Notes: generated by a model not told the origin, from the sequence alone. DNA of 64,000 nt from Armatimonadota bacterium (GCA_013314775.1 JABUFB010000011.1:197144-261143), one strand, 5' to 3'. Positions 1 to 64,000 are shown, counted from the first letter of the stretch. Program-made: numbers and translations.

Positions 1-669
1 GTTGGCGACGGTGCCCTCCAGAATCTTCAGCAACGCCTGCTGGACGCCCTCGCCGGAGACGTCTCGGGTAATCGAAGGGTTGTCACCCTTGGAGGCGATC
101 TTGTCGATCTCGTCGATATAGATGATTCCGCGCTCGGCCTTTTCGATGTCGTGGTCGGCCGCGATCACCAGTTGCAGCAGGATGTTTTCGACGTCCTCGC
201 CGACATAGCCGGCTTCGGTCACGCTGGTTGCGTCCGCGATGGTAAAAGGGACGTCCAGCATCTGTGCGAGAGTGCGTGCGATGAGGGTCTTGCCTGAGCC
301 CGTGGGCCCCATGAGCAGAATGTTGGTCTTGTCCAGCTCGACGTCATCGTCGCCCAGGTCATTGAGCATCGCGCGCTTGTAGTGGTTGTAGACGGCGACA
401 GACAGGACCCGCTTGGCCTGCTCCTGCCCCACCACGTACTGGTCGAGGTACTCCTTTATCGCTTTGGGGACTGGGACCTGGCCGGCGTCGGCGGTCTCAT
501 GCAACGATTGCTGTGCCTTGCTCCGCAGAATCTGGTTGCACAGGCCTACGCAGTCGGCACAGATGTAGACTCCCGGCCCGGCGATGAGCTGCTTAACTTC
601 GGTCGGGCGTTCACGTCCGCAGAAACTGCAGCGCAGGCGCCGATCGTTCCCGTCTCCGGCTGCGTTCAT
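1..669 (-). CDS. clpX: ATP-dependent Clp protease ATP-binding subunit ClpX (partial, C-terminus outside window)
   Basis: AAA+ unfoldase that recognises tagged or regulatory substrates, unfolds them with ATP and feeds them to ClpP in the cytosol. The 223 residues present start at ATG 669. An N-terminal C4 zinc-binding domain is visible (Cys14, Cys17, Cys37, Cys40), followed by the [10 protein letters not shown] segment, a Walker A (GPTGSGKT, residues 121-128) and a Walker B (YIDEID, near 185). The reading frame is open to base 1, so the pore loops and the ClpP-docking loop lie outside the window. It follows clpP by 67 bases on the same strand, giving the common tig-clpP-clpX order and probably one transcript. 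Identification is secure; only the missing C-terminus prevents judging integrity. Confidence 0.97.
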
Positions 670-736
670 CCGGATCTGTCTCCCGTTCCTTCGGTGCTTG
701 ACTGCACGGGTGTGTTAGCTGTATGCCCCGCCTGCT

Positions 737-1333
737 TCACTCAGTGGGTGTCGGCTGCTTCTGCGCCACGTGGTCCACAACGCCATACGCCATGGCTTCG
801 GTGGCCGTCATGTACTTGTCGCGATCAGTGTCGCGCTCGATGGTCTCCAGCGGTTGGCCGGTATGCCTGGCGAGTATCTCGTTGAGCCACCGGCGCACGC
901 GGATGATCTCCTCAGCCTGAATCTGTATGTCTGAGGCCTGTCCCTGGAAGCCACCCAGCGGCTGATGAATGAGCACCCGGGAGTACGGCAGGGCATAGCG
1001 GTGCCCGGGCTCGCCCGCTGCCAGGAGGACCGCGGCCATACTGGCGGCCTGCCCGATGCACCAGGTGTGGACCTGCGGCGAGATGTACTGCATCGTGTCA
1101 TAGATTGCGAGCCCTGCGGTGATCAGGCCGCCGGGGGAGTTGATGTACATCGAGATCGGCTCGGTCGGGTCGTCGCCCTGCAGGTACAGAAGCTGGGCCA
1201 CGATCAGGCTGGCAATCTGGTCGTCGATGGGCGTGCCGATGAAGACGATGCGCTCGCGCAGCAATCGGGAGTAGATATCATACGCGCGCTCGCCGCGTGC
1301 GGTCTGTTCGATGACGGTTGGTGGGTACAACAT
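737..1333 (-). CDS. clpP: ATP-dependent Clp protease proteolytic subunit ClpP
   Basis: Serine peptidase that forms the double-heptamer chamber degrading substrates unfolded by ClpX. The 198-residue protein has the complete catalytic triad in conserved contexts: Ser98 in GQAASMAA, His123 in HQPLGG and Asp172 in DRDKYM. It also carries the [10 protein letters not shown] segment near the N-terminus. Two starts are possible. GTG at 1345 overlaps the tig stop (GTGA), while ATG at 1333 has a GAGG ribosome site seven bases upstream. I chose the ATG because the resulting N-terminus resembles mature ClpP and the spacing is better. Length is close to the usual ~195-207 residues. Very probably co-transcribed with tig and clpX. 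Confidence 0.97.
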
Positions 1334-1341
1334 TTCGTGCC

Positions 1342-2814
1342 TCACGCCTCCTCTTGCTGGATGTCGGCCTCCGCGTCAGTTGCGGTCTCTCCAGCGACTT
1401 CGGCCGCGGGTTCGGCGGCCGTCTCTCTCGCGGCTTCAGGCGCTTCCTCGGCCGGCTCTTCGGGTGCCGACAGCGTCAGCAGTTCCTTGCGCATGGCAGC
1501 GTACTCTTCAGCGGTGACTTCGCGCACGGTCGCGGCGCCGATCAAGGAATCGAACACCGCGCGGCGCTGAATACGGGTCTTCACCATGTCCGTGAGGTCA
1601 TCCTGCAAGTCGGCCGCCTGCTTCAGGAAGGACAGCTCAAGGTCGTGTTCCTCTGCATACCGTGCAAGTTCGGCCTCAATCTCGTCCTCGGTGGGTTCCG
1701 GCTGCTGCTTGGCCAGTTCATCGAGAATTGCGTCCAGTGTGAGCAAATGCCTGGCGCGCCGCTCCTGGCCTGCTTCAAACTGCTCATCGGAGACGCCGAC
1801 GGCGTTGATAAACTCCTGGATCTCCATGCCCATCTCGTCGAGTTCTTCGCCGAGCTCGCCGAGCTGCCGCCGGACCATCCCGTCAACCATCACCTGGGGC
1901 AGTTCCACGGTGCAACGCTCAAGGAGAGCCTTGACGACCTGGTTCTCCATCTCCTGACGGGCCTTGTCAGCGAGCCGTTCCGAAATCTGGCGGATTACCT
2001 CGGTACGGAGATCCTCGAATGTACTGAACTTCTCGCTGTCCAGTGACTGAGCGAATTCATCATCCAGATCGGGGAGCTTGCGCTCGCGGAGAGCGTCAAT
2101 CTCCACCGTGATGTGAGCGTTCTTACCCGCGAGGTCCGCTTCTTCGTAGTCCTCGGGATATGTGATGTCCATCTCCACCGACTCGCCCACTTCTTTGCCG
2201 AGAATTTGCTCGTCGATTGGTGGGAAACGGTCTTTCTCACCCACCACCAGCGTTTCCTCGATGCCCGTTATCGGGTTGTCCTCACCCTCCACGCGGATCG
2301 TTAGTTCCAGGTCCACGACGTCTCCTGTCTGGACGGTGGTGCGCTCGACGGTGATCTCTTCGGCATTCGCGGCACGCAGCTGCTCGATGACTTCGGCGAC
2401 CTGTTCCTCGCTGGGTTCCACTTGCGGCCGGATGAGTTCAAGGTCGGACAGATCCGCGAGGGTGACGCGCGGTCCCACCGTGGCGGTGAACTCAAGCTCC
2501 GCGGGCTCGCCTTCCTGCAGATCCAGCTCTTCGAGGTCCGGAAGCTCGGGCTCGCCGATGACCTCCAGCTCCTCGAGGGTTTTCTCGAGGTGCTCCTGGA
2601 GCAGCTCGTACCATGCTGAACTTCGGATGGCGCCTTCGCCGACCTGACGCTTGAGCAATGCGCGGGGGGCTTTGCCCGGGCGGAAACCGCGGATCTGTCC
2701 GCGCGCGCTCAGCTCCGCGTAGACCTTGTCGAAGGACGCCGTGACCTCGCCGGCATCAAAGCCTAGTGTGATCTTGATCTGGCAGTCCGGCAGGTTCTCC
2801 GTACGTACGTTCAC
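1342..2814 (-). CDS. tig: Trigger factor (ribosome-associated chaperone)
   Basis: Folding chaperone that docks on ribosomal protein L23 at the exit tunnel and shelters nascent chains. The 490-residue product starts at GTG 2814 with GGGAGAG upstream. The ribosome-binding signature GFRPGKAP is at residues 43-50, a FKBP-type peptidyl-prolyl isomerase domain spans roughly 155-245, and the helical C-terminal chaperone domain follows. The last ~45 residues are an Ala/Glu-rich low-complexity tail, which makes it longer than the typical ~430-450 residues. It heads the tig-clpP-clpX set, pairing folding with degradation functions. No convincing promoter could be placed in 2815-3025: a TTGACA at 2936-2931 lacks a good -10 at the right distance. 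Confidence 0.97.
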
Positions 2815-3025
2815 CTGGAATCTCTCCCACTGTCACTTGGGCTTCTGTTGCCCGCGGGGCTGGTGCTCTGGCCCTGAAGGACCCCGTCCAACACACAAAC
2901 GCCGTCCGGTGAAACCACCAGACGACGCGGTGTCAAGCCTGCAATCTGGTACTGCGTGCCGATGCTGCCGTGCCCGGCGTGCGCAAGGTCGGGAATGGGC
3001 AACGGCGGGATCGGGAGGACGGATC

Positions 3026-3109
3026 TGGTGGGCGCGGGGAGATTCGAACTCCCACGGGTCTCCCCACATGATCCTAAGTCATGCATGTCTGCCGTTCCAT
3101 CACGCGCCC
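3026..3109 (-). tRNA. tRNA-Leu(TAG)
   Basis: Cloverleaf with acceptor pair GGGCGCG/CGCGCCC, a class-II variable arm, anticodon loop CTTAGGA (anticodon TAG, reads CUA and other CUN codons), T-arm loop TTCGAAT and an encoded CCA at 3028-3026. It is the last tRNA of the seven-gene minus-strand cluster. Confidence 0.95.
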
Positions 3110-3141
3110 CAGCCGACCGCCCCGCGGCCTATGAAAGTATT

Positions 3142-3217
3142 TGGTGGGTCGTGGAGGACTCGAACCTCCGACCTTGGCATTAAGAGTGCCCTGCTCTACC
3201 GGCTGAGCTAACGACCC
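3142..3217 (-). tRNA. tRNA-Lys(CTT)
   Basis: 76-base tRNA with acceptor GGGTCGT/ACGACCC, anticodon loop CTCTTAA (anticodon CTT), T loop TTCGAGT and an encoded CCA. Part of the seven-tRNA transcript. Confidence 0.96.
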
Positions 3218-3305
3218 ACGGTCCGGAACGGCGGAATGGCAGTTTACGCAGGAGTTGCGCTCGTTGTCAAGCCCAATCCGTGCCGCCCGCCGCACCGGGC
3301 GAGTC

Positions 3306-3382
3306 TGGCGCGCCCGGGAGGATTTGAACCCCCGACCCACGGATCCGAAGTCCGTTGCTCTATTCCACTGAGCTACGGGCGC
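3306..3382 (-). tRNA. tRNA-Arg(TCG)
   Basis: 77-base tRNA with acceptor GCGCCCG/CGGGCGC, anticodon loop CTTCGGA (anticodon TCG), T loop TTCAAAT and an encoded CCA. Most bacteria read CGN with an ACG (inosine) tRNA-Arg. A TCG species therefore either complements that tRNA or replaces part of its decoding here; the window alone cannot tell. Confidence 0.94.
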
Positions 3383-3429
3383 ACCCAAGTGAGGCCAAAC
3401 AGACGACGACCGCGTCTGCGGTAATTCAT

Positions 3430-3506
3430 TGGGGTGGGCGATGGGATTCGAACCCACGACCGCCGGAGCCACAGTCCGGTGCTCTGCCAGTTGAGCTACA
3501 CCCACC
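3430..3506 (-). tRNA. tRNA-His(GTG)
   Basis: Acceptor GTGGGTG/CGCCCAC with the His-specific extra 5' G (G-1, base 3506) opposite discriminator C73, anticodon loop CTGTGGC (GTG), T loop TTCGAAT and an encoded CCA. Confidence 0.96.
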
Positions 3507-3524
3507 ATCGAAATTGTCAACCGC

Positions 3525-3600
3525 TGGCGCGCCCGGCCCGGTTCGAACGGGCGACCCGCGGCTTAGAAGGCCGCTGCTCTATCCGCTGAGCTACGGGCGC
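3525..3600 (-). tRNA. tRNA-Arg(TCT)
   Basis: 76-base tRNA with acceptor GCGCCCG/CGGGCGC, anticodon loop CTTCTAA (anticodon TCT, reads AGA/AGG) and an encoded CCA. It shares its acceptor stem with tRNA-Arg(TCG) two genes downstream in the same cluster. Confidence 0.95.
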
Positions 3601-3640
3601 ACACTGGTAACCCACGTTCAGCCCGGCCGGGCAGCATGTC

Positions 3641-3716
3641 TGGAGCGGGCGACGAGATTCGAACTCGCGACATTCAGCTTGGAAGGCTGACGCTCTACCA
3701 ACTGAGCTACACCCGC
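3641..3716 (-). tRNA. tRNA-Gly(TCC)
   Basis: 76-base tRNA with acceptor GCGGGTG/CGCCCGC, discriminator T, anticodon loop CTTCCAA (anticodon TCC), T loop TTCGAAT and an encoded CCA. Confidence 0.96.
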
Positions 3717-3735
3717 TCGGTCCTTGGCCGGGATC

Positions 3736-3813
3736 TGGTCGGGGCGGCCGGACTTGAACCGGCGACCTTCTGGTCCCAAACCAGACGCGCTAGCCAAACT
3801 GCGCCACGCCCCG
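3736..3813 (-). tRNA. tRNA-Pro(TGG)
   Basis: First gene of the tRNA cluster. Acceptor CGGGGCG/CGCCCCG, anticodon loop TTTGGGA (anticodon TGG), T loop TTCAAGT and an encoded CCA. A strong promoter lies directly upstream at 3836-3865. Confidence 0.96.
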
Positions 3814-3835
3814 CGGGACGAACCTAACCGAGTTC

Positions 3836-3865
3836 AGTATAGCTGATACCCGATTCGCCGGTCAA
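3836..3865 (-). promoter_or_regulatory. sigma70-type promoter of the seven-tRNA cluster
   Basis: On the minus strand, TTGACC (3865-3860) and TATACT (3841-3836) are separated by 18 bases. The -10 lies about 22 bases before tRNA-Pro. No other promoter-like element was seen between the tRNA genes, so one primary transcript for all seven is likely. Confidence 0.8.
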
Positions 3866-3901
3866 GCCTCCAGGTGCTTCGTCTCCACCCGTTGCCCCAG
3901 G

Positions 3902-4126
3902 CTACCAGCCGCCACCCGAACCCTCGGAGATCACGCGAACGTTGTCTGCCCGCGGGCCCTTCGGGTGCTCCACGATGTCGAACTCCACCTCGGCGTTCTC
4001 CGCAAGGCTCCTGTAGCCTTCTCCTGCGATTCCGCTGTAGTGGACGAACACGTCCTCCCCGTTCTCCTGCTCGATGAAACCGAATCCCTTGGCGTCGTTG
4101 AACCACTTGACCTTGCCGATCGGCAT
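3902..4126 (-). CDS. Cold-shock protein, CspA family
   Basis: Small RNA-binding OB-fold protein that melts RNA secondary structure, acting in the cytosol. The 74-residue product has the single cold-shock domain with RNP1 (KGFGFI) and RNP2 (VFVHY). The C-terminus is a short Gly tail. The frame is open further upstream, but ATG 4126 gives the canonical [10 protein letters not shown] start and has GGGAGGG upstream, so the longer start is rejected. The gene is monocistronic, with its own promoter at 4272-4301 and a ~140-base 5' leader. Long leaders are typical of thermosensing csp mRNAs, but whether this copy is cold-induced cannot be read from sequence. Confidence 0.96.
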
Positions 4127-4265
4127 GAACGATAAGCCCTCCCGAGGCGTTTGACCGTCGCCGGGAGAGCCGAGCCTGACTCCCCCGGGACGCTGCGGCC
4201 GAAAAAACGGAAAACCGGAGACAGAGCCGGTACAGCCGTCCCGGCTGCGTCTTCCGGTCATCAAC
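4127..4265 (-). promoter_or_regulatory. Long 5' untranslated leader of the csp gene
   Basis: About 140 bases lie between the predicted transcription start (near 4265) and ATG 4126. The segment is rich in short complementary stretches. No known riboswitch signature was recognised. By analogy with csp mRNAs it may control translation by temperature-dependent folding; this is inference. Confidence 0.45.
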
Positions 4266-4271
4266 GGCGCG

Positions 4272-4301
4272 AGTATAGCAAAGCGCTGCGGCAAGTGTCA
4301 A
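4272..4301 (-). promoter_or_regulatory. sigma70-type promoter of the csp gene
   Basis: TTGACA (4301-4296) and TATACT (4277-4272) on the minus strand with an 18-base spacer. Placement implies a start near 4265. Confidence 0.78.
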
Positions 4302-4383
4302 GCATTCATGCGCACTTGCCAGGACCATCGGTCTTGTGGAATTTGTGCCTTCCGGGGCCGAATTGGGGCCGCGCAAGCCCCTC

Positions 4384-4605
4384 GCTTTGAGCCCTTACCC
4401 CACACCCCGCGGAGCGAGCGACAGGCCGTTCCCCGCGCACCCCGGGTCCGGCCAGTCCTGGCTTGTGACCCATTCCCGGGGCCGGGATCCTCGGGCTGCC
4501 GTGGGAGGATAGAGGCTCACGGCTCCACCCGAAGCCTCACAGTGCACGGCACGACCCCAACACCGCGGGCACCGGACGCCGGCCACACACACGAGGCAGG
4601 CACGC
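4384..4605 (+). repeat. Dispersed intergenic repeat, copy A
   Basis: Shares ordered blocks with 61130-61380: gcgacaggccgtt (4418 and 61243), gcttgtg-g/a-cccattcc (4461 and 61288), caacaccg (4558 and 61332) and accggacgc (4571 and 61345). The first two blocks are 43 and 45 bases apart in the two copies; copy A then carries about 53 extra bases. It has no credible coding frame. It lies between the divergent csp and ffh promoters. Confidence 0.7.
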
Positions 4606-4643
4606 CTCCCACAAGACCCGTGGGGCGAAAGCGCGCGGTTGTG

Positions 4644-4672
4644 TTGACAAGCCGGCGGTGGACCAATATACT
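4644..4672 (+). promoter_or_regulatory. Near-consensus sigma70-type promoter upstream of ffh
   Basis: TTGACA (4644-4649), a 17-base spacer and TATACT (4667-4672). Expected start near 4679. This is the strongest promoter match in the window and presumably drives the ffh-rpsP-khpA-ylqD-rimM-trmD-rplS-lepB series. Confidence 0.82.
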
Positions 4673-4678
4673 GTCTCA

Positions 4679-4742
4679 ACCGTGAGGGCTGAGGTGTCCT
4701 GGGCCTTGGACCGCCGCCAGCTGGTGCCGGCGGCTGTTTTTG
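4679..4742 (+). ncRNA. Short leader RNA / attenuator ending in an intrinsic terminator, upstream of ffh
   Basis: From the predicted start near 4679, RNA polymerase meets a hairpin with stem GCCGCC (4713-4718) / GGCGGC (4729-4734) followed by a T-run (4737-4741). This yields a ~64-base RNA. An upstream segment (GGTGTCC near 4692 with GGACCGCC near 4707) can pair and overlaps the terminator's 5' arm, so an antiterminator arrangement is possible. The remaining ~108 bases to ffh hold no second clear promoter. It lacks the GGAAGGAAGCA core expected for SRP RNA. Function unknown; the attenuator reading is inference. Confidence 0.55.
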
Positions 4743-4850
4743 TTGTGGTTGCATTTCTGGACGGGACTGCCCGCGCGGTGCGCGGAACGCAACTGCGCAT
4801 CAACGCGTCCTGCGGATCAGTAAGCGCCGCGGGGCAGTTATGGTGTTTGC

Positions 4851-6185
4851 ATGTTTGAGTCATTGACCGATCGGCTGCAGGGAGCCTTCAAGCGCCTGAG
4901 CGGCCGCGGAAAACTGGGGCAGAAGGAAGTCCGCGAAGGGCTCAAGGAGATCCGTCTTGCGCTCCTGGAAGCGGACGTCCACTACCAGGTGGTCAAAGAC
5001 TTCGTCCGCGACGTCCAGAATAAGGCGCTGGGCGAGGACATTCTCAGGGGGCTCAACCCCACCCAGCAGATCGTGAAAATCGTGCACGAGGAACTGGTGC
5101 ATCTCCTGGGCGACCAGGCCGTGCCCGTGAAGGATGCTCCGAAGCCGCCCACAGTCATCATGCTCTGCGGTCTGCAGGGCTCGGGTAAGACCACCACCAG
5201 CGGCAAGCTCGCGGACTATTATAAGAGGCATGGGCGCAGGCCCCTGCTGTGTGCGACCGACGTCTACCGCCCCGCGGCCATCGAGCAGCTGCGGCAGGTT
5301 GCGGCCCAGGTGGGCGTGGACGTCTATACAATGGGCGAGAATGACCCCGTCGATATCGCCCGGGCCGCGTACAAACATGCGGTCTCAGCCGGCTACAATC
5401 CGCTTATCATCGACACTGCGGGTCGCCTGCAGGTCGATGAGGAGATGATGGACGAAGCAGCGAACATCGAGCAGAGTTTCGATGAGGTCGAGACCCTGCT
5501 CGTGGTTGACGCCATGACCGGTCAGGACGCGGTCAACATCGCCCAGGGCTTCGCGAACAAACTGAAGCTTGACGGCGTGATCTTGACCAAACTCGACAGT
5601 GACACCCGTGGCGGCGCGGCACTTTCGGTGCGTGGCGTAACCGGGGTGCCCATCAAGTTTGTGACCGTCAGTGAGCGCCTGGATGGGCTCGAGGTCTTCT
5701 ACCCGGATCGCATGGCCCAGCGCATCCTGGGCATGGGCGACGTGCTCACCCTCATCGAACGCGCCCAGCGGGTAGTAGACGGGGACGAGGCCCAGAAGCT
5801 TCAGCAGAAACTGATGCGGGCGGAGTTCGACCTCGAGGACTTCCGCCAGCACCTGCAGCGGGTCCGCAGCATGGGCCCCCTGGATCAGATCATCAAGATG
5901 CTGCCCGGTGCGTCACAGTTGGCCGGCATGATGCCCGACGAGGTGGACGAGAAGGAACTCGACACCGTCGACGCGATTATCAACTCCATGACGAAACAGG
6001 AGCGGTCCTACCCGGAGTTGATCAACGCCAGCCGCAAGCGGCGCATCGCCCGGGGCAGTGGTACTACGGTGCAGGACGTGAATATCGTCCTCAAAGAGTA
6101 TAAGCAGTTGTCGCAGATGATGTCGAGCATGGCAAAGGGCAAGGGCTTCAACATTGGCGGCCTGCGCATAGGTCCGATGAAGTAG
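4851..6185 (+). CDS. ffh: Signal recognition particle GTPase Ffh
   Basis: Binds signal sequences of nascent membrane and secreted proteins with SRP RNA, and hands ribosomes to FtsY and the SecYEG translocon. The 444-residue protein has the helical N domain (1-90), a G domain with GLQGSGKTTT (107-116), DTAGRL (188-193) and TKLDSDTRGG (246-255), then the M domain (about 300-444) with the SMTKQER...SRKRRIARGSG RNA-binding helices. ATG 4851 gives a full N domain, although the preceding ribosome site is weak. It opens the plus-strand ribosome/translation block, 39 bases before rpsP. Expression is probably set by the promoter-terminator leader at 4644-4742. Confidence 0.97.
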   Translation: MFESLTDRLQGAFKRLSGRGKLGQKEVREGLKEIRLALLEADVHYQVVKDFVRDVQNKALGEDILRGLNPTQQIVKIVHEELVHLLGDQAVPVKDAPKPPTVIMLCGLQGSGKTTTSGKLADYYKRHGRRPLLCATDVYRPAAIEQLRQVAAQVGVDVYTMGENDPVDIARAAYKHAVSAGYNPLIIDTAGRLQVDEEMMDEAANIEQSFDEVETLLVVDAMTGQDAVNIAQGFANKLKLDGVILTKLDSDTRGGAALSVRGVTGVPIKFVTVSERLDGLEVFYPDRMAQRILGMGDVLTLIERAQRVVDGDEAQKLQQKLMRAEFDLEDFRQHLQRVRSMGPLDQIIKMLPGASQLAGMMPDEVDEKELDTVDAIINSMTKQERSYPELINASRKRRIARGSGTTVQDVNIVLKEYKQLSQMMSSMAKGKGFNIGGLRIGPMK

Positions 6186-6224
6186 CCGCCACCAGGCGGG
6201 TAACGCGAAGGGAGATCACAGGTC

Positions 6225-6509
6225 TTGGCGACTCGAATTCGTCTCAAGAGGTACGGTTCGAAACACTCGGCTCATTACCGCGTCGCGGTGATGGACCAAA
6301 AGCGGCCGCGTGATGGACGCGCTATCGAGGAGATCGGGTATTACGACCCGAACACCGATCCGGCGACCATCCAGATTCAGCAGGACCGCGCGCAGTACTG
6401 GCTCTCCGTGGGCGCTCAGCCCAGTGAGACCGTGCAGAAGCTGTTCGCAAAGATGGGCATTGCCAAGCCCGGCAAGGCCGTCGCGGAAGAGCCGCCTGCC
6501 GAGAGCTAA
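6225..6509 (+). CDS. rpsP: 30S ribosomal protein S16
   Basis: Small-subunit assembly protein, 94 residues. It has the family N-terminus (IRLKRYGSKHSAHYRVAVMD) and the IGYYDP motif, followed by the usual helical part and a short Ala/Glu tail. The start is a TTG at 6225 preceded by GGGAG. No ATG in frame would retain the conserved IRLKR strand, so TTG is well supported. It lies in the conserved ffh-rpsP-khpA-ylqD-rimM-trmD-rplS order. Confidence 0.96.
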   Translation: MATRIRLKRYGSKHSAHYRVAVMDQKRPRDGRAIEEIGYYDPNTDPATIQIQQDRAQYWLSVGAQPSETVQKLFAKMGIAKPGKAVAEEPPAES

Positions 6510-6629
6510 CCGAACCGAACCGCCGGACGCAGCCGCCCCACAATGGGGGCCATGCGCCCGGCTTCGATCCATCACTGGGTTCGGCGGCCTGCGGTCGGCG
6601 ATCCGCGGAACAAATGCTGGAGGCTGCCT

Positions 6630-6860
6630 GTGAAGGAACTTGTTGAGTACCTAGTCAGGTCACTTGTGGATGACCCCGACCAAGTCGTGGTCACCGCTGT
6701 TGACCAGGGGCATACAAAGGTGTACCGGGTCGAGGTCGCTGAAGGCGATCTCGGGCAGGTCATCGGCCGCCAGGGGCGAATCGCCAACGCCCTGCGCACC
6801 ATACTCAGCACCGTCCGCACGTCGGACGGAACCCGGCACACTTTGGAAATCGTTTCCTGA
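6630..6860 (+). CDS. khpA: KhpA-type KH-domain RNA-binding protein
   Basis: Single KH domain RNA-binding protein, 76 residues. The KH GxxG loop is GRQG, within GQVIGRQGRIANALRTIL. GTG 6630 is preceded by CTGGAGG; the frame stays open upstream to 6543, but that extension has no family resemblance. KhpA proteins work with KhpB/Jag-type partners in RNA binding that affects cell-envelope growth in Gram-positives. Its position between rpsP and ylqD is the conserved one. Confidence 0.93.
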   Translation: MKELVEYLVRSLVDDPDQVVVTAVDQGHTKVYRVEVAEGDLGQVIGRQGRIANALRTILSTVRTSDGTRHTLEIVS

Positions 6861-6948
6861 CGCCCCGCGTTCCAACCCACGCGGCGACGTGTCAGCACGG
6901 CTGCGAATATCGGCGTGCCCCAGCGGCGCGCTTCCTGGAGGCCAGGCA

Positions 6949-7425
6949 ATGGATAGTGTAATCATCCGGCGCAATGTGTTCCTGCGCGCGATTGTGACCG
7001 AGAAACTGCGCACGGACCTGCAAAACGAGTTGCAGAATGCCGCCGACGAGATCGACCAGCACATCGCCGAGATTGACGCCCAGACCCGACACTATGTGAC
7101 CGATCTGCAGCGCACCGACCTGCAGCAGGCCATGGCGCTGCGCAAGCGCATCGAGGCCGAGAAGCGCAATCAGCAAGAACAACGCGACGCCCTGCTCGAG
7201 CGTAAGGCACAGGTCGCAGAGCTGCAGGACGGCACGGAAGTGCTGCGAGGCACGCTGGAGAGCTACGTTGAGCTCAAGGTCGGCGACAACCTCGCCGAGG
7301 TCCTGGGCGGCGTAGAAATCGTTACGAAGGACAATGAAGTCGTGGAGATTCGGCAGCGCCAGATTGTCGAAGAAGAGAATGCGGCGCCGGTTACGCCCAT
7401 CATCACGCCCGGATCAGACCGCTGA
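6949..7425 (+). CDS. ylqD: YlqD-family protein
   Basis: 158-residue, probably cytosolic protein of unknown function. Residues ~20-100 form a heptad-rich coiled coil (NELQNAADEIDQHIAEIDAQ, then Gln/Arg/Glu-rich helices). This is followed by a small beta-rich part (VELKVGDNLAEVLGGVEIV) and a Pro-rich tail. ATG 6949 has CTGGAGG upstream. The assignment rests on both this architecture and its place between khpA and rimM, where Bacillus carries ylqD. No catalytic motif is visible. Family assignment is likely, but function is not known. Confidence 0.8.
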   Translation: MDSVIIRRNVFLRAIVTEKLRTDLQNELQNAADEIDQHIAEIDAQTRHYVTDLQRTDLQQAMALRKRIEAEKRNQQEQRDALLERKAQVAELQDGTEVLRGTLESYVELKVGDNLAEVLGGVEIVTKDNEVVEIRQRQIVEEENAAPVTPIITPGSDR

Positions 7426-7444
7426 GGGATAGCGGAGCGGACCA

Positions 7445-7948
7445 ATGATTACCGTTGGCGAGATTGTGGCGGCGCACGGCCTGAACGGGCAGGTCCGCAT
7501 CGTTCTCCATACCGACTTCCCGGAGCGTTTTACCCAGATGGAATCCATCTGGGTAACGCGGCCCAATGGCGAGCGTGCACGCCGCAAGATACTTGACGTC
7601 AGCACGCACTCAACCAAGCCGCTATTGATCCTGAAGCTCGAGGGTATCTGGAACCGAGACACGGCGATGGCCTTTGTCGGTTCCATGCTGGAGATCGACG
7701 ACGATGAGGCGATGCCGCTCCCCGAGGGCGTGTACTATGAGCACGATCTCATCGGGCTGCAGGTGTTCACCACAGATGGCCGCGATCTTGGGCCTCTGAC
7801 TGAAGTCCTGCGAACCGGGGCGAATGACGTCTACGTGACCCCAACCTGTCTCATCCCCGCCATTCCCCAGGTGGTGCGGGAAGTGAACCTTGATCAGCGA
7901 CGCATGGTCGTCGAGCCCATGCCGGGGATGATCGACGAGGACGAATAA
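7445..7948 (+). CDS. rimM: Ribosome maturation factor RimM
   Basis: Assists 30S head assembly by binding S19. 167 residues with an N-terminal RimM beta-barrel ([16 protein letters not shown]) and a C-terminal PRC-barrel ([20 protein letters not shown]...TGANDVYV). ATG 7445 follows a GGAG. Its TAA overlaps the trmD ATG (TAATG at 7946-7950), pointing to translational coupling. Length is normal. Confidence 0.96.
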
Positions 7949-8709
7949 TGCACATCGACGTGGTCACGATCTTCCCGGAGTTTTTCGATGCTCCGCTGGC
8001 GTTGAGTATTCCAGGGCGAGCACAGAACGCCGGCATCGTGAGCATACGGGCGCACAACCTGCGCGACTATGCCGATGACGCTCACCGGACCGTGGATGAC
8101 GCGCCGTACGGTGGCGGCCCGGGGATGGTGATGAAGCCCGAGCCGCTCTTCAGGGCCGTCGAGAACCTGAAAGGCAGCGCGGCGGTCCCGGTTGTCTGTT
8201 TCACGCCCCAGGGCGAGACACTGACGCAGCGGGTTGTGGAGCGCCTCTCGAAGCACCCACGGCTCATTCTGCTCTGCGGCCGCTATGAGGGCTTCGACGA
8301 GCGGGTGCGCGAGGCGTTGGTCACGGATGAAGTCTCCCTCGGGGACTTCGTACTCAGCGGCGGAGAGCTGCCGGCCCTGGTGCTCATTGACGCACTCGTC
8401 CGCCTTCTTCCGGGAGCGCTGGGGAATGAGCAGTCGCCCCAGGAGGATTCCTTCTCCTGCGGGCTTTTGGAGCATCCGCATTACACGCGGCCTCCGGAAT
8501 ATCGCGGCATGCGTGTCCCGGATGATCTTCTGAATGGAGATCACGCCCGAGTGGCTCGCTGGAGACGGCGGGAGGCGCTCAGGCGTACCTTGCAGCGACG
8601 GCCCGACGTGCTGGCCACTGCTGATCTAACGAGCGAAGACCACCGATTACTTTCGGAACTGATGACCGAGATGCCCGGGGAGCACACCGGAGCGCCGGAC
8701 GCCGAGTGA
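7948..8709 (+). CDS. trmD: tRNA (guanine37-N1)-methyltransferase TrmD
   Basis: SAM-dependent SPOUT methyltransferase that makes m1G37 in tRNAs reading CUN, CCN and CGG, preventing +1 frameshifts. 253 residues. Conserved segments are [10 protein letters not shown] at the N-terminus, [24 protein letters not shown] (trefoil knot, SAM site) and [15 protein letters not shown]. Starts one base inside the rimM stop. Full length and intact. Confidence 0.97.
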
Positions 8710-8719
8710 GGGAGTCAAG

Positions 8720-9214
8720 ATGCAGGAGATACTCAACAGCGTAACTCAGAAGTACATGAAGAAGCGGGTCCCCGAGTTCAACATCGGCGACACCGTCCGC
8801 GTGATGGTGAAGGTCCGTGAGGGCGATTCCGACGAGAAGACACGCTTGCAGGCATACGAGGGCGTTGTCATCGCCCGGGCCGGCGGGGGCATCAACGAGA
8901 TGTTCACCGTCAGGCGCGTCACCCACGGCGTGGGCATCGAGCGCACCTTCCCGGTGCACTCGCCCAACGTAGATGACATTCTGGTCGTCCGACACGGCCG
9001 GGTCCGCCGCGCCAAGCTGTACTACCTGCGCTCTCGCGTGGGCAAGAAGGCCCGTGTCAAGGAGCAGTCCCGGGACACCGTGCACGCCCGGCAGGAAGCC
9101 GCGCGCGCATTGGCTGACAGGTATGCCGCTGAAGATGCCGCTGAGGCCGCGGCAGCCGCCGCTGCCGAAGCAGCCGCAAAAGCAGCTGAGTCGGCCGAGA
9201 CCGAACAATCCTGA
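8720..9214 (+). CDS. rplS: 50S ribosomal protein L19
   Basis: Large-subunit protein at the 30S-50S interface. 164 residues, the first ~115 matching the family ([34 protein letters not shown]). The last ~50 residues are an extension dominated by Ala and Glu that normal L19 (about 115 residues) lacks. The tail is probably unstructured or helical and surface exposed; its role is unknown. ATG 8720 is preceded by GAGGGAG. Confidence 0.97.
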
Positions 9215-9252
9215 CGCCGATCTGACGCCGGCCCGGACCGAAGGGACACTGC

Positions 9253-9930
9253 ATGAATGTCTATGCGTTCGAGAACACGTGGCACGTAATCGCCCTTATC
9301 GGCGGCCTGGTGCTGGCCCGCGCGGCAGTGTCGCACCTGGAGTCGATGCGGTCTCACCGTGCCGCGATTCTGGAGTTTATCGACTCGGCGCTAATTGCGG
9401 TCCTGCTTGTCTTCTGCATTCTGCGGCCCTTCGTGATCCAGGCGTTCTTCATTCCCAGCGGCTCCATGGAGAACACGCTGCAAGAGAACGATCGGATACT
9501 CGTCAACAAGTTCATCTACTACTTCCGCGAGCCCCGGGTGGGCGACATCGTGGTTTTCGACGCCCCGCCTCAAGCCTCGGATGTGAAGCGGGACTTCATC
9601 AAGCGAGTCGTGGGCGTTCCGGGCGATCGGATTGCGGTGAAGAACCACAAACTGTACCGCAACGGGAAGCCGGTAGATGAGCCGTTCATCAAGGAGCCGC
9701 CCTTGTATGTGTGGCCCCCCGGCGCCGAAGAGGGCGCCGAGGTGGTTGTCCCTGAGGGGCACGTCCTGGTTTTCGGCGACAATCGCAATGACTCCAACGA
9801 CGGGCACCGCTGGGAGATCATGCGCCCGGACGGTACCTGGGAGCCGGCCCCATTCCTGCCCCGGCCCAATGTGCTGGGCAAGGCGATGCTGATCTTCTGG
9901 CCGCCCCACCGCGTGGGTCTGCTGGACTGA
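9253..9930 (+). CDS. lepB: Signal peptidase I
   Basis: Membrane serine peptidase that removes signal peptides from exported proteins. 225 residues. Two N-terminal hydrophobic segments (about 11-26 and 43-62) precede the catalytic domain. The nucleophile Ser71 is in PSGSMENTL and the general base Lys117 in IKRVVGVPGD; box E (GDNRNDSNDGHRW) is present. ATG 9253 has AAGGGA upstream. It closes the translation block. The insertion between residues ~150 and 170 is modest. Intact. Confidence 0.95.
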   Translation: MNVYAFENTWHVIALIGGLVLARAAVSHLESMRSHRAAILEFIDSALIAVLLVFCILRPFVIQAFFIPSGSMENTLQENDRILVNKFIYYFREPRVGDIVVFDAPPQASDVKRDFIKRVVGVPGDRIAVKNHKLYRNGKPVDEPFIKEPPLYVWPPGAEEGAEVVVPEGHVLVFGDNRNDSNDGHRWEIMRPDGTWEPAPFLPRPNVLGKAMLIFWPPHRVGLLD

Positions 9931-10041
9931 TGCTGTTGGGCGAACTATGAGTGTTGTGTGCGGGCGATCCGGTTGCGGGTCGCCCTGCGTTTTCTGATGG
10001 GCCGGAATCCGGACTGGGACCGGCCAAGGATGAGGTGCGGC

Positions 10042-10806
10042 GTGCAGGAGAGGAACCTGGAGGGCATCACCGCGCTCGTAACGGGTGGGGCAAAACGCAT
10101 AGGCCGCGCCATCGCCCTCAAGCTGGCCGATCATGGCGCCAACGTGATCGTGCATTACAATGTTTCGGAGCAGGAAGCCGGCCACACCTGCCAGGAGATC
10201 TTGCGACGCGGTTCGCAAGCTTGGCCCCTGCAGGCGGATCTGTCGCAACCTGACGTCTGCCGGGACCTGGCGACAAGGGCAGCCGGCATCGCACAGCCCG
10301 TTCAGATTCTGGTCAACAACGCATCGGTCTTCACCCCCGGACGGCTCGCCGATTTGTCGCCCGAGGAGTTTGACCGCAACATGCATGTTCACGCACTGGC
10401 GCCCCTGGTCCTTACACGGTGGCTTGCCGAGAACCTGCCCGACGATGCCGAGGGTAGAGTGGTGAATCTCCTCGACGCCTACATCGGGACCTATCAATTC
10501 CAGCACGCAGCGTACAACTTGAGCAAGCGGGTGCTCCTGGACCTGACTCGGATGATGGCGGTGGAGTTCGCCCCTCGATTGACGGTGAACGCGGTGGCTC
10601 CTGGGGTCACGCTACCAGGACAGGATGGCACCGGCACGGGGGAGAGAGCTCTGGTCGAGGGCAGTCCGCTCCGCGCAGGCGCGAAACCCGGGGATATTTC
10701 GGATGCCGTGCTGTATCTCATCAATGCCCGGTTGGTGACCGGCCAGGTCCTTTATGTCGACGGAGGCGGTCATCTCGTCGGCGGGACCTGGGCGGACCAG
10801 GCATGA
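10042..10806 (+). CDS. Short-chain dehydrogenase, pteridine reductase-like
   Basis: NADPH-dependent SDR of about 254 residues. It has a TGGAKRIGRA dinucleotide loop, the NNAS motif, an active-site YNLSK, and an Asp in LLDAYIG at the position normally held by the catalytic Ser. The Asp-Tyr-Lys arrangement with the TGG-x-KRIG loop is the pattern of pteridine reductases and FolM-type dihydromonapterin reductases, suggesting a role in reducing pterin cofactors. The start is unsure: GTG 10042 has GAGG about six bases upstream, and ATG 10030 is the alternative. Substrate assignment is inference. Confidence 0.75.
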   Translation: MQERNLEGITALVTGGAKRIGRAIALKLADHGANVIVHYNVSEQEAGHTCQEILRRGSQAWPLQADLSQPDVCRDLATRAAGIAQPVQILVNNASVFTPGRLADLSPEEFDRNMHVHALAPLVLTRWLAENLPDDAEGRVVNLLDAYIGTYQFQHAAYNLSKRVLLDLTRMMAVEFAPRLTVNAVAPGVTLPGQDGTGTGERALVEGSPLRAGAKPGDISDAVLYLINARLVTGQVLYVDGGGHLVGGTWADQA

Positions 10807-10822
10807 CGCGCGAGGGGGGTAC

Positions 10823-11980
10823 ATGGACCAAGCCCTGGATCTCGCGCTCTGCGCCCTGGTCGTCATCGGTCACTTGGTTCTACTTGGCACCGTCAGCAAT
10901 CGGTGGCTGCTTCGGATACGCGACCAGTTACTCAAGCCCACGATCTTCGTGGCCCACACGCTGGCGTGGCTTGCGCTTCCCTGGGTCTGCATTTCTGCGA
11001 TCGGATGGCGCGACCTGGACCAGGCACTGCTGTTCCAGTTGGAGGGCCGCTCGCCGCTCTGGGCCATTTGGGTCTGGATAGCGGTCCTGGCGCCGGTTGT
11101 GGGGCTGGTGCTACAGTCGATCCCGGAGCCGCGCGACTGGCTGTACACCCGTCTCCTGAGATCGGAAAGCCGCATTACGCCCATCGACCGAGCCGCATTG
11201 CGCACCTGGAAAGCCCGCGCTATCGCCCGTTGGGACATGGCGCGTGTTGAGACGGTCAACCTGGAGCTGGCTCTGCCCCACCTCCCGTGGGCATTCGATG
11301 GCTTCCGGATCGCACATCTGTCCGACCTGCACTATGATGCGGAGCTGTCCCAGGTCATACTGCAGGTGGCTCTCGAGCAGGTCCGGCAGGCGAGGCCCAA
11401 CTTGATCGTGCTCACCGGGGACTCGGTGGTGACGACGGAAGCCATCGACGACTGCGCGCAGTATGTGGCGCTGCTGCGGCAGATCGCGCCGGTTGTGGCG
11501 GTCCTGGGCAACCATGACGAATGGGCCGACGCGGGAGCGCTCACGTCGGCATTCCAGAAACAGGGCGTGACTGTACTTCGCGACCGCGGGCTGCGTCTCG
11601 AGCGTGGCGGGAGCTCGATCTGGCTTGCGGGCGCCGGGGACTTCTGGTCGCCCGGCCAGCATCTCCCGACGGCCTTCGTGGGCAGGCGCGAGGGCGAATT
11701 CTGCATCCTGTTAGCCCATAACCCTGACCATATCACCGAGGCCGCCCGCGCAGGAGTGGACCTGCAGTTGTCGGGGCATACTCATGGTGGACAGATCGCG
11801 ATCCCTGTGGTCGGGCCATTGGTTGCGCCATCGCGACACGGCAGGCTGTACAGCCGCGGGCTGCACCTGCGAAACGAAACGCTGCTCTACGTGAATCGCG
11901 GGCTGGCGACCCATCCGCCGGTCCGCATCGGCAGCATGCCCGAAGTCACCATCATCACCCTGCGGCCCATTTCGGACTGA
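10823..11980 (+). CDS. Membrane-anchored calcineurin-like metallophosphoesterase
   Basis: 385-residue protein. Residues 1 to ~110 hold about three hydrophobic segments. The rest is a metallophosphoesterase fold with DLHYD, LTGDSV, GNHDEW, HNPD and GHTHGG, which supply the dinuclear metal ligands. Proteins with this layout (YaeI/YkuE type) hydrolyse phosphodiesters or pyrophosphates of lipids at the membrane, but the substrate cannot be inferred here. ATG 10823 is preceded by GAGGGGGG; the upstream open frame is discarded. The gene overlaps nothing and follows the SDR by 16 bases, so an operon is likely. Confidence 0.85.
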   Translation: MDQALDLALCALVVIGHLVLLGTVSNRWLLRIRDQLLKPTIFVAHTLAWLALPWVCISAIGWRDLDQALLFQLEGRSPLWAIWVWIAVLAPVVGLVLQSIPEPRDWLYTRLLRSESRITPIDRAALRTWKARAIARWDMARVETVNLELALPHLPWAFDGFRIAHLSDLHYDAELSQVILQVALEQVRQARPNLIVLTGDSVVTTEAIDDCAQYVALLRQIAPVVAVLGNHDEWADAGALTSAFQKQGVTVLRDRGLRLERGGSSIWLAGAGDFWSPGQHLPTAFVGRREGEFCILLAHNPDHITEAARAGVDLQLSGHTHGGQIAIPVVGPLVAPSRHGRLYSRGLHLRNETLLYVNRGLATHPPVRIGSMPEVTIITLRPISD

Positions 11981-11995
11981 GGCTGTCAAGCAACA

Positions 11996-12487
11996 ATGCC
12001 GAAGCACAAGGACGGGAAACAATCGGATGGCGTCGTCGCGAGCAATCGCAGAGCATTCCACGACTATTTCGTGGATGACCGCTACGAGGCCGGGCTGGTT
12101 CTTGAGGGCTGCGAGGTCAAATCCCTGCGCGCTCACCATGTGAGCATCCAGGAGGCCTACGCGACGGTTGCCAATGGCGAGGTCTGGGTCCACGGGATGC
12201 GAATCTCGCCGTACGCGCCTGCCCGCGACAATCCGGAGCCGACACGAGACCGCAAGCTGTTGCTCAAGCGGCAGGAGATCCGCAAGCTCGAGCGTGCAGT
12301 GCGGGAGAAGGGCTACACCCTCATCCCACTGAAGATATACTTCAATGCCCGCGGGCTGGCGAAGCTCCAACTCGGACTGTGCCGAGGCAAGCGGCAGTAC
12401 GACAAGCGCGAAGCCATCGCTGAGAGAGAGTTCAAGGTGCGGACGGAACGCGCACTGTCCGAGCGGGAGCGGGGACGGTCGCGTTGA
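11996..12487 (+). CDS. smpB: SsrA-binding protein SmpB
   Basis: Binds tmRNA and mimics the codon-anticodon part of tRNA during rescue of stalled ribosomes. 163 residues with an OB-fold core (NRRAFHDYFVDDRYEAGLVL, GCEVKSLR, YTLIPLKIYF) and a basic C-terminal tail needed in the decoding centre. Full length. It lies in a plus-strand run between the phosphoesterase and a response regulator. No tmRNA gene was seen in the window. Confidence 0.96.
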   Translation: MPKHKDGKQSDGVVASNRRAFHDYFVDDRYEAGLVLEGCEVKSLRAHHVSIQEAYATVANGEVWVHGMRISPYAPARDNPEPTRDRKLLLKRQEIRKLERAVREKGYTLIPLKIYFNARGLAKLQLGLCRGKRQYDKREAIAEREFKVRTERALSERERGRSR

Positions 12488-12517
12488 TTCGCTGCCATTC
12501 TGAAGGGACTACGGAAT

Positions 12518-12901
12518 ATGCCCCGCGTGCTCATTGCCGACGACGACCCCGGTGTGTGTGAGGCCATCCGGGCGCAGCTTGCGCTTGCAGACATCGATGC
12601 CGAGATCGCGCGCGACGGTCGCCAGACTCTCACAATGCTCTGCGAGCGAACCGTCGCGCGGAGGCCGTATGACGTGCTCATTCTCGACCTGGTCATGCCG
12701 GACATCGACGGCTGGCAGGTGCTCAAGGCCGTGAAGAACAACCCCCTGTGGTCATCGATGAAGGTGATCGTGGTGAGTGGCTACGCGGACTCGACCGAGG
12801 ACCTGATGAAGATCATCGAGTATGATGGCGTGTACGTGGAAAAGCGCGCGGGCTTCGCCGAAGACGTGACCCAGGTTGTGGAGCGCGTGCTCGAGGACTG
12901 A
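12518..12901 (+). CDS. Stand-alone response regulator (receiver domain only)
   Basis: 127-residue CheY-like receiver. The acidic pocket is in LIADDDPG (Asp8-10), the phospho-acceptor is Asp57 (LILDLVMPD), the switch residue is in VVSGY and the conserved Lys in YVEKRAG. There is no output domain and no histidine kinase nearby, so its partner is unknown. It could work through protein-protein contacts in signalling or motility. ATG 12518 has AAGGGA upstream. It converges with the next gene at 12901/12994. Confidence 0.9.
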   Translation: MPRVLIADDDPGVCEAIRAQLALADIDAEIARDGRQTLTMLCERTVARRPYDVLILDLVMPDIDGWQVLKAVKNNPLWSSMKVIVVSGYADSTEDLMKIIEYDGVYVEKRAGFAEDVTQVVERVLED

Positions 12902-12993
12902 TGGCCGGCCGCCCCGTCGCGGGGAAGCTAATCTCCTGCCCCGGGTACACCCATGCGACAGCCCACAGGGCGTTCGCATGTCTTCATAAGCGC

Positions 12994-13488
12994 CTACCCC
13001 CGCTGCTTTGCCTGCTCAATGCGCTCGAGGATGCCGGTGGTGGAGATGCCTTCCACCGGGGGGATCAGCGCAATCTCGATGCCGTGACTTTCGGCCATGC
13101 GTCGCTCGTCCTGGTCCAGCGTGTCGAGGGTGTAGTCGCCGCCTTTTGCCCAGACGGTGGGGCGCAGTTCGTCCAGCAGGCCAACGACGCGCTTCTCGTC
13201 GAACAGGACAATCCAGGACACACTTGCCAGCCCGGACATGGTTAGCGCGCGCTCCTGCTCGTTCATGATGGGGCGCGTGGGGCCCTTGAGGCTGCGCACG
13301 GAAGCGTCGGAATTGAGCGCGAGCACCAGCATGTCGCCCAGTTCCCGGGCCTGCGCGAGATAGACCACGTGGCCGGGATGCAGGAGATCGAAGCAGCCGT
13401 TGGTGAAGACCACGCGCTCACCCCGGGCTTTGGCCTCCTCAATGATCCTGCGAACTTCATCCCTGCTACGCAGCTTCGACACATCCAT
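12994..13488 (-). CDS. D-glycero-beta-D-manno-heptose 1-phosphate adenylyltransferase (HldE C-terminal-type, kinase domain absent)
   Basis: Transfers AMP from ATP to heptose 1-phosphate, giving ADP-heptose for LPS core, S-layer or other glycans. 164 residues, cytidylyltransferase-like fold: TNGCFDLLHPGH (nucleotidyl-transfer HxGH), then NSDASVRSLKGPTRP, then the C-terminal ISTTGILERI. ATG 13488 has GGAGG upstream; the longer frame to 13680 is non-homologous. In E. coli this domain is fused to a heptose kinase (HldE). Here it is separate and no kinase is nearby. Related glycerol-3-phosphate-type cytidylyltransferases are a less likely alternative. Confidence 0.88.
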   Translation of the reverse strand: MDVSKLRSRDEVRRIIEEAKARGERVVFTNGCFDLLHPGHVVYLAQARELGDMLVLALNSDASVRSLKGPTRPIMNEQERALTMSGLASVSWIVLFDEKRVVGLLDELRPTVWAKGGDYTLDTLDQDERRMAESHGIEIALIPPVEGISTTGILERIEQAKQRG

Positions 13489-13544
13489 CGGCGGTCCTCC
13501 ACGAGATCGGCAGGTGTGACTGCCGGGGCGTTTTGCTGTCGGGC

Positions 13545-13574
13545 TTGACCAGACGTGCCCGAAACCTGCACAAT
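13545..13574 (+). promoter_or_regulatory. Possible promoter of the 13723 gene
   Basis: TTGACC (13545-13550) and CACAAT (13569-13574) with an 18-base spacer, within the 234-base divergent gap before 13723. The -10 match is weak. Confidence 0.3.
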
Positions 13575-13722
13575 AGGCGAAGTTTCCCGGGTACGGTTCC
13601 GCGTGATGGCGCGTGGCAGCTCGGCGCCTCTTTTCGCGTAAGCACGCAGGCCTTCCCGGAGCATCGACTGCGGCTTCCATTCTACCGTCGCCGAGACGAC
13701 GCGTCCAGCGTACCCCTCTCGC

Positions 13723-15651
13723 ATGATGTCAGATACCACACACGAAGGTCAGCGGATCACCGTCCGTGCCCTGATTCTCGGGCTCGTCACGGTAGTCGGT
13801 TTCACCGTCGCCGGCTGCTTCTCGGTGCTGTTGCGGTACGAAATCATCGGCACCGGCTATCTGCCCCGGGGCGCGCTGGCGCTGCTGATGGTCTTCGTGA
13901 TTCTCAATGGTCTCGTCGGTCTGGTGTCGCGCCGCCTGAAACTCAGCCGCAACGAGATGCTTCTGATCTTCATCATGCTCCTTGCGATGGCGGCAATTCC
14001 CGGCCAGGAGTACGCTCAGCATTTCTACCTCAATATCCTCGGGATTGTCTACTACACCACCCCTGATATCGCGAAGCCCGAGATCTATCTTGACGATCTG
14101 AACCCCGCGCTGGTGCCCAGCGTGGACCGGGAGTCGCCGGAGATCAACTGGGCATTCGAAGGCGTGCCGCCCGGAAGCTCGGTTCCGTACAGAGCGTGGC
14201 TCCGCCCGCTACTGGTCTGGACCCCCTATTTCTTTGCGCTCTACTGGATGCTGCTGTGCGGTGCAGCAATTCTCGCTGCCCGCTGGGAGGACCACGAAAA
14301 GCTGCTCTACCCCCTGATGCAGGTGCCGAACGAGATGACGGAGTCGGGCAAGGGGTTCGTCAGTTCCCTGATGCGCGACAAGATGATGTGGATCTGCTTC
14401 GCAATCTGCTGTGTGCTGTACATCATCAAGGGACTGCACAGCTACTTCCCGACGATCCCTGACATAAACCTGCAGCAGACCACCCAGCGTCTCGTAGCCG
14501 GCGGGCCCGGCGTGGTATTCAACAATGTGGCGCTGCACATCTATCCTGAGATGATCGGCATCGCCTACCTGCTCACCAGCGAGGTGGGCTTCAGCCTCTG
14601 GTTCTTCTACATCTTCCGGCTGATCCAGGCGTTCTTCCGCAATCTCATCGGAATCCAGACCAACCATTACCCGTTCTTCGAGTACCAGACGGCAGGCGGT
14701 TATATCGTCCTGGCGCTGGCATTGCTGTGGTCGGCGCGCAGGCACATCGCCCACGTCTTCGGAGTCGCCTTCGGCCTGCGCCGAGAGCGCGAGGAGGACC
14801 GCGGACAGCCGTACCGGCTGGCGGCCATCGGCTTCGTGGTCTCTTTCGCGGTCATCCTGCTGTGGGCCCAACAGATCGGCATGTCCATGCTCTGGGCGGT
14901 GGTCCTGTTCGCTCTCATTCCACTCATCGGCATGGTGGTGGCCCGGGTTATCTGCGAGGCTGGAATGTTTATCTACTCCAGCCCGTTCCGGCTCAATGAG
15001 ATGATATTCCGGGTCGCCGGTTCCCAGCGGATCGGCGCCGAGAACATCACCCTCATGACTGCCGCCAGTTGGGTGCAAGTGCGCAGCACCGCAACCCAGT
15101 TCATGCCCCAGGCCTTCCAGGGGCTGAAGCTGAGCTCTCTCGCGAACATGGACCGCGGCAAGATGCTGTTGATCATGGGACTGGCCGTGGCCGTCGCGAT
15201 CCTCACTTCACACGTCGTCTGCCCCTACGTCATCTACACGTGGAGCGTTCCGAAGCTCGGCTGGTGGCCCAGCGGCAGCTCACTGGGCACTACCAAGAAC
15301 CTGGTATCCTTCATCCTCAACCCTTCCGAGATGCGTATCGGCGATTGGGCGTCCATGGCCGGCGGCGGGCTGACTACCGTCTTCCTGGTGTTCATGCGCC
15401 AGCGGTTCCTCTGGTGGCCCTTCCATCCCGCCGGCTTTATCGCCTGGCTTGGCTGGCCTGTGGAACGTTACTGGATGTCGATCCTGCTTGGCTGGCTGAC
15501 GAAAACGGTGGTCCTGCGCTTCTTCGGTTTCAAAGCTTTCGCCTCTTTGAGGCCGGCGGCGTTCGGTTTCATCCTGGGCATCTGCTTCATCCTGACCTTC
15601 TGGCTGGTCTTCCACTTCTTCATCGAAGGCCCGCCGTTGCTAATCGAGTAA
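13723..15651 (+). CDS. Large multispanning membrane protein, DUF6785/oligopeptide-transporter-like
   Basis: 642 residues with about 14 predicted hydrophobic helices spread over the whole length and short polar loops, as in a secondary transporter. It resembles the poorly characterised OPT-like family annotated as DUF6784/DUF6785 in environmental bacteria; that call is from memory of such sequences. Two adjacent ATG codons (13723, 13726) start the frame, but no ribosome site is visible just before them. The neighbour is an MFS-like protein 73 bases downstream, so they may serve one uptake function. Substrate is unknown. Confidence 0.65.
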   Translation: MMSDTTHEGQRITVRALILGLVTVVGFTVAGCFSVLLRYEIIGTGYLPRGALALLMVFVILNGLVGLVSRRLKLSRNEMLLIFIMLLAMAAIPGQEYAQHFYLNILGIVYYTTPDIAKPEIYLDDLNPALVPSVDRESPEINWAFEGVPPGSSVPYRAWLRPLLVWTPYFFALYWMLLCGAAILAARWEDHEKLLYPLMQVPNEMTESGKGFVSSLMRDKMMWICFAICCVLYIIKGLHSYFPTIPDINLQQTTQRLVAGGPGVVFNNVALHIYPEMIGIAYLLTSEVGFSLWFFYIFRLIQAFFRNLIGIQTNHYPFFEYQTAGGYIVLALALLWSARRHIAHVFGVAFGLRREREEDRGQPYRLAAIGFVVSFAVILLWAQQIGMSMLWAVVLFALIPLIGMVVARVICEAGMFIYSSPFRLNEMIFRVAGSQRIGAENITLMTAASWVQVRSTATQFMPQAFQGLKLSSLANMDRGKMLLIMGLAVAVAILTSHVVCPYVIYTWSVPKLGWWPSGSSLGTTKNLVSFILNPSEMRIGDWASMAGGGLTTVFLVFMRQRFLWWPFHPAGFIAWLGWPVERYWMSILLGWLTKTVVLRFFGFKAFASLRPAAFGFILGICFILTFWLVFHFFIEGPPLLIE

Positions 15652-15724
15652 CCGCGGTGGCGTAGGTCTCCTGGCGCCACTGGCCATTCGGCAATGCGGG
15701 ACGACGGGAAGATGAGTAAGACCC

Positions 15725-17260
15725 GTGCCTAACCAGATCGAGCAACAACATCCCCGACCCCTGGTGGATGACGGCGACGAACGAGTGAGCATTTGCGACG
15801 TCGAACGCCGGGCAGGGATGAACTGGATTACATGGGACGGCATTCTTGCCAGTCTCTACGTCTCCCTCACCGGCGGCGTATTCCTCACCGGCTTCGCTCT
15901 TCTCGTGGGCGCAAGCGAAGTGGCTATTGGCGTCCTGTCCGGCCTCCCCAGACTGTCCCAGCTCATGCAGCCCTTGGGCGCGTATTTCGTGGAACGCCTC
16001 CACATGCGCAAGCGCATCAGCGTCTGGGTGTTCGGCCCGGCACGAATGCTGTGGTTGCTGGTGATCCTCCTGCCTCTCATGGGCTACCACGGCGGCCCGT
16101 CACGCGTGGCGATGATCGTCCTCTTTGTGGTAGCAATCGGCTCTGCGCTCTTGTCAGGCTTCGCGGCGTGCAGTTGGCTGGCGTGGATGGCCGACCTCAT
16201 CCCCGAGCCTGTGCGCGGCAGTTTTTTCGGCCGCCGCACAATGCTCGCCGGGGCCATCGGCGCGGTGGTCTGCTACCTGGCCGGGCGGTACATCGACGCC
16301 TGGAAGGAGGCCCACGGAGATCAGGACGCCCTGGGCTTCCTGATTCTCTTCGGGGTCGCCGCAGTTCTCGGGCTCGCCAGCTGGTACACTTTGATACGCT
16401 GTCCGGAACCGGAGATCGATGAAGAGCCCGAGGAAGAAGCGCGGCCTTTCATGCAAACCCTCGTGGATGCGTGGGGGAACGCCAACTTCCGGCAGCTTGT
16501 GTACTCCATCGCCACCCTCACTTTCGGTGTCTGGGTGGCAGGCCCTTTTTTCAGCGTATACATGATCGAAAACCTGAAGCTGCCCTACTCGCTCATGAAC
16601 ATCCTGGGCGCATTCAGTTCGGTGGGCAGCCTGATGATGGTACGCTTCTGGGGGGCGTTGAGCGATCATTTCGGTAATCGTCCCGTGATGCTCACCTGTA
16701 TGCTGGGCGTCGCAATAGTCCCGCTCCTTTGGCTGCCGTGCGCGACGGGGACCTGGTGGCCGCTGATCATCGCACATTTCGCCGGCGGGGCAACGTGGTC
16801 GGGTATCTACCTGGCCCAGATGAACCTGGTCTTCAAACTCACCCCGCATTACCACAAGGCAGTCTATATCGGGATTTTCTACGCGCTGACCAATCTGCCG
16901 TCCCTCCTCTCCCCCATCCTGGGCGGCTACTTCCTTGAGCTCACCGAAGACATGTCGATCCAGATTGGGTCCTGGACGTTCATCAATCACCATTTCGTCT
17001 TCCTGGCGTCCAGCCTGATCCGGTTCATGGCGGTGCCGCTGTTCCACAGGGTCAAGGAGCCCCGAGCGAAGAAAGTGACCCATATGATGCGGGTCCTCAG
17101 CCACATTCGCAGCATGAACCCGGCCATCGGCCTGCATTACACTGTGGTGTTCATGGGCGCCGCATCGTCCGGCACGCGCAAGGCGGCGAAGGCCGTCCGG
17201 CGCACAGCGGACCGGTTGATCCACGGCACAGGGGAGCCTCCGGAAGGCGCCGATACGTGA
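15725..17260 (+). CDS. Major facilitator superfamily transporter
   Basis: 511 residues with about 12 hydrophobic segments, a ~45-residue polar N-terminus (IEQQHPRPLVDDGDE...) and a charged C-terminal tail. A central acidic loop (CPEPEIDEEPEEEARPF) separates the two six-helix halves. The NRPVMLTCMLG and SYP/LSPILGG-like segments fit MFS topology. The start GTG 15725 has only a weak ribosome site; ATG 15818 is an alternative that would remove the polar tail. Substrate is not predictable. It may be co-expressed with the upstream membrane protein. Confidence 0.75.
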   Translation: MPNQIEQQHPRPLVDDGDERVSICDVERRAGMNWITWDGILASLYVSLTGGVFLTGFALLVGASEVAIGVLSGLPRLSQLMQPLGAYFVERLHMRKRISVWVFGPARMLWLLVILLPLMGYHGGPSRVAMIVLFVVAIGSALLSGFAACSWLAWMADLIPEPVRGSFFGRRTMLAGAIGAVVCYLAGRYIDAWKEAHGDQDALGFLILFGVAAVLGLASWYTLIRCPEPEIDEEPEEEARPFMQTLVDAWGNANFRQLVYSIATLTFGVWVAGPFFSVYMIENLKLPYSLMNILGAFSSVGSLMMVRFWGALSDHFGNRPVMLTCMLGVAIVPLLWLPCATGTWWPLIIAHFAGGATWSGIYLAQMNLVFKLTPHYHKAVYIGIFYALTNLPSLLSPILGGYFLELTEDMSIQIGSWTFINHHFVFLASSLIRFMAVPLFHRVKEPRAKKVTHMMRVLSHIRSMNPAIGLHYTVVFMGAASSGTRKAAKAVRRTADRLIHGTGEPPEGADT

Positions 17261-17344
17261 GTTGCCGCACGCGAGCGGTCTGTGGTGGCCATCCGGTGGG
17301 CCCCTCCGAACGGCAACACCCCCAGTTCGGCCGCCCTTCCCTCC

Positions 17345-17374
17345 TTGACCGCCATCACCCCTTGGGCTTATACT
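17345..17374 (+). promoter_or_regulatory. sigma70-type promoter of the T-box/valS transcript
   Basis: TTGACC (17345-17350), an 18-base spacer and TATACT (17369-17374). Expected start near 17381, immediately before the T-box structure. Confidence 0.8.
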
Positions 17375-17380
17375 CGCCCC

Positions 17381-17650
17381 GTTCGACACAGGTCTCAATA
17401 GAAGGCTGTGACGGGGAGGAGTAGGGGACCCGCAGACGGTTGAGAGAGCCGGTGACCAGGTGAAAGTGCCGGCCCGGATGCCCCCCGAAAGTCGCCCCTG
17501 AGCTGCGCGGCTGAACGGTTCAACTGCTAAGTCACGCCGGGTACGCCCGATATCGCGTCCAAGAGCCATCCCTGCGCGGGTGGAAACTGGGTGGTACCGC
17601 GGGAGCCATCGGCCTCTCGTCCCATTGGGATGAGAGGCCGTTCTTGTTTG
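17381..17650 (+). promoter_or_regulatory. T-box riboswitch (tRNA-Val sensing) upstream of valS
   Basis: Leader with an AGTA element in gaggagtagg near 17420, an AGAGAG...GGTGAAAGTGCC Stem I apex, the specifier in a CCGAAAGTCGCC context (GTC, Val, at 17491-17493 followed by a purine), and the T-box sequence GGGTGGTACCGCGG near 17590. The bulge TGGT (17592-17595) can pair with tRNA ACCA ends. It is followed by a terminator: stem starting CGGCCTCTCGTCCCA at 17610, ending GAGAGGCCG at 17640, then TTCTTGTTT. Uncharged tRNA-Val should stabilise the antiterminator and turn valS on. Confidence 0.92.
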
Positions 17651-17677
17651 CCGCGGACCCGCCGAAGGAGTCTGAGC

Positions 17678-20332
17678 ATGGCGTTTGAGATGGAGAAGGC
17701 GTACGAACCACAGAATATCGAACGGCGCATCTACCAGTACTGGATGGACGAGAGGGTGTTTGACGCCAATGTCAACCCCGACAAGCCATCGTATTGCATC
17801 GTGATCCCTCCCCCCAATGTCACCGGCATCCTGCACATGGGCCATGCGCTGGACAACACCATCCAGGACCTGCTTATTCGCTGGAAGCGCATGAGCGGTT
17901 TCGAGGCCCTGTGGTTGCCCGGAACCGACCATGCGGGAATCGCCACCCAGAATGTGACTGAGCGCCTTCTTGCAGAAGAGGGAATAACCCGGCACGATCT
18001 CGGCCGCGAGGAGTTCGTGAAGCGCACCTGGCAGGTCAAGGAGAAACACCACTCACACATCGTGGAGCAGCTCAAGCGTTTCGGCTCATCCCTGGACTGG
18101 CGGCGCGAGCGGTTCACCATGGACGAGGGGCTCTCCCGGGCGGTGCGCGAAGCATTCGTGCTGCTCTGGGAGCAGGGCCTCATCTACCGTGGCGATTACA
18201 TGGTCAACTGGTGCCCGCGTTGCGCCACTGGGCTGTCGGACCTTGAGGTGGAGGACACTGAAACTGCGGGGCACCTGTGGCGCATCCGCTACACCGAACC
18301 GGGCGGCGGCCCCGGTCTGGTGATCGCCACCACTCGCCCTGAAACCATGCTGGGCGATACCGCGGTAGCCGTGCACCCCGATGATGAACGCTACAAACAT
18401 CTCGTGGGCAAGACCCTTATCCTCCCGCTGATGGGCCGGGAGATCCCGGTGATCGCCGACGACTACCTGGACATGGAGTTCGGCACCGGTGCCCTCAAGG
18501 TGACTCCGGCGCATGACCCCAATGACCTGGAGATCGCGCGCAGGCACAATCTGCCCGAGGTGGTTGTGATCGGCAAGGACGGCCGCATGACCGCCGAGGC
18601 CGGCCAGTACGCGGGCATGGAGCGCTACGAGTGCCGCAAGCAGGTGGTGGCGGACCTGGAGGCCCTCGGGCTCCTGGAAGGCGTCGAGGAGCACAACCAT
18701 ACCATCCCCCACTGCAGCCGGTGCAGCACAGTGCTGGAGCCCCTGGTGTCCACCCAGTGGTTCGTGCGCATGCGTCCCCTGGCGGACAAAGGCCTGAGAG
18801 CGGTAGCGGACGGCAGAGTGCGGTTCGTGCCTGAGCGCTGGACTAAGGTGTACCGCGACTGGCTGGAGAACATTCGCGACTGGCCGATCTCGCGGCAGCT
18901 GTGGTGGGGCCACCCGATCCCCGTATGGTACTGCGACGACTGCGGCGAGATGATCTGCTCCCGTGAGGACCCGACCCGGTGCGACAAGTGCGGGAGCACC
19001 AATCTGCGGCAGGACGAGGACGTGCTGGACACCTGGTTCAGCTCACAGCTCTGGCCCTTCTCGACTCTCGGGTGGCCCGACAAGACGCCGGAACTGGACT
19101 ACTTCTTCCCCACCAGCGTGCTCGTGACGGCTTACGACATTATCTACTTCTGGGTCGCCCGGATGATCATGGCGGCCCTGCAGCTTACCGACAACATCCC
19201 CTTCCACGACGTGTTCATCCACGGACTGGTGCGCGACGAGAAGGGCCGAAAGATCAGCAAGAGCCTGGGCAACAACATTGATCCCATCGAGCTGATCGAC
19301 AACTACGGCGCAGACGCAATGCGCTTCGCCCTGACCCAGCTCATCACCCACGGCCAGGACCTGAGCCTGGTGGAAGACCGGTTCGTGGGCGCGCGCAATT
19401 TCGGTAACAAGCTCTGGAACGCCTCGCGCTTCGTACTTATGAACCTGGAGAGCGCGCCGGCAGATGCGCAGATCGACCCGGCGCTGCTGACCACCGCAGA
19501 TCGCTGGATTCTCAGCCGGCATCAGAAAGCCCTGGCCGAGGTGAATCGGCGGCTTGACCGGTATGATCTGGCCGAAGCCGCCGGCACGTTGTACGAACAC
19601 GTGTGGAACGAGTTCTGCGACTGGTACGTGGAGCTTGCGAAGATCGCCCTGTATTCCGACGACCCGGCGCGCAAGCAGCACACCCAGGCCATGCTGTCGG
19701 ACCTGCTGTCCAGCATCCTGCGGGCACTGCATCCTTTCATGCCCTTCATCACCGAGGAGATCTGGCAACGCTGGCGACCCCAGGACGGGCCGATCGCGCT
19801 GCAGGCATACCCGCTTGCGGATGACGCCCTGGTGGACGACGGGATCGAGGCAAAGATGGCGCTGATGCAGGAAGTGCTCAGTGGGGTTCGGTCGATGCGC
19901 GGCGATTTCGGGATCCCCCGCGGGACGAAGGCTGCGGTGACGCTGATTGCGCAGGATCAAACCATCGCCGAGACCCTCGCGCCCGAAGGCCCGGCCTTCC
20001 GACTCCTTGCGGATGTGTCCGAGTTGACGGTGCTGACCGCTCCCGCGCAGGCTCCTGGCGGGACCGTGCCTGGCATGGCAGCGGGAGTTGAGCTGTACCT
20101 GCACCTCGGGGACGCGGTAGACGTCGCGGCGGAACTGGCCCGGATCGACAAGCAGGTGGCGGCCGCTGAGAAGGACATCCAGCGGGCCGAGGGCAAATTG
20201 GGGAACGAAAAGTTCACCGCCAACGCGCCCGAAGCGGTGGTGGCGAAGGAGCGCGCGATCCTCGAGGAAGCCAGGGCGACACTGGGCAAGCTGAAGGCCC
20301 AGAGAGCGGCCCTGGAGGCCCTTGAGCAGTAG
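17678..20332 (+). CDS. valS: Valyl-tRNA synthetase
   Basis: Class I aminoacyl-tRNA synthetase attaching valine to tRNA-Val, with editing of threonine. 884 residues. HIGH motif as HMGH (53-56), editing domain near 190-340, a zinc-ribbon CxxC pair (YCDDCGEM... and RCDKCGS), KMSKS motif as KISKS (525-529), anticodon-binding helices, and a C-terminal coiled-coil arm ending in LEQ. ATG 17678 has GAAGGAG upstream; an in-frame open stretch to 17591 runs through the T-box terminator and is rejected. Expression is controlled by the T-box at 17381-17650. Confidence 0.97.
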   Translation: MAFEMEKAYEPQNIERRIYQYWMDERVFDANVNPDKPSYCIVIPPPNVTGILHMGHALDNTIQDLLIRWKRMSGFEALWLPGTDHAGIATQNVTERLLAEEGITRHDLGREEFVKRTWQVKEKHHSHIVEQLKRFGSSLDWRRERFTMDEGLSRAVREAFVLLWEQGLIYRGDYMVNWCPRCATGLSDLEVEDTETAGHLWRIRYTEPGGGPGLVIATTRPETMLGDTAVAVHPDDERYKHLVGKTLILPLMGREIPVIADDYLDMEFGTGALKVTPAHDPNDLEIARRHNLPEVVVIGKDGRMTAEAGQYAGMERYECRKQVVADLEALGLLEGVEEHNHTIPHCSRCSTVLEPLVSTQWFVRMRPLADKGLRAVADGRVRFVPERWTKVYRDWLENIRDWPISRQLWWGHPIPVWYCDDCGEMICSREDPTRCDKCGSTNLRQDEDVLDTWFSSQLWPFSTLGWPDKTPELDYFFPTSVLVTAYDIIYFWVARMIMAALQLTDNIPFHDVFIHGLVRDEKGRKISKSLGNNIDPIELIDNYGADAMRFALTQLITHGQDLSLVEDRFVGARNFGNKLWNASRFVLMNLESAPADAQIDPALLTTADRWILSRHQKALAEVNRRLDRYDLAEAAGTLYEHVWNEFCDWYVELAKIALYSDDPARKQHTQAMLSDLLSSILRALHPFMPFITEEIWQRWRPQDGPIALQAYPLADDALVDDGIEAKMALMQEVLSGVRSMRGDFGIPRGTKAAVTLIAQDQTIAETLAPEGPAFRLLADVSELTVLTAPAQAPGGTVPGMAAGVELYLHLGDAVDVAAELARIDKQVAAAEKDIQRAEGKLGNEKFTANAPEAVVAKERAILEEARATLGKLKAQRAALEALEQ

Positions 20333-20344
20333 AGGCCCGGCGAA

Positions 20345-20884
20345 ATGGGGGTTGTGAGAATCCGGCCGGAAGGCAAGCCAGCCAAGCCTGCACGTCCCGC
20401 GAAAGCCCGGGCTAACGGCAACGCGGACGCGGGACGGATCATGCTGATCCTTGCGGCCGGAATCGCTTTCGGCCACGTGCAGGCCGTGTGCGATGTATTC
20501 CTGCGTCGCGCTTGCGGCTGGATACCTGCGCCCGATGACATGGCCACCGTGGCTCTGGACGCGGCCCCCGGCTGGGTGCTGGCCGTGGATCAGACGCGAC
20601 AGGCGGCCACGGTCCTGGGGCTCATCTGTTTCGGGTTGCTCGCCGGGCGAGACGGCTGGCAGCGGCTGGGCGCGATACTGTTGGCCCTGGGGACGTGGCG
20701 ATTGACGGCCACCCTTTCCCTGCGGCTCATGGCAGGTTGGCCGGCGACCTTCGGCGGGCGGGAACTGCTCACCGCATACCCGAGCCCGGTATTCGCGCCC
20801 GTATGGATGCTGGTGTTGATTGCGCTGGGACTGATTGCTCTGGGCCTGGGCGCGCTGAAGCTGTCGCGGCATGGGAAGGGCTGA
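20345..20884 (+). CDS. Small multispanning membrane protein, unknown
   Basis: 179 residues. A basic Ala/Pro-rich N-terminus (about 1-29) is followed by roughly four hydrophobic segments (30-50, 85-100, 105-125, 150-172). No motif or family was recognised. It starts 12 bases after valS and ends 84 bases before the converging gene, so it may be read through from valS. A start at GTG 20354 is also possible. Function unknown. Confidence 0.6.
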   Translation: MGVVRIRPEGKPAKPARPAKARANGNADAGRIMLILAAGIAFGHVQAVCDVFLRRACGWIPAPDDMATVALDAAPGWVLAVDQTRQAATVLGLICFGLLAGRDGWQRLGAILLALGTWRLTATLSLRLMAGWPATFGGRELLTAYPSPVFAPVWMLVLIALGLIALGLGALKLSRHGKG

Positions 20885-20968
20885 GGCGCACGCGCAAGTG
20901 GACGGGCAGGATTGCATGTCCCACCGTTGGCGACGACGCGAGGCGGATGGTCGAGACGCCGGCCAGTG

Positions 20969-23920
20969 CTACCCCTCCGCCTTCACCGCGTGGAAAGCCA
21001 CGTCCCGGGTGAACGCGGGGGCGACGATGGGCATGTTCCCGTCCACGCACTCGCCGATCTGATTCAGGATCACCTTGCCGGCGCGGGTATCCCACCAGTC
21101 GATGCTGTAGGTGCCGTCTGTCAGCCCGCGCAGGATGCTCCGGGCACCTGAGATCTCTCCCGGAATGATCCCCTCGCGGTCGTTGTACCACGTGCTCTGC
21201 CGGTCGTGGAACCAGCCGATCACCCGGTCATCGGTGCGCAGGCCCAGCAGGTCGATGTCGGCGAAGGACGGGTCCTTGCAGCCGGTGAAGGTGTATCGGC
21301 CGATGCTGATCCAGTCCGCTCCGGTGTTCTCGAACTCGATCACATGCTCGCCCGCCGGGATGGTCACCTCATAGTCTTTGTCATAGCGGCTCTGCCAGAT
21401 GCCCCACTGTTCGTAGTACTTCGTCTCCTGCCACTCACCCTCGCCCGGACCGGTTGTGAACTCCTTCTGGAAGACTTCTTCCCCATCCACCCGGATGTGG
21501 AGCACCGCGTTCGCGCTGACCGAGGCCACGCGGAAGATGAGCCTGCCCTGGCTCGGATAGGTCACGTGAAATCGCAGCGGCCGTTTGATGTCCTTCTTGC
21601 TGTCCGAGAACAGCGTCGCGGCGAAGTCCGCGTTGTGCTCCACCGTCCCGTCAGGGCGAATCGCGTAGTCCGTGTGACTGCTGGGCCCCCACCCCAGGAG
21701 CGGCTGCACAGTTATGTCCGTCCAGGGCGTCTCGCCGCTGGAAGGCACGCGCACCGGCTCGGCATCCAGGAACTCGAACCGGCACTTGTTCCACGGCACA
21801 CTGTTCACGAAAGCCTTGATGGACGTGAACTCGTGATACAGGTTCTTCGGGTGAACGTACCCGTCCCAGTACCAGATGGCGGCGGTGCCGAAGCTGCGGG
21901 TCATGACGCTGGCCCACATGCCGTTGTGCAGGCTGGTGCCCAGCCCCTTCGGGTCGTGATCGGAGTCGCTGCGCTTCCAATCGATGCCGAACTCGCCCAC
22001 CATGAAGGGCTTCTGCCAGTTGGTGGTGTACTCGCGCCCCAGGGACGCGATGTGCGGTGTTGTGGAGTGCCGGGTGTCGTCGCTGCCGTAGGTGTGGGCC
22101 TGGGTGTAGTCAAGCTCGGGGATCCGCCAGACCTCATCGTAGCCGTAGGTTGTGGTCACGAGATGCCCGTAGGGGTCGTTGGCTTCGAACCACTTGGCCA
22201 TCTCATCCACCCAAGGCGCGGGAGCGCGCACCTCGTTCCAGAACTCCCAGGACAGGATGTGTGTATCCCAGCCCCAACGGGCCACGTAGTAACGTAAGCG
22301 CTGCTGATACAGCTTCCGTGCTTGCTCGTTTGTCCAGAAGTCCGCAGGCTTCTCGCAAGGGCCGCCGTTGGCCACGTTGTACGGGTTCCACTGCCAGCAC
22401 TGGGTGTTGAAGTAGTCCGCCGCCTCCTGAAGTTCGCCGTGATACCCCAGGGCGAGCATACAGTAGATCCCGTTACGGCGGGCGCTCTCCATGACCCAAT
22501 CCAACCGCCAGGCATTGTCGAGGCTGTACTTGCCCAGGCCGTAGTAGTATCCCTGCCGGTGGCCCTGGTTGGTCCATTCCAGCCCCATATTCCAGCGCAC
22601 CAGCCAGATGCGCGCATAGTTGCCGCCCGACTTGCCCAGACTGGAAAACCACGTATCGTACATCCGTGTATTGTCCACGCCTGTCCAGCAGACATTCTCA
22701 CCCACCGCGAAGTAGGGCTCCCCGCTGTCGAACTCCAGGTAGTGGGGCGCTTCCGGTGCGCGCCGGATGAAGCCCGGATCGGCAGACGCGTCGCAGTCGA
22801 ACACCACCGGCTCGCTGGTCACGGTTCCGGTGCGATCCTTCACCGTCACCCGCACTGTGTAACGGTCCGCCGCTGGTGGTGCGAATCGCACCTTCCAGGA
22901 GGGCTCGCCCACCTTGCGCAGGAACTCGCCCCCGCCGCCGGTCTCAACCCATTCATAGGCCTGGTAGTAGAACCCCGGAACCCGCACGGTTCGCCCCTCG
23001 TCTCCTGTGAACACCGCGGTCACGTCAATGTCTTCGGGGTCGAAGGGGTTGTCGAAGGTCGCGTCCAGGTCCAGGTCGATCTCCACCAAGTTCAGGTCCT
23101 TCGGGCGCTCGGGGCTGATGGTCATTCCGCGCAAAGCCAGGGGCTTTGCGGACTTCAGTTCCACCGCCACAGAGGCGTTCATGTCAACGATGGTCTGCTC
23201 GTAGGTAGCAAGGCGCGCGGCATCGAAGGGCCGAAGAGTGACGCCGAACCGGTAGGTCTTCCCCGCCTTGAGGCCCTTGGTCTCGCGCACCTGGAACTGC
23301 GCCTGGAAGGCATTGGTGTTGAACTTGCGATTGTCCTGGAAGCTCACTCCCGTGATACCCTCACCGTCGGGCTCGATGAGCAGGCCCACGTCGCCCGGCA
23401 GCAGCCATGCGCACCATTTGATCGGATTAGCGGAAGCGATGTGGTATGGGTCAGGAAGCGTCGCCGGCAGCGCATGGCGCAGGATCGCGGAGTTCCTGTG
23501 GAGGTACAGGGAGCCTTGCCCGGCGTTCCCATCGGTGGGCAGGTCAATGGTGACCACCACTAATTCGGTATCCAGGTCCGCTGACGGGGTCAGTTCGCAG
23601 GCGATCCGCCAGCCATCGCCCGCCGGCTCGATGCGCTCGCGGAAGGCGCAGGGCTTGCCGTCGCAGTCCAGTTGTCCCTCGAAGAGCCACACGCCTTCGG
23701 CATGCGCTTCCACTTCGCGGACGCCGGAATCGTTCCCCAGCACCGCGTACGCACCGTTCCAGCCGGGCTTCACAATGCGCATCTGCACCTGCTGGCCCAC
23801 GCCTTGACCGTCAAGAGTGATCCTCGTGACATTGCCCTCCGGCCCGGGCTCGATTGCGAGTTGGGCGCCGGCAATGCTGAGCGTGACTGCAAGGGCGAAA
23901 GAGAGTGCAGCGGTTCGCAT
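20969..23920 (-). CDS. Secreted glycoside hydrolase-like protein (clan GH-A, GH5-like TIM barrel)
   Basis: 983 residues. N-terminal signal peptide (MRTAALSFALAVTLSIAGA), a beta-rich region to about 400, a TIM-barrel catalytic domain (about 410-720), then beta-sandwich modules and a short C-terminal module. Likely acid/base Glu563 in WEFWNEV and nucleophile Glu643 in MVGEFGID, 80 residues apart, as in clan GH-A hydrolases such as GH5. It would act outside the cytosol on polysaccharide. Start ATG 23920 is preceded by AAGGAG; an upstream frame to 23956 is non-homologous. Exact family and substrate are not assignable without searches. It is the first of several large secreted proteins on this strand. 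Confidence 0.75.
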   Translation of the reverse strand: MRTAALSFALAVTLSIAGAQLAIEPGPEGNVTRITLDGQGVGQQVQMRIVKPGWNGAYAVLGNDSGVREVEAHAEGVWLFEGQLDCDGKPCAFRERIEPAGDGWRIACELTPSADLDTELVVVTIDLPTDGNAGQGSLYLHRNSAILRHALPATLPDPYHIASANPIKWCAWLLPGDVGLLIEPDGEGITGVSFQDNRKFNTNAFQAQFQVRETKGLKAGKTYRFGVTLRPFDAARLATYEQTIVDMNASVAVELKSAKPLALRGMTISPERPKDLNLVEIDLDLDATFDNPFDPEDIDVTAVFTGDEGRTVRVPGFYYQAYEWVETGGGGEFLRKVGEPSWKVRFAPPAADRYTVRVTVKDRTGTVTSEPVVFDCDASADPGFIRRAPEAPHYLEFDSGEPYFAVGENVCWTGVDNTRMYDTWFSSLGKSGGNYARIWLVRWNMGLEWTNQGHRQGYYYGLGKYSLDNAWRLDWVMESARRNGIYCMLALGYHGELQEAADYFNTQCWQWNPYNVANGGPCEKPADFWTNEQARKLYQQRLRYYVARWGWDTHILSWEFWNEVRAPAPWVDEMAKWFEANDPYGHLVTTTYGYDEVWRIPELDYTQAHTYGSDDTRHSTTPHIASLGREYTTNWQKPFMVGEFGIDWKRSDSDHDPKGLGTSLHNGMWASVMTRSFGTAAIWYWDGYVHPKNLYHEFTSIKAFVNSVPWNKCRFEFLDAEPVRVPSSGETPWTDITVQPLLGWGPSSHTDYAIRPDGTVEHNADFAATLFSDSKKDIKRPLRFHVTYPSQGRLIFRVASVSANAVLHIRVDGEEVFQKEFTTGPGEGEWQETKYYEQWGIWQSRYDKDYEVTIPAGEHVIEFENTGADWISIGRYTFTGCKDPSFADIDLLGLRTDDRVIGWFHDRQSTWYNDREGIIPGEISGARSILRGLTDGTYSIDWWDTRAGKVILNQIGECVDGNMPIVAPAFTRDVAFHAVKAEG

Positions 23921-24043
23921 GGTGGTGGTCTCCTTCGAGACGCGTGGGACGGGCACGAGTCGTGCGCCACACCATGCCCGGCACAGTGTGCTTGCGCAAG
24001 CAGCGCTGCTACCCGGAAGGACGCGGCGACCCGAGCACAGTGC

Positions 24044-24901
24044 TCAGCCGATCTCTGGCCCGGCAATTGCGTAGACGAGACTCGTGTCACCGGGGCAGGT
24101 GTTCGTGCCACGGAACTGCCGGATGAGATGGCGCTGTTTCTCGAAACCGAACTGGCCGACCATCTCCAGGACATGACTGTTGGCAAGCGAAATGTCCAGG
24201 AAGACCGGCTTTCCTGCGCGTGCGGCAAGGGCCGCCTGAAGCAGGGCCAGCGCTGCATCGGGTCCCGTCGCGCACCATGGGCCGATGCTGTCAGCGTGCA
24301 TGCCGCGCCGGCCAAGGGTATAGCCGGCTACCTCTCCCCTGTTCAGACAGACGAAAGCGGGTGCCCCGGGATCGGCAAGCAGTGCGCGGATGACCCGGCT
24401 GCGGTCTGCTCCGAAGGCAAGGAAGTCCAAAGCCAGCACTGCGTCCAGATACGCTTCTGTGAGCGGTGCGACACAGTCCGGCACCGGGCAATCCGGCGCA
24501 ATCGCCTGCCGGCGCTCGATCAGGTACTCATCCCTGAATCCGATGGTGTCATACAACTGCTTGCCCATGGGCGTCGCATCGAGCTTTACAGCATCCACAC
24601 CACAGCTCTCGAGGTAGTCGATGCAGGCATTCAACAGCGCGGTGCCGATGCCTTTGCGCCGCATGTCCGGATGCACGAGAACCATGCCCACCCAGCCGAA
24701 ACGGTTGTCGTAGTTGATGGTGATTGCAGTGCCCGCGTCGACACCCTCATGCTGGGCCACGAAACATCCTTCGGGCTCCCAGGCGACGAATCGCTCCCAG
24801 TCATCGGGGAGCTGGTTCCAGCCGGCCAGGTTCTTCAGCTCCATGCCGAAGGGGATGTCTTCGCGGGTGAAGGTACGGATGGTCACGGGGCTGGCGGTCA
24901 T
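24044..24901 (-). CDS. GNAT-family N-acetyltransferase with C-terminal second domain
   Basis: 285 residues. The N-terminal half is a GNAT fold: motif A in MVLVHPDMRRKGIGTALL (acetyl-CoA loop RRKGIG) and a later strand-helix DAVKLDATPMGKQLYDTIGF. The C-terminal ~130 residues look like a divergent second acyltransferase-like domain, as in tandem GNAT (YitH-type) proteins. ATG 24901 has CAGGAG upstream. The acyl acceptor is unknown. It lies between a secreted hydrolase and an MttB-family gene with no overlap. Confidence 0.8.
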   Translation of the reverse strand: MTASPVTIRTFTREDIPFGMELKNLAGWNQLPDDWERFVAWEPEGCFVAQHEGVDAGTAITINYDNRFGWVGMVLVHPDMRRKGIGTALLNACIDYLESCGVDAVKLDATPMGKQLYDTIGFRDEYLIERRQAIAPDCPVPDCVAPLTEAYLDAVLALDFLAFGADRSRVIRALLADPGAPAFVCLNRGEVAGYTLGRRGMHADSIGPWCATGPDAALALLQAALAARAGKPVFLDISLANSHVLEMVGQFGFEKQRHLIRQFRGTNTCPGDTSLVYAIAGPEIG

Positions 24902-24983
24902 GGATCGATCTCCTGAAGGTGTGATGGGCAGCAAAGACCGACCAGACGGAACTGTTTGGACCACCACGCAGACCACTCGGGTC

Positions 24984-26420
24984 TCATCGCGCCAGCTGCT
25001 TCATCCAGCTTTCCTGTATAGACAGCAATTCCGCGGACTGGTCCTCCGTGAGGTACTCCGGCGCGGGCTGCGAGAGAATCTCGCGCACCCTCGCCCGGGC
25101 GCGGTCAGTCTGGGTCTGCGAGCCGGCGGTCTGCCACTCCTCGCGCCTGCCGCAGAACCCGAGAGCAGGCATGAGGAGTTCGTCCCGGAAGTGGTTGAGT
25201 GTGTGGTCATGACCCAGGTAATCTGCGGAATGGCCGATGGACGTGATCACGTCCTGCGCGATGGTCTCTTCACTCACCTCGATGCCTCGCCATGCCCGGA
25301 GCACCGCGCCCGCAATCTCGTTGCAGATCACGCCCTGCTCCGGTGACACGGTTCGCTGGGACTCAAGTTGCCCCACGCCCCAGATGATGTTCACGCCGCC
25401 AAGAGCGTTGAGAAGAGCGACCTGACCGAACTCCGCGGCAGCCTGGGCATCGGCGATCATGCTCTCGGTGCTGGCCCAGGAGGCGCTGGGCAGGCCGTGG
25501 AAGGCCGCCAGTTGGGCCCCCGCCATACCCAGAAGCCCGTTCTCCGGCGCGCCGGTGCGAGTGATGGCCCGCCGCATGTCCAGCGTGTGCGAGAAACCCA
25601 GGTTGAACACCACGGGCCGCCCGGGTTCGAGGAGCTGCAGGATCACCACGCCGCTGAGTGCTTCTGCGTTGGCAAGGGCAAGGGTGCCGGCCAGAGTCAC
25701 CGGGGAGGTGGAACCCGCAGTGGGCTCGGCATTGATCATCATAGGCGCGCCGTAGCCTGAGCTCTTGATGAACAGCTCCAGTGCCGGCTGGGACCAGTGC
25801 AGCGGACTGATGATGGTATAGCCGAAACTGGTGATTGGGCGCTCGCGGAAGGCCACGCCGCCCAGGAGCACCGAGGCCATCTCCAGAATCGCCAATGCAC
25901 CGTCCGGCGTGTAGATGCATGGGCGCAGGTGCTTGCGAGTATTCTCGGCGAGCAGGCGAAAACCCACGAAATCCCGACTCCACGGGGGATACTCGGAGAT
26001 CGTGGGTGCAACGGCGGAAAAGACGTTCTCGAGGTGATCAGTGACCCGGGTCCAAGCCACGAAGTCCGGCTCGGTGAGCGGCCTGAATCCCGACTCGTCC
26101 ATGATGTGCAGGGCGTTCCCCGTCCAGAACATGGGTTGCGCACCGGGGCCCACCGATGCATGGGAGCCGTCCACCGCCCACAAGTCGAAGCGCGTGGGTG
26201 CAAGCTCCAACATTTCTGCGATGAGGGGCTCGGGTATACGGACCACATCCGCGTCAATACCCGGGGTGCAGCCGCCCTTGAGGAGAAGTTCCTGGACGCG
26301 GGGCACGGCCACCTTGATGCCGGTCTGCGCGAGGATCCGTAGCGAAGCGTCATTGATCTGCACGATCTGGTCTCGGTTTAGCAGCAAGACAGGTACCTCC
26401 AGGCGGTGGTTCAGCGCCAT
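24984..26420 (-). CDS. Trimethylamine methyltransferase (MttB) family protein, non-pyrrolysine type
   Basis: 478-residue TIM-barrel protein resembling the MttB/COG5598 superfamily (corrinoid-dependent demethylation of trimethylamine, glycine betaine and similar quaternary amines). Features are an N-terminal helix-loop (LNRDQIVQINDASLRILAQTGIKV), the NALHIMDESGFRPLTEPDF region, and the PTAGSTSPVTLAGTLALANAEAL segment. The frame is uninterrupted by any TAG, so it is not a pyrrolysine enzyme; such homologs use other substrates. No corrinoid protein or activating enzyme is adjacent, so its partner must be elsewhere. Start ATG 26420 has a weak ribosome site. Substrate not assignable. Confidence 0.72.
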   Translation of the reverse strand: MALNHRLEVPVLLLNRDQIVQINDASLRILAQTGIKVAVPRVQELLLKGGCTPGIDADVVRIPEPLIAEMLELAPTRFDLWAVDGSHASVGPGAQPMFWTGNALHIMDESGFRPLTEPDFVAWTRVTDHLENVFSAVAPTISEYPPWSRDFVGFRLLAENTRKHLRPCIYTPDGALAILEMASVLLGGVAFRERPITSFGYTIISPLHWSQPALELFIKSSGYGAPMMINAEPTAGSTSPVTLAGTLALANAEALSGVVILQLLEPGRPVVFNLGFSHTLDMRRAITRTGAPENGLLGMAGAQLAAFHGLPSASWASTESMIADAQAAAEFGQVALLNALGGVNIIWGVGQLESQRTVSPEQGVICNEIAGAVLRAWRGIEVSEETIAQDVITSIGHSADYLGHDHTLNHFRDELLMPALGFCGRREEWQTAGSQTQTDRARARVREILSQPAPEYLTEDQSAELLSIQESWMKQLAR

Positions 26421-26461
26421 CTCATGTACTACAAAGGTGCCGGACGCGGGCGGCGGCGCGT

Positions 26462-29002
26462 TCAGTTCTCGAAGTACGGTTTCAGCATGATGTAGTTGAG
26501 CGCCGTCTGCGTTCCCGGCTCAGCATCCGCGTCCGTGAAAGTCACTGTGAACGAAGGCGCGGTGGCCCGGAAACGGATATGGTGCAGGTTGATCCGCGCC
26601 AGACCGTCATTCTCCTTCTTCGTGCCGGAGTTGCGCCTGTCCACAAAGACGTAGGACTGCTCCGGGATGATCTCCGCGCCGTCGCCCAGGATCGCGCTAA
26701 GTTTGTGCTGCTTCGGTTCAACTCTGCGCTCCACCATGTCTTTGTAGTCTGCGGTCACGAACTGGAGCGTGTAGATCTTGCCCGGCGTCAGCCCCACAGC
26801 GGTCTGAGAAAGGGTGTTGGCCTGCCCCTCGCCCCGGGTGAAGACACAGAAGCTGTCGCCCGTACCGCTGGGAGCGCCCCAGCGTGCCTGACTGCCTTTC
26901 CCGTACCCGGGGAAGCTGTCGGCCCGCAGCCCCTCGGGAGGGTCTGCGGTCCAGTTCTCCAGGCCATTCAGGAAGTCGCAGTTCCTCAGGTGTCCCGGCG
27001 AGTAGGTATACCCGTACGCCTTCGAGAGCATCTCCGTCTCGCCCTCGACACAGTAGTGGCGCAGCAACGCGAAAGACCAGCGGTAAAGCTCCTCGTCGTC
27101 ATAGTAGCTTCCCCAATAGCCCGTCATACCCAGGTTCGCAAACGCTGGATGGTTGGCCACCAGGTTCAGCTGCATATCGAGGTAGTACTTGTAGTCCACC
27201 TCGGGGTTCACGTCCAGGGAGATGATGGGGATCTGGTTGAAGTTGCCGAAGATCATCCCCGTGCCGGCAGCCACATTTGGAAAATACTCGGCGAACCGCT
27301 CCATAGTGTCGACAACGCGGTCCTTGAGATAACTGACGGCGTCCTCCTCAGTGGGCCGGCTGTGGCAATAGGCTTCGAAAAGCAAACGCCCCCGTCCTCG
27401 TGAGGCGTTCAGTGATGCGCTGATAAAGTCATTGTGCATCCCAGGCAGCCCGGGTTTGCCGACAATCCAGGTGTAGATCAGCCGGTTTTCGGGGTTCTCC
27501 AGGAGGCGCAACGCCTGAGTGTAGTGTGCCAGGCCGGGACGGGCGAAGAACTGTTCGTCAGCGGTGAACCCGTCGTACCAGGGTGCGGTCATGCCGGGGC
27601 TATTCGACATGCGCTCCACCAGATCCGCGGCGTCCTTGGGGTTAGTGGTACCCACGTTGGCCAGCCACTTCAACCCCATTTTGCGCACGTCCGGGCGGTG
27701 CTCTTCGGGGATATTGCCGCCGTTGAGCGTGGTCACGGCCTTGAAGATGTGCTTCACGTGGAAGTCCCAGTCATACTTTCCGTTCTGCGGAATCTGACTG
27801 TTGGCGCAGGCAGGATAGTTGAATATCTCGGCGATAGATCGGACCACGATCCTCCCACCAGAAGCCGCTCCGCTGACCGTGAGATCGTGCGTCCCCCGGG
27901 GCAATTCGCGGAAGGCTTCCTGCCGGTCGGTGGTCGCAGTGATAACGGTGTCTCCAGCGCCAAGGACGACGCTCAGCCCTGGGTCATCGGCTTCAGTCTC
28001 GGCCTTGATGAATACCCAGCCGTCTCGGACGGTGCTGAACCGGAACCGCTGCTCGTCTGCGGTGGCCTGCAACGGCCGCGCCAGGACTTCGGTCACCAGG
28101 TTGTTCAGCCTGCGGTGGCCTGAGACATCCACATCGGGGACTTCCACCAATGTGATGACGTGAGAGGTGTCGAAGACCTTGTCCCCCGTAGCGCGGTCTA
28201 CCACAGCCACGTCTAGCCGGTGGTCTCCAGCGGCCAGCCCCGACAGGTCGACGCTGTTGCGGTTCTGCTCAAGCGGATAGGTCCGAACCGTCTCGCCATC
28301 GATGGTGTAGATGCAGTCGTAGTCTGCAGGAGCACGATCCAGCAGGCCGAAGAAGTGGAAGGTCATTTTGGGATCGGCCAGAGGGATCTTGTTGAGCAGG
28401 GGTTCCCAGGCCACAAGCCGCGGCTGGTTCTGTTCGAGCAGCATCGGTGACGCCGAGCTGCCGGCAAGCGCCGCCTCGCTGATGGCCTCCAGCTTCACCT
28501 GGGCGAACCGTATCTCGCCAACATAATCGATGGCGAAGATCGCCACCCCGTACACGCCACCCTTGCTTTCTTGAAGCACGAATGTCTGCTCCAGGTACTG
28601 CCAGCCGTCGGTGTTCTCGGGGAACGACCGGATGCCATGCTCCTTATACCAGCCGTTATCGTGGACGATGATGCCGCAGTGACGGCTCTTGAAGCCCGTG
28701 GTCTTCACATACGCGCTCATCTTGTACGTCTCGCCTGCGATGAGCTGCTGGTCATGCTGGCGGCAGGTGGAGCTGATCCCTTTGAGGCCGTCCGGGTTGG
28801 TGAACACCAGGGCTCCAGTATTGCCGGGCCCGCCGGTGGGGTCGTAAGCAGTGTTGCTTCCGCCCTTTTCCCAGAACATGGGGAAGCTGAGTTGTTCGGC
28901 CTCGAAGGCGCCGTTGATCAGCAGATTCTCGCCGGGTTTGACCGCCGCGAAGCCAATGCTCACGGATAGAATAAGTGTCGACAGGAGAGATGTCTTCAGC
29001 AT
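26462..29002 (-). CDS. Large secreted protein with CBM-like N- and C-terminal modules, unknown core
   Basis: 846 residues. Signal peptide (MLKTSLLSTLILSVSIGFAA), then a carbohydrate-binding-module-like beta-sandwich (about 25-170), Ig-like beta segments (about 190-380), an alpha/beta core (about 390-690, containing PWYDGFTADE and GMTGYWGSYYDDEELYRW), and a C-terminal CBM-like sandwich (about 700-846). The core could be a TIM-barrel hydrolase, but no catalytic pair can be fixed by eye. ATG 29002 has AAGGAG. It follows the LamG/beta-helix gene and precedes the MttB-like gene, all one strand. Exported; likely acts on or binds glycans. Family not recognised. Confidence 0.55.
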   Translation of the reverse strand: MLKTSLLSTLILSVSIGFAAVKPGENLLINGAFEAEQLSFPMFWEKGGSNTAYDPTGGPGNTGALVFTNPDGLKGISSTCRQHDQQLIAGETYKMSAYVKTTGFKSRHCGIIVHDNGWYKEHGIRSFPENTDGWQYLEQTFVLQESKGGVYGVAIFAIDYVGEIRFAQVKLEAISEAALAGSSASPMLLEQNQPRLVAWEPLLNKIPLADPKMTFHFFGLLDRAPADYDCIYTIDGETVRTYPLEQNRNSVDLSGLAAGDHRLDVAVVDRATGDKVFDTSHVITLVEVPDVDVSGHRRLNNLVTEVLARPLQATADEQRFRFSTVRDGWVFIKAETEADDPGLSVVLGAGDTVITATTDRQEAFRELPRGTHDLTVSGAASGGRIVVRSIAEIFNYPACANSQIPQNGKYDWDFHVKHIFKAVTTLNGGNIPEEHRPDVRKMGLKWLANVGTTNPKDAADLVERMSNSPGMTAPWYDGFTADEQFFARPGLAHYTQALRLLENPENRLIYTWIVGKPGLPGMHNDFISASLNASRGRGRLLFEAYCHSRPTEEDAVSYLKDRVVDTMERFAEYFPNVAAGTGMIFGNFNQIPIISLDVNPEVDYKYYLDMQLNLVANHPAFANLGMTGYWGSYYDDEELYRWSFALLRHYCVEGETEMLSKAYGYTYSPGHLRNCDFLNGLENWTADPPEGLRADSFPGYGKGSQARWGAPSGTGDSFCVFTRGEGQANTLSQTAVGLTPGKIYTLQFVTADYKDMVERRVEPKQHKLSAILGDGAEIIPEQSYVFVDRRNSGTKKENDGLARINLHHIRFRATAPSFTVTFTDADAEPGTQTALNYIMLKPYFEN

Positions 29003-29100
29003 GTGGTTCTCCTTCTGTGCGGAGTCGGGCCAGTATGGATCGCCAGGCGGTATTTCCGCTTCGCAGCGACGCTCCCCTTCGAACCTGCAAACAAACGCCC

Positions 29101-32100
29101 TCAGTTTGATCCGACCCAGATGTAGTCAATCCGGCACGTGCCGGTGAGTTCGGCGCCGTCCGAGAAGTCCAGCCGAAGCTGCTTGAGCTTGCCCGTCCAA
29201 CCCGCAACATCGCTCATGTCCACCGTGTACACGCGAGGGGCCGTGTCATTGGGGACGACCGCGAAGGTCTTGCTGTTGGCATCCTGCCATACGGGGGCTC
29301 TATTGGTGGTGAACCGGAACCGCATGCGGGTCGCCGGAGTGTGATTCTGGAAGCGGATAGTGATGTGGGCGTTGCCCGTCAGGTCGACAGCGAGATCGTC
29401 TGCGGACATCAGGTGCGCATCGGTGCTGTTCTCCATGGCAACGAGATAGTAGCCCCCGGCGACATACTTCACCGGATGGGACGTCGTGGACCAGTTCGGG
29501 TGCGCCCACTCCCGGAACTGGGTGCCGAGGTTGGCCTCGCTCCAGCCTTCCTTGTCCAGCGGCGCATTGAACTCCCAGGCCTTCGCCACCGCCTTTCCAG
29601 GCTGCAGGACGTGGACCGTCACCATATCACTCAGCCACAATTCCCCGTCATCCGCCACGAGGCGCAGCAGGTAGTCTCCCGGTGAGGAGAACGCGGCATC
29701 AGTCTCTGCTGCCGTCGGGTCCTGGAATGTCACCGTGCCGGCCGCTTCCAGAACTTCCCAGCGCACCCGCAGCGGGTCGGGTCCGGAGCGCCGGTCATCC
29801 CGAACGCTGCCCCTCAGGTGAACGCTGGTCGCGTCAGTAGAGATATCCGGCCCCGCATCCACCTCGGGCGCGGCATTATGCGGCATTGCCCGGTCGGCTT
29901 CCGCGATGGTGTCGTAGCGGGTATTGTCTCGCAGTTCCCAGCGCGTGGTCTTGGGCGCTTCGTTGATGAAGAACTCCACCCCCGGCAGCAGCACATAGCC
30001 ATTGTCGCGAACCACGCCAGTACTGCAGCAGATGTCGGGGTCCGGGCTCCTCCCCCAGATGAAGATCTCGGCCGGCCCCAGCTTGAGGGCCGTGTTGTTG
30101 GTGAAGAACCGCGAGTTCGCGATCTCAACATTGCGTGTCTGGGGCGAACGCAACCCCAGCATCTCAATGGCCGCCCCGGCATTGTTCTGGAAAGTGCAGT
30201 GATCGATGAGACAGCCGTCGCCGGAGTTCTCAAAGTCGATTCCGCCCTCGTCATGCGACCCGGAATCGGGCTGATTGCGCCAAGTGCAGTTGCGGATGAT
30301 CAGGCCCCGCGGATCGCCCAGCATGATGCCCATGGTGCCCGCCGACGCATGGTAGCCTGCGGCGTCGAACACGCTGTTCTGAAGGTAGGTGCGCCGGATT
30401 CGGACCAGGAAGGGGTGCGGCGATGTGTTGAGCACGTAGTTGTCGTGGCAGTAAAGCCGGTCGAGGACGATATCGTCACCCACGACGAAGAAGCCGCTTG
30501 AGGTCTGGAACATTTCGCAGTCGCGCATCACGATACCCTGGGCGGGCGCGCCTGAGAGCCCAAACCCGGCCGAGGTTGAGAGCGCGTCGCCCCGCGCGCC
30601 GGAACGGTCCAGCCATTCGGGGATGCCGTGGGCATTGGGCCGGTAGAGCCCCTCAATGTGGTGGGCGATGCAGTCCTCAATGAGCAGCCCGCTATGCCCG
30701 GGCTCGGTGTAATGCGCAATCATGCCCTTCCCGGCATAGCAGACAACCAGGCTGCTCACCCGGAGCCAATCGGGGTCTTTGAGAAGCACGCACCGGTCGC
30801 CGATGTCCCAGTTGCGGCGGATAATGGGTCGTGGACCCTCCCCGTAAGCGCCAATGACAGCCCAGTTGTCCGGCGCCCCATCCGCGGAGACAGAGAGCTC
30901 TTCGGTGAAGATGCTGCCCCGCTTGAGGAGCACTCTGTCGCCGGGGCCAAGAGTGATGCCATTGATCTTCGAAAAGTCCTTCCACGGTTGCGCTTCGGCA
31001 AGCCCCGTGTTCGCGTTATCGCCGTCCACACTGTCTATATACCAGGTCCTACCGCCATGGCTGGGAGGGTCCATTCGCGCCTTCCGCATTGCCTCATCGT
31101 CGTCCGGAGGCAGGAAGACGAGCGGACGCCTGACGATGACTGACGATGCGCCTTCCGCCGTGAGCCGGATCACCGCTTCATCATTGGTCTCCTGGTCAGC
31201 CACGATCTGCCACTGAACTGTCTCCGTTGCGCCGGGCGCCAGAGTGCCAAGTTCGTGGGTGATGTCATCAAGGCATCGGACTGTATCGGGCACCTCCAGC
31301 CGGATCGACACGCCGGGCACTGCCTGGCTGAGATTCTGCACCACCGCCGTCAATATCTCAGGGGTCCCAGCCCGCAGGATCGCCCGTTCCTGGGTCACGT
31401 GGACCACCCGAACAGTCGGCTGCCTGGGGTTATCAATGCGGACCTCATCCACAAGCATCCCCGGGCCGCCTATGGTCAGTGGGCTGCTGGTTGGCCGGCA
31501 GAGCCCTCTTCGCGAAATATAGGTCTGCGTGCCGTTGACATCCATTGATAGCGTCATCCCGTCCCAGTGTACGATGATCCGGTACCATTCCCGCGCCCGG
31601 ATCGGCACTTGCGTGCGGACCCTCGGCTCCCAGCCGCCCAGATTCACGAAGAACGCCAGGTCGCTCCCCTCATTCGGCGGGTCCACGCGCAGCATGAACT
31701 CCCCCTCTTTGCCGACGATGGTCGGCATTCCTCTGGGAACTTCCTCAAAGTAGACGCGGCAGTCGAGATGGAACCCCGGCGCTATCTGCAGGGCGGGGCT
31801 GTCCGGCACGCGCAGCGGTTCGGCAAGTGACCCCAGCGCTTGCCCAACCTGGCCGGGGACAAAAGTCGCGCCTGCTGCCGTGCCGTGGTGACCATGGCCG
31901 GACACATCCTCCAGATCTCCATCGAAGGGCCAGAAAGCCTCGGCGGTGGAAGCTCCGGCAGGGTTCTCGATCCGCACATCCTCGATGGCGCCCGCAAATT
32001 GGCCAAATTGAAGCCTTCCGTGGGTGGTGCGCGGGTTCCCGGTGCGCTCGCGCTGGTAGAGTGTGCCGTTTACCTCCAGCGACAGCCTTTGTCCGTCCCA

Positions 32101-32613
32101 ACCGGCGACCAGGTGGTGCCACTGCCCGACCTGCGGAGCAGTTGCGGCCTGCACCCGCGGCTCCCAGTTGCCGTCGAGATACACGAAAAACGAGAAGCGC
32201 CCGCCTTCCCCGGGCGGATCAACCCGAAGCATGTACTCCTGGTCCTTGACCACGAGATACTGGGTGCCGAGGTACTGGCCGTCGGGCCTCACCCAGCACT
32301 CGATTCGCAGGCCGGGTGCGAGGCGCAGACTGGGGGCGTCGGGCACGGAGGCACGAACTTCGGTGGCATCAAGGGCCTGTCCATCTCGCCCTTCAACGAA
32401 CCGCGTTTCCACCGCGTAAGCGTCATTGCCGTGCCCGCTGTGATCCGTTAGGTCGCCGTCAAAGGGCCACGTTGCGACCGCATCGCCACCCGGTTGCGCC
32501 ATGGAGCCCAGAGGAAGCCACAGCGCCAGTGTCGCAGCGACCACAAGAGCAAGACGGTGCAGGTCAGCACTCAGCCTCCCGCAGGATACGGGGGGGTTCG
32601 TAAGAGGTCGCAT
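29101..32613 (-). CDS. Secreted multidomain protein: two LamG domains, CARDB-like, right-handed beta-helix, PKD-like, C-terminal beta-sandwich
   Basis: 1170 residues. Signal peptide near 20-40 (LALVVAATLALWLPLGSMA). Two consecutive laminin-G-like domains (about 40-205 and 210-375, each opening AxWPFDGDLxDxSGHG) precede a CARDB-like sandwich (about 385-480). A parallel beta-helix domain with repeated NCTW/DHCTFQNN-type turns (about 510-865) follows, then a PKD-like module (about 890-980) and a C-terminal sandwich. The beta-helix fits polysaccharide lyases or glycan-binding proteins, but no catalytic residues are certain. ATG 32613 has GGGAGA upstream; the longer frame to 32652 is rejected. Function is inferred to be extracellular carbohydrate recognition. 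Confidence 0.7.
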   Translation of the reverse strand: MRPLTNPPVSCGRLSADLHRLALVVAATLALWLPLGSMAQPGGDAVATWPFDGDLTDHSGHGNDAYAVETRFVEGRDGQALDATEVRASVPDAPSLRLAPGLRIECWVRPDGQYLGTQYLVVKDQEYMLRVDPPGEGGRFSFFVYLDGNWEPRVQAATAPQVGQWHHLVAGWDGQRLSLEVNGTLYQRERTGNPRTTHGRLQFGQFAGAIEDVRIENPAGASTAEAFWPFDGDLEDVSGHGHHGTAAGATFVPGQVGQALGSLAEPLRVPDSPALQIAPGFHLDCRVYFEEVPRGMPTIVGKEGEFMLRVDPPNEGSDLAFFVNLGGWEPRVRTQVPIRAREWYRIIVHWDGMTLSMDVNGTQTYISRRGLCRPTSSPLTIGGPGMLVDEVRIDNPRQPTVRVVHVTQERAILRAGTPEILTAVVQNLSQAVPGVSIRLEVPDTVRCLDDITHELGTLAPGATETVQWQIVADQETNDEAVIRLTAEGASSVIVRRPLVFLPPDDDEAMRKARMDPPSHGGRTWYIDSVDGDNANTGLAEAQPWKDFSKINGITLGPGDRVLLKRGSIFTEELSVSADGAPDNWAVIGAYGEGPRPIIRRNWDIGDRCVLLKDPDWLRVSSLVVCYAGKGMIAHYTEPGHSGLLIEDCIAHHIEGLYRPNAHGIPEWLDRSGARGDALSTSAGFGLSGAPAQGIVMRDCEMFQTSSGFFVVGDDIVLDRLYCHDNYVLNTSPHPFLVRIRRTYLQNSVFDAAGYHASAGTMGIMLGDPRGLIIRNCTWRNQPDSGSHDEGGIDFENSGDGCLIDHCTFQNNAGAAIEMLGLRSPQTRNVEIANSRFFTNNTALKLGPAEIFIWGRSPDPDICCSTGVVRDNGYVLLPGVEFFINEAPKTTRWELRDNTRYDTIAEADRAMPHNAAPEVDAGPDISTDATSVHLRGSVRDDRRSGPDPLRVRWEVLEAAGTVTFQDPTAAETDAAFSSPGDYLLRLVADDGELWLSDMVTVHVLQPGKAVAKAWEFNAPLDKEGWSEANLGTQFREWAHPNWSTTSHPVKYVAGGYYLVAMENSTDAHLMSADDLAVDLTGNAHITIRFQNHTPATRMRFRFTTNRAPVWQDANSKTFAVVPNDTAPRVYTVDMSDVAGWTGKLKQLRLDFSDGAELTGTCRIDYIWVGSN

Positions 32614-32880
32614 GGGTCGTCTCCCGTTGTAGACCGCCCGGACCGTGTCCAACAGTCAGGGCTATCAGTGTCGTGAGCTTCGCGCTGCTGCCGTGCAGTC
32701 AACGCGGACCTCCATGTCTGGCCGGTAACCTTCTCGCAGCTGTGGGCGCCCTCCTCCGAGGTATGTGCAGATCCGCGCGCGCACACCCCGGAACCCAAGG
32801 GTTGGACTCGATCTGGTGGATGATGACCCGTCATCCGATCGCCGCCCCGAAGGTGTCCGCGACTTCCGGTCCTGAGTCTT

Positions 32881-32994
32881 GCATCACAGCCCGCGAAGCG
32901 GACGGTAGCCTGTAGCCACGGGCCAAGCGGAGCGAAGCGAAACGGAACCCGTGGATTCCGGCCCCATCGTGAGACTGAGCCCCCGAATGGGGGC
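32881..32994 (+). repeat. Dispersed intergenic repeat, copy B, with two hairpins
   Basis: Bases 32881-32922 match 61147-61188 with only a few differences (shared cacagcccgcg, agcctgtagcc). Downstream, CCACGGG (32916-32922) can pair with CCCGTGG (32948-32954). GCCCCCGAATGGGGGC (32979-32994) is a perfect six-pair hairpin. No coding function. Confidence 0.65.
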
Positions 32995-33210
32995 GGCACA
33001 TCAGTGGACCATCAGGCGGAGTTGTGTCGCCTCTTTCAGGGGCTCTTGGGCTTTTTCCGGCGGTGTTGTCCAGGGGCTGCGTCCCGCTTCGCAGGATGTG
33101 AGGCTGCGGCAACGGTCTGGGGCATTGCGGCGCGTAGTCGACGGGGAGATCGCACCCGGCTAGTACAGCCCCACCCAATTCTTGCGCAAACCTTCGGAAC
33201 CAATCCGCGC

Positions 33211-33240
33211 TTGACGCCAGGCGCGTCGGCCTGATATACT
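33211..33240 (+). promoter_or_regulatory. sigma70-type promoter of tRNA-Ala
   Basis: TTGACG (33211-33216), an 18-base spacer and TATACT (33235-33240). Expected start near 33247, a few bases before tRNA-Ala. Confidence 0.8.
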
Positions 33241-33253
33241 GGCATCCGTCGGT

Positions 33254-33328
33254 GGGCCAGTGGCGCAGGGGGAGCGCGTCTCCTTGGCATGGAGAAGGTC
33301 GGGGGTTCGAATCCCCCCTGGTCCACCA
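33254..33328 (+). tRNA. tRNA-Ala(GGC)
   Basis: Acceptor GGGCCAG/CTGGTCC with the alanine identity pair G3:U70, anticodon loop TTGGCAT (GGC), T loop TTCGAAT and an encoded CCA. Preceded by its own promoter and followed by a terminator-like hairpin at 33347-33376. Confidence 0.96.
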
Positions 33329-33346
33329 GATAACTCCAGAATCCAG

Positions 33347-33376
33347 GCAGCGCGGTCCCCCAGGCCGCGCTGCTTT
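33347..33376 (+). terminator. Probable intrinsic terminator after tRNA-Ala
   Basis: Perfect nine-pair stem GCAGCGCGG (33347-33355) / CCGCGCTGC (33365-33373) followed by TTT and a moderately T-rich stretch. The T-run is short, so termination may be partial and some transcripts may continue into the downstream five-gene block. Confidence 0.6.
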
Positions 33377-33403
33377 CCGTTCTGCCGGAGGTTTGAGCGA
33401 GCC

Positions 33404-34054
33404 GTGAAGGTGAATTGGAGCCGGAGAGGAATATTCCTGTGTTTGGCCTGTCTGGCGGCGCTGTCCGGACGCACCGGCGTTGCCGCCGAGGGCGAACTGC
33501 GCACGGATGTTGTGGCTGTGGTGTTCTCGGCGGCAGGTGCCGGTCGCTTCAGCATCACCGTTTCGTACCCGACCACGGTCAGCCGCGAGCAGGCCGAGGC
33601 GGACTTGGCCACCATGCAGCAGGCGACGGGATGGCGCTTTGCCGCGCCCGAGGTTACCACGGAACAGGGACTCACTCAGGTCTCCGCGATCCTGTTCGAT
33701 AGCCCGTCCGCCAAGGGCAGCCCGGTCTGGCCGGTTGTCTTGGCCCTCAAGCGTTACAACCGGGTGACCGTGCTCCTGGCAGGCATAGGCGGTACTGGAA
33801 TCGAGGGCGATATCAACGGGAAGTTCGTGCGCGGAACCTGGAGCGGAGGTGGCGGCGTGTGGTGCTGCGACCTGACCGTAGTCGACCGCAGCTTCCACTC
33901 GATGGAGGAACTGCGTCGCGGCGCTGGTCAACAGGTCTCAGGGAACAGTTCTGAGCCGTTGCAAAGGCGCCGCAGTTGGGTTATTCTCGCAGTATTCGCC
34001 GTGCTCGTGGGTGCGCTGTGTTATGTGATCATTGCGCGGAGATCCAGGGCCTGA
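33404..34054 (+). CDS. Signal-peptide protein with C-terminal membrane anchor, unknown
   Basis: 216 residues starting at GTG 33404, with GGAGGT about 11 bases upstream. An N-terminal signal segment (RRGIFLCLACLAALSG), a ~150-residue extracytoplasmic part with mixed beta strands, and a C-terminal transmembrane helix (SWVILAVFAVLVGALCYVII) ending in a basic RRSRA tail. The middle contains no recognised domain. It overlaps nothing of note and sits directly before three PilT-family ATPases. A pilus-assembly role is possible but is only inferred from context. Confidence 0.65.
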   Translation: MKVNWSRRGIFLCLACLAALSGRTGVAAEGELRTDVVAVVFSAAGAGRFSITVSYPTTVSREQAEADLATMQQATGWRFAAPEVTTEQGLTQVSAILFDSPSAKGSPVWPVVLALKRYNRVTVLLAGIGGTGIEGDINGKFVRGTWSGGGGVWCCDLTVVDRSFHSMEELRRGAGQQVSGNSSEPLQRRRSWVILAVFAVLVGALCYVIIARRSRA

Positions 34055-34097
34055 GTGGGGCCAGACCACGTCCCACCTGACGAAGGAGGCGTTCCGA

Positions 34098-35348
34098 TTG
34101 GGCGTTTGGACCATGCAGATGTGGGAAGATGTTATGCGCGCCGGAGCGGAGGTGAAGGCGTCCGATATCTTTTGGAAGCCCGGCGGCGCTCCGCGGGCGA
34201 AAATCAAGGGCGTCGTTGAACTCGCCCCGGGAGGCCCATGGCCGGACATCGAGCCCGAGGACACAGAGTTCATCGCCAAGTCTCTCATGCTGCGCGAGGG
34301 CGACTGGGAACGCTTCCTCGACTTCCCCGAAAAAGACATCGGCAAGACCATCGAGGGCGTCTGCCGCCTGCGTATCAACATCTACCGCGAGCGTGGGAAT
34401 GTCTGCTCCGTCATGCGGATCATCCCCCTGGAAATCCTCACTTGCGACGAGTTGGACCACCCGCCGGTCCTCAAGGACATCGCCATGCGCCCTCAGGGCA
34501 TGATCTTGGTCACCGGCCCCACGGGCTGTGGCAAGTCCACCACCCTCGCCGCGATGATCGACCACATCAACCGCAATCGCAAGGCGAACATTATCACGGT
34601 TGAGGACCCCATCGAGTACGTTCACAAGGACCGCAACTCCATTGTTAGCCAGCGAGAGGTCGGGATCGACACCCGCGAGTTCCAGGATGCCCTCAAGTAC
34701 GCAATGCGTCAGGCGCCCGACGTGATCCTTATCGGGGAAATGCGCGACGTCACCACTATGGGCGTGGCGATGCAAGCAGCGGAAACCGGCCACCTCGTGT
34801 TCTCAACGGTTCACACCACGAGCGCCGCCGAGACGCTGGAACGTATCGTCAATATGTTCCCACCCCATGACAAACAGCAGATCTGTATGCGCCTGAGCCG
34901 CACGCTGCAAGGGGTCATCTCCCAGGCCCTGGTGCCGCGCAAGGAAGGCACGGGTCGGATCGCCGCGATGGAGATCATGGTGGTCACCCCGACCATCCAG
35001 AAGTTCATCGAAGAGGGCAAGCCCTCCGAGATGTACGACGCCATCGTTGAGGGCTCCCACTGGGGCATGATGACAAAGAATCAGTCTCTTCTCTACCTGT
35101 ACCGCGACGGGATCATCTCCGCGGATACGGCGATGTTCTACGCCGGGAACCGCACTGAAATGCGGCAGATGATCAGGCGGCTCGACGGCGAGCGGGCGGA
35201 TGCCGAAGCTGCAGCACGCAAGAAGGCAGAGGAGGAAGCCCGCCTGCGCAGGGCAAGGCAGCGCGCGGCCGGTCCGGTCCGTCCGGGTCAGCCCGGCGGT
35301 GGCACAGAAGATGGCGCGCCGCCGCCACCGCCGCCGTCCAGTGAATAG
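34098..35348 (+). CDS. PilT/PilU-family type IV pilus retraction ATPase (copy 1)
   Basis: Hexameric secretion-type ATPase that powers pilus retraction at the inner membrane. About 416 residues. N-terminal PAS-like domain (ASDIFWKPGG), Walker A GPTGCGKST near 140-148, Asp box (ITVEDPIEYVH), Walker B (DVILIGEMRD) and His box (TGHLVFSTVHTT). It has a Pro/Gly-rich C-terminal tail of roughly 60 residues. The start TTG 34098 has a perfect AAGGAGG upstream; ATG 34113 is an alternative. It is the most divergent of the three copies (AAMEIMVVTPTIQKFI in place of the PilT-type AIRNLIREGK region), so it may be a PilU-like accessory. Confidence 0.88.
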   Translation: MGVWTMQMWEDVMRAGAEVKASDIFWKPGGAPRAKIKGVVELAPGGPWPDIEPEDTEFIAKSLMLREGDWERFLDFPEKDIGKTIEGVCRLRINIYRERGNVCSVMRIIPLEILTCDELDHPPVLKDIAMRPQGMILVTGPTGCGKSTTLAAMIDHINRNRKANIITVEDPIEYVHKDRNSIVSQREVGIDTREFQDALKYAMRQAPDVILIGEMRDVTTMGVAMQAAETGHLVFSTVHTTSAAETLERIVNMFPPHDKQQICMRLSRTLQGVISQALVPRKEGTGRIAAMEIMVVTPTIQKFIEEGKPSEMYDAIVEGSHWGMMTKNQSLLYLYRDGIISADTAMFYAGNRTEMRQMIRRLDGERADAEAAARKKAEEEARLRRARQRAAGPVRPGQPGGGTEDGAPPPPPPSSE

Positions 35349-35401
35349 GCCGTACACAGCGCTTCAATGGCCCCGCAGGGCCTGCTCAGGAGGTCAACCG
35401 C

Positions 35402-36577
35402 ATGCTCGATTACACTCTGCGCGACCTGTTCGCAATGATGCCCGAGCTGAATGCTTCGGACCTGCACATTCGGGCGTTCGAGCCACCCATCATGCGGGTT
35501 CACGGCGACCTGCAGCGGCTTGATCATCTCGCGGTCATGACACCCGACGACACGCGCGAGCTCATGTACGGTATCATGTCCGACGCCCAGCGGGAGCGGT
35601 TCGAGGAATCCTGGGTATTGGACATGGCTTACGAGATGGAGGGGATCGCCCGCTTCCGCGTCAACGTCTTCTATCAGCAGCATGCCGTGGGCGCGGTCAT
35701 GCGAATGATCCCCATCAAGATCCAGACCATCGATGAACTCGGGCTGCCCCAGGTCCTCAAAGAGTTCGCCATGCTTCCCCGCGGACTGGTCCTGGTCACC
35801 GGCCCCACCGGCTCGGGGAAATCTACTACCCTGGCGGCGATGGTGGACCACATCAACCGCAATCGCCGGGCCCACATCGTCACCATCGAAGACCCCATCG
35901 AGTTCGTGCACGAAGATAATATGTGTGCGGTGGAGCAGCGCGAGGTCGGGCAAGATACCACGAGCTTCAACGAAGCGCTGCGCCATGTCATGCGCGCAAC
36001 GCCCGACGTGATTCTCGTTGGTGAGATGCGCGACCTGGAAACTATCCAACTTGCCATCACCGCTGCGGAAACCGGCCACCTTGTGTTCGGAACCCTGCAT
36101 ACCACCGACGCAATGCAGACTGTCGACCGCGCGGTTGACGTCTTTCCGCCCCAGCAGCAGCAGCAAATCCGCACTCAGCTCTCGGTCACGCTCGCCGGTG
36201 TCGTCTGTCAGACGCTCCTGCCCCGCAAGGAAGGCGGCGGCCGCATTCCCGGCTTTGAGGTCATGAAGGGCACGCCGGCCATCCACGCTGTTATCCGAGA
36301 GGGCAAGACGCACATGCTGTACAACCTCATCCTGGCGGGTGCCGAGGACTCCATGGTCTGTCTTGACCAGTACCTGGCTGACCTGGTGAAGAACGAGTAC
36401 GTCAGCTTCGAGGCCGCCTTGGCAAAGTCGTCGTACCCGAATGAGTTCACGAAACGCTGCGGCGAATACGCGGTCATCCCCGAGGACGAGGACCTGCCAT
36501 TGGTCGGGTACGCGGACGAGCCACCACAGGCGCCCGAGGGCGGCTATGTACATGGCCAGCCACAGACCGGGCAATAG
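35402..36577 (+). CDS. PilT-family type IV pilus retraction ATPase (copy 2)
   Basis: 391 residues. Begins MLDYTLRDLFAMMPELNASDLHIRAF, then Walker A GPTGSGKST, VTIEDPIEFVHE, Walker B DVILVGEMRD and the His box TGHLVFGTLHTTD. The segment AIHAVIREGKTHMLYNLI resembles the PilT C-terminal helix. ATG 35402 is preceded by AGGAGGT. It follows copy 1 by 53 bases and precedes copy 3 by 45. The C-terminal acidic region (about 350-391) is unique to this copy. Confidence 0.9.
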   Translation: MLDYTLRDLFAMMPELNASDLHIRAFEPPIMRVHGDLQRLDHLAVMTPDDTRELMYGIMSDAQRERFEESWVLDMAYEMEGIARFRVNVFYQQHAVGAVMRMIPIKIQTIDELGLPQVLKEFAMLPRGLVLVTGPTGSGKSTTLAAMVDHINRNRRAHIVTIEDPIEFVHEDNMCAVEQREVGQDTTSFNEALRHVMRATPDVILVGEMRDLETIQLAITAAETGHLVFGTLHTTDAMQTVDRAVDVFPPQQQQQIRTQLSVTLAGVVCQTLLPRKEGGGRIPGFEVMKGTPAIHAVIREGKTHMLYNLILAGAEDSMVCLDQYLADLVKNEYVSFEAALAKSSYPNEFTKRCGEYAVIPEDEDLPLVGYADEPPQAPEGGYVHGQPQTGQ

Positions 36578-36622
36578 CCCGCGGCAATCAGCCGTTCACC
36601 TTTTCGTCCGGAGGCAACGACA

Positions 36623-37834
36623 ATGCCCGCGATGGACTTAGTCAAGCTGCTGGAATTCAGCGTTCGCCAGGAGGCGTCCGACCTTATTCTCAAGGCCGGA
36701 CAGCCGCCGATCTTCCGCATACACGGCGACCTGGTTCGCATGAAAGTCGATCCCCTGTCCGCAGACGACGTGCGCGCCACCTGCTACCAGATCCTCGACG
36801 CCGAACAGATCAACATCTTCGAGGAATCCCTGGAACTCGACTTCGCGTACGAACTGAAGGAAGTCTCGCGATTCCGTGGCAACATGATGGTCCAGCGAGG
36901 TCGCGTCACCGGCATCTACCGGACGATCCCGACCACCATCCGCACCATGGAAGATCTGGGCTTGCCCGAGATCTGCAAGCGTCTGGCAGATCAGCCGCGC
37001 GGTCTCGTTCTGGTCACTGGGCCCACCGGTTCAGGAAAGACAACCACGCTTGCCGCGATGATCGACTACATCAACAGCCGCCAGCCAGTGCACATCCTCA
37101 CCGTCGAAGACCCTATCGAATATGTACACCCGTGCAAGCGGGCACTGGTGAACCAGCGCGAAGTCCATGTGGACACTGAGAGCTTCGCCAGCGCGCTCAA
37201 GTACGCCCTGCGACAGGATCCTGATGTGATCCTCATCGGGGAGATGCGCGACCTGGAGACAATCCATCTTGCTATCACTGCGGCGGAAACGGGCCACCTT
37301 GTGTTCGGGACGCTGCACACCACCGACGCTGTCCAGACTGTGGACCGTATCATCGACGTCTTCCCTCCCTACCAGCAGCAGCAAGTGCGCATGCAGTTGT
37401 CGGTCAACCTGGTGGGTGTACTTTCCCAGGCGCTCGTGAAAACTCGGGATCTCAATGGCCGCGTCGCCGCGTTTGAGACCATGGAGGCGCTCCCCTCGAT
37501 CCGCAACATGATCCGTGAGGGCAAGACGCACCAGATCGGTTCCGCGATTCAGACCGGTTCCCGCCGCGGGATGTATAGCCTCGACCAGTCCTTGGTGACC
37601 TTGGTCAAGAAGGGCATTGCGGACGAGGACAGTGCGCGGTCCAAGGCTGCTAACGTGGACGCATTCGACGAACTCATGGCGGAAGACACCGTCATTGAGG
37701 GCGCAACCACGCTCGAGGCTGGAAAGGGACCGCGAACCGCAACCGCGGACGCTCGCGAGAGAGTGACCAGGGCCGAGTTCCAGCGCCGTCTGCAGCAACG
37801 ACGCGGCGGCGGCGGTGGAGGTCAGACCACCTGA
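36623..37834 (+). CDS. pilT: PilT-family type IV pilus retraction ATPase (copy 3, canonical PilT)
   Basis: 403 residues and the closest to classical PilT. MDLVKLLEFSVRQEASDLIL, Walker [20 protein letters not shown], Walker B DVILIGEMRD, His box TGHLVFGTLHTTD, the PilT signature SIRNMIREGKTHQI and TGSRRGMYSLDQSLVTL. A ~70-residue C-terminal extension ends in a Gly-rich run (GGGGGG). ATG 36623 has GGAGG. It is followed 32 bases later by a cysteine-rich membrane protein. Three adjacent copies suggest diversification of retraction motors; no pilin, PilB or PilC gene is in the window. Confidence 0.92.
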   Translation: MPAMDLVKLLEFSVRQEASDLILKAGQPPIFRIHGDLVRMKVDPLSADDVRATCYQILDAEQINIFEESLELDFAYELKEVSRFRGNMMVQRGRVTGIYRTIPTTIRTMEDLGLPEICKRLADQPRGLVLVTGPTGSGKTTTLAAMIDYINSRQPVHILTVEDPIEYVHPCKRALVNQREVHVDTESFASALKYALRQDPDVILIGEMRDLETIHLAITAAETGHLVFGTLHTTDAVQTVDRIIDVFPPYQQQQVRMQLSVNLVGVLSQALVKTRDLNGRVAAFETMEALPSIRNMIREGKTHQIGSAIQTGSRRGMYSLDQSLVTLVKKGIADEDSARSKAANVDAFDELMAEDTVIEGATTLEAGKGPRTATADARERVTRAEFQRRLQQRRGGGGGGQTT

Positions 37835-37866
37835 CGCCAATCTGCGCAACCCACAGAGGAAGGTAG

Positions 37867-39009
37867 ATGCAGAAGCAACGCCCCCAACCCCCAAATCAGA
37901 AGGCCGTCATCGACTGGGGCGACCTCATAGCCCGCCACAGCGCCACTCTGGTGAAGCTCGGCGGGCTTGGCGTTCTGGTCTGCCTGGGCTATTACTTCTA
38001 CGCGATCTACGGCGGCGACCTGCTCAGCAGCCCCGATGTGGGTCGCGCATATTATCTCGTCAGCACCTTCGGACAGGCGCTCACCATTTCGGCTTTCGTT
38101 TTCGCCCTCGGTCTGGTGCTCCTCACCCTCGATGAACTCGCATACTCCGTACTGGTCGCCATCGGCGGCCTCGGGCTTATGTTCGGTATCCCGTTCATGG
38201 TTGCGAGCAACCTCGGAAATGTTACCGGCGACCTTCAGAGGGTAACGGAGCGTATGTCGCGATCGGGTTCGGAAGCCGGAACTGCCGTTCTCTTCGTGGT
38301 CGCCCTGCGCATCCTGTACGAGCTCTACGTGCAGATCAAGGAGGCGCCTGAGCGCAGGCGAAAGAGGCTCGAAAAAGAGGAGAGCGAGGATAGCGGGGTC
38401 CTCAAGAAGCACAAGACAATCAAGCCCCCCACCGCTTTCAGCCCCTGCTGGGAGCTTCCTTTCTGTCATGAGCGCATCCGCGAAGTCTGCCCGGCGTACA
38501 AGGCGCGGAGGCCCTGCTGGCGCTTCGGCTCAGGGTGCAACTGCGACCCGCGACTCATCGAGCGCCTGATCCGGGCCGGCTCCCCCGCCAAGGGCCCACA
38601 GAGTGATATCCAGAAGGCCCGCGAAGGCGCCTATATCCGCTCAGACCTGGAAGCGGATATCCCATCCATCGACAAAGTGCAGCGCACCATCCCTTGCGTC
38701 AAGTGCCCCATTTTCACAGAGCACCAGCGCCTCAAGTTCAAGGTCGTCATCCCGATGGCAGTCCTGGCCACGGTGGTCGTCATGGGCGTCCTGTACACTC
38801 CCATCACGGCGGCTTGGGATGTGGTTGCGCAGAAGATCGTGAACATCGCTGCGAACGTCGCTCTCGGGGAAGTAAAGGCGCAGGACTGGTTTGGCTATCT
38901 GCAGGATGACGTCATTCGCGTCTCCTTCTTCATTCTGCTATCGCTTCTCGCCTTGTCCTATGTCCTCAAGTATACGGAGTGGATCGTCCTGCAGAAGAAG
39001 TGGCTGTAG
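37867..39009 (+). CDS. Polytopic membrane protein with an eight-cysteine cytosolic-type domain
   Basis: 380 residues. Hydrophobic segments near 29-50, 66-88, 92-114, 138-152, 293-313 and 355-375 frame a ~135-residue polar domain holding Cys194, 200, 208, 217, 224, 226, 277 and 280 (spacing CX5C, X7, C, X8, C, X6, CXC ... CX2C). Pieces such as CWELPFC, CPAYKARRPCW and CVKCP recall CW-type metal-binding regions of bacterial signalling proteins. That resemblance is by eye only. Ligand (Zn or Fe-S) and function are unknown. ATG 37867 has GAGGAAGG upstream. Placement after three pilus ATPases suggests a shared process. Confidence 0.6.
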   Translation: MQKQRPQPPNQKAVIDWGDLIARHSATLVKLGGLGVLVCLGYYFYAIYGGDLLSSPDVGRAYYLVSTFGQALTISAFVFALGLVLLTLDELAYSVLVAIGGLGLMFGIPFMVASNLGNVTGDLQRVTERMSRSGSEAGTAVLFVVALRILYELYVQIKEAPERRRKRLEKEESEDSGVLKKHKTIKPPTAFSPCWELPFCHERIREVCPAYKARRPCWRFGSGCNCDPRLIERLIRAGSPAKGPQSDIQKAREGAYIRSDLEADIPSIDKVQRTIPCVKCPIFTEHQRLKFKVVIPMAVLATVVVMGVLYTPITAAWDVVAQKIVNIAANVALGEVKAQDWFGYLQDDVIRVSFFILLSLLALSYVLKYTEWIVLQKKWL

Positions 39010-39057
39010 GCCCAAGACCGTCCTTTATGTATACGATTCGAGAACACCGACGAGAAC

Positions 39058-39083
39058 GGGGACTGCGCACATGCGCAGTCCCC
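39058..39083 (+). terminator. Hairpin between convergent genes
   Basis: Perfect 11-pair stem GGGGACTGCGC (39058-39068) / GCGCAGTCCCC (39073-39083) with loop ACAT, between the plus-strand gene ending 39009 and the minus-strand gene ending 39121. There is no T-run on either side, so it may act as an RNA 3' stabiliser or Rho-type end rather than an intrinsic terminator. Confidence 0.4.
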
Positions 39084-39120
39084 GCGTGATTCACAGCACA
39101 GCTTCCCGCCCCGGGGTTCG

Positions 39121-42100
39121 TCAGTCCGTGATCAACAGTCGCACGAAGCTGGAGCCCTGGAAGAGCGTGTTCAGGATTCCGGAGAATGTCATGCGAGACA
39201 CTTGCGGGATGTAGATGATATCGCCATCCTGCAACAATGGGTTGCCCTTCTGGTCGCCCCTGAGCGCGGTTCGCAGCGGACTGATCTCTGCTGCTCCGAG
39301 CCGGCCGTCGGGCAGCTTGCGGACGAGAATCGCGCGGTTGGGCGCTCCCTGACGCTCGATCCACCCCCCGGCCTCCCCGAGTACGTCCACTAGCCGGTCG
39401 CCCTTCTTGAAAGTGTAGTTCCCGGGGTTCTTCACGAGGCCGAGGATCGTGACACGGTGCATTGATTCCGAGACGATGATCAAGTCTCCATCCTGCAGAA
39501 GGGGATCGACCGGAACCTCGGACCCACGATCGATCATCGACATATCGATGAACTGCTGCTCCCCATTGCGCACAAGTTTCACGCAGTCGGTGGCTGCCGT
39601 GCTCGTGAAACCGCCCGCCTGGGCAATTGCCTGGGACAGTCTGGCGCCGGACCGCAGCGTATAGTGTCCCTCCCGCGCCACCTGCCCAAGCACGGCGACT
39701 TCCGGCAACTGGAGACTTCCCACGACCACAGTGTCGCCATCTTCCAGAAGCAGGTTCTGCTCGTCGCTCCGGTCGCTTTGAATCCGCGCCAGATCAACCT
39801 CGATGGTCTTCCCACCGCGCAGGATCGTAGCTTTGTCTGCGCGCGCTGTTTCCGAGATTCCCTCCGCAAGCGCGATCGCGTCAAGGACTCGGGCTCCCGG
39901 TTGGAACGGGAAGCGACCGGGGCGGTTGAGATGCCCTACCACTGAGACCCGGTAGTCTGCAGCAGGCACCACAAGGGTGTCGCCAGGCTTCAGTTTCGGG
40001 TCAATCGCCCCCGCTTCCCCCTGAAGAATGGGTCGAAGATCAACCTCAGTCCTGCTGCCGTCCTTGCTGGTGATAGACGCCTTGTCCAGAGCAGCGGTGT
40101 CCTTCACTCCGAGCGCGCGCGCCAGGGCCCACGAGACTCGCCCCTCACCGATCAACGTATAGGTGCCCGGCTGCTGCACCGCGCCGGCGACGGTCACGGG
40201 GTCGAGAGCGTTGACGACGATGGTGTCGCCCGAGAGAATGACCGGGTCGGCATCGCTGCCGGGTCGCGCCATCGCTGCCGCAACGTCAATGGTGGTCAGG
40301 GTGCCATCGGCCCGCATGAGTGTAGCCGTTCCAACCCCAGGTACGCTGAGACCAGCCGCACGTGCCACGGCCGCAGAGAACCGCTCTCCTCGCCCTACGG
40401 GATAGCGCCCCGGCGTTGTGACCGCACCGAGAATGGCAACGTCGCCCTGGGTGCGCGTGGGCACAAAGAGCACATCGCCTTTGGCCAGCAACAGGTTATC
40501 ACCCGCACCGGATAGCAGTTCCAGCACGTTGACTTCAACTTGCGTGCCGTCAGCCCGCCGCAGCACCGCTCGCTCCGGTTCGGCGTCGCTGGTCGCGCCG
40601 CCGCCCTTGGCGTAAAGATCGGACAGGCGGTCGCCCGTATGCACCGAATACAGCCCCGGATTGCGCACTGCGCCAACCACGGCGGCGAAACCGCGCAAGG
40701 AAGTTCCGACCACCAAGGTGTCTCCGCCACGCACCGGAACGTTCGCTGCCGGGTCATTGCGCACGAAAATCCCGTCCAAGTCCACGGCCAGCACGGTGCC
40801 GTCTTCGCGCATCAGGGTCGCAGTCGCGGCGTCCGCATTCGCGGCGAGCCCGCCGGCGCCGGCGATGACATCAGACACACGCGACCCTGTATACACCCGA
40901 ACCTTGCTGGGGGTTGTGACCTGCCCAAGCACCGCGACCTCGGCCCGCTCTTCAGCACTCAGAATCACTGTGTCTCCATCGAGCATGGTAACGTTCGCAT
41001 CCGGATCGAGGCGATCCAGCACCGCGTCCAGGTCGATCTCAACTGTCTCACCCGATCGCCGCACCAGCTTCGCGGGCTTGAGCGGCTTGTTGGTATTGGC
41101 GCCGCCCGCAGCTGCCAGGGCATCGGACAGCTTCGAGCCCGGCGGCAGTTCCACGTACCCGGGCCTGGCCAGTTCGCCAAGAAGCGTCACGCCCACGGTC
41201 TTTGTCTCAACGAAGAGCGTGTCGCCGTCGAGCAGCACGAGGTTCCGCACGGAGTCAGGCGCATTCATCGCGTCCGCGATCGGGACCTCAACCGTGGTGC
41301 CATCAGGCCGCAAGACGCTTACCGACTGGGCTCGAGATCCCGCTGCAAGGCCACCCGATGCAGCCAACGCGTCGGATACTCTGGCTCCCACAAGCAGACG
41401 CCGGTGCCCCGGGACAGCGACCTCGCCCAGCACCGCGACCTGCAGGTCTGCGGTTTCCACCAGGATGGTGTCACCCTCACGAAGCACGATGTTGGCCGCA
41501 TTGCTGGCGTCGCGCAGGATCGCACGCAGATCCACATTCTCTACGGTTCCGTCGGCCCGCATGAGCTTTGCAGACTGAGCGCGTGAGCCGGGAGCAAGCC
41601 CACCGGCAGTTGCCAGGGCGTCCGACACCCGAGCCCCGGGCCGCAAGCCCACATGTGCGGGCTGCGCTACCTCACCCAGCACCGCCACACGGATCTGCGC
41701 GGTGTCGATGACGATGATGTCGCCGTCCTCAAGCAACGGATTGGCCCCGGGCGCGTCGCCGGACATCGCCAGTGACGGGTCGACCAAGAGGGTCTCCCCG
41801 CGCATCCGGATTACTTTCGCCTGGTTGCGGTCCGCATTCGCAGTCAGACCGCCGGCGGCCGCGAGGGCATCGGCGAACCGGTTCCCGCGGCGCATGGCGT
41901 ACCGGTTGGGCTGCGCAACGGCGCCCAGGACCGATACATTCAGGGCAGCGCTTCGAACCACCAGGGTATCGCCGTCGCGCAGGGAAATGTTGAACTCGGG
42001 CTTGCGATCGATCAGCACGGCGTCGAGATCGATGGACACCAGCGTCCCATCGTCGCGCATGAGGTCGGCCACATTGGAGGTCTCACTTGTCAGACCCGCG

Positions 42101-43509
42101 ATCGCGATGAGATCTACCAGCTTTCGTGCTTCGCCCAAGGGGTAACGCCCCGGCTGTCGCACCGCTCCGAGAACGGCAACCTGGCCCCGGTCCAGCGTGC
42201 GAACGAGCAACGTGTCGCCGGGAGCAAGGGCTATATCCGCGCCGGGGTTCTTCTCGTCGAGCACCCCGCGCAGGTCGACTGGGATCACCGACCCGTCCTG
42301 CCGGACGATCGACGCTTCAGCGCGACGCGGATCGCCCAGCAAGCCGCCACTCGCCGCGATAGCCGCGGAAACGCGCGTTCCCGGCAAGAGTGTATGACGC
42401 CCTGGCGTCTGCACTGTGCCCAGGACCGTGTAGTCAGGCAGGTCGGGAATAAAGAGGGTGTCGCCCGACGCAAGGACAAGATCAGCAGCGCCCTGCTGCC
42501 CGCTGAGGACCTGATCGAGAGCGACCTTGAGAATGGTTCCATCCGCCCGCAGGAGTGATGCAGCCGATGGGTCTCCAACCGCCGTAATCCCGCCGGCCAT
42601 GCCCACGGCGTCTGACAACCGCGTCACCTTGTCGCGGTTGAGCGTCTTGACTCCTGGCTCATTCACCTGCCCAAGCACCGCGATGGTCTGCGGAACCGCC
42701 ACGGGAACGAGGATCGCGTCGCCGTCAACGAGGCGCAGGTTTGCCGGATCGTTGATATCTTCGGCGATTCGGCGCAGATCGATGACCGTCGTCTCGCTCC
42801 CGGCGCGTGTAAACTTGGCCTGGGACGGGTCAGCGGTGGGCAGGTAGCCGCCCGCCAGCGCCAGGGCATCGTGCAGCCGCAAGCCCTTTTCAGGAATCCG
42901 GAACATACCGGGCGTCTGCACAGCTCCCAGGACCGCGACCCGCTCCTCGCGGCGTTCATACACGATAAGGGTGGACCCACCAACGACCGGCGTACGCGGC
43001 GCAGCAGGGTCCACGGACATCTCAGCGTCGAGGTTCACGGTGGTGCGCTCCCCTGCGGGGCTGATCAGGAGCGCATTGGACATATCCGCGGTCGGGGACG
43101 CACCGCCCGCACTGGCAAGCGCCTGCTGGACGGTGAAAGGTTCGCGCATCACGTAGGAGCCCGGGTTCTTGACAGCACCGACCACAAACACCCGGTCCTC
43201 GCGATACTCCACGATATCCACCGACACTACGGGGTTGCGCAGTTCCTTGAGTAGCGCCTGGCGTAATTCGCCTGCGAGCCTTCCTGGGGTCTTCCCGGCA
43301 GCCGAAATCTCGCCCGCGTAGGGGTGCATGAACTTGCCGTCGGGACGGATCTGCACCCCGGTCATTGAGAACTCGGGGTGGTTCCAGACGGTGACGGCGA
43401 TGGTATCGCCGGTCCGCAGGACGTAGGCGTTATTGACCAGATCCGCAGCCGGCGCGACAGTCGCTACCGCCGCCCCGAGCAGAACGGCGATCAGGCCCAG
43501 GCGTATCAT
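39121..43509 (-). CDS. Giant polysaccharide export protein with about 16 SLBB repeats
   Basis: 1462 residues. Signal peptide (MIRLGLIAVLLGAAVATVAPA, no lipobox Cys), a Poly_export (Wza-like) domain (about 28-105), then about 16 tandem SLBB repeats of ~80-88 residues. Each opens like VAVLGAVxxPGRY and contains RxSDALAxAGG, followed by a strand ending GDTLxV. It ends with a short C-terminal helix-strand. Wza-type exporters normally carry only one to three SLBB units, so this one is exceptional. It is probably an outer-membrane or periplasmic ring or tether for exopolysaccharide. ATG 43509 has GAGGAG. Distal gene of the locus reading leftward from the fusion enzyme. Confidence 0.88.
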   Translation of the reverse strand: MIRLGLIAVLLGAAVATVAPAADLVNNAYVLRTGDTIAVTVWNHPEFSMTGVQIRPDGKFMHPYAGEISAAGKTPGRLAGELRQALLKELRNPVVSVDIVEYREDRVFVVGAVKNPGSYVMREPFTVQQALASAGGASPTADMSNALLISPAGERTTVNLDAEMSVDPAAPRTPVVGGSTLIVYERREERVAVLGAVQTPGMFRIPEKGLRLHDALALAGGYLPTADPSQAKFTRAGSETTVIDLRRIAEDINDPANLRLVDGDAILVPVAVPQTIAVLGQVNEPGVKTLNRDKVTRLSDAVGMAGGITAVGDPSAASLLRADGTILKVALDQVLSGQQGAADLVLASGDTLFIPDLPDYTVLGTVQTPGRHTLLPGTRVSAAIAASGGLLGDPRRAEASIVRQDGSVIPVDLRGVLDEKNPGADIALAPGDTLLVRTLDRGQVAVLGAVRQPGRYPLGEARKLVDLIAIAGLTSETSNVADLMRDDGTLVSIDLDAVLIDRKPEFNISLRDGDTLVVRSAALNVSVLGAVAQPNRYAMRRGNRFADALAAAGGLTANADRNQAKVIRMRGETLLVDPSLAMSGDAPGANPLLEDGDIIVIDTAQIRVAVLGEVAQPAHVGLRPGARVSDALATAGGLAPGSRAQSAKLMRADGTVENVDLRAILRDASNAANIVLREGDTILVETADLQVAVLGEVAVPGHRRLLVGARVSDALAASGGLAAGSRAQSVSVLRPDGTTVEVPIADAMNAPDSVRNLVLLDGDTLFVETKTVGVTLLGELARPGYVELPPGSKLSDALAAAGGANTNKPLKPAKLVRRSGETVEIDLDAVLDRLDPDANVTMLDGDTVILSAEERAEVAVLGQVTTPSKVRVYTGSRVSDVIAGAGGLAANADAATATLMREDGTVLAVDLDGIFVRNDPAANVPVRGGDTLVVGTSLRGFAAVVGAVRNPGLYSVHTGDRLSDLYAKGGGATSDAEPERAVLRRADGTQVEVNVLELLSGAGDNLLLAKGDVLFVPTRTQGDVAILGAVTTPGRYPVGRGERFSAAVARAAGLSVPGVGTATLMRADGTLTTIDVAAAMARPGSDADPVILSGDTIVVNALDPVTVAGAVQQPGTYTLIGEGRVSWALARALGVKDTAALDKASITSKDGSRTEVDLRPILQGEAGAIDPKLKPGDTLVVPAADYRVSVVGHLNRPGRFPFQPGARVLDAIALAEGISETARADKATILRGGKTIEVDLARIQSDRSDEQNLLLEDGDTVVVGSLQLPEVAVLGQVAREGHYTLRSGARLSQAIAQAGGFTSTAATDCVKLVRNGEQQFIDMSMIDRGSEVPVDPLLQDGDLIIVSESMHRVTILGLVKNPGNYTFKKGDRLVDVLGEAGGWIERQGAPNRAILVRKLPDGRLGAAEISPLRTALRGDQKGNPLLQDGDIIYIPQVSRMTFSGILNTLFQGSSFVRLLITD

Positions 43510-43567
43510 TGCATGCTCCTCGTTCGTGCGTCTTTGAGCGTCATCCGGACCACGGTCCGAATGGAGG

Positions 43568-44506
43568 TCAGCCGCCGGCTTGCCGATACCATTCGACCAC
43601 GCGCTCGAGACCTTCGCGCGTGCCCACTTGCGGGTCGTACCCGAAGGCTTCGCGGGCAGCCGAGATATCCGCTAGCGAATGCTTCACGTCGCCGGCCCTT
43701 GCCTCCGCATAAATCGGTTCGATGTTCGTCCCGATGATGTCATTGAGGTGCGCCAGCAGTTCGTTCAGGCTGATCCGGGCCCCGCAGGCAATGTTGAAGG
43801 CTTGTCCAGACCCTCCCGGCGATGTGGCCGCGCGGATATTAGCCTGGATTACATTGGCCACGTAAGTGAAATCCCGCGACTGCTCGCCGTCACCGAAGAT
43901 AGTCGGGCGCTCGCCCTTGAGCAGGAGTGTGACGAACAAGGGGATCACTGCCGCATACTGCGAGGTGGGGTCCTGACGCGGCCCAAAAACGTTGAAGTAC
44001 CGCAAGCAGACTGTCTCAAGTCCGTACACGTGAGTGAAGGACGCCGCATACGCCTCATCTGCAAGCTTCGAAGCGGCGTATGGCGAGATCGGCAGCGGTC
44101 GCATGCCCTCGTGTTTCGGCAGTTCGGGATTGGAGCCGTACACCGATGACGAGGAGGCGATGACTACTCGCTTCACACCCGCGTCCCTGGCAGCGATAAG
44201 CACATTCAGGGTGCCATTCACATTCGCTTCCGTGGTGGACACAGGGTCTTTGACCGAGCGCGGAACCGAGGGCAGCGCAGCCTGATGGAGGACATAATCG
44301 GCGCCTTCGAAGGCCGGGCGAATCGCCTCCAGGTCCCGGATGTCCTCCTCGAAAAGGGCAATGCTCTCTTCGATGTCGGAGAGATTCTCGCGGCGTCCCG
44401 TGGCGAAATTGTCGAGCACCCGCACGGTATCGCCGGCTTCGAGCAATGCCCGGGTGATATTGGAGCCGATGAACCCGGCGCCGCCTGTGACGAGGAAAGT
44501 TGCCAT
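43568..44506 (-). CDS. NAD-dependent sugar epimerase, WbpP/UDP-GlcNAc 4-epimerase-like
   Basis: 312-residue extended SDR. NAD-binding GGAGFIGSN near the N-terminus, ALPSVPRSVKDPVST, VIASSSSVYG, and catalytic YAASK. It most resembles the WbpP/UDP-GlcNAc or UDP-GalNAc 4-epimerase group (RYFNVFGPRQDPTSQYAAVIP), which makes precursors of surface glycans. ATG 44506 has GGGGGT upstream; an open frame to 44716 is ignored. Alternatives are UDP-glucose or UDP-glucuronate 4-epimerase. It lies between the SLBB and Gfo/Idh genes. Confidence 0.85.
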   Translation of the reverse strand: MATFLVTGGAGFIGSNITRALLEAGDTVRVLDNFATGRRENLSDIEESIALFEEDIRDLEAIRPAFEGADYVLHQAALPSVPRSVKDPVSTTEANVNGTLNVLIAARDAGVKRVVIASSSSVYGSNPELPKHEGMRPLPISPYAASKLADEAYAASFTHVYGLETVCLRYFNVFGPRQDPTSQYAAVIPLFVTLLLKGERPTIFGDGEQSRDFTYVANVIQANIRAATSPGGSGQAFNIACGARISLNELLAHLNDIIGTNIEPIYAEARAGDVKHSLADISAAREAFGYDPQVGTREGLERVVEWYRQAGG

Positions 44507-44580
44507 CGAGACCCCCTGGATGACCGTGATCTGGACTGCGGGAGCGACGTTGGGCCAACAGAAAACGGCGGGACGATCGC

Positions 44581-45558
44581 TCAGGCGAGTGTGAACGGTT
44601 GGTTCGTTTGCAGGGACCGGTCGGCGGCGGCGAGCATCTCCACTACCCGAACACCGTCCCACGCATCGTTCACCGGGCGCTGGCCCGACTCGATGCAGTG
44701 GATGAGACTGGCGCACTCGGCCTGCAGAGGCTGGGTGTCGCTGTAACCGATTGGTTCACTTTCAGACTCTATGTTACTTAGATCGGTTCCGATGCCGGAC
44801 GCCGAGAAATGCACCTTCTGCCCAGCCGCCATGTCGTCCCAGATGACCATGCCGGACGAGCCGACGATCACAACCTTGCGTACGCTCTCCGGATGCAACC
44901 AGGACACATGCACGTGCAAGGAGACACCGTCTTCATACAGGCCATCCATGAACACGATATCTTCGATATCCGGCTGGATATAGCAGTGTCCGACGGCCCG
45001 CACAGTTCGAGGCACCCGCTGGAGCCAGTAGCTTGCGATGGACAGGTCGTGAGGCGCGAAGCTCCAAAGCACGTTCTCCTCCCGCCGCACACGACCGAGC
45101 TTGAGGCGCTGGAAGTGCAAGTGACGCAGCGTTCCCAGACGCCCAGAATCGATGAGTTCTCGAATCGCCTGGACTGGCCCGCTGTGCTCCATCAGGTGCC
45201 CGACCATGACCGTCAGGCCCCTCTTGTCCGCGAGTTCTGCCAGTGCGCGGGCGTCGGCCGGGTCAAGACACATGGGTTTCTCAACGAACACGTGCTTCCC
45301 TGCCAGCAGCGCCTGCCGCGCGATCTCATAGTGAGTCGACGGCGGCGTGGCGATGGACACCAAATCCACGGACGGGTCCGCCACAAGGTCTTCGAAGCTC
45401 GCAAAGCCCCTCGCGGACGGGTACTGCTCCAGTATCTGGTCGAGACGCGAAACATCGGACCGCGCAACCGCGGCCAAACGCGCGCCCTCGGTTTCATTCC
45501 AGACACGCAGCAGGTTCTTTCCCCAGGCCCCGCAACCGACGCATCCCACACGGATCAT
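44581..45558 (-). CDS. Gfo/Idh/MocA-family oxidoreductase
   Basis: 325-residue NAD(P)-dependent enzyme. N-terminal Rossmann fold with GCVGCGAWGKN and the motif VFVEKPMCL (EKP Lys is catalytic in the family), then an alpha/beta C-terminal domain with WSFAPHDLSIASYW. Probably oxidises or dehydrates a nucleotide sugar for surface polysaccharide. Its ATG overlaps the upstream stop (ATGA, 45555-45558), so it is translationally coupled to the fusion enzyme. Exact substrate not visible. Confidence 0.88.
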   Translation of the reverse strand: MIRVGCVGCGAWGKNLLRVWNETEGARLAAVARSDVSRLDQILEQYPSARGFASFEDLVADPSVDLVSIATPPSTHYEIARQALLAGKHVFVEKPMCLDPADARALAELADKRGLTVMVGHLMEHSGPVQAIRELIDSGRLGTLRHLHFQRLKLGRVRREENVLWSFAPHDLSIASYWLQRVPRTVRAVGHCYIQPDIEDIVFMDGLYEDGVSLHVHVSWLHPESVRKVVIVGSSGMVIWDDMAAGQKVHFSASGIGTDLSNIESESEPIGYSDTQPLQAECASLIHCIESGQRPVNDAWDGVRVVEMLAAADRSLQTNQPFTLA

Positions 45559-48284
45559 GGCTTGCTGACCCCCTGGGCTTCAGCCAGGTTGATGACACCC
45601 GCACCCTCGACGGAACAATAGCGCTTCGCGGCGAAACCGTGCTCTGCCAGTTCGGCAATGAGCGCCTCGCAGGCATCATCCTGGGCAAGAATCATGCAGC
45701 AGCCTCCCAGACCCGCGCCGGCGATCTGCGCGCCGAGAATGCCCGGCTGCCTCCGCGCGATGTCCACAATCAGGTCGATCTCTCGAGTGCTGCAGGCGTA
45801 CTTGCCGGGCTGAAGGTGGATCTGAGCGCGGGCGATGCGCTCCGGCTCGCCGCTGCGCAGGTCAGCGATGAGTGCGTCGAAGTAATCGTCGCCCACATCA
45901 TACTCCCAGGGCACTTCACGAAGCTGATCGTCGTGAGCGACGACCCGGTCGCCGTCGTGGGAGATGAACCACAGTCGGCCGAATCCCTCAGCGTCGCCGG
46001 AGCGCAGGTGCTCAATGCACCGCTTGGCGCGCTCCACTTCCGCGAGCCCGTAGAGAACCACGCCGCGGATGTTCAGGACGACTTCTTCATCGCCCAGCGT
46101 GTTCAGAAGGTCCTTGATTTTCCTGGTGAACTCGGCGTCGAAGGGCCCATAGCGCTCCAGTAACCCTTTCCGCGTGATCTCGACAGGAAGCTGCTTGAGA
46201 ACCTCGTACAGATCCGCGAGGCTGATGCCCAGGTTGTCAGGGCGGACGTCCCGCAGATGGTGGATTGATGGCGCGAATTCGGGCATCAGCTGGCGAATAA
46301 TCGCCTCGCCCGCTACGTACTCCAACACACGCTTGTTGTAGGTGTATCGGGCGCCCTGGTTTTTCTTTGCCTGCACTCCGGAATTGCAGACCACAACCGA
46401 CTTCCCCTCGAAGAACGAGAGGAACTCGTTGATCTCAAAGGGGAAAAAGCCCACATGGGCGACTTGCCCCCGACGACAGCACTTGATGGCAGCGTGGTCC
46501 GCCGCGCCGCCTCGAGTGCCCACGAACCACTCGCCCTCACCGCACAGGTCCACCATGATGTTCGGCCGCACCGGCAGGTGGTTCACGGCCACGAGCACCT
46601 CGGCCGCCCCAACCACTACCGCAGAAGACGAACTCAGCCCCGACCCTACCGGAATCGTCCCGTGGGTGACGATGTCCGCCCCGAGCAAAGGGGTGCCTCG
46701 GAAGCGCTCCTGCAGCCTCAATGCCGCCGCGCGCACGTAGTGAGACCAGTCCCCGCTGCTCACCAGCGCCAGCGTCTTTGGGCTGTTTACACACGACAGC
46801 CAGTCCGACCAGTCCAGTGAGGCAATATCGCGCGAGATGGAAAACTCCCGGCGTTCGAAGACCGCGTCTAGGGTGTTGGCAAGCGTGATGTGGTCATCTC
46901 GGCGGGGTGCGGCGACCATGATGATCTCGTCGCTGATGGCGATGACGTTCGTGTTGCCGCCCCGGTGATCGATGTGTCGCCCCATCAGGTTCACTCGTCC
47001 GGGCGACCGCACGATGAAAGCTTCGCGGTCCTCGCCATGCAGCCGGATGAACTCATCGAGCGCTGCCAGGAACTCCCCGCGTTTGGTTTCGTGCAAGTCC
47101 GGTGCCGGCCCGTAGATGGTCTCGAAGAGCGCTCGCACATCCGGGCCGTTCTCGGCGAGAATGCGCCGCCATTCGCCGGCGGGACGAAGCGCTCCACTGG
47201 TCTCAATATCTTCAGGTTCCACGTATTCCTCGTCCCCCTGGCCGCCGAGACGCAGTTTGCGTTCGATCTCGGCCAACTCTTCGGGGGTGTTGAAGCCCAT
47301 GGAATCGTCGGGGTTATCAACACAGACCGTGCGCACCCGAAATCGGGGACGGCCATTCTTGATGCGCGAGGACGCCATGTACTTGATGCAGTCAGTGAGG
47401 TACTCCTCGCCCTGAGCGTTGTCGGAATTCAGCGACTCCAGCGCCTCGTAGAGTGCCGCCGCGCGGAACAGGTAGCCTGAGAGGTTGGCCTCGGTGGCTC
47501 CAGCCTCCACGTCCGCCGCTGCCACGGACGTGGGCTCTCCATCCGTCCAGAGGGTGATCGTCGTACTTGCGCGCAGGGGTGCCAACAAAGCCCGCATCTC
47601 GTCCGCGGTCAGTGTCTCGCCGCTTGCGGAGCGGGTGAAAAGCTCGCCGCAGGCCTTGCGGGCCTTCTGGTCCGAGCTGAAGCGGCGCCGGATGCACTCC
47701 AGCACCGTTTCGGGCGACAACCGAGCGTCGTTGGCTTCGCACAGCGCCTCGAGTTCCGCCACGACGCTGGACAGCGCGATCTCGCTGGTCTCGACGATGG
47801 CAGCCGCGTTTCCGTCACCATCGTACACGACTCGTCCCGAGGTTGGGTTGTCTTCCTTGCGGCCAACGAGGAACACCAGGTCGCTGTCGGTCTCCCGCAT
47901 GGTGTCGGCCAGGCGGTGAATGATGTGGGGGGCTACTAGCCGGTCGCCGACAACGACGAATACCAGGCCGTCATAGCCCGTGTCCTGGAGCATCCTGACG
48001 CCGCAGCGAGCTGCGTTGCCGGTTCCGCGGGGTTCGGGCTGGTAGGCGAAACTCACATTGGGCACGCGCGCGCCCACCGTTTGGAGAACCTGCTCACCCA
48101 GTGCGCCCACAACAATGATGTGGTGGTTGATCCCGCAGGCCTCGTAGTTCGCCAGGGCCCGCAGGATAATGGGGACCCCGCCAACCTCGAAGCAGACCTT
48201 GTGCTTTGAGTCGTTGCGCATCCGAGTACCCCGGCCACCGGCCAGGATCACAGAAACAACACGACTCTCAGGCGAAGACTCCAT
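45555..48284 (-). CDS. Fused sugar-1-phosphate nucleotidylyltransferase and galactokinase-type GHMP sugar kinase
   Basis: 909 residues. Residues ~1-330 are an NTP_transferase domain with LAGGRGTRM and EVGGVPIILRAL (GlmU/RmlA-like). Residues ~395-909 form a GHMP kinase: PGRVNLMGRHIDH (galactokinase signature), PVGSGLSSSSA (phosphate-binding loop), GTRGGAADH (probable catalytic Asp) and AGLGGCCMIL. Together the two would phosphorylate a free sugar and activate it to an NDP-sugar in one polypeptide, in the manner of Bacteroides Fkp. Which sugar is unknown. ATG 48284 is preferred over TTG 48308, but its ribosome site is weak. Coupled to the downstream oxidoreductase. Confidence 0.85.
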   Translation of the reverse strand: MESSPESRVVSVILAGGRGTRMRNDSKHKVCFEVGGVPIILRALANYEACGINHHIIVVGALGEQVLQTVGARVPNVSFAYQPEPRGTGNAARCGVRMLQDTGYDGLVFVVVGDRLVAPHIIHRLADTMRETDSDLVFLVGRKEDNPTSGRVVYDGDGNAAAIVETSEIALSSVVAELEALCEANDARLSPETVLECIRRRFSSDQKARKACGELFTRSASGETLTADEMRALLAPLRASTTITLWTDGEPTSVAAADVEAGATEANLSGYLFRAAALYEALESLNSDNAQGEEYLTDCIKYMASSRIKNGRPRFRVRTVCVDNPDDSMGFNTPEELAEIERKLRLGGQGDEEYVEPEDIETSGALRPAGEWRRILAENGPDVRALFETIYGPAPDLHETKRGEFLAALDEFIRLHGEDREAFIVRSPGRVNLMGRHIDHRGGNTNVIAISDEIIMVAAPRRDDHITLANTLDAVFERREFSISRDIASLDWSDWLSCVNSPKTLALVSSGDWSHYVRAAALRLQERFRGTPLLGADIVTHGTIPVGSGLSSSSAVVVGAAEVLVAVNHLPVRPNIMVDLCGEGEWFVGTRGGAADHAAIKCCRRGQVAHVGFFPFEINEFLSFFEGKSVVVCNSGVQAKKNQGARYTYNKRVLEYVAGEAIIRQLMPEFAPSIHHLRDVRPDNLGISLADLYEVLKQLPVEITRKGLLERYGPFDAEFTRKIKDLLNTLGDEEVVLNIRGVVLYGLAEVERAKRCIEHLRSGDAEGFGRLWFISHDGDRVVAHDDQLREVPWEYDVGDDYFDALIADLRSGEPERIARAQIHLQPGKYACSTREIDLIVDIARRQPGILGAQIAGAGLGGCCMILAQDDACEALIAELAEHGFAAKRYCSVEGAGVINLAEAQGVSKP

Positions 48285-48546
48285 GCAGAGAGACCCCGAT
48301 TGCTTCAAAGATTACAGGCACACAAATATGGCGGTGCTACAGACCCCACACCGTGAGGAGATGCGGTGCGCCCGCGTTTGCGTACCGCGGCGACACCATG
48401 AGATTACCATGATCCACCCACCTTGGCAAGCGTACCCAACCCTGCCACCGGGTCCGGGCAGGTATTCCGGGGCCCGAGGCCGAACAAGCCGCAGGCAACT
48501 CAAGAGCCGTGCCCGGCAAGCGGGCCGAACCCAGGGAGGAAGTAGA

Positions 48547-49197
48547 GTGGGCCGTGCGATCAAGCGACTTCTCGACATCATCGGCGCATCTTTGGGCCTG
48601 GTGATTCTCTCCCCCGTCATCGCCCTGGTGGCTCTGGCGATATGGCTCAACATGGGAACTCCTGTGGTCTTCCGGCAAGTGCGCCCGGGCTACAAGGGCC
48701 GGCTCTTCACCATCTACAAATTCCGCACCATGCGGAATGCTACTGGGCCGGACGGCAGGCCGCTCCCGGACGAACAACGCCTGACCACGCTGGGCAAGAT
48801 CATCCGAAAGACTAGCATGGATGAGCTTCCCCAGTTGGTGAATGTGATCAAGGGCGAGATGTCCTTCGTGGGCCCCAGGCCGCTGCTGACTGCCTATCTG
48901 GAGCGCTACAGCCCTGAACAGGCGCGACGGCATGACGTCCCGCCGGGCATTACCGGCTGGGCTCAGGTCAACGGTCGGAACGCCATATCCTGGGAGCAGA
49001 AATTCGAGTACGATGTGTGGTATGTGGACAATTGGAGTCTCCTCCTCGACCTGCGCATACTCGCTCTCACTCTCCTGAAGGTGGTTCGTCCCGAAGGCAT
49101 CTCCCAAGCCGGATCAGCGACCATGGAGGAGTTCATGGGCTCGCCGGCAACTTCAGAGAACGGCGAATCAGATCAAGCGCAGACCAAAGACGCATAG
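48547..49197 (+). CDS. PglC-type phosphoglycosyl transferase (initiating sugar transferase)
   Basis: 216-residue monotopic phosphoglycosyl transferase that moves a sugar phosphate from UDP-sugar to undecaprenyl phosphate, starting the repeat unit. One N-terminal hydrophobic segment (IIGASLGLVILSPVIALVALAI), then KFRTM, the DELPQL motif and GPRPLL. It is short (no WcaJ-type N-terminal helices), as in PglC. GTG 48547 with AGGGAGGA six bases upstream; the longer frame to 48169 is spurious. Plus strand, opposite to its neighbours, and followed 42 bases later by the acetyltransferase. Confidence 0.92.
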   Translation: MGRAIKRLLDIIGASLGLVILSPVIALVALAIWLNMGTPVVFRQVRPGYKGRLFTIYKFRTMRNATGPDGRPLPDEQRLTTLGKIIRKTSMDELPQLVNVIKGEMSFVGPRPLLTAYLERYSPEQARRHDVPPGITGWAQVNGRNAISWEQKFEYDVWYVDNWSLLLDLRILALTLLKVVRPEGISQAGSATMEEFMGSPATSENGESDQAQTKDA

Positions 49198-49239
49198 AGA
49201 TTGGAGATTGGCGCAGCCGACCATTGGAGGTTTCATGCG

Positions 49240-49905
49240 ATGGCTGATGTCGTGGTGCTTGGAGCAGGCGGACTTGGCGTCGAAGTTGCCGAGGCTGTAC
49301 AAGCAGCAATAGATGACGGAGCGGACTTCAATCTGCTGGGATTCCTGGACGACCGGGATGAACTGCAGGGCACCCAGATCATTGGGCTACCCATTGTGGG
49401 CAAGGGGGACTGGATCGCGGGGCATCCTCAAGTCCGCGTCATTCCCGGCATCGGCCACCCCCGCAGCCGCTTCCGGGCCGTCCAGCGGCTCACGGCAATC
49501 GGGGCAACCTGGGAGACGGTGGTCCACCCGGCCGCCCAATTCTCCCGCTCTGCAACCATTGGGACAGGTTCCGTGGTCCTCGCCGGGGCCATCGTCTCAG
49601 CGCGCGTCGTGATGGGTGACTTCACCCTCCTGTACTACCTGGCATCCGCCGCCCATGACACAGTGATGCAGGACTTCGCCTCCGCAATGCCCCAGGCGGC
49701 TCTCTCGGGATCGGTGACCGTGGGCACGGGGACATTCATTGGAGTGCACGCGGCGGTGAGACAAGGCGTGAGAGTAGGCGAGTGGACCATCCTCGGCGCG
49801 GGCGCGGTGGCTGTGAAGGATGTGCCGCCGCTATGCGTGGCCATGGGTGTACCGGCGGCTCCACGGAAAACTTACGACACGCCTGACGAGATGCCGGGGA
49901 TCTGA
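49240..49905 (+). CDS. NeuD/PglD-type sugar O- or N-acyltransferase
   Basis: 221 residues. N-terminal Rossmann-like domain (DVVVLGAGGLGVEV) followed by a left-handed beta-helix of hexapeptide repeats (about 95-190: PAAQFSRSATIGTGSVVLAG, then later turns). Such proteins acetylate UDP-amino sugars or sialic-acid precursors. Its pairing with a PglC-like transferase recalls the bacillosamine pathway (PglD), although no aminotransferase is nearby. ATG 49240 has GGAGG. Terminates 26 bases before the converging glycosyltransferase. Confidence 0.85.
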   Translation: MADVVVLGAGGLGVEVAEAVQAAIDDGADFNLLGFLDDRDELQGTQIIGLPIVGKGDWIAGHPQVRVIPGIGHPRSRFRAVQRLTAIGATWETVVHPAAQFSRSATIGTGSVVLAGAIVSARVVMGDFTLLYYLASAAHDTVMQDFASAMPQAALSGSVTVGTGTFIGVHAAVRQGVRVGEWTILGAGAVAVKDVPPLCVAMGVPAAPRKTYDTPDEMPGI

Positions 49906-49930
49906 GCGCTCCTGCGGCCATCCCTGCTGC

Positions 49931-51109
49931 TTACTCCGGGGTCGGCAACCCGCGCGATTTCAGAAGGGCAACATACTCGTCGAAGAGGTTCTGCCAGATC
50001 ACTTCCGGACGGAATGAGCGCAGGACGCGCTCGCGCCCCTGCCGGGCATGGGTGGAAGCGAGTTCTTCGTCGTCCAGGTAAGCACGGATCGCCTTCGCCA
50101 ACGCCTCCGAGTTCCGCGGCGGAACCAATGTGCCTGTCACCCCGTCCGCGATGGCATCCATGCACCCGGACACCTGCGTGCCCACCGCTGGGACTTCCAT
50201 CGCCGAGGCCTCAACAAACACGTTCCCAAAACCTTCGCGGTACGTCGGGACCGCGAGGATGTCCATGGCCGCATAGTAGGGGGGCATGTCGTTGACGTGG
50301 CCCGTGAGGTGGACGCGCGGATCTTTTTCCAGGACCTCGCGGGTCTCGGCCGGCGCCGGATCGCCTGCCTCGAACGGCCCGACAACAAGCAGGTGCAAAT
50401 CCGCGTAGTCCTCGCGCAGACTTCGCCACGCATCCACGAGTTCCACGATACCCTTGTCGCGGACGATACGCCCCACGAACCCGAGAACCCGCGCCTTCGG
50501 CGGAATCCCGTACTCCTGCCGCAACTGCCGTGCTCTGTGCTCGATTTCCGGGGTGCGCGTGAAACGGTCGGTGTCCAGCCCGTTGCTGCTGCCTTCGCCC
50601 AGCACCTTGCCCTTGCCCTGCGGAAACAGATTGAGTTCGCGGCACAATCTGAGCAGGCTGGGGCTGATGCACAGGACGCGATGGGCCAGTCGTGCGGCAA
50701 TCTTCTCGCAGAGCGTGAGAATCGCGCGCAGCCGCCCCGATGTGGTCTCCAGGCGCAGGCCGCGGATATTGTAGATTCGGCACGGCACACCCGCGAGCCA
50801 TGCCCCGAGGGTGACCAATAACCCGGCTTTCGGTGTTCCCGCATTCACGAGATGCGGCCGGACCTTGCGCAGCGCCCGCACGATCCCTGCAAGGCTTTTC
50901 AAGTCCGCCAGCGGGGAGATCTCGCGCTGCATGGGAACATCGAGCAGCGTTGCACCTTCTCGCTCGCAAAACTGTCGGGCGGTGTCGTCGCCGGAGCACA
51001 GGAAGTAGACATCGAAGCCCCGCTCGCGCATGTATGCAAGCTGACCGCGCATGAGGCTGGTGCTGATGGATGAGGTCACAGCGACTACGAGCCTGGGGCG
51101 TTCGGGCAT
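49931..51109 (-). CDS. Glycosyltransferase family 4
   Basis: 392-residue GT-B transferase. N-terminal domain opens VVAVTSSISTSLMRGQLAYM. The C-terminal donor domain has GFVGRIVRDKGI and the EX7E-type EGFGNVFVEASAMEVP segment. Expected to add a sugar to the lipid-linked repeat in the cytosol with retention of configuration. Last gene of the leftward-reading run that begins at 55432. The donor sugar is not predictable. Confidence 0.9.
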   Translation of the reverse strand: MPERPRLVVAVTSSISTSLMRGQLAYMRERGFDVYFLCSGDDTARQFCEREGATLLDVPMQREISPLADLKSLAGIVRALRKVRPHLVNAGTPKAGLLVTLGAWLAGVPCRIYNIRGLRLETTSGRLRAILTLCEKIAARLAHRVLCISPSLLRLCRELNLFPQGKGKVLGEGSSNGLDTDRFTRTPEIEHRARQLRQEYGIPPKARVLGFVGRIVRDKGIVELVDAWRSLREDYADLHLLVVGPFEAGDPAPAETREVLEKDPRVHLTGHVNDMPPYYAAMDILAVPTYREGFGNVFVEASAMEVPAVGTQVSGCMDAIADGVTGTLVPPRNSEALAKAIRAYLDDEELASTHARQGRERVLRSFRPEVIWQNLFDEYVALLKSRGLPTPE

Positions 51110-51118
51110 AAGGAGCGG

Positions 51119-51694
51119 TTACTCTCCTCGGGAGGCTTCGAACTCGCTGCGGGTGTAGAACTCGGCGTCTCGGTCTTCGTTGGCCTTGATCACCTGAGCC
51201 GGAACGCCACCCACGATCACATGGTCCGGCGTATCCTTGACCACCGCCGAATTGGCGGCGACCAGATTCCCCGCCCCGATGGAGACCCCGCATTTCACGG
51301 TGGAGTGGGCAGCAAGCCAGGTGCCCCTGCCCACCCGCACAGGCCGGGCAATGCTTCCGCCCTGACGCACCGAACCATTCTTGAAGGTGTGCTGCAGCGT
51401 GCTGATCACGACGTATGGGGCGATGACGACTTCGTCCTCAAGCGTGAGCCCTGCCATGCAGTTGAGCCACGATCCGCGAGCAATGTACACGTCATTGCCA
51501 ATCACGAGATTGTGGGTGTTCAGGAGCGTCACCTGCGACCCCAGCGTCAGGTTGCGCCCGCACTTGCGGATGAATGGCCGGGCAAGCATCCCTCGGAGCT
51601 TCAACGACAGGCGGTTGTCGGGCCACCAGTTGGTGAGCAGCCCGACAAGCCAGATCGGGAGCGCCCAGCGCAACTGGAGCATCAATTCACGCAT
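51119..51694 (-). CDS. Left-handed beta-helix acyltransferase (WcaF/LacA-like)
   Basis: 191 residues. An N-terminal hydrophobic segment (LRWALPIWLVGLLTNWW) precedes hexapeptide-repeat beta-helix turns (NLTLGSQVTLLNTHNLVIGNDVYIARG..., VGRGTWLAAHSTVKCGVSIGAGNLVAANS). Probably O-acetylates a polysaccharide sugar. It overlaps the upstream glycosyltransferase by 13 bases (51682-51694), so the two are likely co-translated. Confidence 0.82.
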   Translation of the reverse strand: MRELMLQLRWALPIWLVGLLTNWWPDNRLSLKLRGMLARPFIRKCGRNLTLGSQVTLLNTHNLVIGNDVYIARGSWLNCMAGLTLEDEVVIAPYVVISTLQHTFKNGSVRQGGSIARPVRVGRGTWLAAHSTVKCGVSIGAGNLVAANSAVVKDTPDHVIVGGVPAQVIKANEDRDAEFYTRSEFEASRGE

Positions 51695-52863
51695 CTGCGT
51701 CTCTCCTCGGCGGCCTGCCGGAGCAATCCGAGCAGGCGTCTGCGCTTCTCGGACAGCACGTCAGAAACATAGTCCTCACTAGTCCGTACACTCCGCTCGG
51801 AGTATTGGGTGAGCAGGTCCGGCCGCCTTTGAATCTCCCAAAGCATCTGTCCGAGACGCACGAAGTCGCCTGCGGGGAACTTCTGTTCCGCGGGGAGCAG
51901 TTCGGCGATCCCGCCCACATCGGAACCCAAAGCCGGGAGCCCCCGTGACATCGCCTCGATCATTGCGCGCGGCATGCCCTCGGTGGCCGATGTCATCACA
52001 AATAGGTGGGAGTCATCCAGGAGACGCAAGAGCTCTTCACGGTCCGACAGGTGCCCGAGGAACTCCACTCGGTCCGCGATGCCCAGGTCAGTCGCGAGGG
52101 CTTCCAGGCTCGCGCGCAGACTGCCGTCGCCCGCGAGGCGCAAGCGCAGATCAGCCCCTAACCGAGTAGCCTCGGCCACCCCTCGCAGCAGGACATCATG
52201 ACACTTTACGGGGACCAGGCTCGCAACCAGCACCAGGTCCAGCGGGCGGCACGGGGCCTCGAACGTGCGGGCGGGCCGCAGCCACGACCGCGGCAGGCGG
52301 ATGCTGGAGATGCTGTCGGTCACTGTCTGCGGACCCGCCGGATACTTGCGCTGAAGGTGCTCGCGGCTGACATAGCTACCCACTACGCATGCGGAGGGGA
52401 TAGTGCGCATATTGACAGCGCTCCACTTACCCACAAGACTGGCCAGAAATCCGTGCTGCCCGGCCTGCAGAGCCGCCTCGGGGTCGCCAATCATCTCGAA
52501 CATCACCGGCCGGCCGACGCGCCGCGCGATTCTGCAGGCGTGCAGGCCGGTGTAAGAAGGCACCCGCACGCAGACGGCGTCCGCGGCCCGTATGGCCGGC
52601 TCAAGAATTGGGCCGAAGATCGCACCCGAGCGCAGCGTCAAGCGGATTCCACCCACATTGGGCAGGGGCAGGAACTGCACCCCATCACCATCAGAACGCC
52701 GGGCGTGTTCAGGCAATTCGCCCTCAACAACCCGCGCTGCGACGACCACCTCCTCGAAAACGGCCCGGTAGTCGTCGAAGAAAGACCGATCGAAACAGTA
52801 GGTGTCATAGACGCCGTCGGCAGCGCCGAAGTACTTGTGATCCGTTGCAACGAGGATCCGCAC
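51682..52863 (-). CDS. Glycosyltransferase family 4
   Basis: 393 residues. N-terminal segment VRILVATDHKYFGAADGVYDT, C-terminal GT-B domain with LVLVASLVPVKCHDVLLRG and the EX7E-like TEGMPRAMIEAMSRGLP. GTG 52863 is preceded by GGAGGCGATT; the frame to 52917 is not conserved-looking. One of three glycosyltransferases in the locus. Confidence 0.85.
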   Translation of the reverse strand: MRILVATDHKYFGAADGVYDTYCFDRSFFDDYRAVFEEVVVAARVVEGELPEHARRSDGDGVQFLPLPNVGGIRLTLRSGAIFGPILEPAIRAADAVCVRVPSYTGLHACRIARRVGRPVMFEMIGDPEAALQAGQHGFLASLVGKWSAVNMRTIPSACVVGSYVSREHLQRKYPAGPQTVTDSISSIRLPRSWLRPARTFEAPCRPLDLVLVASLVPVKCHDVLLRGVAEATRLGADLRLRLAGDGSLRASLEALATDLGIADRVEFLGHLSDREELLRLLDDSHLFVMTSATEGMPRAMIEAMSRGLPALGSDVGGIAELLPAEQKFPAGDFVRLGQMLWEIQRRPDLLTQYSERSVRTSEDYVSDVLSEKRRRLLGLLRQAAEERRRCVN

Positions 52864-52941
52864 AATCGCCTCCTGGTTGGCATCGGGTCTGCGGCGTGGT
52901 TCCCGTTGCGGGCCCACATCGCATCCCGACTTCCGTCGAGT

Positions 52942-54255
52942 TCAGCCGCCTCCGCGCGTATCGTGAGCCGATGCGCGAACCCCCTCAGCGGGAAGGCTCT
53001 CGGGCTCCGCACCGGTCCTGTCAGTCTGGGCTACGCGACGCTGCACCGGACGGAACACCATCGCGAAGATGAGAGCTCCCAGGAACGGCCAGAAGGCGGT
53101 GCGATTGATCACGAGGGTCATGGAGTTCAGCAGCGACCACACCAGCAGAGTCGTGGTCTGCCAGGTTCCGTCGTAGCGGTCGAGGCGGATAGCCCTGCGC
53201 CAGAGGGTCCACAGCAGCCAGATGCCCATCAGGGTCCCGACCACGCCGTATGACATTCCCCACTCCACGAAGGTGTTGTGGGAGGAGCGCCGAAAGAGCA
53301 TCGCTCCGGCCCCTGGCGTCATAGCCACGATCCGCGCACCGAGTGCACGGTCAACCCCACCAGAACCCACGCCGCGCATGAAGACCACATCGTTTGAGGT
53401 CATCACGTCCCACCCGGCCGCCCAAATGCTTGCCCGGCCGCCCAGGGAAGATAGATCCCCGCGCTCGAACCGGGATGCGCTGGTACCGAAAAGCCCCAGC
53501 GTAGGAGCCACCAGCTCGGCCATCATGAGCACCATGCCGGCAGATATGAGCATGAAGATCGCCATCATTCGGTACCGCGGATGGCGCGACGACACCCATG
53601 CGATGCCGCCCAGCAGCGACAGAATGGCGCCCCGGGAGGCGCTTATCAGCGTCTCCACGGCGAGCCCACCCGCGAATGCGACCCAACTTATGCCCCTGCG
53701 GCGCCGGCGCCGTCTCGTGGCCGCAGGCGGCGTGGTCGCGAGCATCACCGCAACGATGGTGGCAAGACCGGTCTGCGCGCCGATCTGGTTGCGGTTGGTG
53801 ATCACGTTGCCCCGCCCATCGCGGGCTTCCATGAACGTCAGGCCTCGAGCGCGGCCGGGCAAAGGAAGCGTCAGGACCACTAGAAGGCTGGTGCTGATGA
53901 GCACCGATACCACGAAAGTGCGCATGAAAATCCCGCGCAGGCGGTCATCGCGCACCAGAACGCCGATGGGCAGGGCGATGAGTGTACCCCCCGCCACCAG
54001 CAGTCCCCGGTTGCGCTCGGCCGGGTCCACCCACCACAGACCGGCCAGCACCAGAAGCGCGCACAGTGTGACCGGTAGTTGCTGGAGAAGGTTGCGCTGC
54101 CGCGGCCAGTCGATCATCCCCACAATCACCGCAGGGATGTACAGACCGAGGTACATGAAGTCCTCAATCCCGAGGCGTTTGTGCACCTGGAGAATGAGCC
54201 ACAACGGGCGCACCCCGGAAGCTAGAGCAGCTATCAAAATGACGATTAGTCGCAC
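52942..54255 (-). CDS. O-antigen ligase/polymerase-like (Wzy) membrane protein
   Basis: 437-residue multispanning protein with about 12 hydrophobic segments. It has a large extracytoplasmic region after ~residue 130 that includes GRARGLTFMEARDGRGN and NQIGAQTGL, and a late SSHNTFVEWGMSYG, the WzyC/O-antigen ligase signature. Likely polymerises flipped repeat units or ligates them to an acceptor. GTG 54255 starts the frame. In Wzx/Wzy loci this is the Wzy. Confidence 0.82.
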   Translation of the reverse strand: MRLIVILIAALASGVRPLWLILQVHKRLGIEDFMYLGLYIPAVIVGMIDWPRQRNLLQQLPVTLCALLVLAGLWWVDPAERNRGLLVAGGTLIALPIGVLVRDDRLRGIFMRTFVVSVLISTSLLVVLTLPLPGRARGLTFMEARDGRGNVITNRNQIGAQTGLATIVAVMLATTPPAATRRRRRRRGISWVAFAGGLAVETLISASRGAILSLLGGIAWVSSRHPRYRMMAIFMLISAGMVLMMAELVAPTLGLFGTSASRFERGDLSSLGGRASIWAAGWDVMTSNDVVFMRGVGSGGVDRALGARIVAMTPGAGAMLFRRSSHNTFVEWGMSYGVVGTLMGIWLLWTLWRRAIRLDRYDGTWQTTTLLVWSLLNSMTLVINRTAFWPFLGALIFAMVFRPVQRRVAQTDRTGAEPESLPAEGVRASAHDTRGGG

Positions 54256-54301
54256 GGCCAGTGCTCTCCATCGGCCGGCGCGGATGCAGGCGGCCGTCTT
54301 G

Positions 54302-55432
54302 TCACTCGGTGGTGCCCTTCTCCCAGATGCCGGTCATCGCCTGGGCGCATGTTTCCAGGGAGAAGGGACTGGCGTCGAACCGGGCGAGAGCGGCAGCTCG
54401 GTCCGGCTGGTGGGACATCAGAGCGTCGCGCGCGGCCTCGGCCCAGACCCGATCCGGCTGTGCCAGCGGCAGGCAGCGCACCAGTTCGAAATGGGTGGCG
54501 ATCTCCTGGCACCCCGGCAGATCACTGGCAATCACCGGAATACCCGCCGCGCAAGCTTCCAGTACGGCTCCCGGCAAGCCCTCGCGACGCGAGGGCAAAA
54601 AGGCGAGATCCGCGGCGCACAGAATGCGGGATACATCCGAGCGCTCTCCCGTGAAAACAACCCGGTCTTGCAGTCCGGCAGCATTCACGGTACCGCGCGC
54701 AAGTTCCTCCTCGCGACCGCCGGGCTTCCCGACCAGCAGCAAGTATGCATCAGGCTGCATGTCTGCCAGTTCCACGAAGATCGACGCCAGCCGTCCCTGG
54801 TTCTTCGCTTCGCAGAAGCGGCCCACGTGGACACACACGCGAGCGTCCAGCGGTAGACCGAACTCGGCGCAGACGCCGGCGCGATCTGGCGGCGAACGGT
54901 AAGCGGTGATGTCCAGTCCGTTGTAGACAACCCGGCACCGCGGATCGTTTCGCCAGTCCGCACGCCACGAGCCGACCAACGCCCCCTCGCTCACGGCCAG
55001 AATATCTGTGGCGTATTGATCCAGCAGCCTGCGCATAAGAGCTCTCTGGGCGTTGCGCAGCAGACCGTCCTGGTGCGCGTCACCCATAGAACGGAAATGC
55101 GCAATGCGCACCGGTATGCGCTGTCTCGCGGCCAGCATGAGTATGAAGCCCGAGAACAGGTGCAGATGTGAATGGACTACAGTGTACCCACCGGACCGCA
55201 CGATCGCGCCGAAACGCGCCGGGAAGCCGACACTCTTCAGCGAGCAGGGGATGACCTTCCCGCCGAGAGCCTGGATCTCACCATCCAATTGACCCTTCGC
55301 CCCGGACGTCACGAGGAAGTCCATCTGGAACCGTGAGCGATCCACGTGGCGCATGACTTCCAGAGTGCGCATTTCTGCGCCACCGCGGTCCATCCGCGAG
55401 AAAACGTGAAGAACACGGACAGGATTAGCCAC
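54302..55432 (-). CDS. Glycosyltransferase family 4
   Basis: 376 residues. Opens NPVRVLHVFSRMDRGGAEMRTLEVM (MDRGGAE loop of GT4 enzymes such as PssF/EpsF). Donor domain with VCVHVGRFCEAKNQG and the EX7E-like REGLPGAVLEACAAGIP. GTG 55432 with GAGGG. First gene of the leftward run after the 167-base gap 55433-55599. Confidence 0.9.
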   Translation of the reverse strand: MANPVRVLHVFSRMDRGGAEMRTLEVMRHVDRSRFQMDFLVTSGAKGQLDGEIQALGGKVIPCSLKSVGFPARFGAIVRSGGYTVVHSHLHLFSGFILMLAARQRIPVRIAHFRSMGDAHQDGLLRNAQRALMRRLLDQYATDILAVSEGALVGSWRADWRNDPRCRVVYNGLDITAYRSPPDRAGVCAEFGLPLDARVCVHVGRFCEAKNQGRLASIFVELADMQPDAYLLLVGKPGGREEELARGTVNAAGLQDRVVFTGERSDVSRILCAADLAFLPSRREGLPGAVLEACAAGIPVIASDLPGCQEIATHFELVRCLPLAQPDRVWAEAARDALMSHQPDRAAALARFDASPFSLETCAQAMTGIWEKGTTE

Positions 55433-55599
55433 GAGCGCCCTCGCGCTCCGACATGGCCGGCCCGATCACCGGGAGATTGCTGTACACTGCCATTTGCATC
55501 AGACTCCCGGGGCTTTGCGCCAACTTCAGTGTGATAGGAACCGCGCCCCCCTGAACTGTGCCGAACCTGCTGAGATCGTGAAGCCTGCTGGCGGAGCGG

Positions 55600-57180
55600 T
55601 CAGCCCATGTAACCCAGATCGCGGAGCCGCCCTTCTATAGCCTCAATGTCCTCTTCCGACAGGTTATCCTTCGCGCTGACGTCGGAACTGACCCACTCCG
55701 GCTCGGTGTGCGGCAGGTCCAGCACATCGCGCACCGTCTGAAGCATCTCGCTGATGGCTGTGGGGAGCTCGCCGATCCGCGCCGCTGCCGCGGCGTTTGC
55801 TCCGACTATTCCCTCCATCTGGTGGGTGCCCTGCCAGCCTTCCTTCTTGAAGACCAGCTGCCGGGCTGTCTCCTCGTAGGACAGCACGAGGTCTGCGTCG
55901 GCTCCCATGGGTCCAGTCACATAGCCCGGTGCCGGAAAGCACACCGCGAAGGGCACGTCAGGTCCCTCGGCGCCGTACAGATCCAGACCGTCATAGACCT
56001 CGAAAAGCGGCTCATCGCTGTCCGGGAAACGCAGTTCCCTGAGGGCAGCGATAATCGCCGGCTTCAGCTTCGCCAGAGCATCTCGATTCTCCTCGTAGTC
56101 CACGGACCAGTATGCCTCGCCGAACGCTCCGGGCCAGCGAATGAGCACGCTGTCGGAAGTCTGTTCCACCCGGAATAGACTCCTCAACGGGGACGCCGCG
56201 AGCCTCTGCTTTAGCCTTTCGTAGGTCGCAGATGGGGCCGCCGCACGCAATGCCCCTGCGAGAACTCCCGCCCACGAGCGCAGCATGCGTCTCGCGCTGC
56301 GCCTCGCTGCCGGACGGACCAGTTGCAGGCCATCGGCACCATTCTCGGGCAGAGGGAAGCGGGTGTTGATGCGCCCGGTGTTGATGAGCCCGCGGCATGG
56401 CGTCTGACCGTGGTCGGAAAGGAGCAGGATGGGCGTCTCCGGCCCGACGCACTGCTCGACGCGCCCGACCAGGCGGTCGGCGTGAATGTAGGCATCCTCC
56501 ACCGGGTCGCCAACCTCGCCTGGATGTTCCCACTTTCGCGCCTGCAGGTACGCATGCTGAATATGGTCGGTGTAGTTTTCCACCACGAAGAAGACATCAA
56601 CAGGGTGATGCTCCAGAAGGTAGGCGGATGCGTCCTCCAGCCATCGGGCCTGCTGCGCAAGAGTCGCCCGCCGCCGTGACGGGTGTACCTTGGTCAGCGA
56701 GACCAGATCGGTCTTTCCGCAGGCATTGGTAACCTGCTCGTACAGGTCGGGGCTGGAGAACATGGTCGGACCGTATTCCGGCGTGCCCATGATGCCGGAG
56801 ATCATCCAGCCATCCAGGGGCTCGGGCGGGTAGGTGAAGGGAAGGCACAGCAGGCCGACAGAGAGTCCGCGGCGGTTGAAGTCCTTCCAGAAGGGCGCAA
56901 CCCGGCTGTCCGATCGGCAGACTGGGCGCCAGCGGCGGTGGGTAGGGTCATACGACTGCATGGCGAGGATCCCGTGCTCCCGCGGTTCCACGCCCGTGTA
57001 CATGCTGGTCCAGGCAACTGAGGTGACGGGGGGAATGGTGGAGCGCAGGCCCCCTCGGGCACCGGCCGAGGTGATTCGCTCGATGTTCGGAAGCTTCCCA
57101 GACTCCATCAGTGGGAGAGCCTGGTCCCAGGTCGCGCCGTCCAGGCCGATGATGGCCAGACGGCAGCGTTGCTTGCTCAT
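55600..57180 (-). CDS. Alkaline phosphatase-superfamily phosphodiesterase/transferase
   Basis: 526 residues of the AlkP superfamily (type I phosphodiesterase/nucleotide pyrophosphatase branch). N-terminal AIIGLDGATWD (metal-ligand Asp), a Thr/Ser nucleophile region in STIPPVTSVAWTSMYTGVEP, then LLSDHGQTP (ligand DHG). No signal peptide is evident. Enzymes of this kind near polysaccharide genes may add or remove phosphate-linked groups, but the substrate is unknown. ATG 57180 overlaps the upstream Wzx stop by four bases (ATGA). The frame continues to 57546 without homology and is dropped. Confidence 0.78.
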   Translation of the reverse strand: MSKQRCRLAIIGLDGATWDQALPLMESGKLPNIERITSAGARGGLRSTIPPVTSVAWTSMYTGVEPREHGILAMQSYDPTHRRWRPVCRSDSRVAPFWKDFNRRGLSVGLLCLPFTYPPEPLDGWMISGIMGTPEYGPTMFSSPDLYEQVTNACGKTDLVSLTKVHPSRRRATLAQQARWLEDASAYLLEHHPVDVFFVVENYTDHIQHAYLQARKWEHPGEVGDPVEDAYIHADRLVGRVEQCVGPETPILLLSDHGQTPCRGLINTGRINTRFPLPENGADGLQLVRPAARRSARRMLRSWAGVLAGALRAAAPSATYERLKQRLAASPLRSLFRVEQTSDSVLIRWPGAFGEAYWSVDYEENRDALAKLKPAIIAALRELRFPDSDEPLFEVYDGLDLYGAEGPDVPFAVCFPAPGYVTGPMGADADLVLSYEETARQLVFKKEGWQGTHQMEGIVGANAAAAARIGELPTAISEMLQTVRDVLDLPHTEPEWVSSDVSAKDNLSEEDIEAIEGRLRDLGYMG

Positions 57181-58676
57181 GCGGACTTCCTCTCTCGCGC
57201 CAGCATTGGCCGGACGATCTTCGCCAGCCTGACGCCGATGGCGAGCATCGGGAGTGCGAACAGGGCGAAGGCCGTGAAAGCCCCCCAAGGCGGGGCGATA
57301 CCGCGTGGCGCCAGGTAGGCCAGCGCAAGTCCGACCAGGAACGCCGGCCACAGCCCAATCGTTGTCACATTGTACGGCAGAATCCGGTACAGGCGCCAGA
57401 CCCGCACCACTCGCCACAGATTTACCCCTGCCAGGGCGGCGGCCACGATGGCGGAGGCGGCAATCAGCCGGTAGCGCGGCACCCACGCGACGAACAGGCC
57501 CATCATGGCGATTGCGAAAGCGATGTGGTCCAGGGACATGATCCATGGTCGACCGGTCATGGTCAGGATCGAACCCACCGAGCCGGTGGCCGAATTGGCC
57601 AGCTGCCCCGCGCAGACCAGAACCAGAGCGTTGGAGCCTTTCACGAACTCGTCACCGAAAAGCCCCATGAATACCTGCGGCCAGCAGATGATCGCACCGA
57701 AGACCCACATGGCCAGATACGTTGCCATAGCGGTTGAGCCGATGAAGGTCTTCCTCAGGCCCGGTATGTCCCCCTTTGCGTGCAGTGCCGAGATGGTCGG
57801 CGAAAAGACAGTCTGCACCACTGCCAGCGGGAAGACCAGCATGTTCGCGCCACGCCAGGCCGCCGAATAGATCCCCAGTTCCGCCTTGGTCAGCAGCTTG
57901 CCAAGCACCAGGATGTCCACACCGCCGCCCCCGAAAGAGAAGATGCTGTAAAGGAGCATTGGCAACCCAAAGCTCAGAAGAGCTGCCCAAGGGATGCGGC
58001 TGCGGACATCAGCAGTGCGGGCGAGAACAGTGCGCCGGATGAAATGCCAGCCCACGACACACCCGAAGGCGGCGGCTCCTGTGTGCACCCAGGCCATTGC
58101 CTCGAAGCTGGGGCGCAAGATACCGACAGCGACGATGCCGGCAAGCAGGGCACCGGGCGCCAGAATCGACCCGACCGCGAGCATCTCCACGATGCGCTGC
58201 ACACCCCGCAGCGCATTGACAATGATGTACTGCACCACCGCGAAAGGCATGGCGATGGCAAGGATTCGGATGGGAGGGGCCAGTTCCGGGATGCCGTACG
58301 CGTTTTGCGCTATCGTGGGCGCCAGCAGAGCGATGGCGATGGCCATGACCAGCGCGATGGCCCCATTCAGGAGGGTCGCGCCATATACCGTGCCCTTGAG
58401 TTCCTCTTTCTGCCCCAATGCGTCATAGTGTGCGACGTACTTCAGGACGCTCCAGCTCAGGCAGCTCTCGGCAACCTTCTCCCCCATCGTCTCGACGGTC
58501 AACGCCAGGCTGAACACACCGAAACGCTCGGCCCCAAGCACACGGGACATTGCCACACCCACTCCGAAACGCAGGAGCCGCTGAATGACTCTGCCGACGA
58601 ACACGAGCGCTGACCCATGCAGCAGACTGCGTAGGCTGGTATGGTCGGCAGGTAGCTGGTCGCTGTGTGTGCTCAA
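57177..58676 (-). CDS. Wzx-type oligosaccharide flippase
   Basis: 499-residue MATE/MVF-like integral membrane protein with about 14 hydrophobic segments and a basic C-terminus (ARERKSA). N-terminal region HGSALVFVGRVIQRLLRFGVGVAMSRVLGAERFG is typical of polysaccharide flippases. It would move lipid-linked repeat units across the inner membrane. TTG 58676 has GGAG upstream, six bases before the start. Coupled to the AlkP gene. Confidence 0.88.
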   Translation of the reverse strand: MSTHSDQLPADHTSLRSLLHGSALVFVGRVIQRLLRFGVGVAMSRVLGAERFGVFSLALTVETMGEKVAESCLSWSVLKYVAHYDALGQKEELKGTVYGATLLNGAIALVMAIAIALLAPTIAQNAYGIPELAPPIRILAIAMPFAVVQYIIVNALRGVQRIVEMLAVGSILAPGALLAGIVAVGILRPSFEAMAWVHTGAAAFGCVVGWHFIRRTVLARTADVRSRIPWAALLSFGLPMLLYSIFSFGGGGVDILVLGKLLTKAELGIYSAAWRGANMLVFPLAVVQTVFSPTISALHAKGDIPGLRKTFIGSTAMATYLAMWVFGAIICWPQVFMGLFGDEFVKGSNALVLVCAGQLANSATGSVGSILTMTGRPWIMSLDHIAFAIAMMGLFVAWVPRYRLIAASAIVAAALAGVNLWRVVRVWRLYRILPYNVTTIGLWPAFLVGLALAYLAPRGIAPPWGAFTAFALFALPMLAIGVRLAKIVRPMLARERKSA

Positions 58677-58866
58677 AATTCGCTCCGTCGCGGCGGGTCG
58701 GGTTCAATGCGACCCCGTGGCGCCTGTGTGTCGGGCCGGCCCCCAGGCAAGCGGTCGGTCAACGTACTCCTGAGGTGCAGCCGCCCCCTCACTGCCACCG
58801 GCCGGCTGAGAACCTGCCGCGGGGCATCTCGGGGGCGGTTTTCGCGCCAATAATGCTGAAGTCGCG

Positions 58867-60969
58867 CTAGTCTTCGTCGCCGTAGTACTCGGAATAGTAG
58901 TAAGAACCGTAATAGTAGTACGAGCCCGGCGCCTGCTTCGCCTTGTTGATGACAACTCCCGGCAGGAAGTGCCCCTCGCGCTTGAACAACTCCACGAGCC
59001 GTTTCAGCGTTGGCCGTTTTGTGCTCTCGAGATCGACCACGATCACCGCGGCGTCGGCGATGCGCGTGAGAACCATGGCGTCCGCCAGAATACTGCCCGG
59101 CGGCGTGTCTAGAATCACCAGGTCGCACATGCCCTTGAGGCGCTGGACAAGATCCCGCATCGCGGTCGAGTCCAGGAGTTCACCGGGATTGGGCGGTATC
59201 GGACCGCTGGTGATCACGCGCAGGTTCGGGTAGTCAGTCTCATGCAGCACATCCTCAATGGGCAGGCCGTCCACCAGGCAACTGGTCAGTCCGGTGGTGT
59301 TGTCGAAGTCGAAGATTCGGTGCTGGCTGGGGCGGCGCAGGTCGGCGTCTACGAGAATCACTCGTTGCCCGCCTTCTGCGCACGCGATGGCGGTGTTCAC
59401 AGACACCGTGGATTTGCCCTCCCCCATCGCGACGCTCGTCATCACCAGGGACGAGATGGCCCGGTTGACCGAACTGAACCGCAGCGCGGAGCGGATCATC
59501 CGGAAAGCCTCGGCGAAAGGCGACTTACCCATCGGGGAGCTCAAGAGAATGTTCTCGCGTCCGGTCTGTCGGAAGATCACCGCCAGCGTGGATACCCCGA
59601 GATGCTCCTCCATCTCCTGAACCGATGCGTATGTGTTGTCCAGGTAGTTGACAAGAAGCGCCACGCCAAGGGCGACGAGGAAGCCGAAGAAGATAGCAAA
59701 TAGCAGGTTCTTCTTCTTGCTAGGGCTGACCTTTGGGGCCGGCGAGTCCGCGGCTTGGATCACCGTGGCGCTCGGGATCTCGACCATCTCGGCAAGCTGC
59801 AGGTCCTGGAGCTTCGCCATCAGAGCGAGATAGCGGTTCTCAGCAACACGCACGGAACGCTCGAGCTCGGCAGCCCGTCGTTGGTCGTCCGGGAGCCGAC
59901 CTATCGCTGCCTGTGCTTCAGCAAGCCCTCGTCGTACCGCACTGGCTCTCTGCCGATTGGCCGCCAGTTCCACTTCCGCCAAGGTCAGTCGTTTCAGGAT
60001 TTCGGCGTTGACCGGGTCGACGCGGGATTCCGTGCTGATCACCCGGTCCACCTGGCTCTCGAGCTGTTTGCGCACCGCGGCGATTTCCTTGTCGACGGCA
60101 GTGACTTTCTGGCTCGTCGGCGCGTAGTCGGTGATGAGTGCCGCCCGTTCGGCCTCGAGTGCCAGTAGCTTACCGCGGAGCGTATCCAGTGCCGGATTCC
60201 GTTCCAGCGTCTCGGCATCCTTGACGAAGCCATCTCCGCGGCCCAGCCTGGCCCGGAGTGCCTGCACCTCTGCCTGCGTCGCCGCGACCTGCGCGTCCGC
60301 GCGATTGGCTTCCTCCGACTGGCGCTGCGCATCCTCCACAAGACTCGTCACAGCCTCATCGACGGAGGTGATCCCGGCGCCCTGCCGGAACGCAGTGAGG
60401 TCCGCTTCGGCTTGAGCGAGTTCCGCACGAACCTCCTCTGCCTGTTTCTCAATGAACTCTCGGCCCTGGCTCGCAGTCTGACGGTTGCGCCGCAGCGTGA
60501 GTTCCACGTATTCCTGGGCGATACCGTTTGCAATCTTGGGCGCCATGAGTGGATCGGGTGCGCGCGCCGAGACGGTGATGATATCGGTTCCGGGGATGGT
60601 CTCGACAATGACGCCTGGCATCTCGGTCTCTGGGTCGATGCCCAGTTTTTCAAGGGCGGGTTTCAACACAAGAGCGCTGCGGATGAGTTCAATCTGTGTC
60701 TCGACGGTCCGAGCCTGCGCCATGCCCGTGATCCCGGTGAGCACGTCAGAAGCTCCCCCGCCCGAGCTCCCGAACCGGCTGGCTTCCACAAGAAGCTTGG
60801 CCCGCGCCCCATAGATGGGCGTGGCCGTGAAGGTCATCACTGTAATGAGGGCAATGATGGCGAGGTAGACGCCGATGAACCACCAGCGCCTGCGGTAGAG
60901 GATCAAGATGTAATCGCGTAGCCCGACTTCACTTTCCTCGTAGAAATCGGCGGGTCTCGCTGTATCCAC
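58867..60969 (-). CDS. Wzz/BY-kinase: polysaccharide co-polymerase with C-terminal tyrosine autokinase
   Basis: 700 residues. Wzz-type N-terminal domain with a membrane helix (WWFIGVYLAIIALITVMTFTATPIYGA), a long coiled-coil periplasmic region (about 180-400), a second membrane helix (about 430-445), then a BY-kinase domain with Walker A (VAMGEGKSTVSVN), Walker A' (VILVDADLRRPS) and Walker B (LVILDTPPG). The tail is a tyrosine cluster (SYYYYGSYYYSEYYGDED) for autophosphorylation, which cycles to control chain length. GTG 60969 has CAGGAG. Driven by the promoter at 61023-61052. Confidence 0.93.
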   Translation of the reverse strand: MDTARPADFYEESEVGLRDYILILYRRRWWFIGVYLAIIALITVMTFTATPIYGARAKLLVEASRFGSSGGGASDVLTGITGMAQARTVETQIELIRSALVLKPALEKLGIDPETEMPGVIVETIPGTDIITVSARAPDPLMAPKIANGIAQEYVELTLRRNRQTASQGREFIEKQAEEVRAELAQAEADLTAFRQGAGITSVDEAVTSLVEDAQRQSEEANRADAQVAATQAEVQALRARLGRGDGFVKDAETLERNPALDTLRGKLLALEAERAALITDYAPTSQKVTAVDKEIAAVRKQLESQVDRVISTESRVDPVNAEILKRLTLAEVELAANRQRASAVRRGLAEAQAAIGRLPDDQRRAAELERSVRVAENRYLALMAKLQDLQLAEMVEIPSATVIQAADSPAPKVSPSKKKNLLFAIFFGFLVALGVALLVNYLDNTYASVQEMEEHLGVSTLAVIFRQTGRENILLSSPMGKSPFAEAFRMIRSALRFSSVNRAISSLVMTSVAMGEGKSTVSVNTAIACAEGGQRVILVDADLRRPSQHRIFDFDNTTGLTSCLVDGLPIEDVLHETDYPNLRVITSGPIPPNPGELLDSTAMRDLVQRLKGMCDLVILDTPPGSILADAMVLTRIADAAVIVVDLESTKRPTLKRLVELFKREGHFLPGVVINKAKQAPGSYYYYGSYYYSEYYGDED

Positions 60970-61022
60970 GTATCGTGCTCCTGTGATTGCTCGCGAGCTG
61001 CGGGCGGAAGCGTGGTTGGCGT

Positions 61023-61052
61023 ATTATACACACGGTCGTTGCGGAACTGCAA
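61023..61052 (-). promoter_or_regulatory. sigma70-type promoter of the BY-kinase gene
   Basis: TTGCAG (61052-61047), an 18-base spacer and TATAAT (61028-61023) on the minus strand. Expected start near 61016, about 47 bases before GTG 60969. Confidence 0.7.
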
Positions 61053-61129
61053 GCCGCCCCCGGACGGCCCAGGAGCATCAGTTCTGCGGGATGCGTGCCG
61101 GCTGGGGCCGGAGTCGTATTTGGCGTGCC

Positions 61130-61385
61130 CTTCGCCCTGAGCCGTTGCCTCACAGCCCGCGGAGCGGGCGGCAGCCTGTAGCCGGGGCGGAAGCTCCCGA
61201 ATTGCCGCCCCGCGATGCGCCCTGAGCACCCGAGGGGGGTGGGCGACAGGCCGTTCTCCCCGCACCCGGTTCGGCTTCCTCTCCGGGGCTTGTGGCCCAT
61301 TCCTGGGACCTGACAGCACACCGCACGGGCCCAACACCGTGGACACCGGACGCAGGCCACACGCGGCAGGCACGTATTCCGCAGA
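61130..61385 (+). repeat. Dispersed intergenic repeat, copy C
   Basis: Most complete copy. It shares blocks with copy A (gcgacaggccgtt at 61243, gcttgtggcccattcc at 61288, caacaccg at 61332) and with copy B (cacagcccgcg at 61151, agcctgtagcc at 61172). It lies between the CapD and BY-kinase genes. No coding frame is convincing. The rest of the 60970-61455 gap holds only the promoter above. Confidence 0.7.
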
Positions 61386-61455
61386 ACCGACGAGCCTGCC
61401 GAACGGCCAGGACCGGCCGGGCTGCCGAATGGGAGGAAGTTGGGTCGACGCGTAC

Positions 61456-63345
61456 CTACTCTGCGCTAATACCCGCCTTCTCCGGAGACGCAGTACCAGT
61501 GAAACGAGCTCCCGTGGCTGCCGCGAGCACACGCAGCAGACGCTCATCATCGCAATCAAGGACAGCGGCACGTAACTCCGAGAGTGCTTCCTGGACCTGC
61601 GGGAACACGGGTGCCTTGCCATTCACCTGAACGCGCTGAACCCCGGGCACCCGGGTCGGCACCAGTTCTTCGTATGGATTGACCAGACGTTCGTGGAGTT
61701 TTTCACCAGGCCGAAGACCAATGAACTCGATAGCACCCGGCGCATCAGGGTCCTTACCGTACATCTGGAGTATGGTTCGCGCAATGTCCACGATCTTGAT
61801 TGGCTCACCCATATCCAGGACGAACACCTCTCCACCCTCACCCACGGCACCCGCCTGAAGTACGAGAAAGGAGGCCTCCTCGATTGTCATGAAGTAACGA
61901 TCCGCTTCGGGATCGGTTACGGTGAGCGGCTTGCCTGCTTCCGCCAGGGCACGGAAAATCGGCACCACACTTCCCGCGCTTCCGAGAACATTACCGAAAC
62001 GCACGGCCACGAACTTCGTCTTGCAGGAACCGTTCATGCCCGCGACGATGCGCTCTCCCATGGCCTTCGTCGCGCCCATGACGCTGGTCGGCTCGGTCGC
62101 CTTGTCGGTGGAGATCAACACGAAGCGCTCTACGCCGTAGCGGCACGAGAGGTCGGCGATCGTCGCCGTCCCCAGGACATTGTTGTTGACTGCCTCGAGG
62201 GGGTTGCATTCCATCAGGAAAACGTGCTTGTGTGCAGCTGCGTGGAAAACCACTTCGGGCTTCCAGCGTCGGAGAACGGCCTCGACTGCAATGGGGTCTG
62301 TAACATTGCAGATGACGGGCTCGAAGGCGATTTCCGGGAAGCTGTCCACAAGCTCGTAATAGATGCGGTGAATGCGGTTCTCGCCGCGCCCCAGCAGGAT
62401 AACTCGCCCCGGTTGATAGCGGCACAACTGTCGACAGATCTCGCTGCCGATGCTGCCGCCGGCGCCGGTCACCAGGACGGTGCGCCCGGCGATGTAGTCA
62501 TTGGGCAGCGCGAGGCTGAAGCAACTTGGTTCTCGCCCGATGAGGTCGCCCACGTCGATGTCACGCACGCGCCCCGGCATCTGCCCCGGCGCGAGCTCCA
62601 AGAGCCGTGGCATGATACTTACCCTGACACCAATGTGAGCACCTGCCCGCACAAGGCGCTCAACTTTCGCATCAGCCTCTTCCCCCCGGCTTCTCGCTAC
62701 CAAGACCTCATCCAAGTCATAGCGGCTCGCGAGCTTCTCCAGGTCGTCGACCGTACCCAGGATGCGCAGTCCACCCGCGAGCATACCGGTCAGAGAAGGG
62801 TCATCGTCAAGCAGCCCGATGATCTCGTAGGGGCTCGCCGGATCGCTTGCGGCTTCTCGGGCGAGATTGTTGCGGGCACGGCCGCTTCCGTACACCACAG
62901 CCCGGCTCTTGCCCTCCGGCTTGCCGCTGCGGAACACGAACCGGGACCGCAGTACGCGCCAACCGAAGCGGCTTGCACCGATGAGCATCGTCGTGATGCC
63001 CCAGGAGATGATCAAGACGCTGATCGGATACAGGTCGTGGTGGATAAACAAAGTCAGACCGGCAACGGCCCCAAAGGTTAGCCCCACGCTCAGGATGATC
63101 GTGACGGCGGCGTCTATCGATGCGTACTCCCAAATGCGGTTGTACAGCCCCAGCGCGAAAGAGACCGCGAGCAGAAGCAGGGTCATCCAGGGGGCCGTCA
63201 TCTGCCACAAGGCCCAGTACGGCTCCGGTATCGAGCCGTCAAAACGCAAGACCAACGCGAGCATGACGCTGAGATTCAGGATGCACGCGTCCATCAGGGC
63301 CAGGACCACTCGCATGACCCTGGGCTTGAATCGGCCGTTCTTCAC
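61456..63345 (-). CDS. CapD-like nucleoside-diphosphate-sugar 4,6-dehydratase/epimerase
   Basis: About 629 residues. Four N-terminal membrane helices (residues ~10-130, starting MRVVLALMDACILNLSVMLALVL), a CoA-binding-like domain, then an extended SDR domain with GAGGSIGSEIC and RVILLGRGENRI, and TDKATEPTSVMGATK. This is the membrane-bound UDP-GlcNAc 4,6-dehydratase family (CapD/PglF), giving UDP-4-keto-6-deoxy sugars. GTG 63345 has GGGAG upstream; TTG 63429 is an alternative adding 28 low-complexity residues. The terminator at 63554-63578 separates it from the preceding metallopeptidase. Confidence 0.88.
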   Translation of the reverse strand: MKNGRFKPRVMRVVLALMDACILNLSVMLALVLRFDGSIPEPYWALWQMTAPWMTLLLLAVSFALGLYNRIWEYASIDAAVTIILSVGLTFGAVAGLTLFIHHDLYPISVLIISWGITTMLIGASRFGWRVLRSRFVFRSGKPEGKSRAVVYGSGRARNNLAREAASDPASPYEIIGLLDDDPSLTGMLAGGLRILGTVDDLEKLASRYDLDEVLVARSRGEEADAKVERLVRAGAHIGVRVSIMPRLLELAPGQMPGRVRDIDVGDLIGREPSCFSLALPNDYIAGRTVLVTGAGGSIGSEICRQLCRYQPGRVILLGRGENRIHRIYYELVDSFPEIAFEPVICNVTDPIAVEAVLRRWKPEVVFHAAAHKHVFLMECNPLEAVNNNVLGTATIADLSCRYGVERFVLISTDKATEPTSVMGATKAMGERIVAGMNGSCKTKFVAVRFGNVLGSAGSVVPIFRALAEAGKPLTVTDPEADRYFMTIEEASFLVLQAGAVGEGGEVFVLDMGEPIKIVDIARTILQMYGKDPDAPGAIEFIGLRPGEKLHERLVNPYEELVPTRVPGVQRVQVNGKAPVFPQVQEALSELRAAVLDCDDERLLRVLAAATGARFTGTASPEKAGISAE

Positions 63346-63429
63346 GTCGTCAGGACTCCCTTTGCCTGGCCCCGGTGCCAAGACTGCGGCCTCCGGTGGC
63401 ACGCTGTCTGTTGGAGCAGGGCTTGACAA

Positions 63430-63739
63430 CCTGGCGCCGTCACAGCAGGTCCTGTGGGATGCCCGTCATCGCTGTGCAAACTTCGCCCGCCGTGACCAGA
63501 CCCGATTGCTGCCGGCACTTGGTTCTGCGGTAAGACTTCGCCGTTCACTTAGACAAAAAAGACGGCCAACCGTACCGTCGGCATCAGCATTGCCCAAGGC
63601 AAGTTCGAGCACACGCCAAAACGGCCTCGCTGAAGTCTCGAGCACCGGCCTCGACCCGTCCTGTCTGGTCTGCCCGCCGGCCTGAACCCTCCTTGCAGTT
63701 TACCACAGGTCCGCGTTGCACCCAAGACCTACTTGGCAT
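63430..63739 (-). other. Intergenic gap between the CapD and YgjP genes
   Basis: About 310 bases with no convincing coding frame. The only supported element is the minus-strand terminator at 63554-63578. A weak TTGGGT-17-TAAACT pair near 63694-63728 on the minus strand may be the CapD promoter, but it is not secure. Confidence 0.45.
63554..63578 (-). terminator. Intrinsic terminator of the YgjP-like gene
   Basis: On the minus strand, a GACGG...CCGTC hairpin (63578-63560) is directly followed by six Ts (63559-63554). It lies downstream of the metallopeptidase stop at 63740. Confidence 0.55.
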
Positions 63740-64000
63740 TCACAGGGCCAAGGTCAGCGAATGCTCTTTCAGCCATGTCCGATGTCTTCGGTATTCCGGC
63801 ATAATACCCGCCACCAGCGCCCAGTACTCCCTGGAGTGGTTCGGCTGCAGCAGGTGGCACAGCTCGTGCACGATCAGGTAGTCCATCACTTCGGGCGGCG
63901 CCATGACTAGTCGATAGCTGATACTTATATTGCCATTTCTTCCACAGCTTCCCCATCTTGTTTTCATATCCTTCACGGTAACCTTCGCCGGCGACACCCC
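63740..64000 (-). CDS. YgjP-like zinc metallopeptidase domain protein (partial, N-terminus outside window)
   Basis: The visible 86 C-terminal residues contain DMKTRWGSCG, the zinc-binding HELCH and the second-ligand region NHSREYWALV, then WLKEH. This is the YgjP/SprT-like (DUF45) metallopeptidase pattern. The frame is open to the window edge (codon GGG 64000-63998), so the upstream half is missing. Its cellular target is unknown. Ends before the terminator at 63554-63578. Confidence 0.88.
   Translation of the reverse strand, partial: GVSPAKVTVKDMKTRWGSCGRNGNISISYRLVMAPPEVMDYLIVHELCHLLQPNHSREYWALVAGIMPEYRRHRTWLKEHSLTLAL

Follow-up and report, generated by a model that had tools for sequence, protein, structure and literature searches.

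Bacteria usually activate free sugars by means of several separate enzymes. In cell-wall sugar recycling by AmgK and MurU, the 1-kinase and the uridylyltransferase are separate proteins, and AmgK is not a GHMP kinase. Known fusions of a sugar kinase with a nucleotidyltransferase are Fkp and the zebrafish glucuronokinase/pyrophosphorylase, both of which carry the nucleotidyltransferase in front (PMC11982464, PMC3938481). The prokaryotic relatives of the pyrophosphorylase half of the zebrafish protein have been described as single-domain (PMC3938481). The window considered here, the whole stretch of 64,000 nucleotides of Armatimonadota DNA that was analyzed, encodes a 909-residue protein in which a nucleotidyltransferase is followed by a galactokinase-type GHMP kinase.

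The fusion gene occupies positions 45555..48284 of the minus strand, as defined by its frame, its Pfam domains and the alignment of its relatives. It begins with an ATG at 48284, ends with a TGA closing at 45555 and has 0 internal stops, which bears out exactly the coordinates of the one uninterrupted frame reported in the first-pass annotation. The three motifs reported there are all present in this frame: LAGGRGTRM at residues 14-22, PGRVNLMGRHIDH at residues 428-440 (the sugar-binding motif by alignment; 46965..47003) and GSGLSSSSA at residues 547-555 (the ATP-binding motif; 46620..46646), all on the minus strand. The GC content of the gene is 0.633 versus 0.631 for the window, with 78% GC at third positions. 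Pfam recognizes a nucleotidyltransferase at residues 11-165 (NTP_transf_3, 5e-15; NTP_transferase, 6e-10) and a galactokinase-type GHMP kinase at residues 411-882 (GHMP_kinases_N, 3e-13; GalKase_gal_bdg, 8e-13; GHMP_kinases_C, 2.5e-9), all above curated cut-offs. The structure predicted for the 909-residue protein has a mean pLDDT of 90.3 and a pTM of 0.66, and the fold of both halves is a confident prediction.

Of the 80 relatives recovered when bacterial and archaeal genomes were scanned, 79 carry both domains in the same order within one open frame; the fusion first proposed from this single locus is real and far from a chance arrangement. Identities to the fusion protein range from 34 to 93%, the closest relative (93%) being L002 from an Armatimonadetes MAG, and the eightieth relative, L068, consists of two overlapping frames, for which a genuine break and a frameshift introduced by sequencing are the alternatives. 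The same domain order is kept by full-length relatives from Armatimonadota, Planctomycetota, Verrucomicrobiota/Lentisphaerota, Chloroflexota, Bacillota and a handful of other groups. Among the 291 Armatimonadota genomes scanned, about 22 match without interruption over the full length, and in several others the match is in pieces. The gene is rarer elsewhere (6 of 246 Planctomycetota, 26 of 288 Verrucomicrobiota and 2 of 301 Chloroflexota genomes, these being samples in which standalone kinases are counted in). Its sporadic occurrence in these three samples rules out a conserved housekeeping role, and the function of the fusion gene is an accessory one. No relative was found in the plasmid records searched. 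One fused homologue, L078, comes from a MAG with the archaeal label Candidatus Sigynarchaeum and could reflect transfer or contamination.

Standalone relatives of the kinase that lack the N-terminal domain also exist, and two of them adjoin a separate nucleotidyltransferase gene. The unfused kinase of L102 (256 bits to human GALK2, against 181 for the next match) lies directly behind a nucleotidyltransferase gene, and a similar gene pair is found in L097; the occurrence of the two halves as adjoining separate genes supports a common pathway for both. In the kinase tree the fused and standalone forms interleave and the deepest branches are standalone, with at least 3 changes of state forced by the starred branches and 6 by parsimony. 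This topology would allow for one fusion event with later losses.

The N-terminal half (residues 8-351; 47232..48263, minus strand) is a GlmU-type nucleotidyltransferase domain according to Pfam, structure comparison, conservation and alignment with GlmU. Among solved structures, GlmU UDP-GlcNAc pyrophosphorylases come closest to it, and the model matches M. tuberculosis GlmU with a Z of 32.5 and an rmsd of 1.7 over 249 aligned residues. Both the fold and the catalytic and sugar-binding residues of the GlmU uridylyltransferase domain are found in this half, which keeps GxGTRM, Lys29, Asp114, Glu165, Asn267 and NAQGE, and R21, K29, Q82, G87, T88, D114, E165, N267, N289 and N332 are invariant or nearly so in an alignment of 77 fused proteins. 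It is this kinship with GlmU that suggests UTP as the nucleotide donor. The fusion differs from GlmU in a helical insert about 95 residues long (166-262; 47499..47789, minus strand), which is seen in the model and as a gap against GlmU in the alignment and which sits between the GlmU-like E165 and N267. It also lacks the C-terminal acetyltransferase beta-helix of GlmU, residues 396-900 being kinase and no hexapeptide domain being found by Pfam.

The C-terminal half (residues 396-900; 45585..47099, minus strand) is placed by Pfam, profile search and structure comparison in the galactokinase/GalNAc kinase branch, with GalKase_gal_bdg and the GHMP N and C domains. The description of this half as a galactokinase-type kinase in the first-pass annotation holds for the family, but the nearest relative is GalNAc kinase and the sugar-site Glu is replaced by Arg. 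Human GALK2 (2a2c) is the best match both by sequence and by Foldseek, and the best solved relative of the kinase-half profile is human GalNAc kinase at 183 bits, followed by yeast galactokinase at 140 bits. Structure comparison gives a Z of about 35 against galactokinases and 33.5 against GalNAc kinase, and the score against the NCBIfam galactokinase equivalog TIGR00131 (132.7 bits) falls below its cut-off of 226.65. AbGHMP (PDB 9ulx) is a moderate relative, on which a literature search found no paper. Across the 77 fused proteins, R430, H437, D439, the SSSS loop, D596 and GAGLGG are invariant or nearly so; D596 is the predicted catalytic base within GTRGGAADH (residues 589-597; 46494..46520, minus strand), a motif that also contains the conserved R591. 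Inactive key residues, which had been named as grounds for abandoning the proposal, are not what the alignment contains, and neither half looks dead.

The sugar pocket of the fusion kinase is distinctive. Galactokinases and GalNAc kinase read GEHxD in the sugar-binding motif, whereas the fusion has Arg at the position of this Glu (R436; 46977-46979, minus strand), as do 79 of the 80 aligned proteins and, once the set was widened, 106 of the 107 fused ones. The GEHxD Glu presumably touches the sugar on its C6 side, and we take it to be the glutamate that, to go by the title of work by McAuley et al. from 2017 cited in PMC11982464, is reportedly critical in galactokinase. The change from Glu to Arg at 436 makes plain galactose an unlikely substrate and an acidic sugar a possible one. 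R591 corresponds to a Glu in human GalNAc kinase (GTRGG versus GTEGG), and with Arg at both sites the pocket is unlike that of GalNAc kinase. Among standalone kinase relatives, position 436 is Arg, Met, Val, Pro, Leu, Thr, Ser or Glu. One standalone clade (L097, L098, L099 and L177) reads NPHSDHQG or NPHCDHQG with neither GRH nor GEH, which suggests a different substrate. In L091, L090 and L093, the gene for a standalone kinase with Val at 436 is succeeded by a protein frame of some 1,620 residues or more, and comparison of the L091 frame (6723-11594) with Pfam at E 1e-5 gave no family.

On the minus strand downstream of the fusion lie a Gfo/Idh/MocA oxidoreductase (44581..45558; Pfam), whose ATG overlaps the TGA of the fusion as ATGA, a 312-residue WbpP/TviC-type NAD-dependent sugar-nucleotide 4-epimerase of the SDR type, recognized by profile matches (43568..44506), and, in the same direction, a polysaccharide export protein of 1462 residues with 14 SLBB domains (39121..43509; Pfam), which is much longer than the usual Wza-type exporter. 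Divergent on the plus strand are a Bac_transf sugar-phosphate transferase (48169..49197; Pfam/NCBIfam), whose true start is probably further downstream, and a NeuD/PglD-family sugar acetyltransferase (49201..49905; 172.7 bits, cut-off 160.8). The polysaccharide locus also holds a PseB/CapD-like UDP-GlcNAc dehydratase, a flippase-like protein and a Wzc-like kinase. Elsewhere in the window, a T-box leader of 103.6 bits (17399-17627) lies just upstream of, and overlaps the start of, a 913-residue frame on the plus strand, and seven tRNA genes are clustered at 3029-3813 on the minus strand.

Clustering of the neighborhoods of 80 loci yielded no single universal partner gene, and thus the sugar is not deducible from one operon type. 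The connection to a polysaccharide locus drawn in the first-pass annotation holds here and in relatives where a co-directional epimerase follows the gene, but other lineages carry the gene away from loci of this kind. Most Armatimonadota relatives have a WbpP/TviC-type epimerase close by on their own strand, either before or after the gene, as do L157 (from a sample around a Verrucomicrobiota genome) and L057 of Clostridiaceae, and a TviB-like UDP-GlcNAc dehydrogenase is also present at L057 and at L018 (501.9 bits for L018). NagA occurs in 6 of 136 loci; in 5 of them, which come from three phyla, it is adjacent and on the same strand. A protein similar to the acetyltransferase half of GlmU is present in 5 of 136 loci, adjacent upstream in 5 of 5 and always beside standalone kinases. 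With one in ten flank positions assumed to count as adjacent, the binomial chance of such adjacency is about 5e-5 for NagA and 1e-5 for the GlmU half, figures that serve as a guide only since the loci are not all independent. An informative neighbor is missing for most relatives outside Armatimonadota.

The best explanation of these observations, to which we assign a probability of roughly 0.52, is a bifunctional N-acetylhexosamine (HexNAc) 1-kinase/UDP-HexNAc pyrophosphorylase that provides a salvage shortcut to UDP-HexNAc. The C-terminal domain would use ATP to phosphorylate C1 of a free N-acetylhexosamine (GlcNAc, GalNAc or a closely related derivative), with D596 as the base and R430 assisting. 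The sugar 1-phosphate would then move to the N-terminal half, where D114 and N289 would hold Mg2+, and attack UTP, and transfer of UMP would give UDP-N-acetylhexosamine and pyrophosphate; the roles of these two residue pairs are presumably those known from galactokinase and GlmU. The UDP-sugar might in turn be passed on to the epimerase and oxidoreductase encoded in the same direction and to the surrounding polysaccharide locus.

We infer both enzyme activities from the families of the two domains, and the sugar class from the nearest relatives and the gene neighbors. The reading as kinase and pyrophosphorylase is favored because both catalytic sets are near-invariant across the 80 relatives. 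A HexNAc substrate is favored because the kinase profile scores highest against human GalNAc kinase, because the best solved matches of the N-terminal half are GlmU, because a WbpP/TviC-type SDR occurs in the window and in relatives together with the TviB-like dehydrogenase of L057 and L018, and because NagA or the GlmU acetyltransferase half adjoins in some of the 136 loci. The core of the earlier inference, salvage of a free hexose to an NDP-sugar, is thus supported by the domains, the conserved catalytic residues and the conservation of the fusion across phyla, and neighboring genes narrow the sugar, which had been left unspecified, to N-acetylhexosamines as the best class. Against a HexNAc substrate, the NagA and GlmU-half links are confined to few loci, the latter all beside standalone kinases; no NagA was found in the genome to which the window belongs, and this genome encodes a canonical GlmU (538.8 bits), which makes the fusion dispensable for UDP-GlcNAc itself. 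A second galactokinase-like gene in the same genome keeps GEH, so that the genome has another member of the galactokinase family besides the fusion, just as the canonical GlmU gives it another source of UDP-GlcNAc. The Arg residues at 436 and 591 also count against HexNAc, as the pocket they form may suit an acidic sugar.

A broader and more tentative proposal can also be made, which we regard as possible though doubtful: a widespread uncharacterized family would make a UDP-acidic sugar (UDP-HexNAcA, UDP-uronate or UDP-MurNAc) in one polypeptide, its galactokinase specificity rewired by a Glu-to-Arg pocket switch, and the Met, Val, Pro and Leu switches of standalone relatives would mark other substrates. 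Salvage of a uronic acid is unlikely when taken by itself. GlcA or GalA would here be phosphorylated at C1 and converted to UDP-GlcA or UDP-GalA, with R436 and R591 binding the carboxylate. The adjoining 4-epimerase could act on UDP-GlcA, but it is WbpP/WbgU-like, scoring 286 bits to WbpP and far less to 6zl6 (127 bits) and MoeE5 (155 bits), both of which we take to be UDP-GlcA-type 4-epimerases; the GlmU-like N-terminal domain and the presence of NagA and the GlmU acetyltransferase half among neighbors also argue against it. The fusion would on this account be a bacterial counterpart, from other kinase stock, of the animal glucuronokinase/pyrophosphorylase, which has the same domain order (PMC3938481). 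Still less likely is salvage of an acidic amino sugar, HexNAcA or MurNAc, to UDP-GalNAcA/GlcNAcA or UDP-MurNAc with the carboxylate held by the same two residues; AmgK and MurU reach UDP-MurNAc by a comparable route with separate enzymes. This would join the HexNAc-type neighbors (TviB- and TviC-like) with the two conserved Arg, and MurU is a weak match of the N-terminal domain in the PDB profile search; however, no peptidoglycan-recycling neighbor other than NagA was recognized, the gene is sporadic in the three phyla sampled above, and UDP-MurNAc is unsuited to a 4-epimerase. Salvage of galactose (or of arabinose or fucose) to UDP-Gal, bypassing GalT, agrees with the galactokinase signature (PF10509) and fold but is improbable, given the Arg in place of the GEHxD Glu, the higher sequence-profile score of GalNAc kinase over every galactokinase and the second, GEH-bearing gene. 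Least probable is that only one half is active, for instance as a kinase with a regulatory nucleotidyltransferase, for although standalone kinases exist and extremely low pyrophosphorylase activity was measured for the zebrafish fusion (PMC3938481), the catalytic residues of the N-terminal domain are near-invariant in all fused relatives.

If the HexNAc salvage reading is true, the fusion would offer a one-protein route to UDP-amino sugars, and so a useful biocatalyst, and would explain the reuse of amino sugars for surface polysaccharides in little-cultured phyla. The Glu-to-Arg change, together with the Met, Val and Pro variants of standalone kinases, amounts to a natural experiment on substrate choice in GHMP sugar kinases.

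A literature search found no paper on this fusion, although one may still exist, and the family is apparently uncharacterized. The L-fucokinase/GDP-fucose pyrophosphorylase Fkp of Bacteroides fragilis resembles it in joining an N-terminal nucleotidyltransferase to a C-terminal GHMP kinase that together convert a free sugar to an NDP-sugar. However, the N-terminal half of Fkp has a left-handed beta-helix (PMC11982464), which the model of the fusion protein lacks, and the fusion pairs a GlmU-like N-terminal half with a kinase of galactokinase/GalNAc-kinase type that bears the GalKase_gal_bdg signature. With no Fkp-type Pfam domain and no beta-helix between the domains of the model, membership in the Fkp family is ruled out; the 60 top PDB matches to the full-length profile include no Fkp chain. 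Zebrafish DrGKUP, a glucuronokinase/putative UDP-GlcA pyrophosphorylase, shares the domain order and the predicted logic of a kinase followed by a UTP-dependent pyrophosphorylase, but has 619 residues versus 909 and a glucuronokinase as its kinase; the galactokinase signature of the fusion argues against a DrGKUP-type glucuronokinase sequence, a comparison made by description. Human GALK2 (2a2c), unlike the fusion, keeps the GEHxD Glu and the Glu of GTEGG and has no nucleotidyltransferase domain, and AmgK with MurU shares the kinase/uridylyltransferase logic for amino sugars, which the fusion places in one chain. The fusion is a conserved variant of the sugar-kinase/pyrophosphorylase design known from Fkp and the zebrafish protein, apparently built from different component families.
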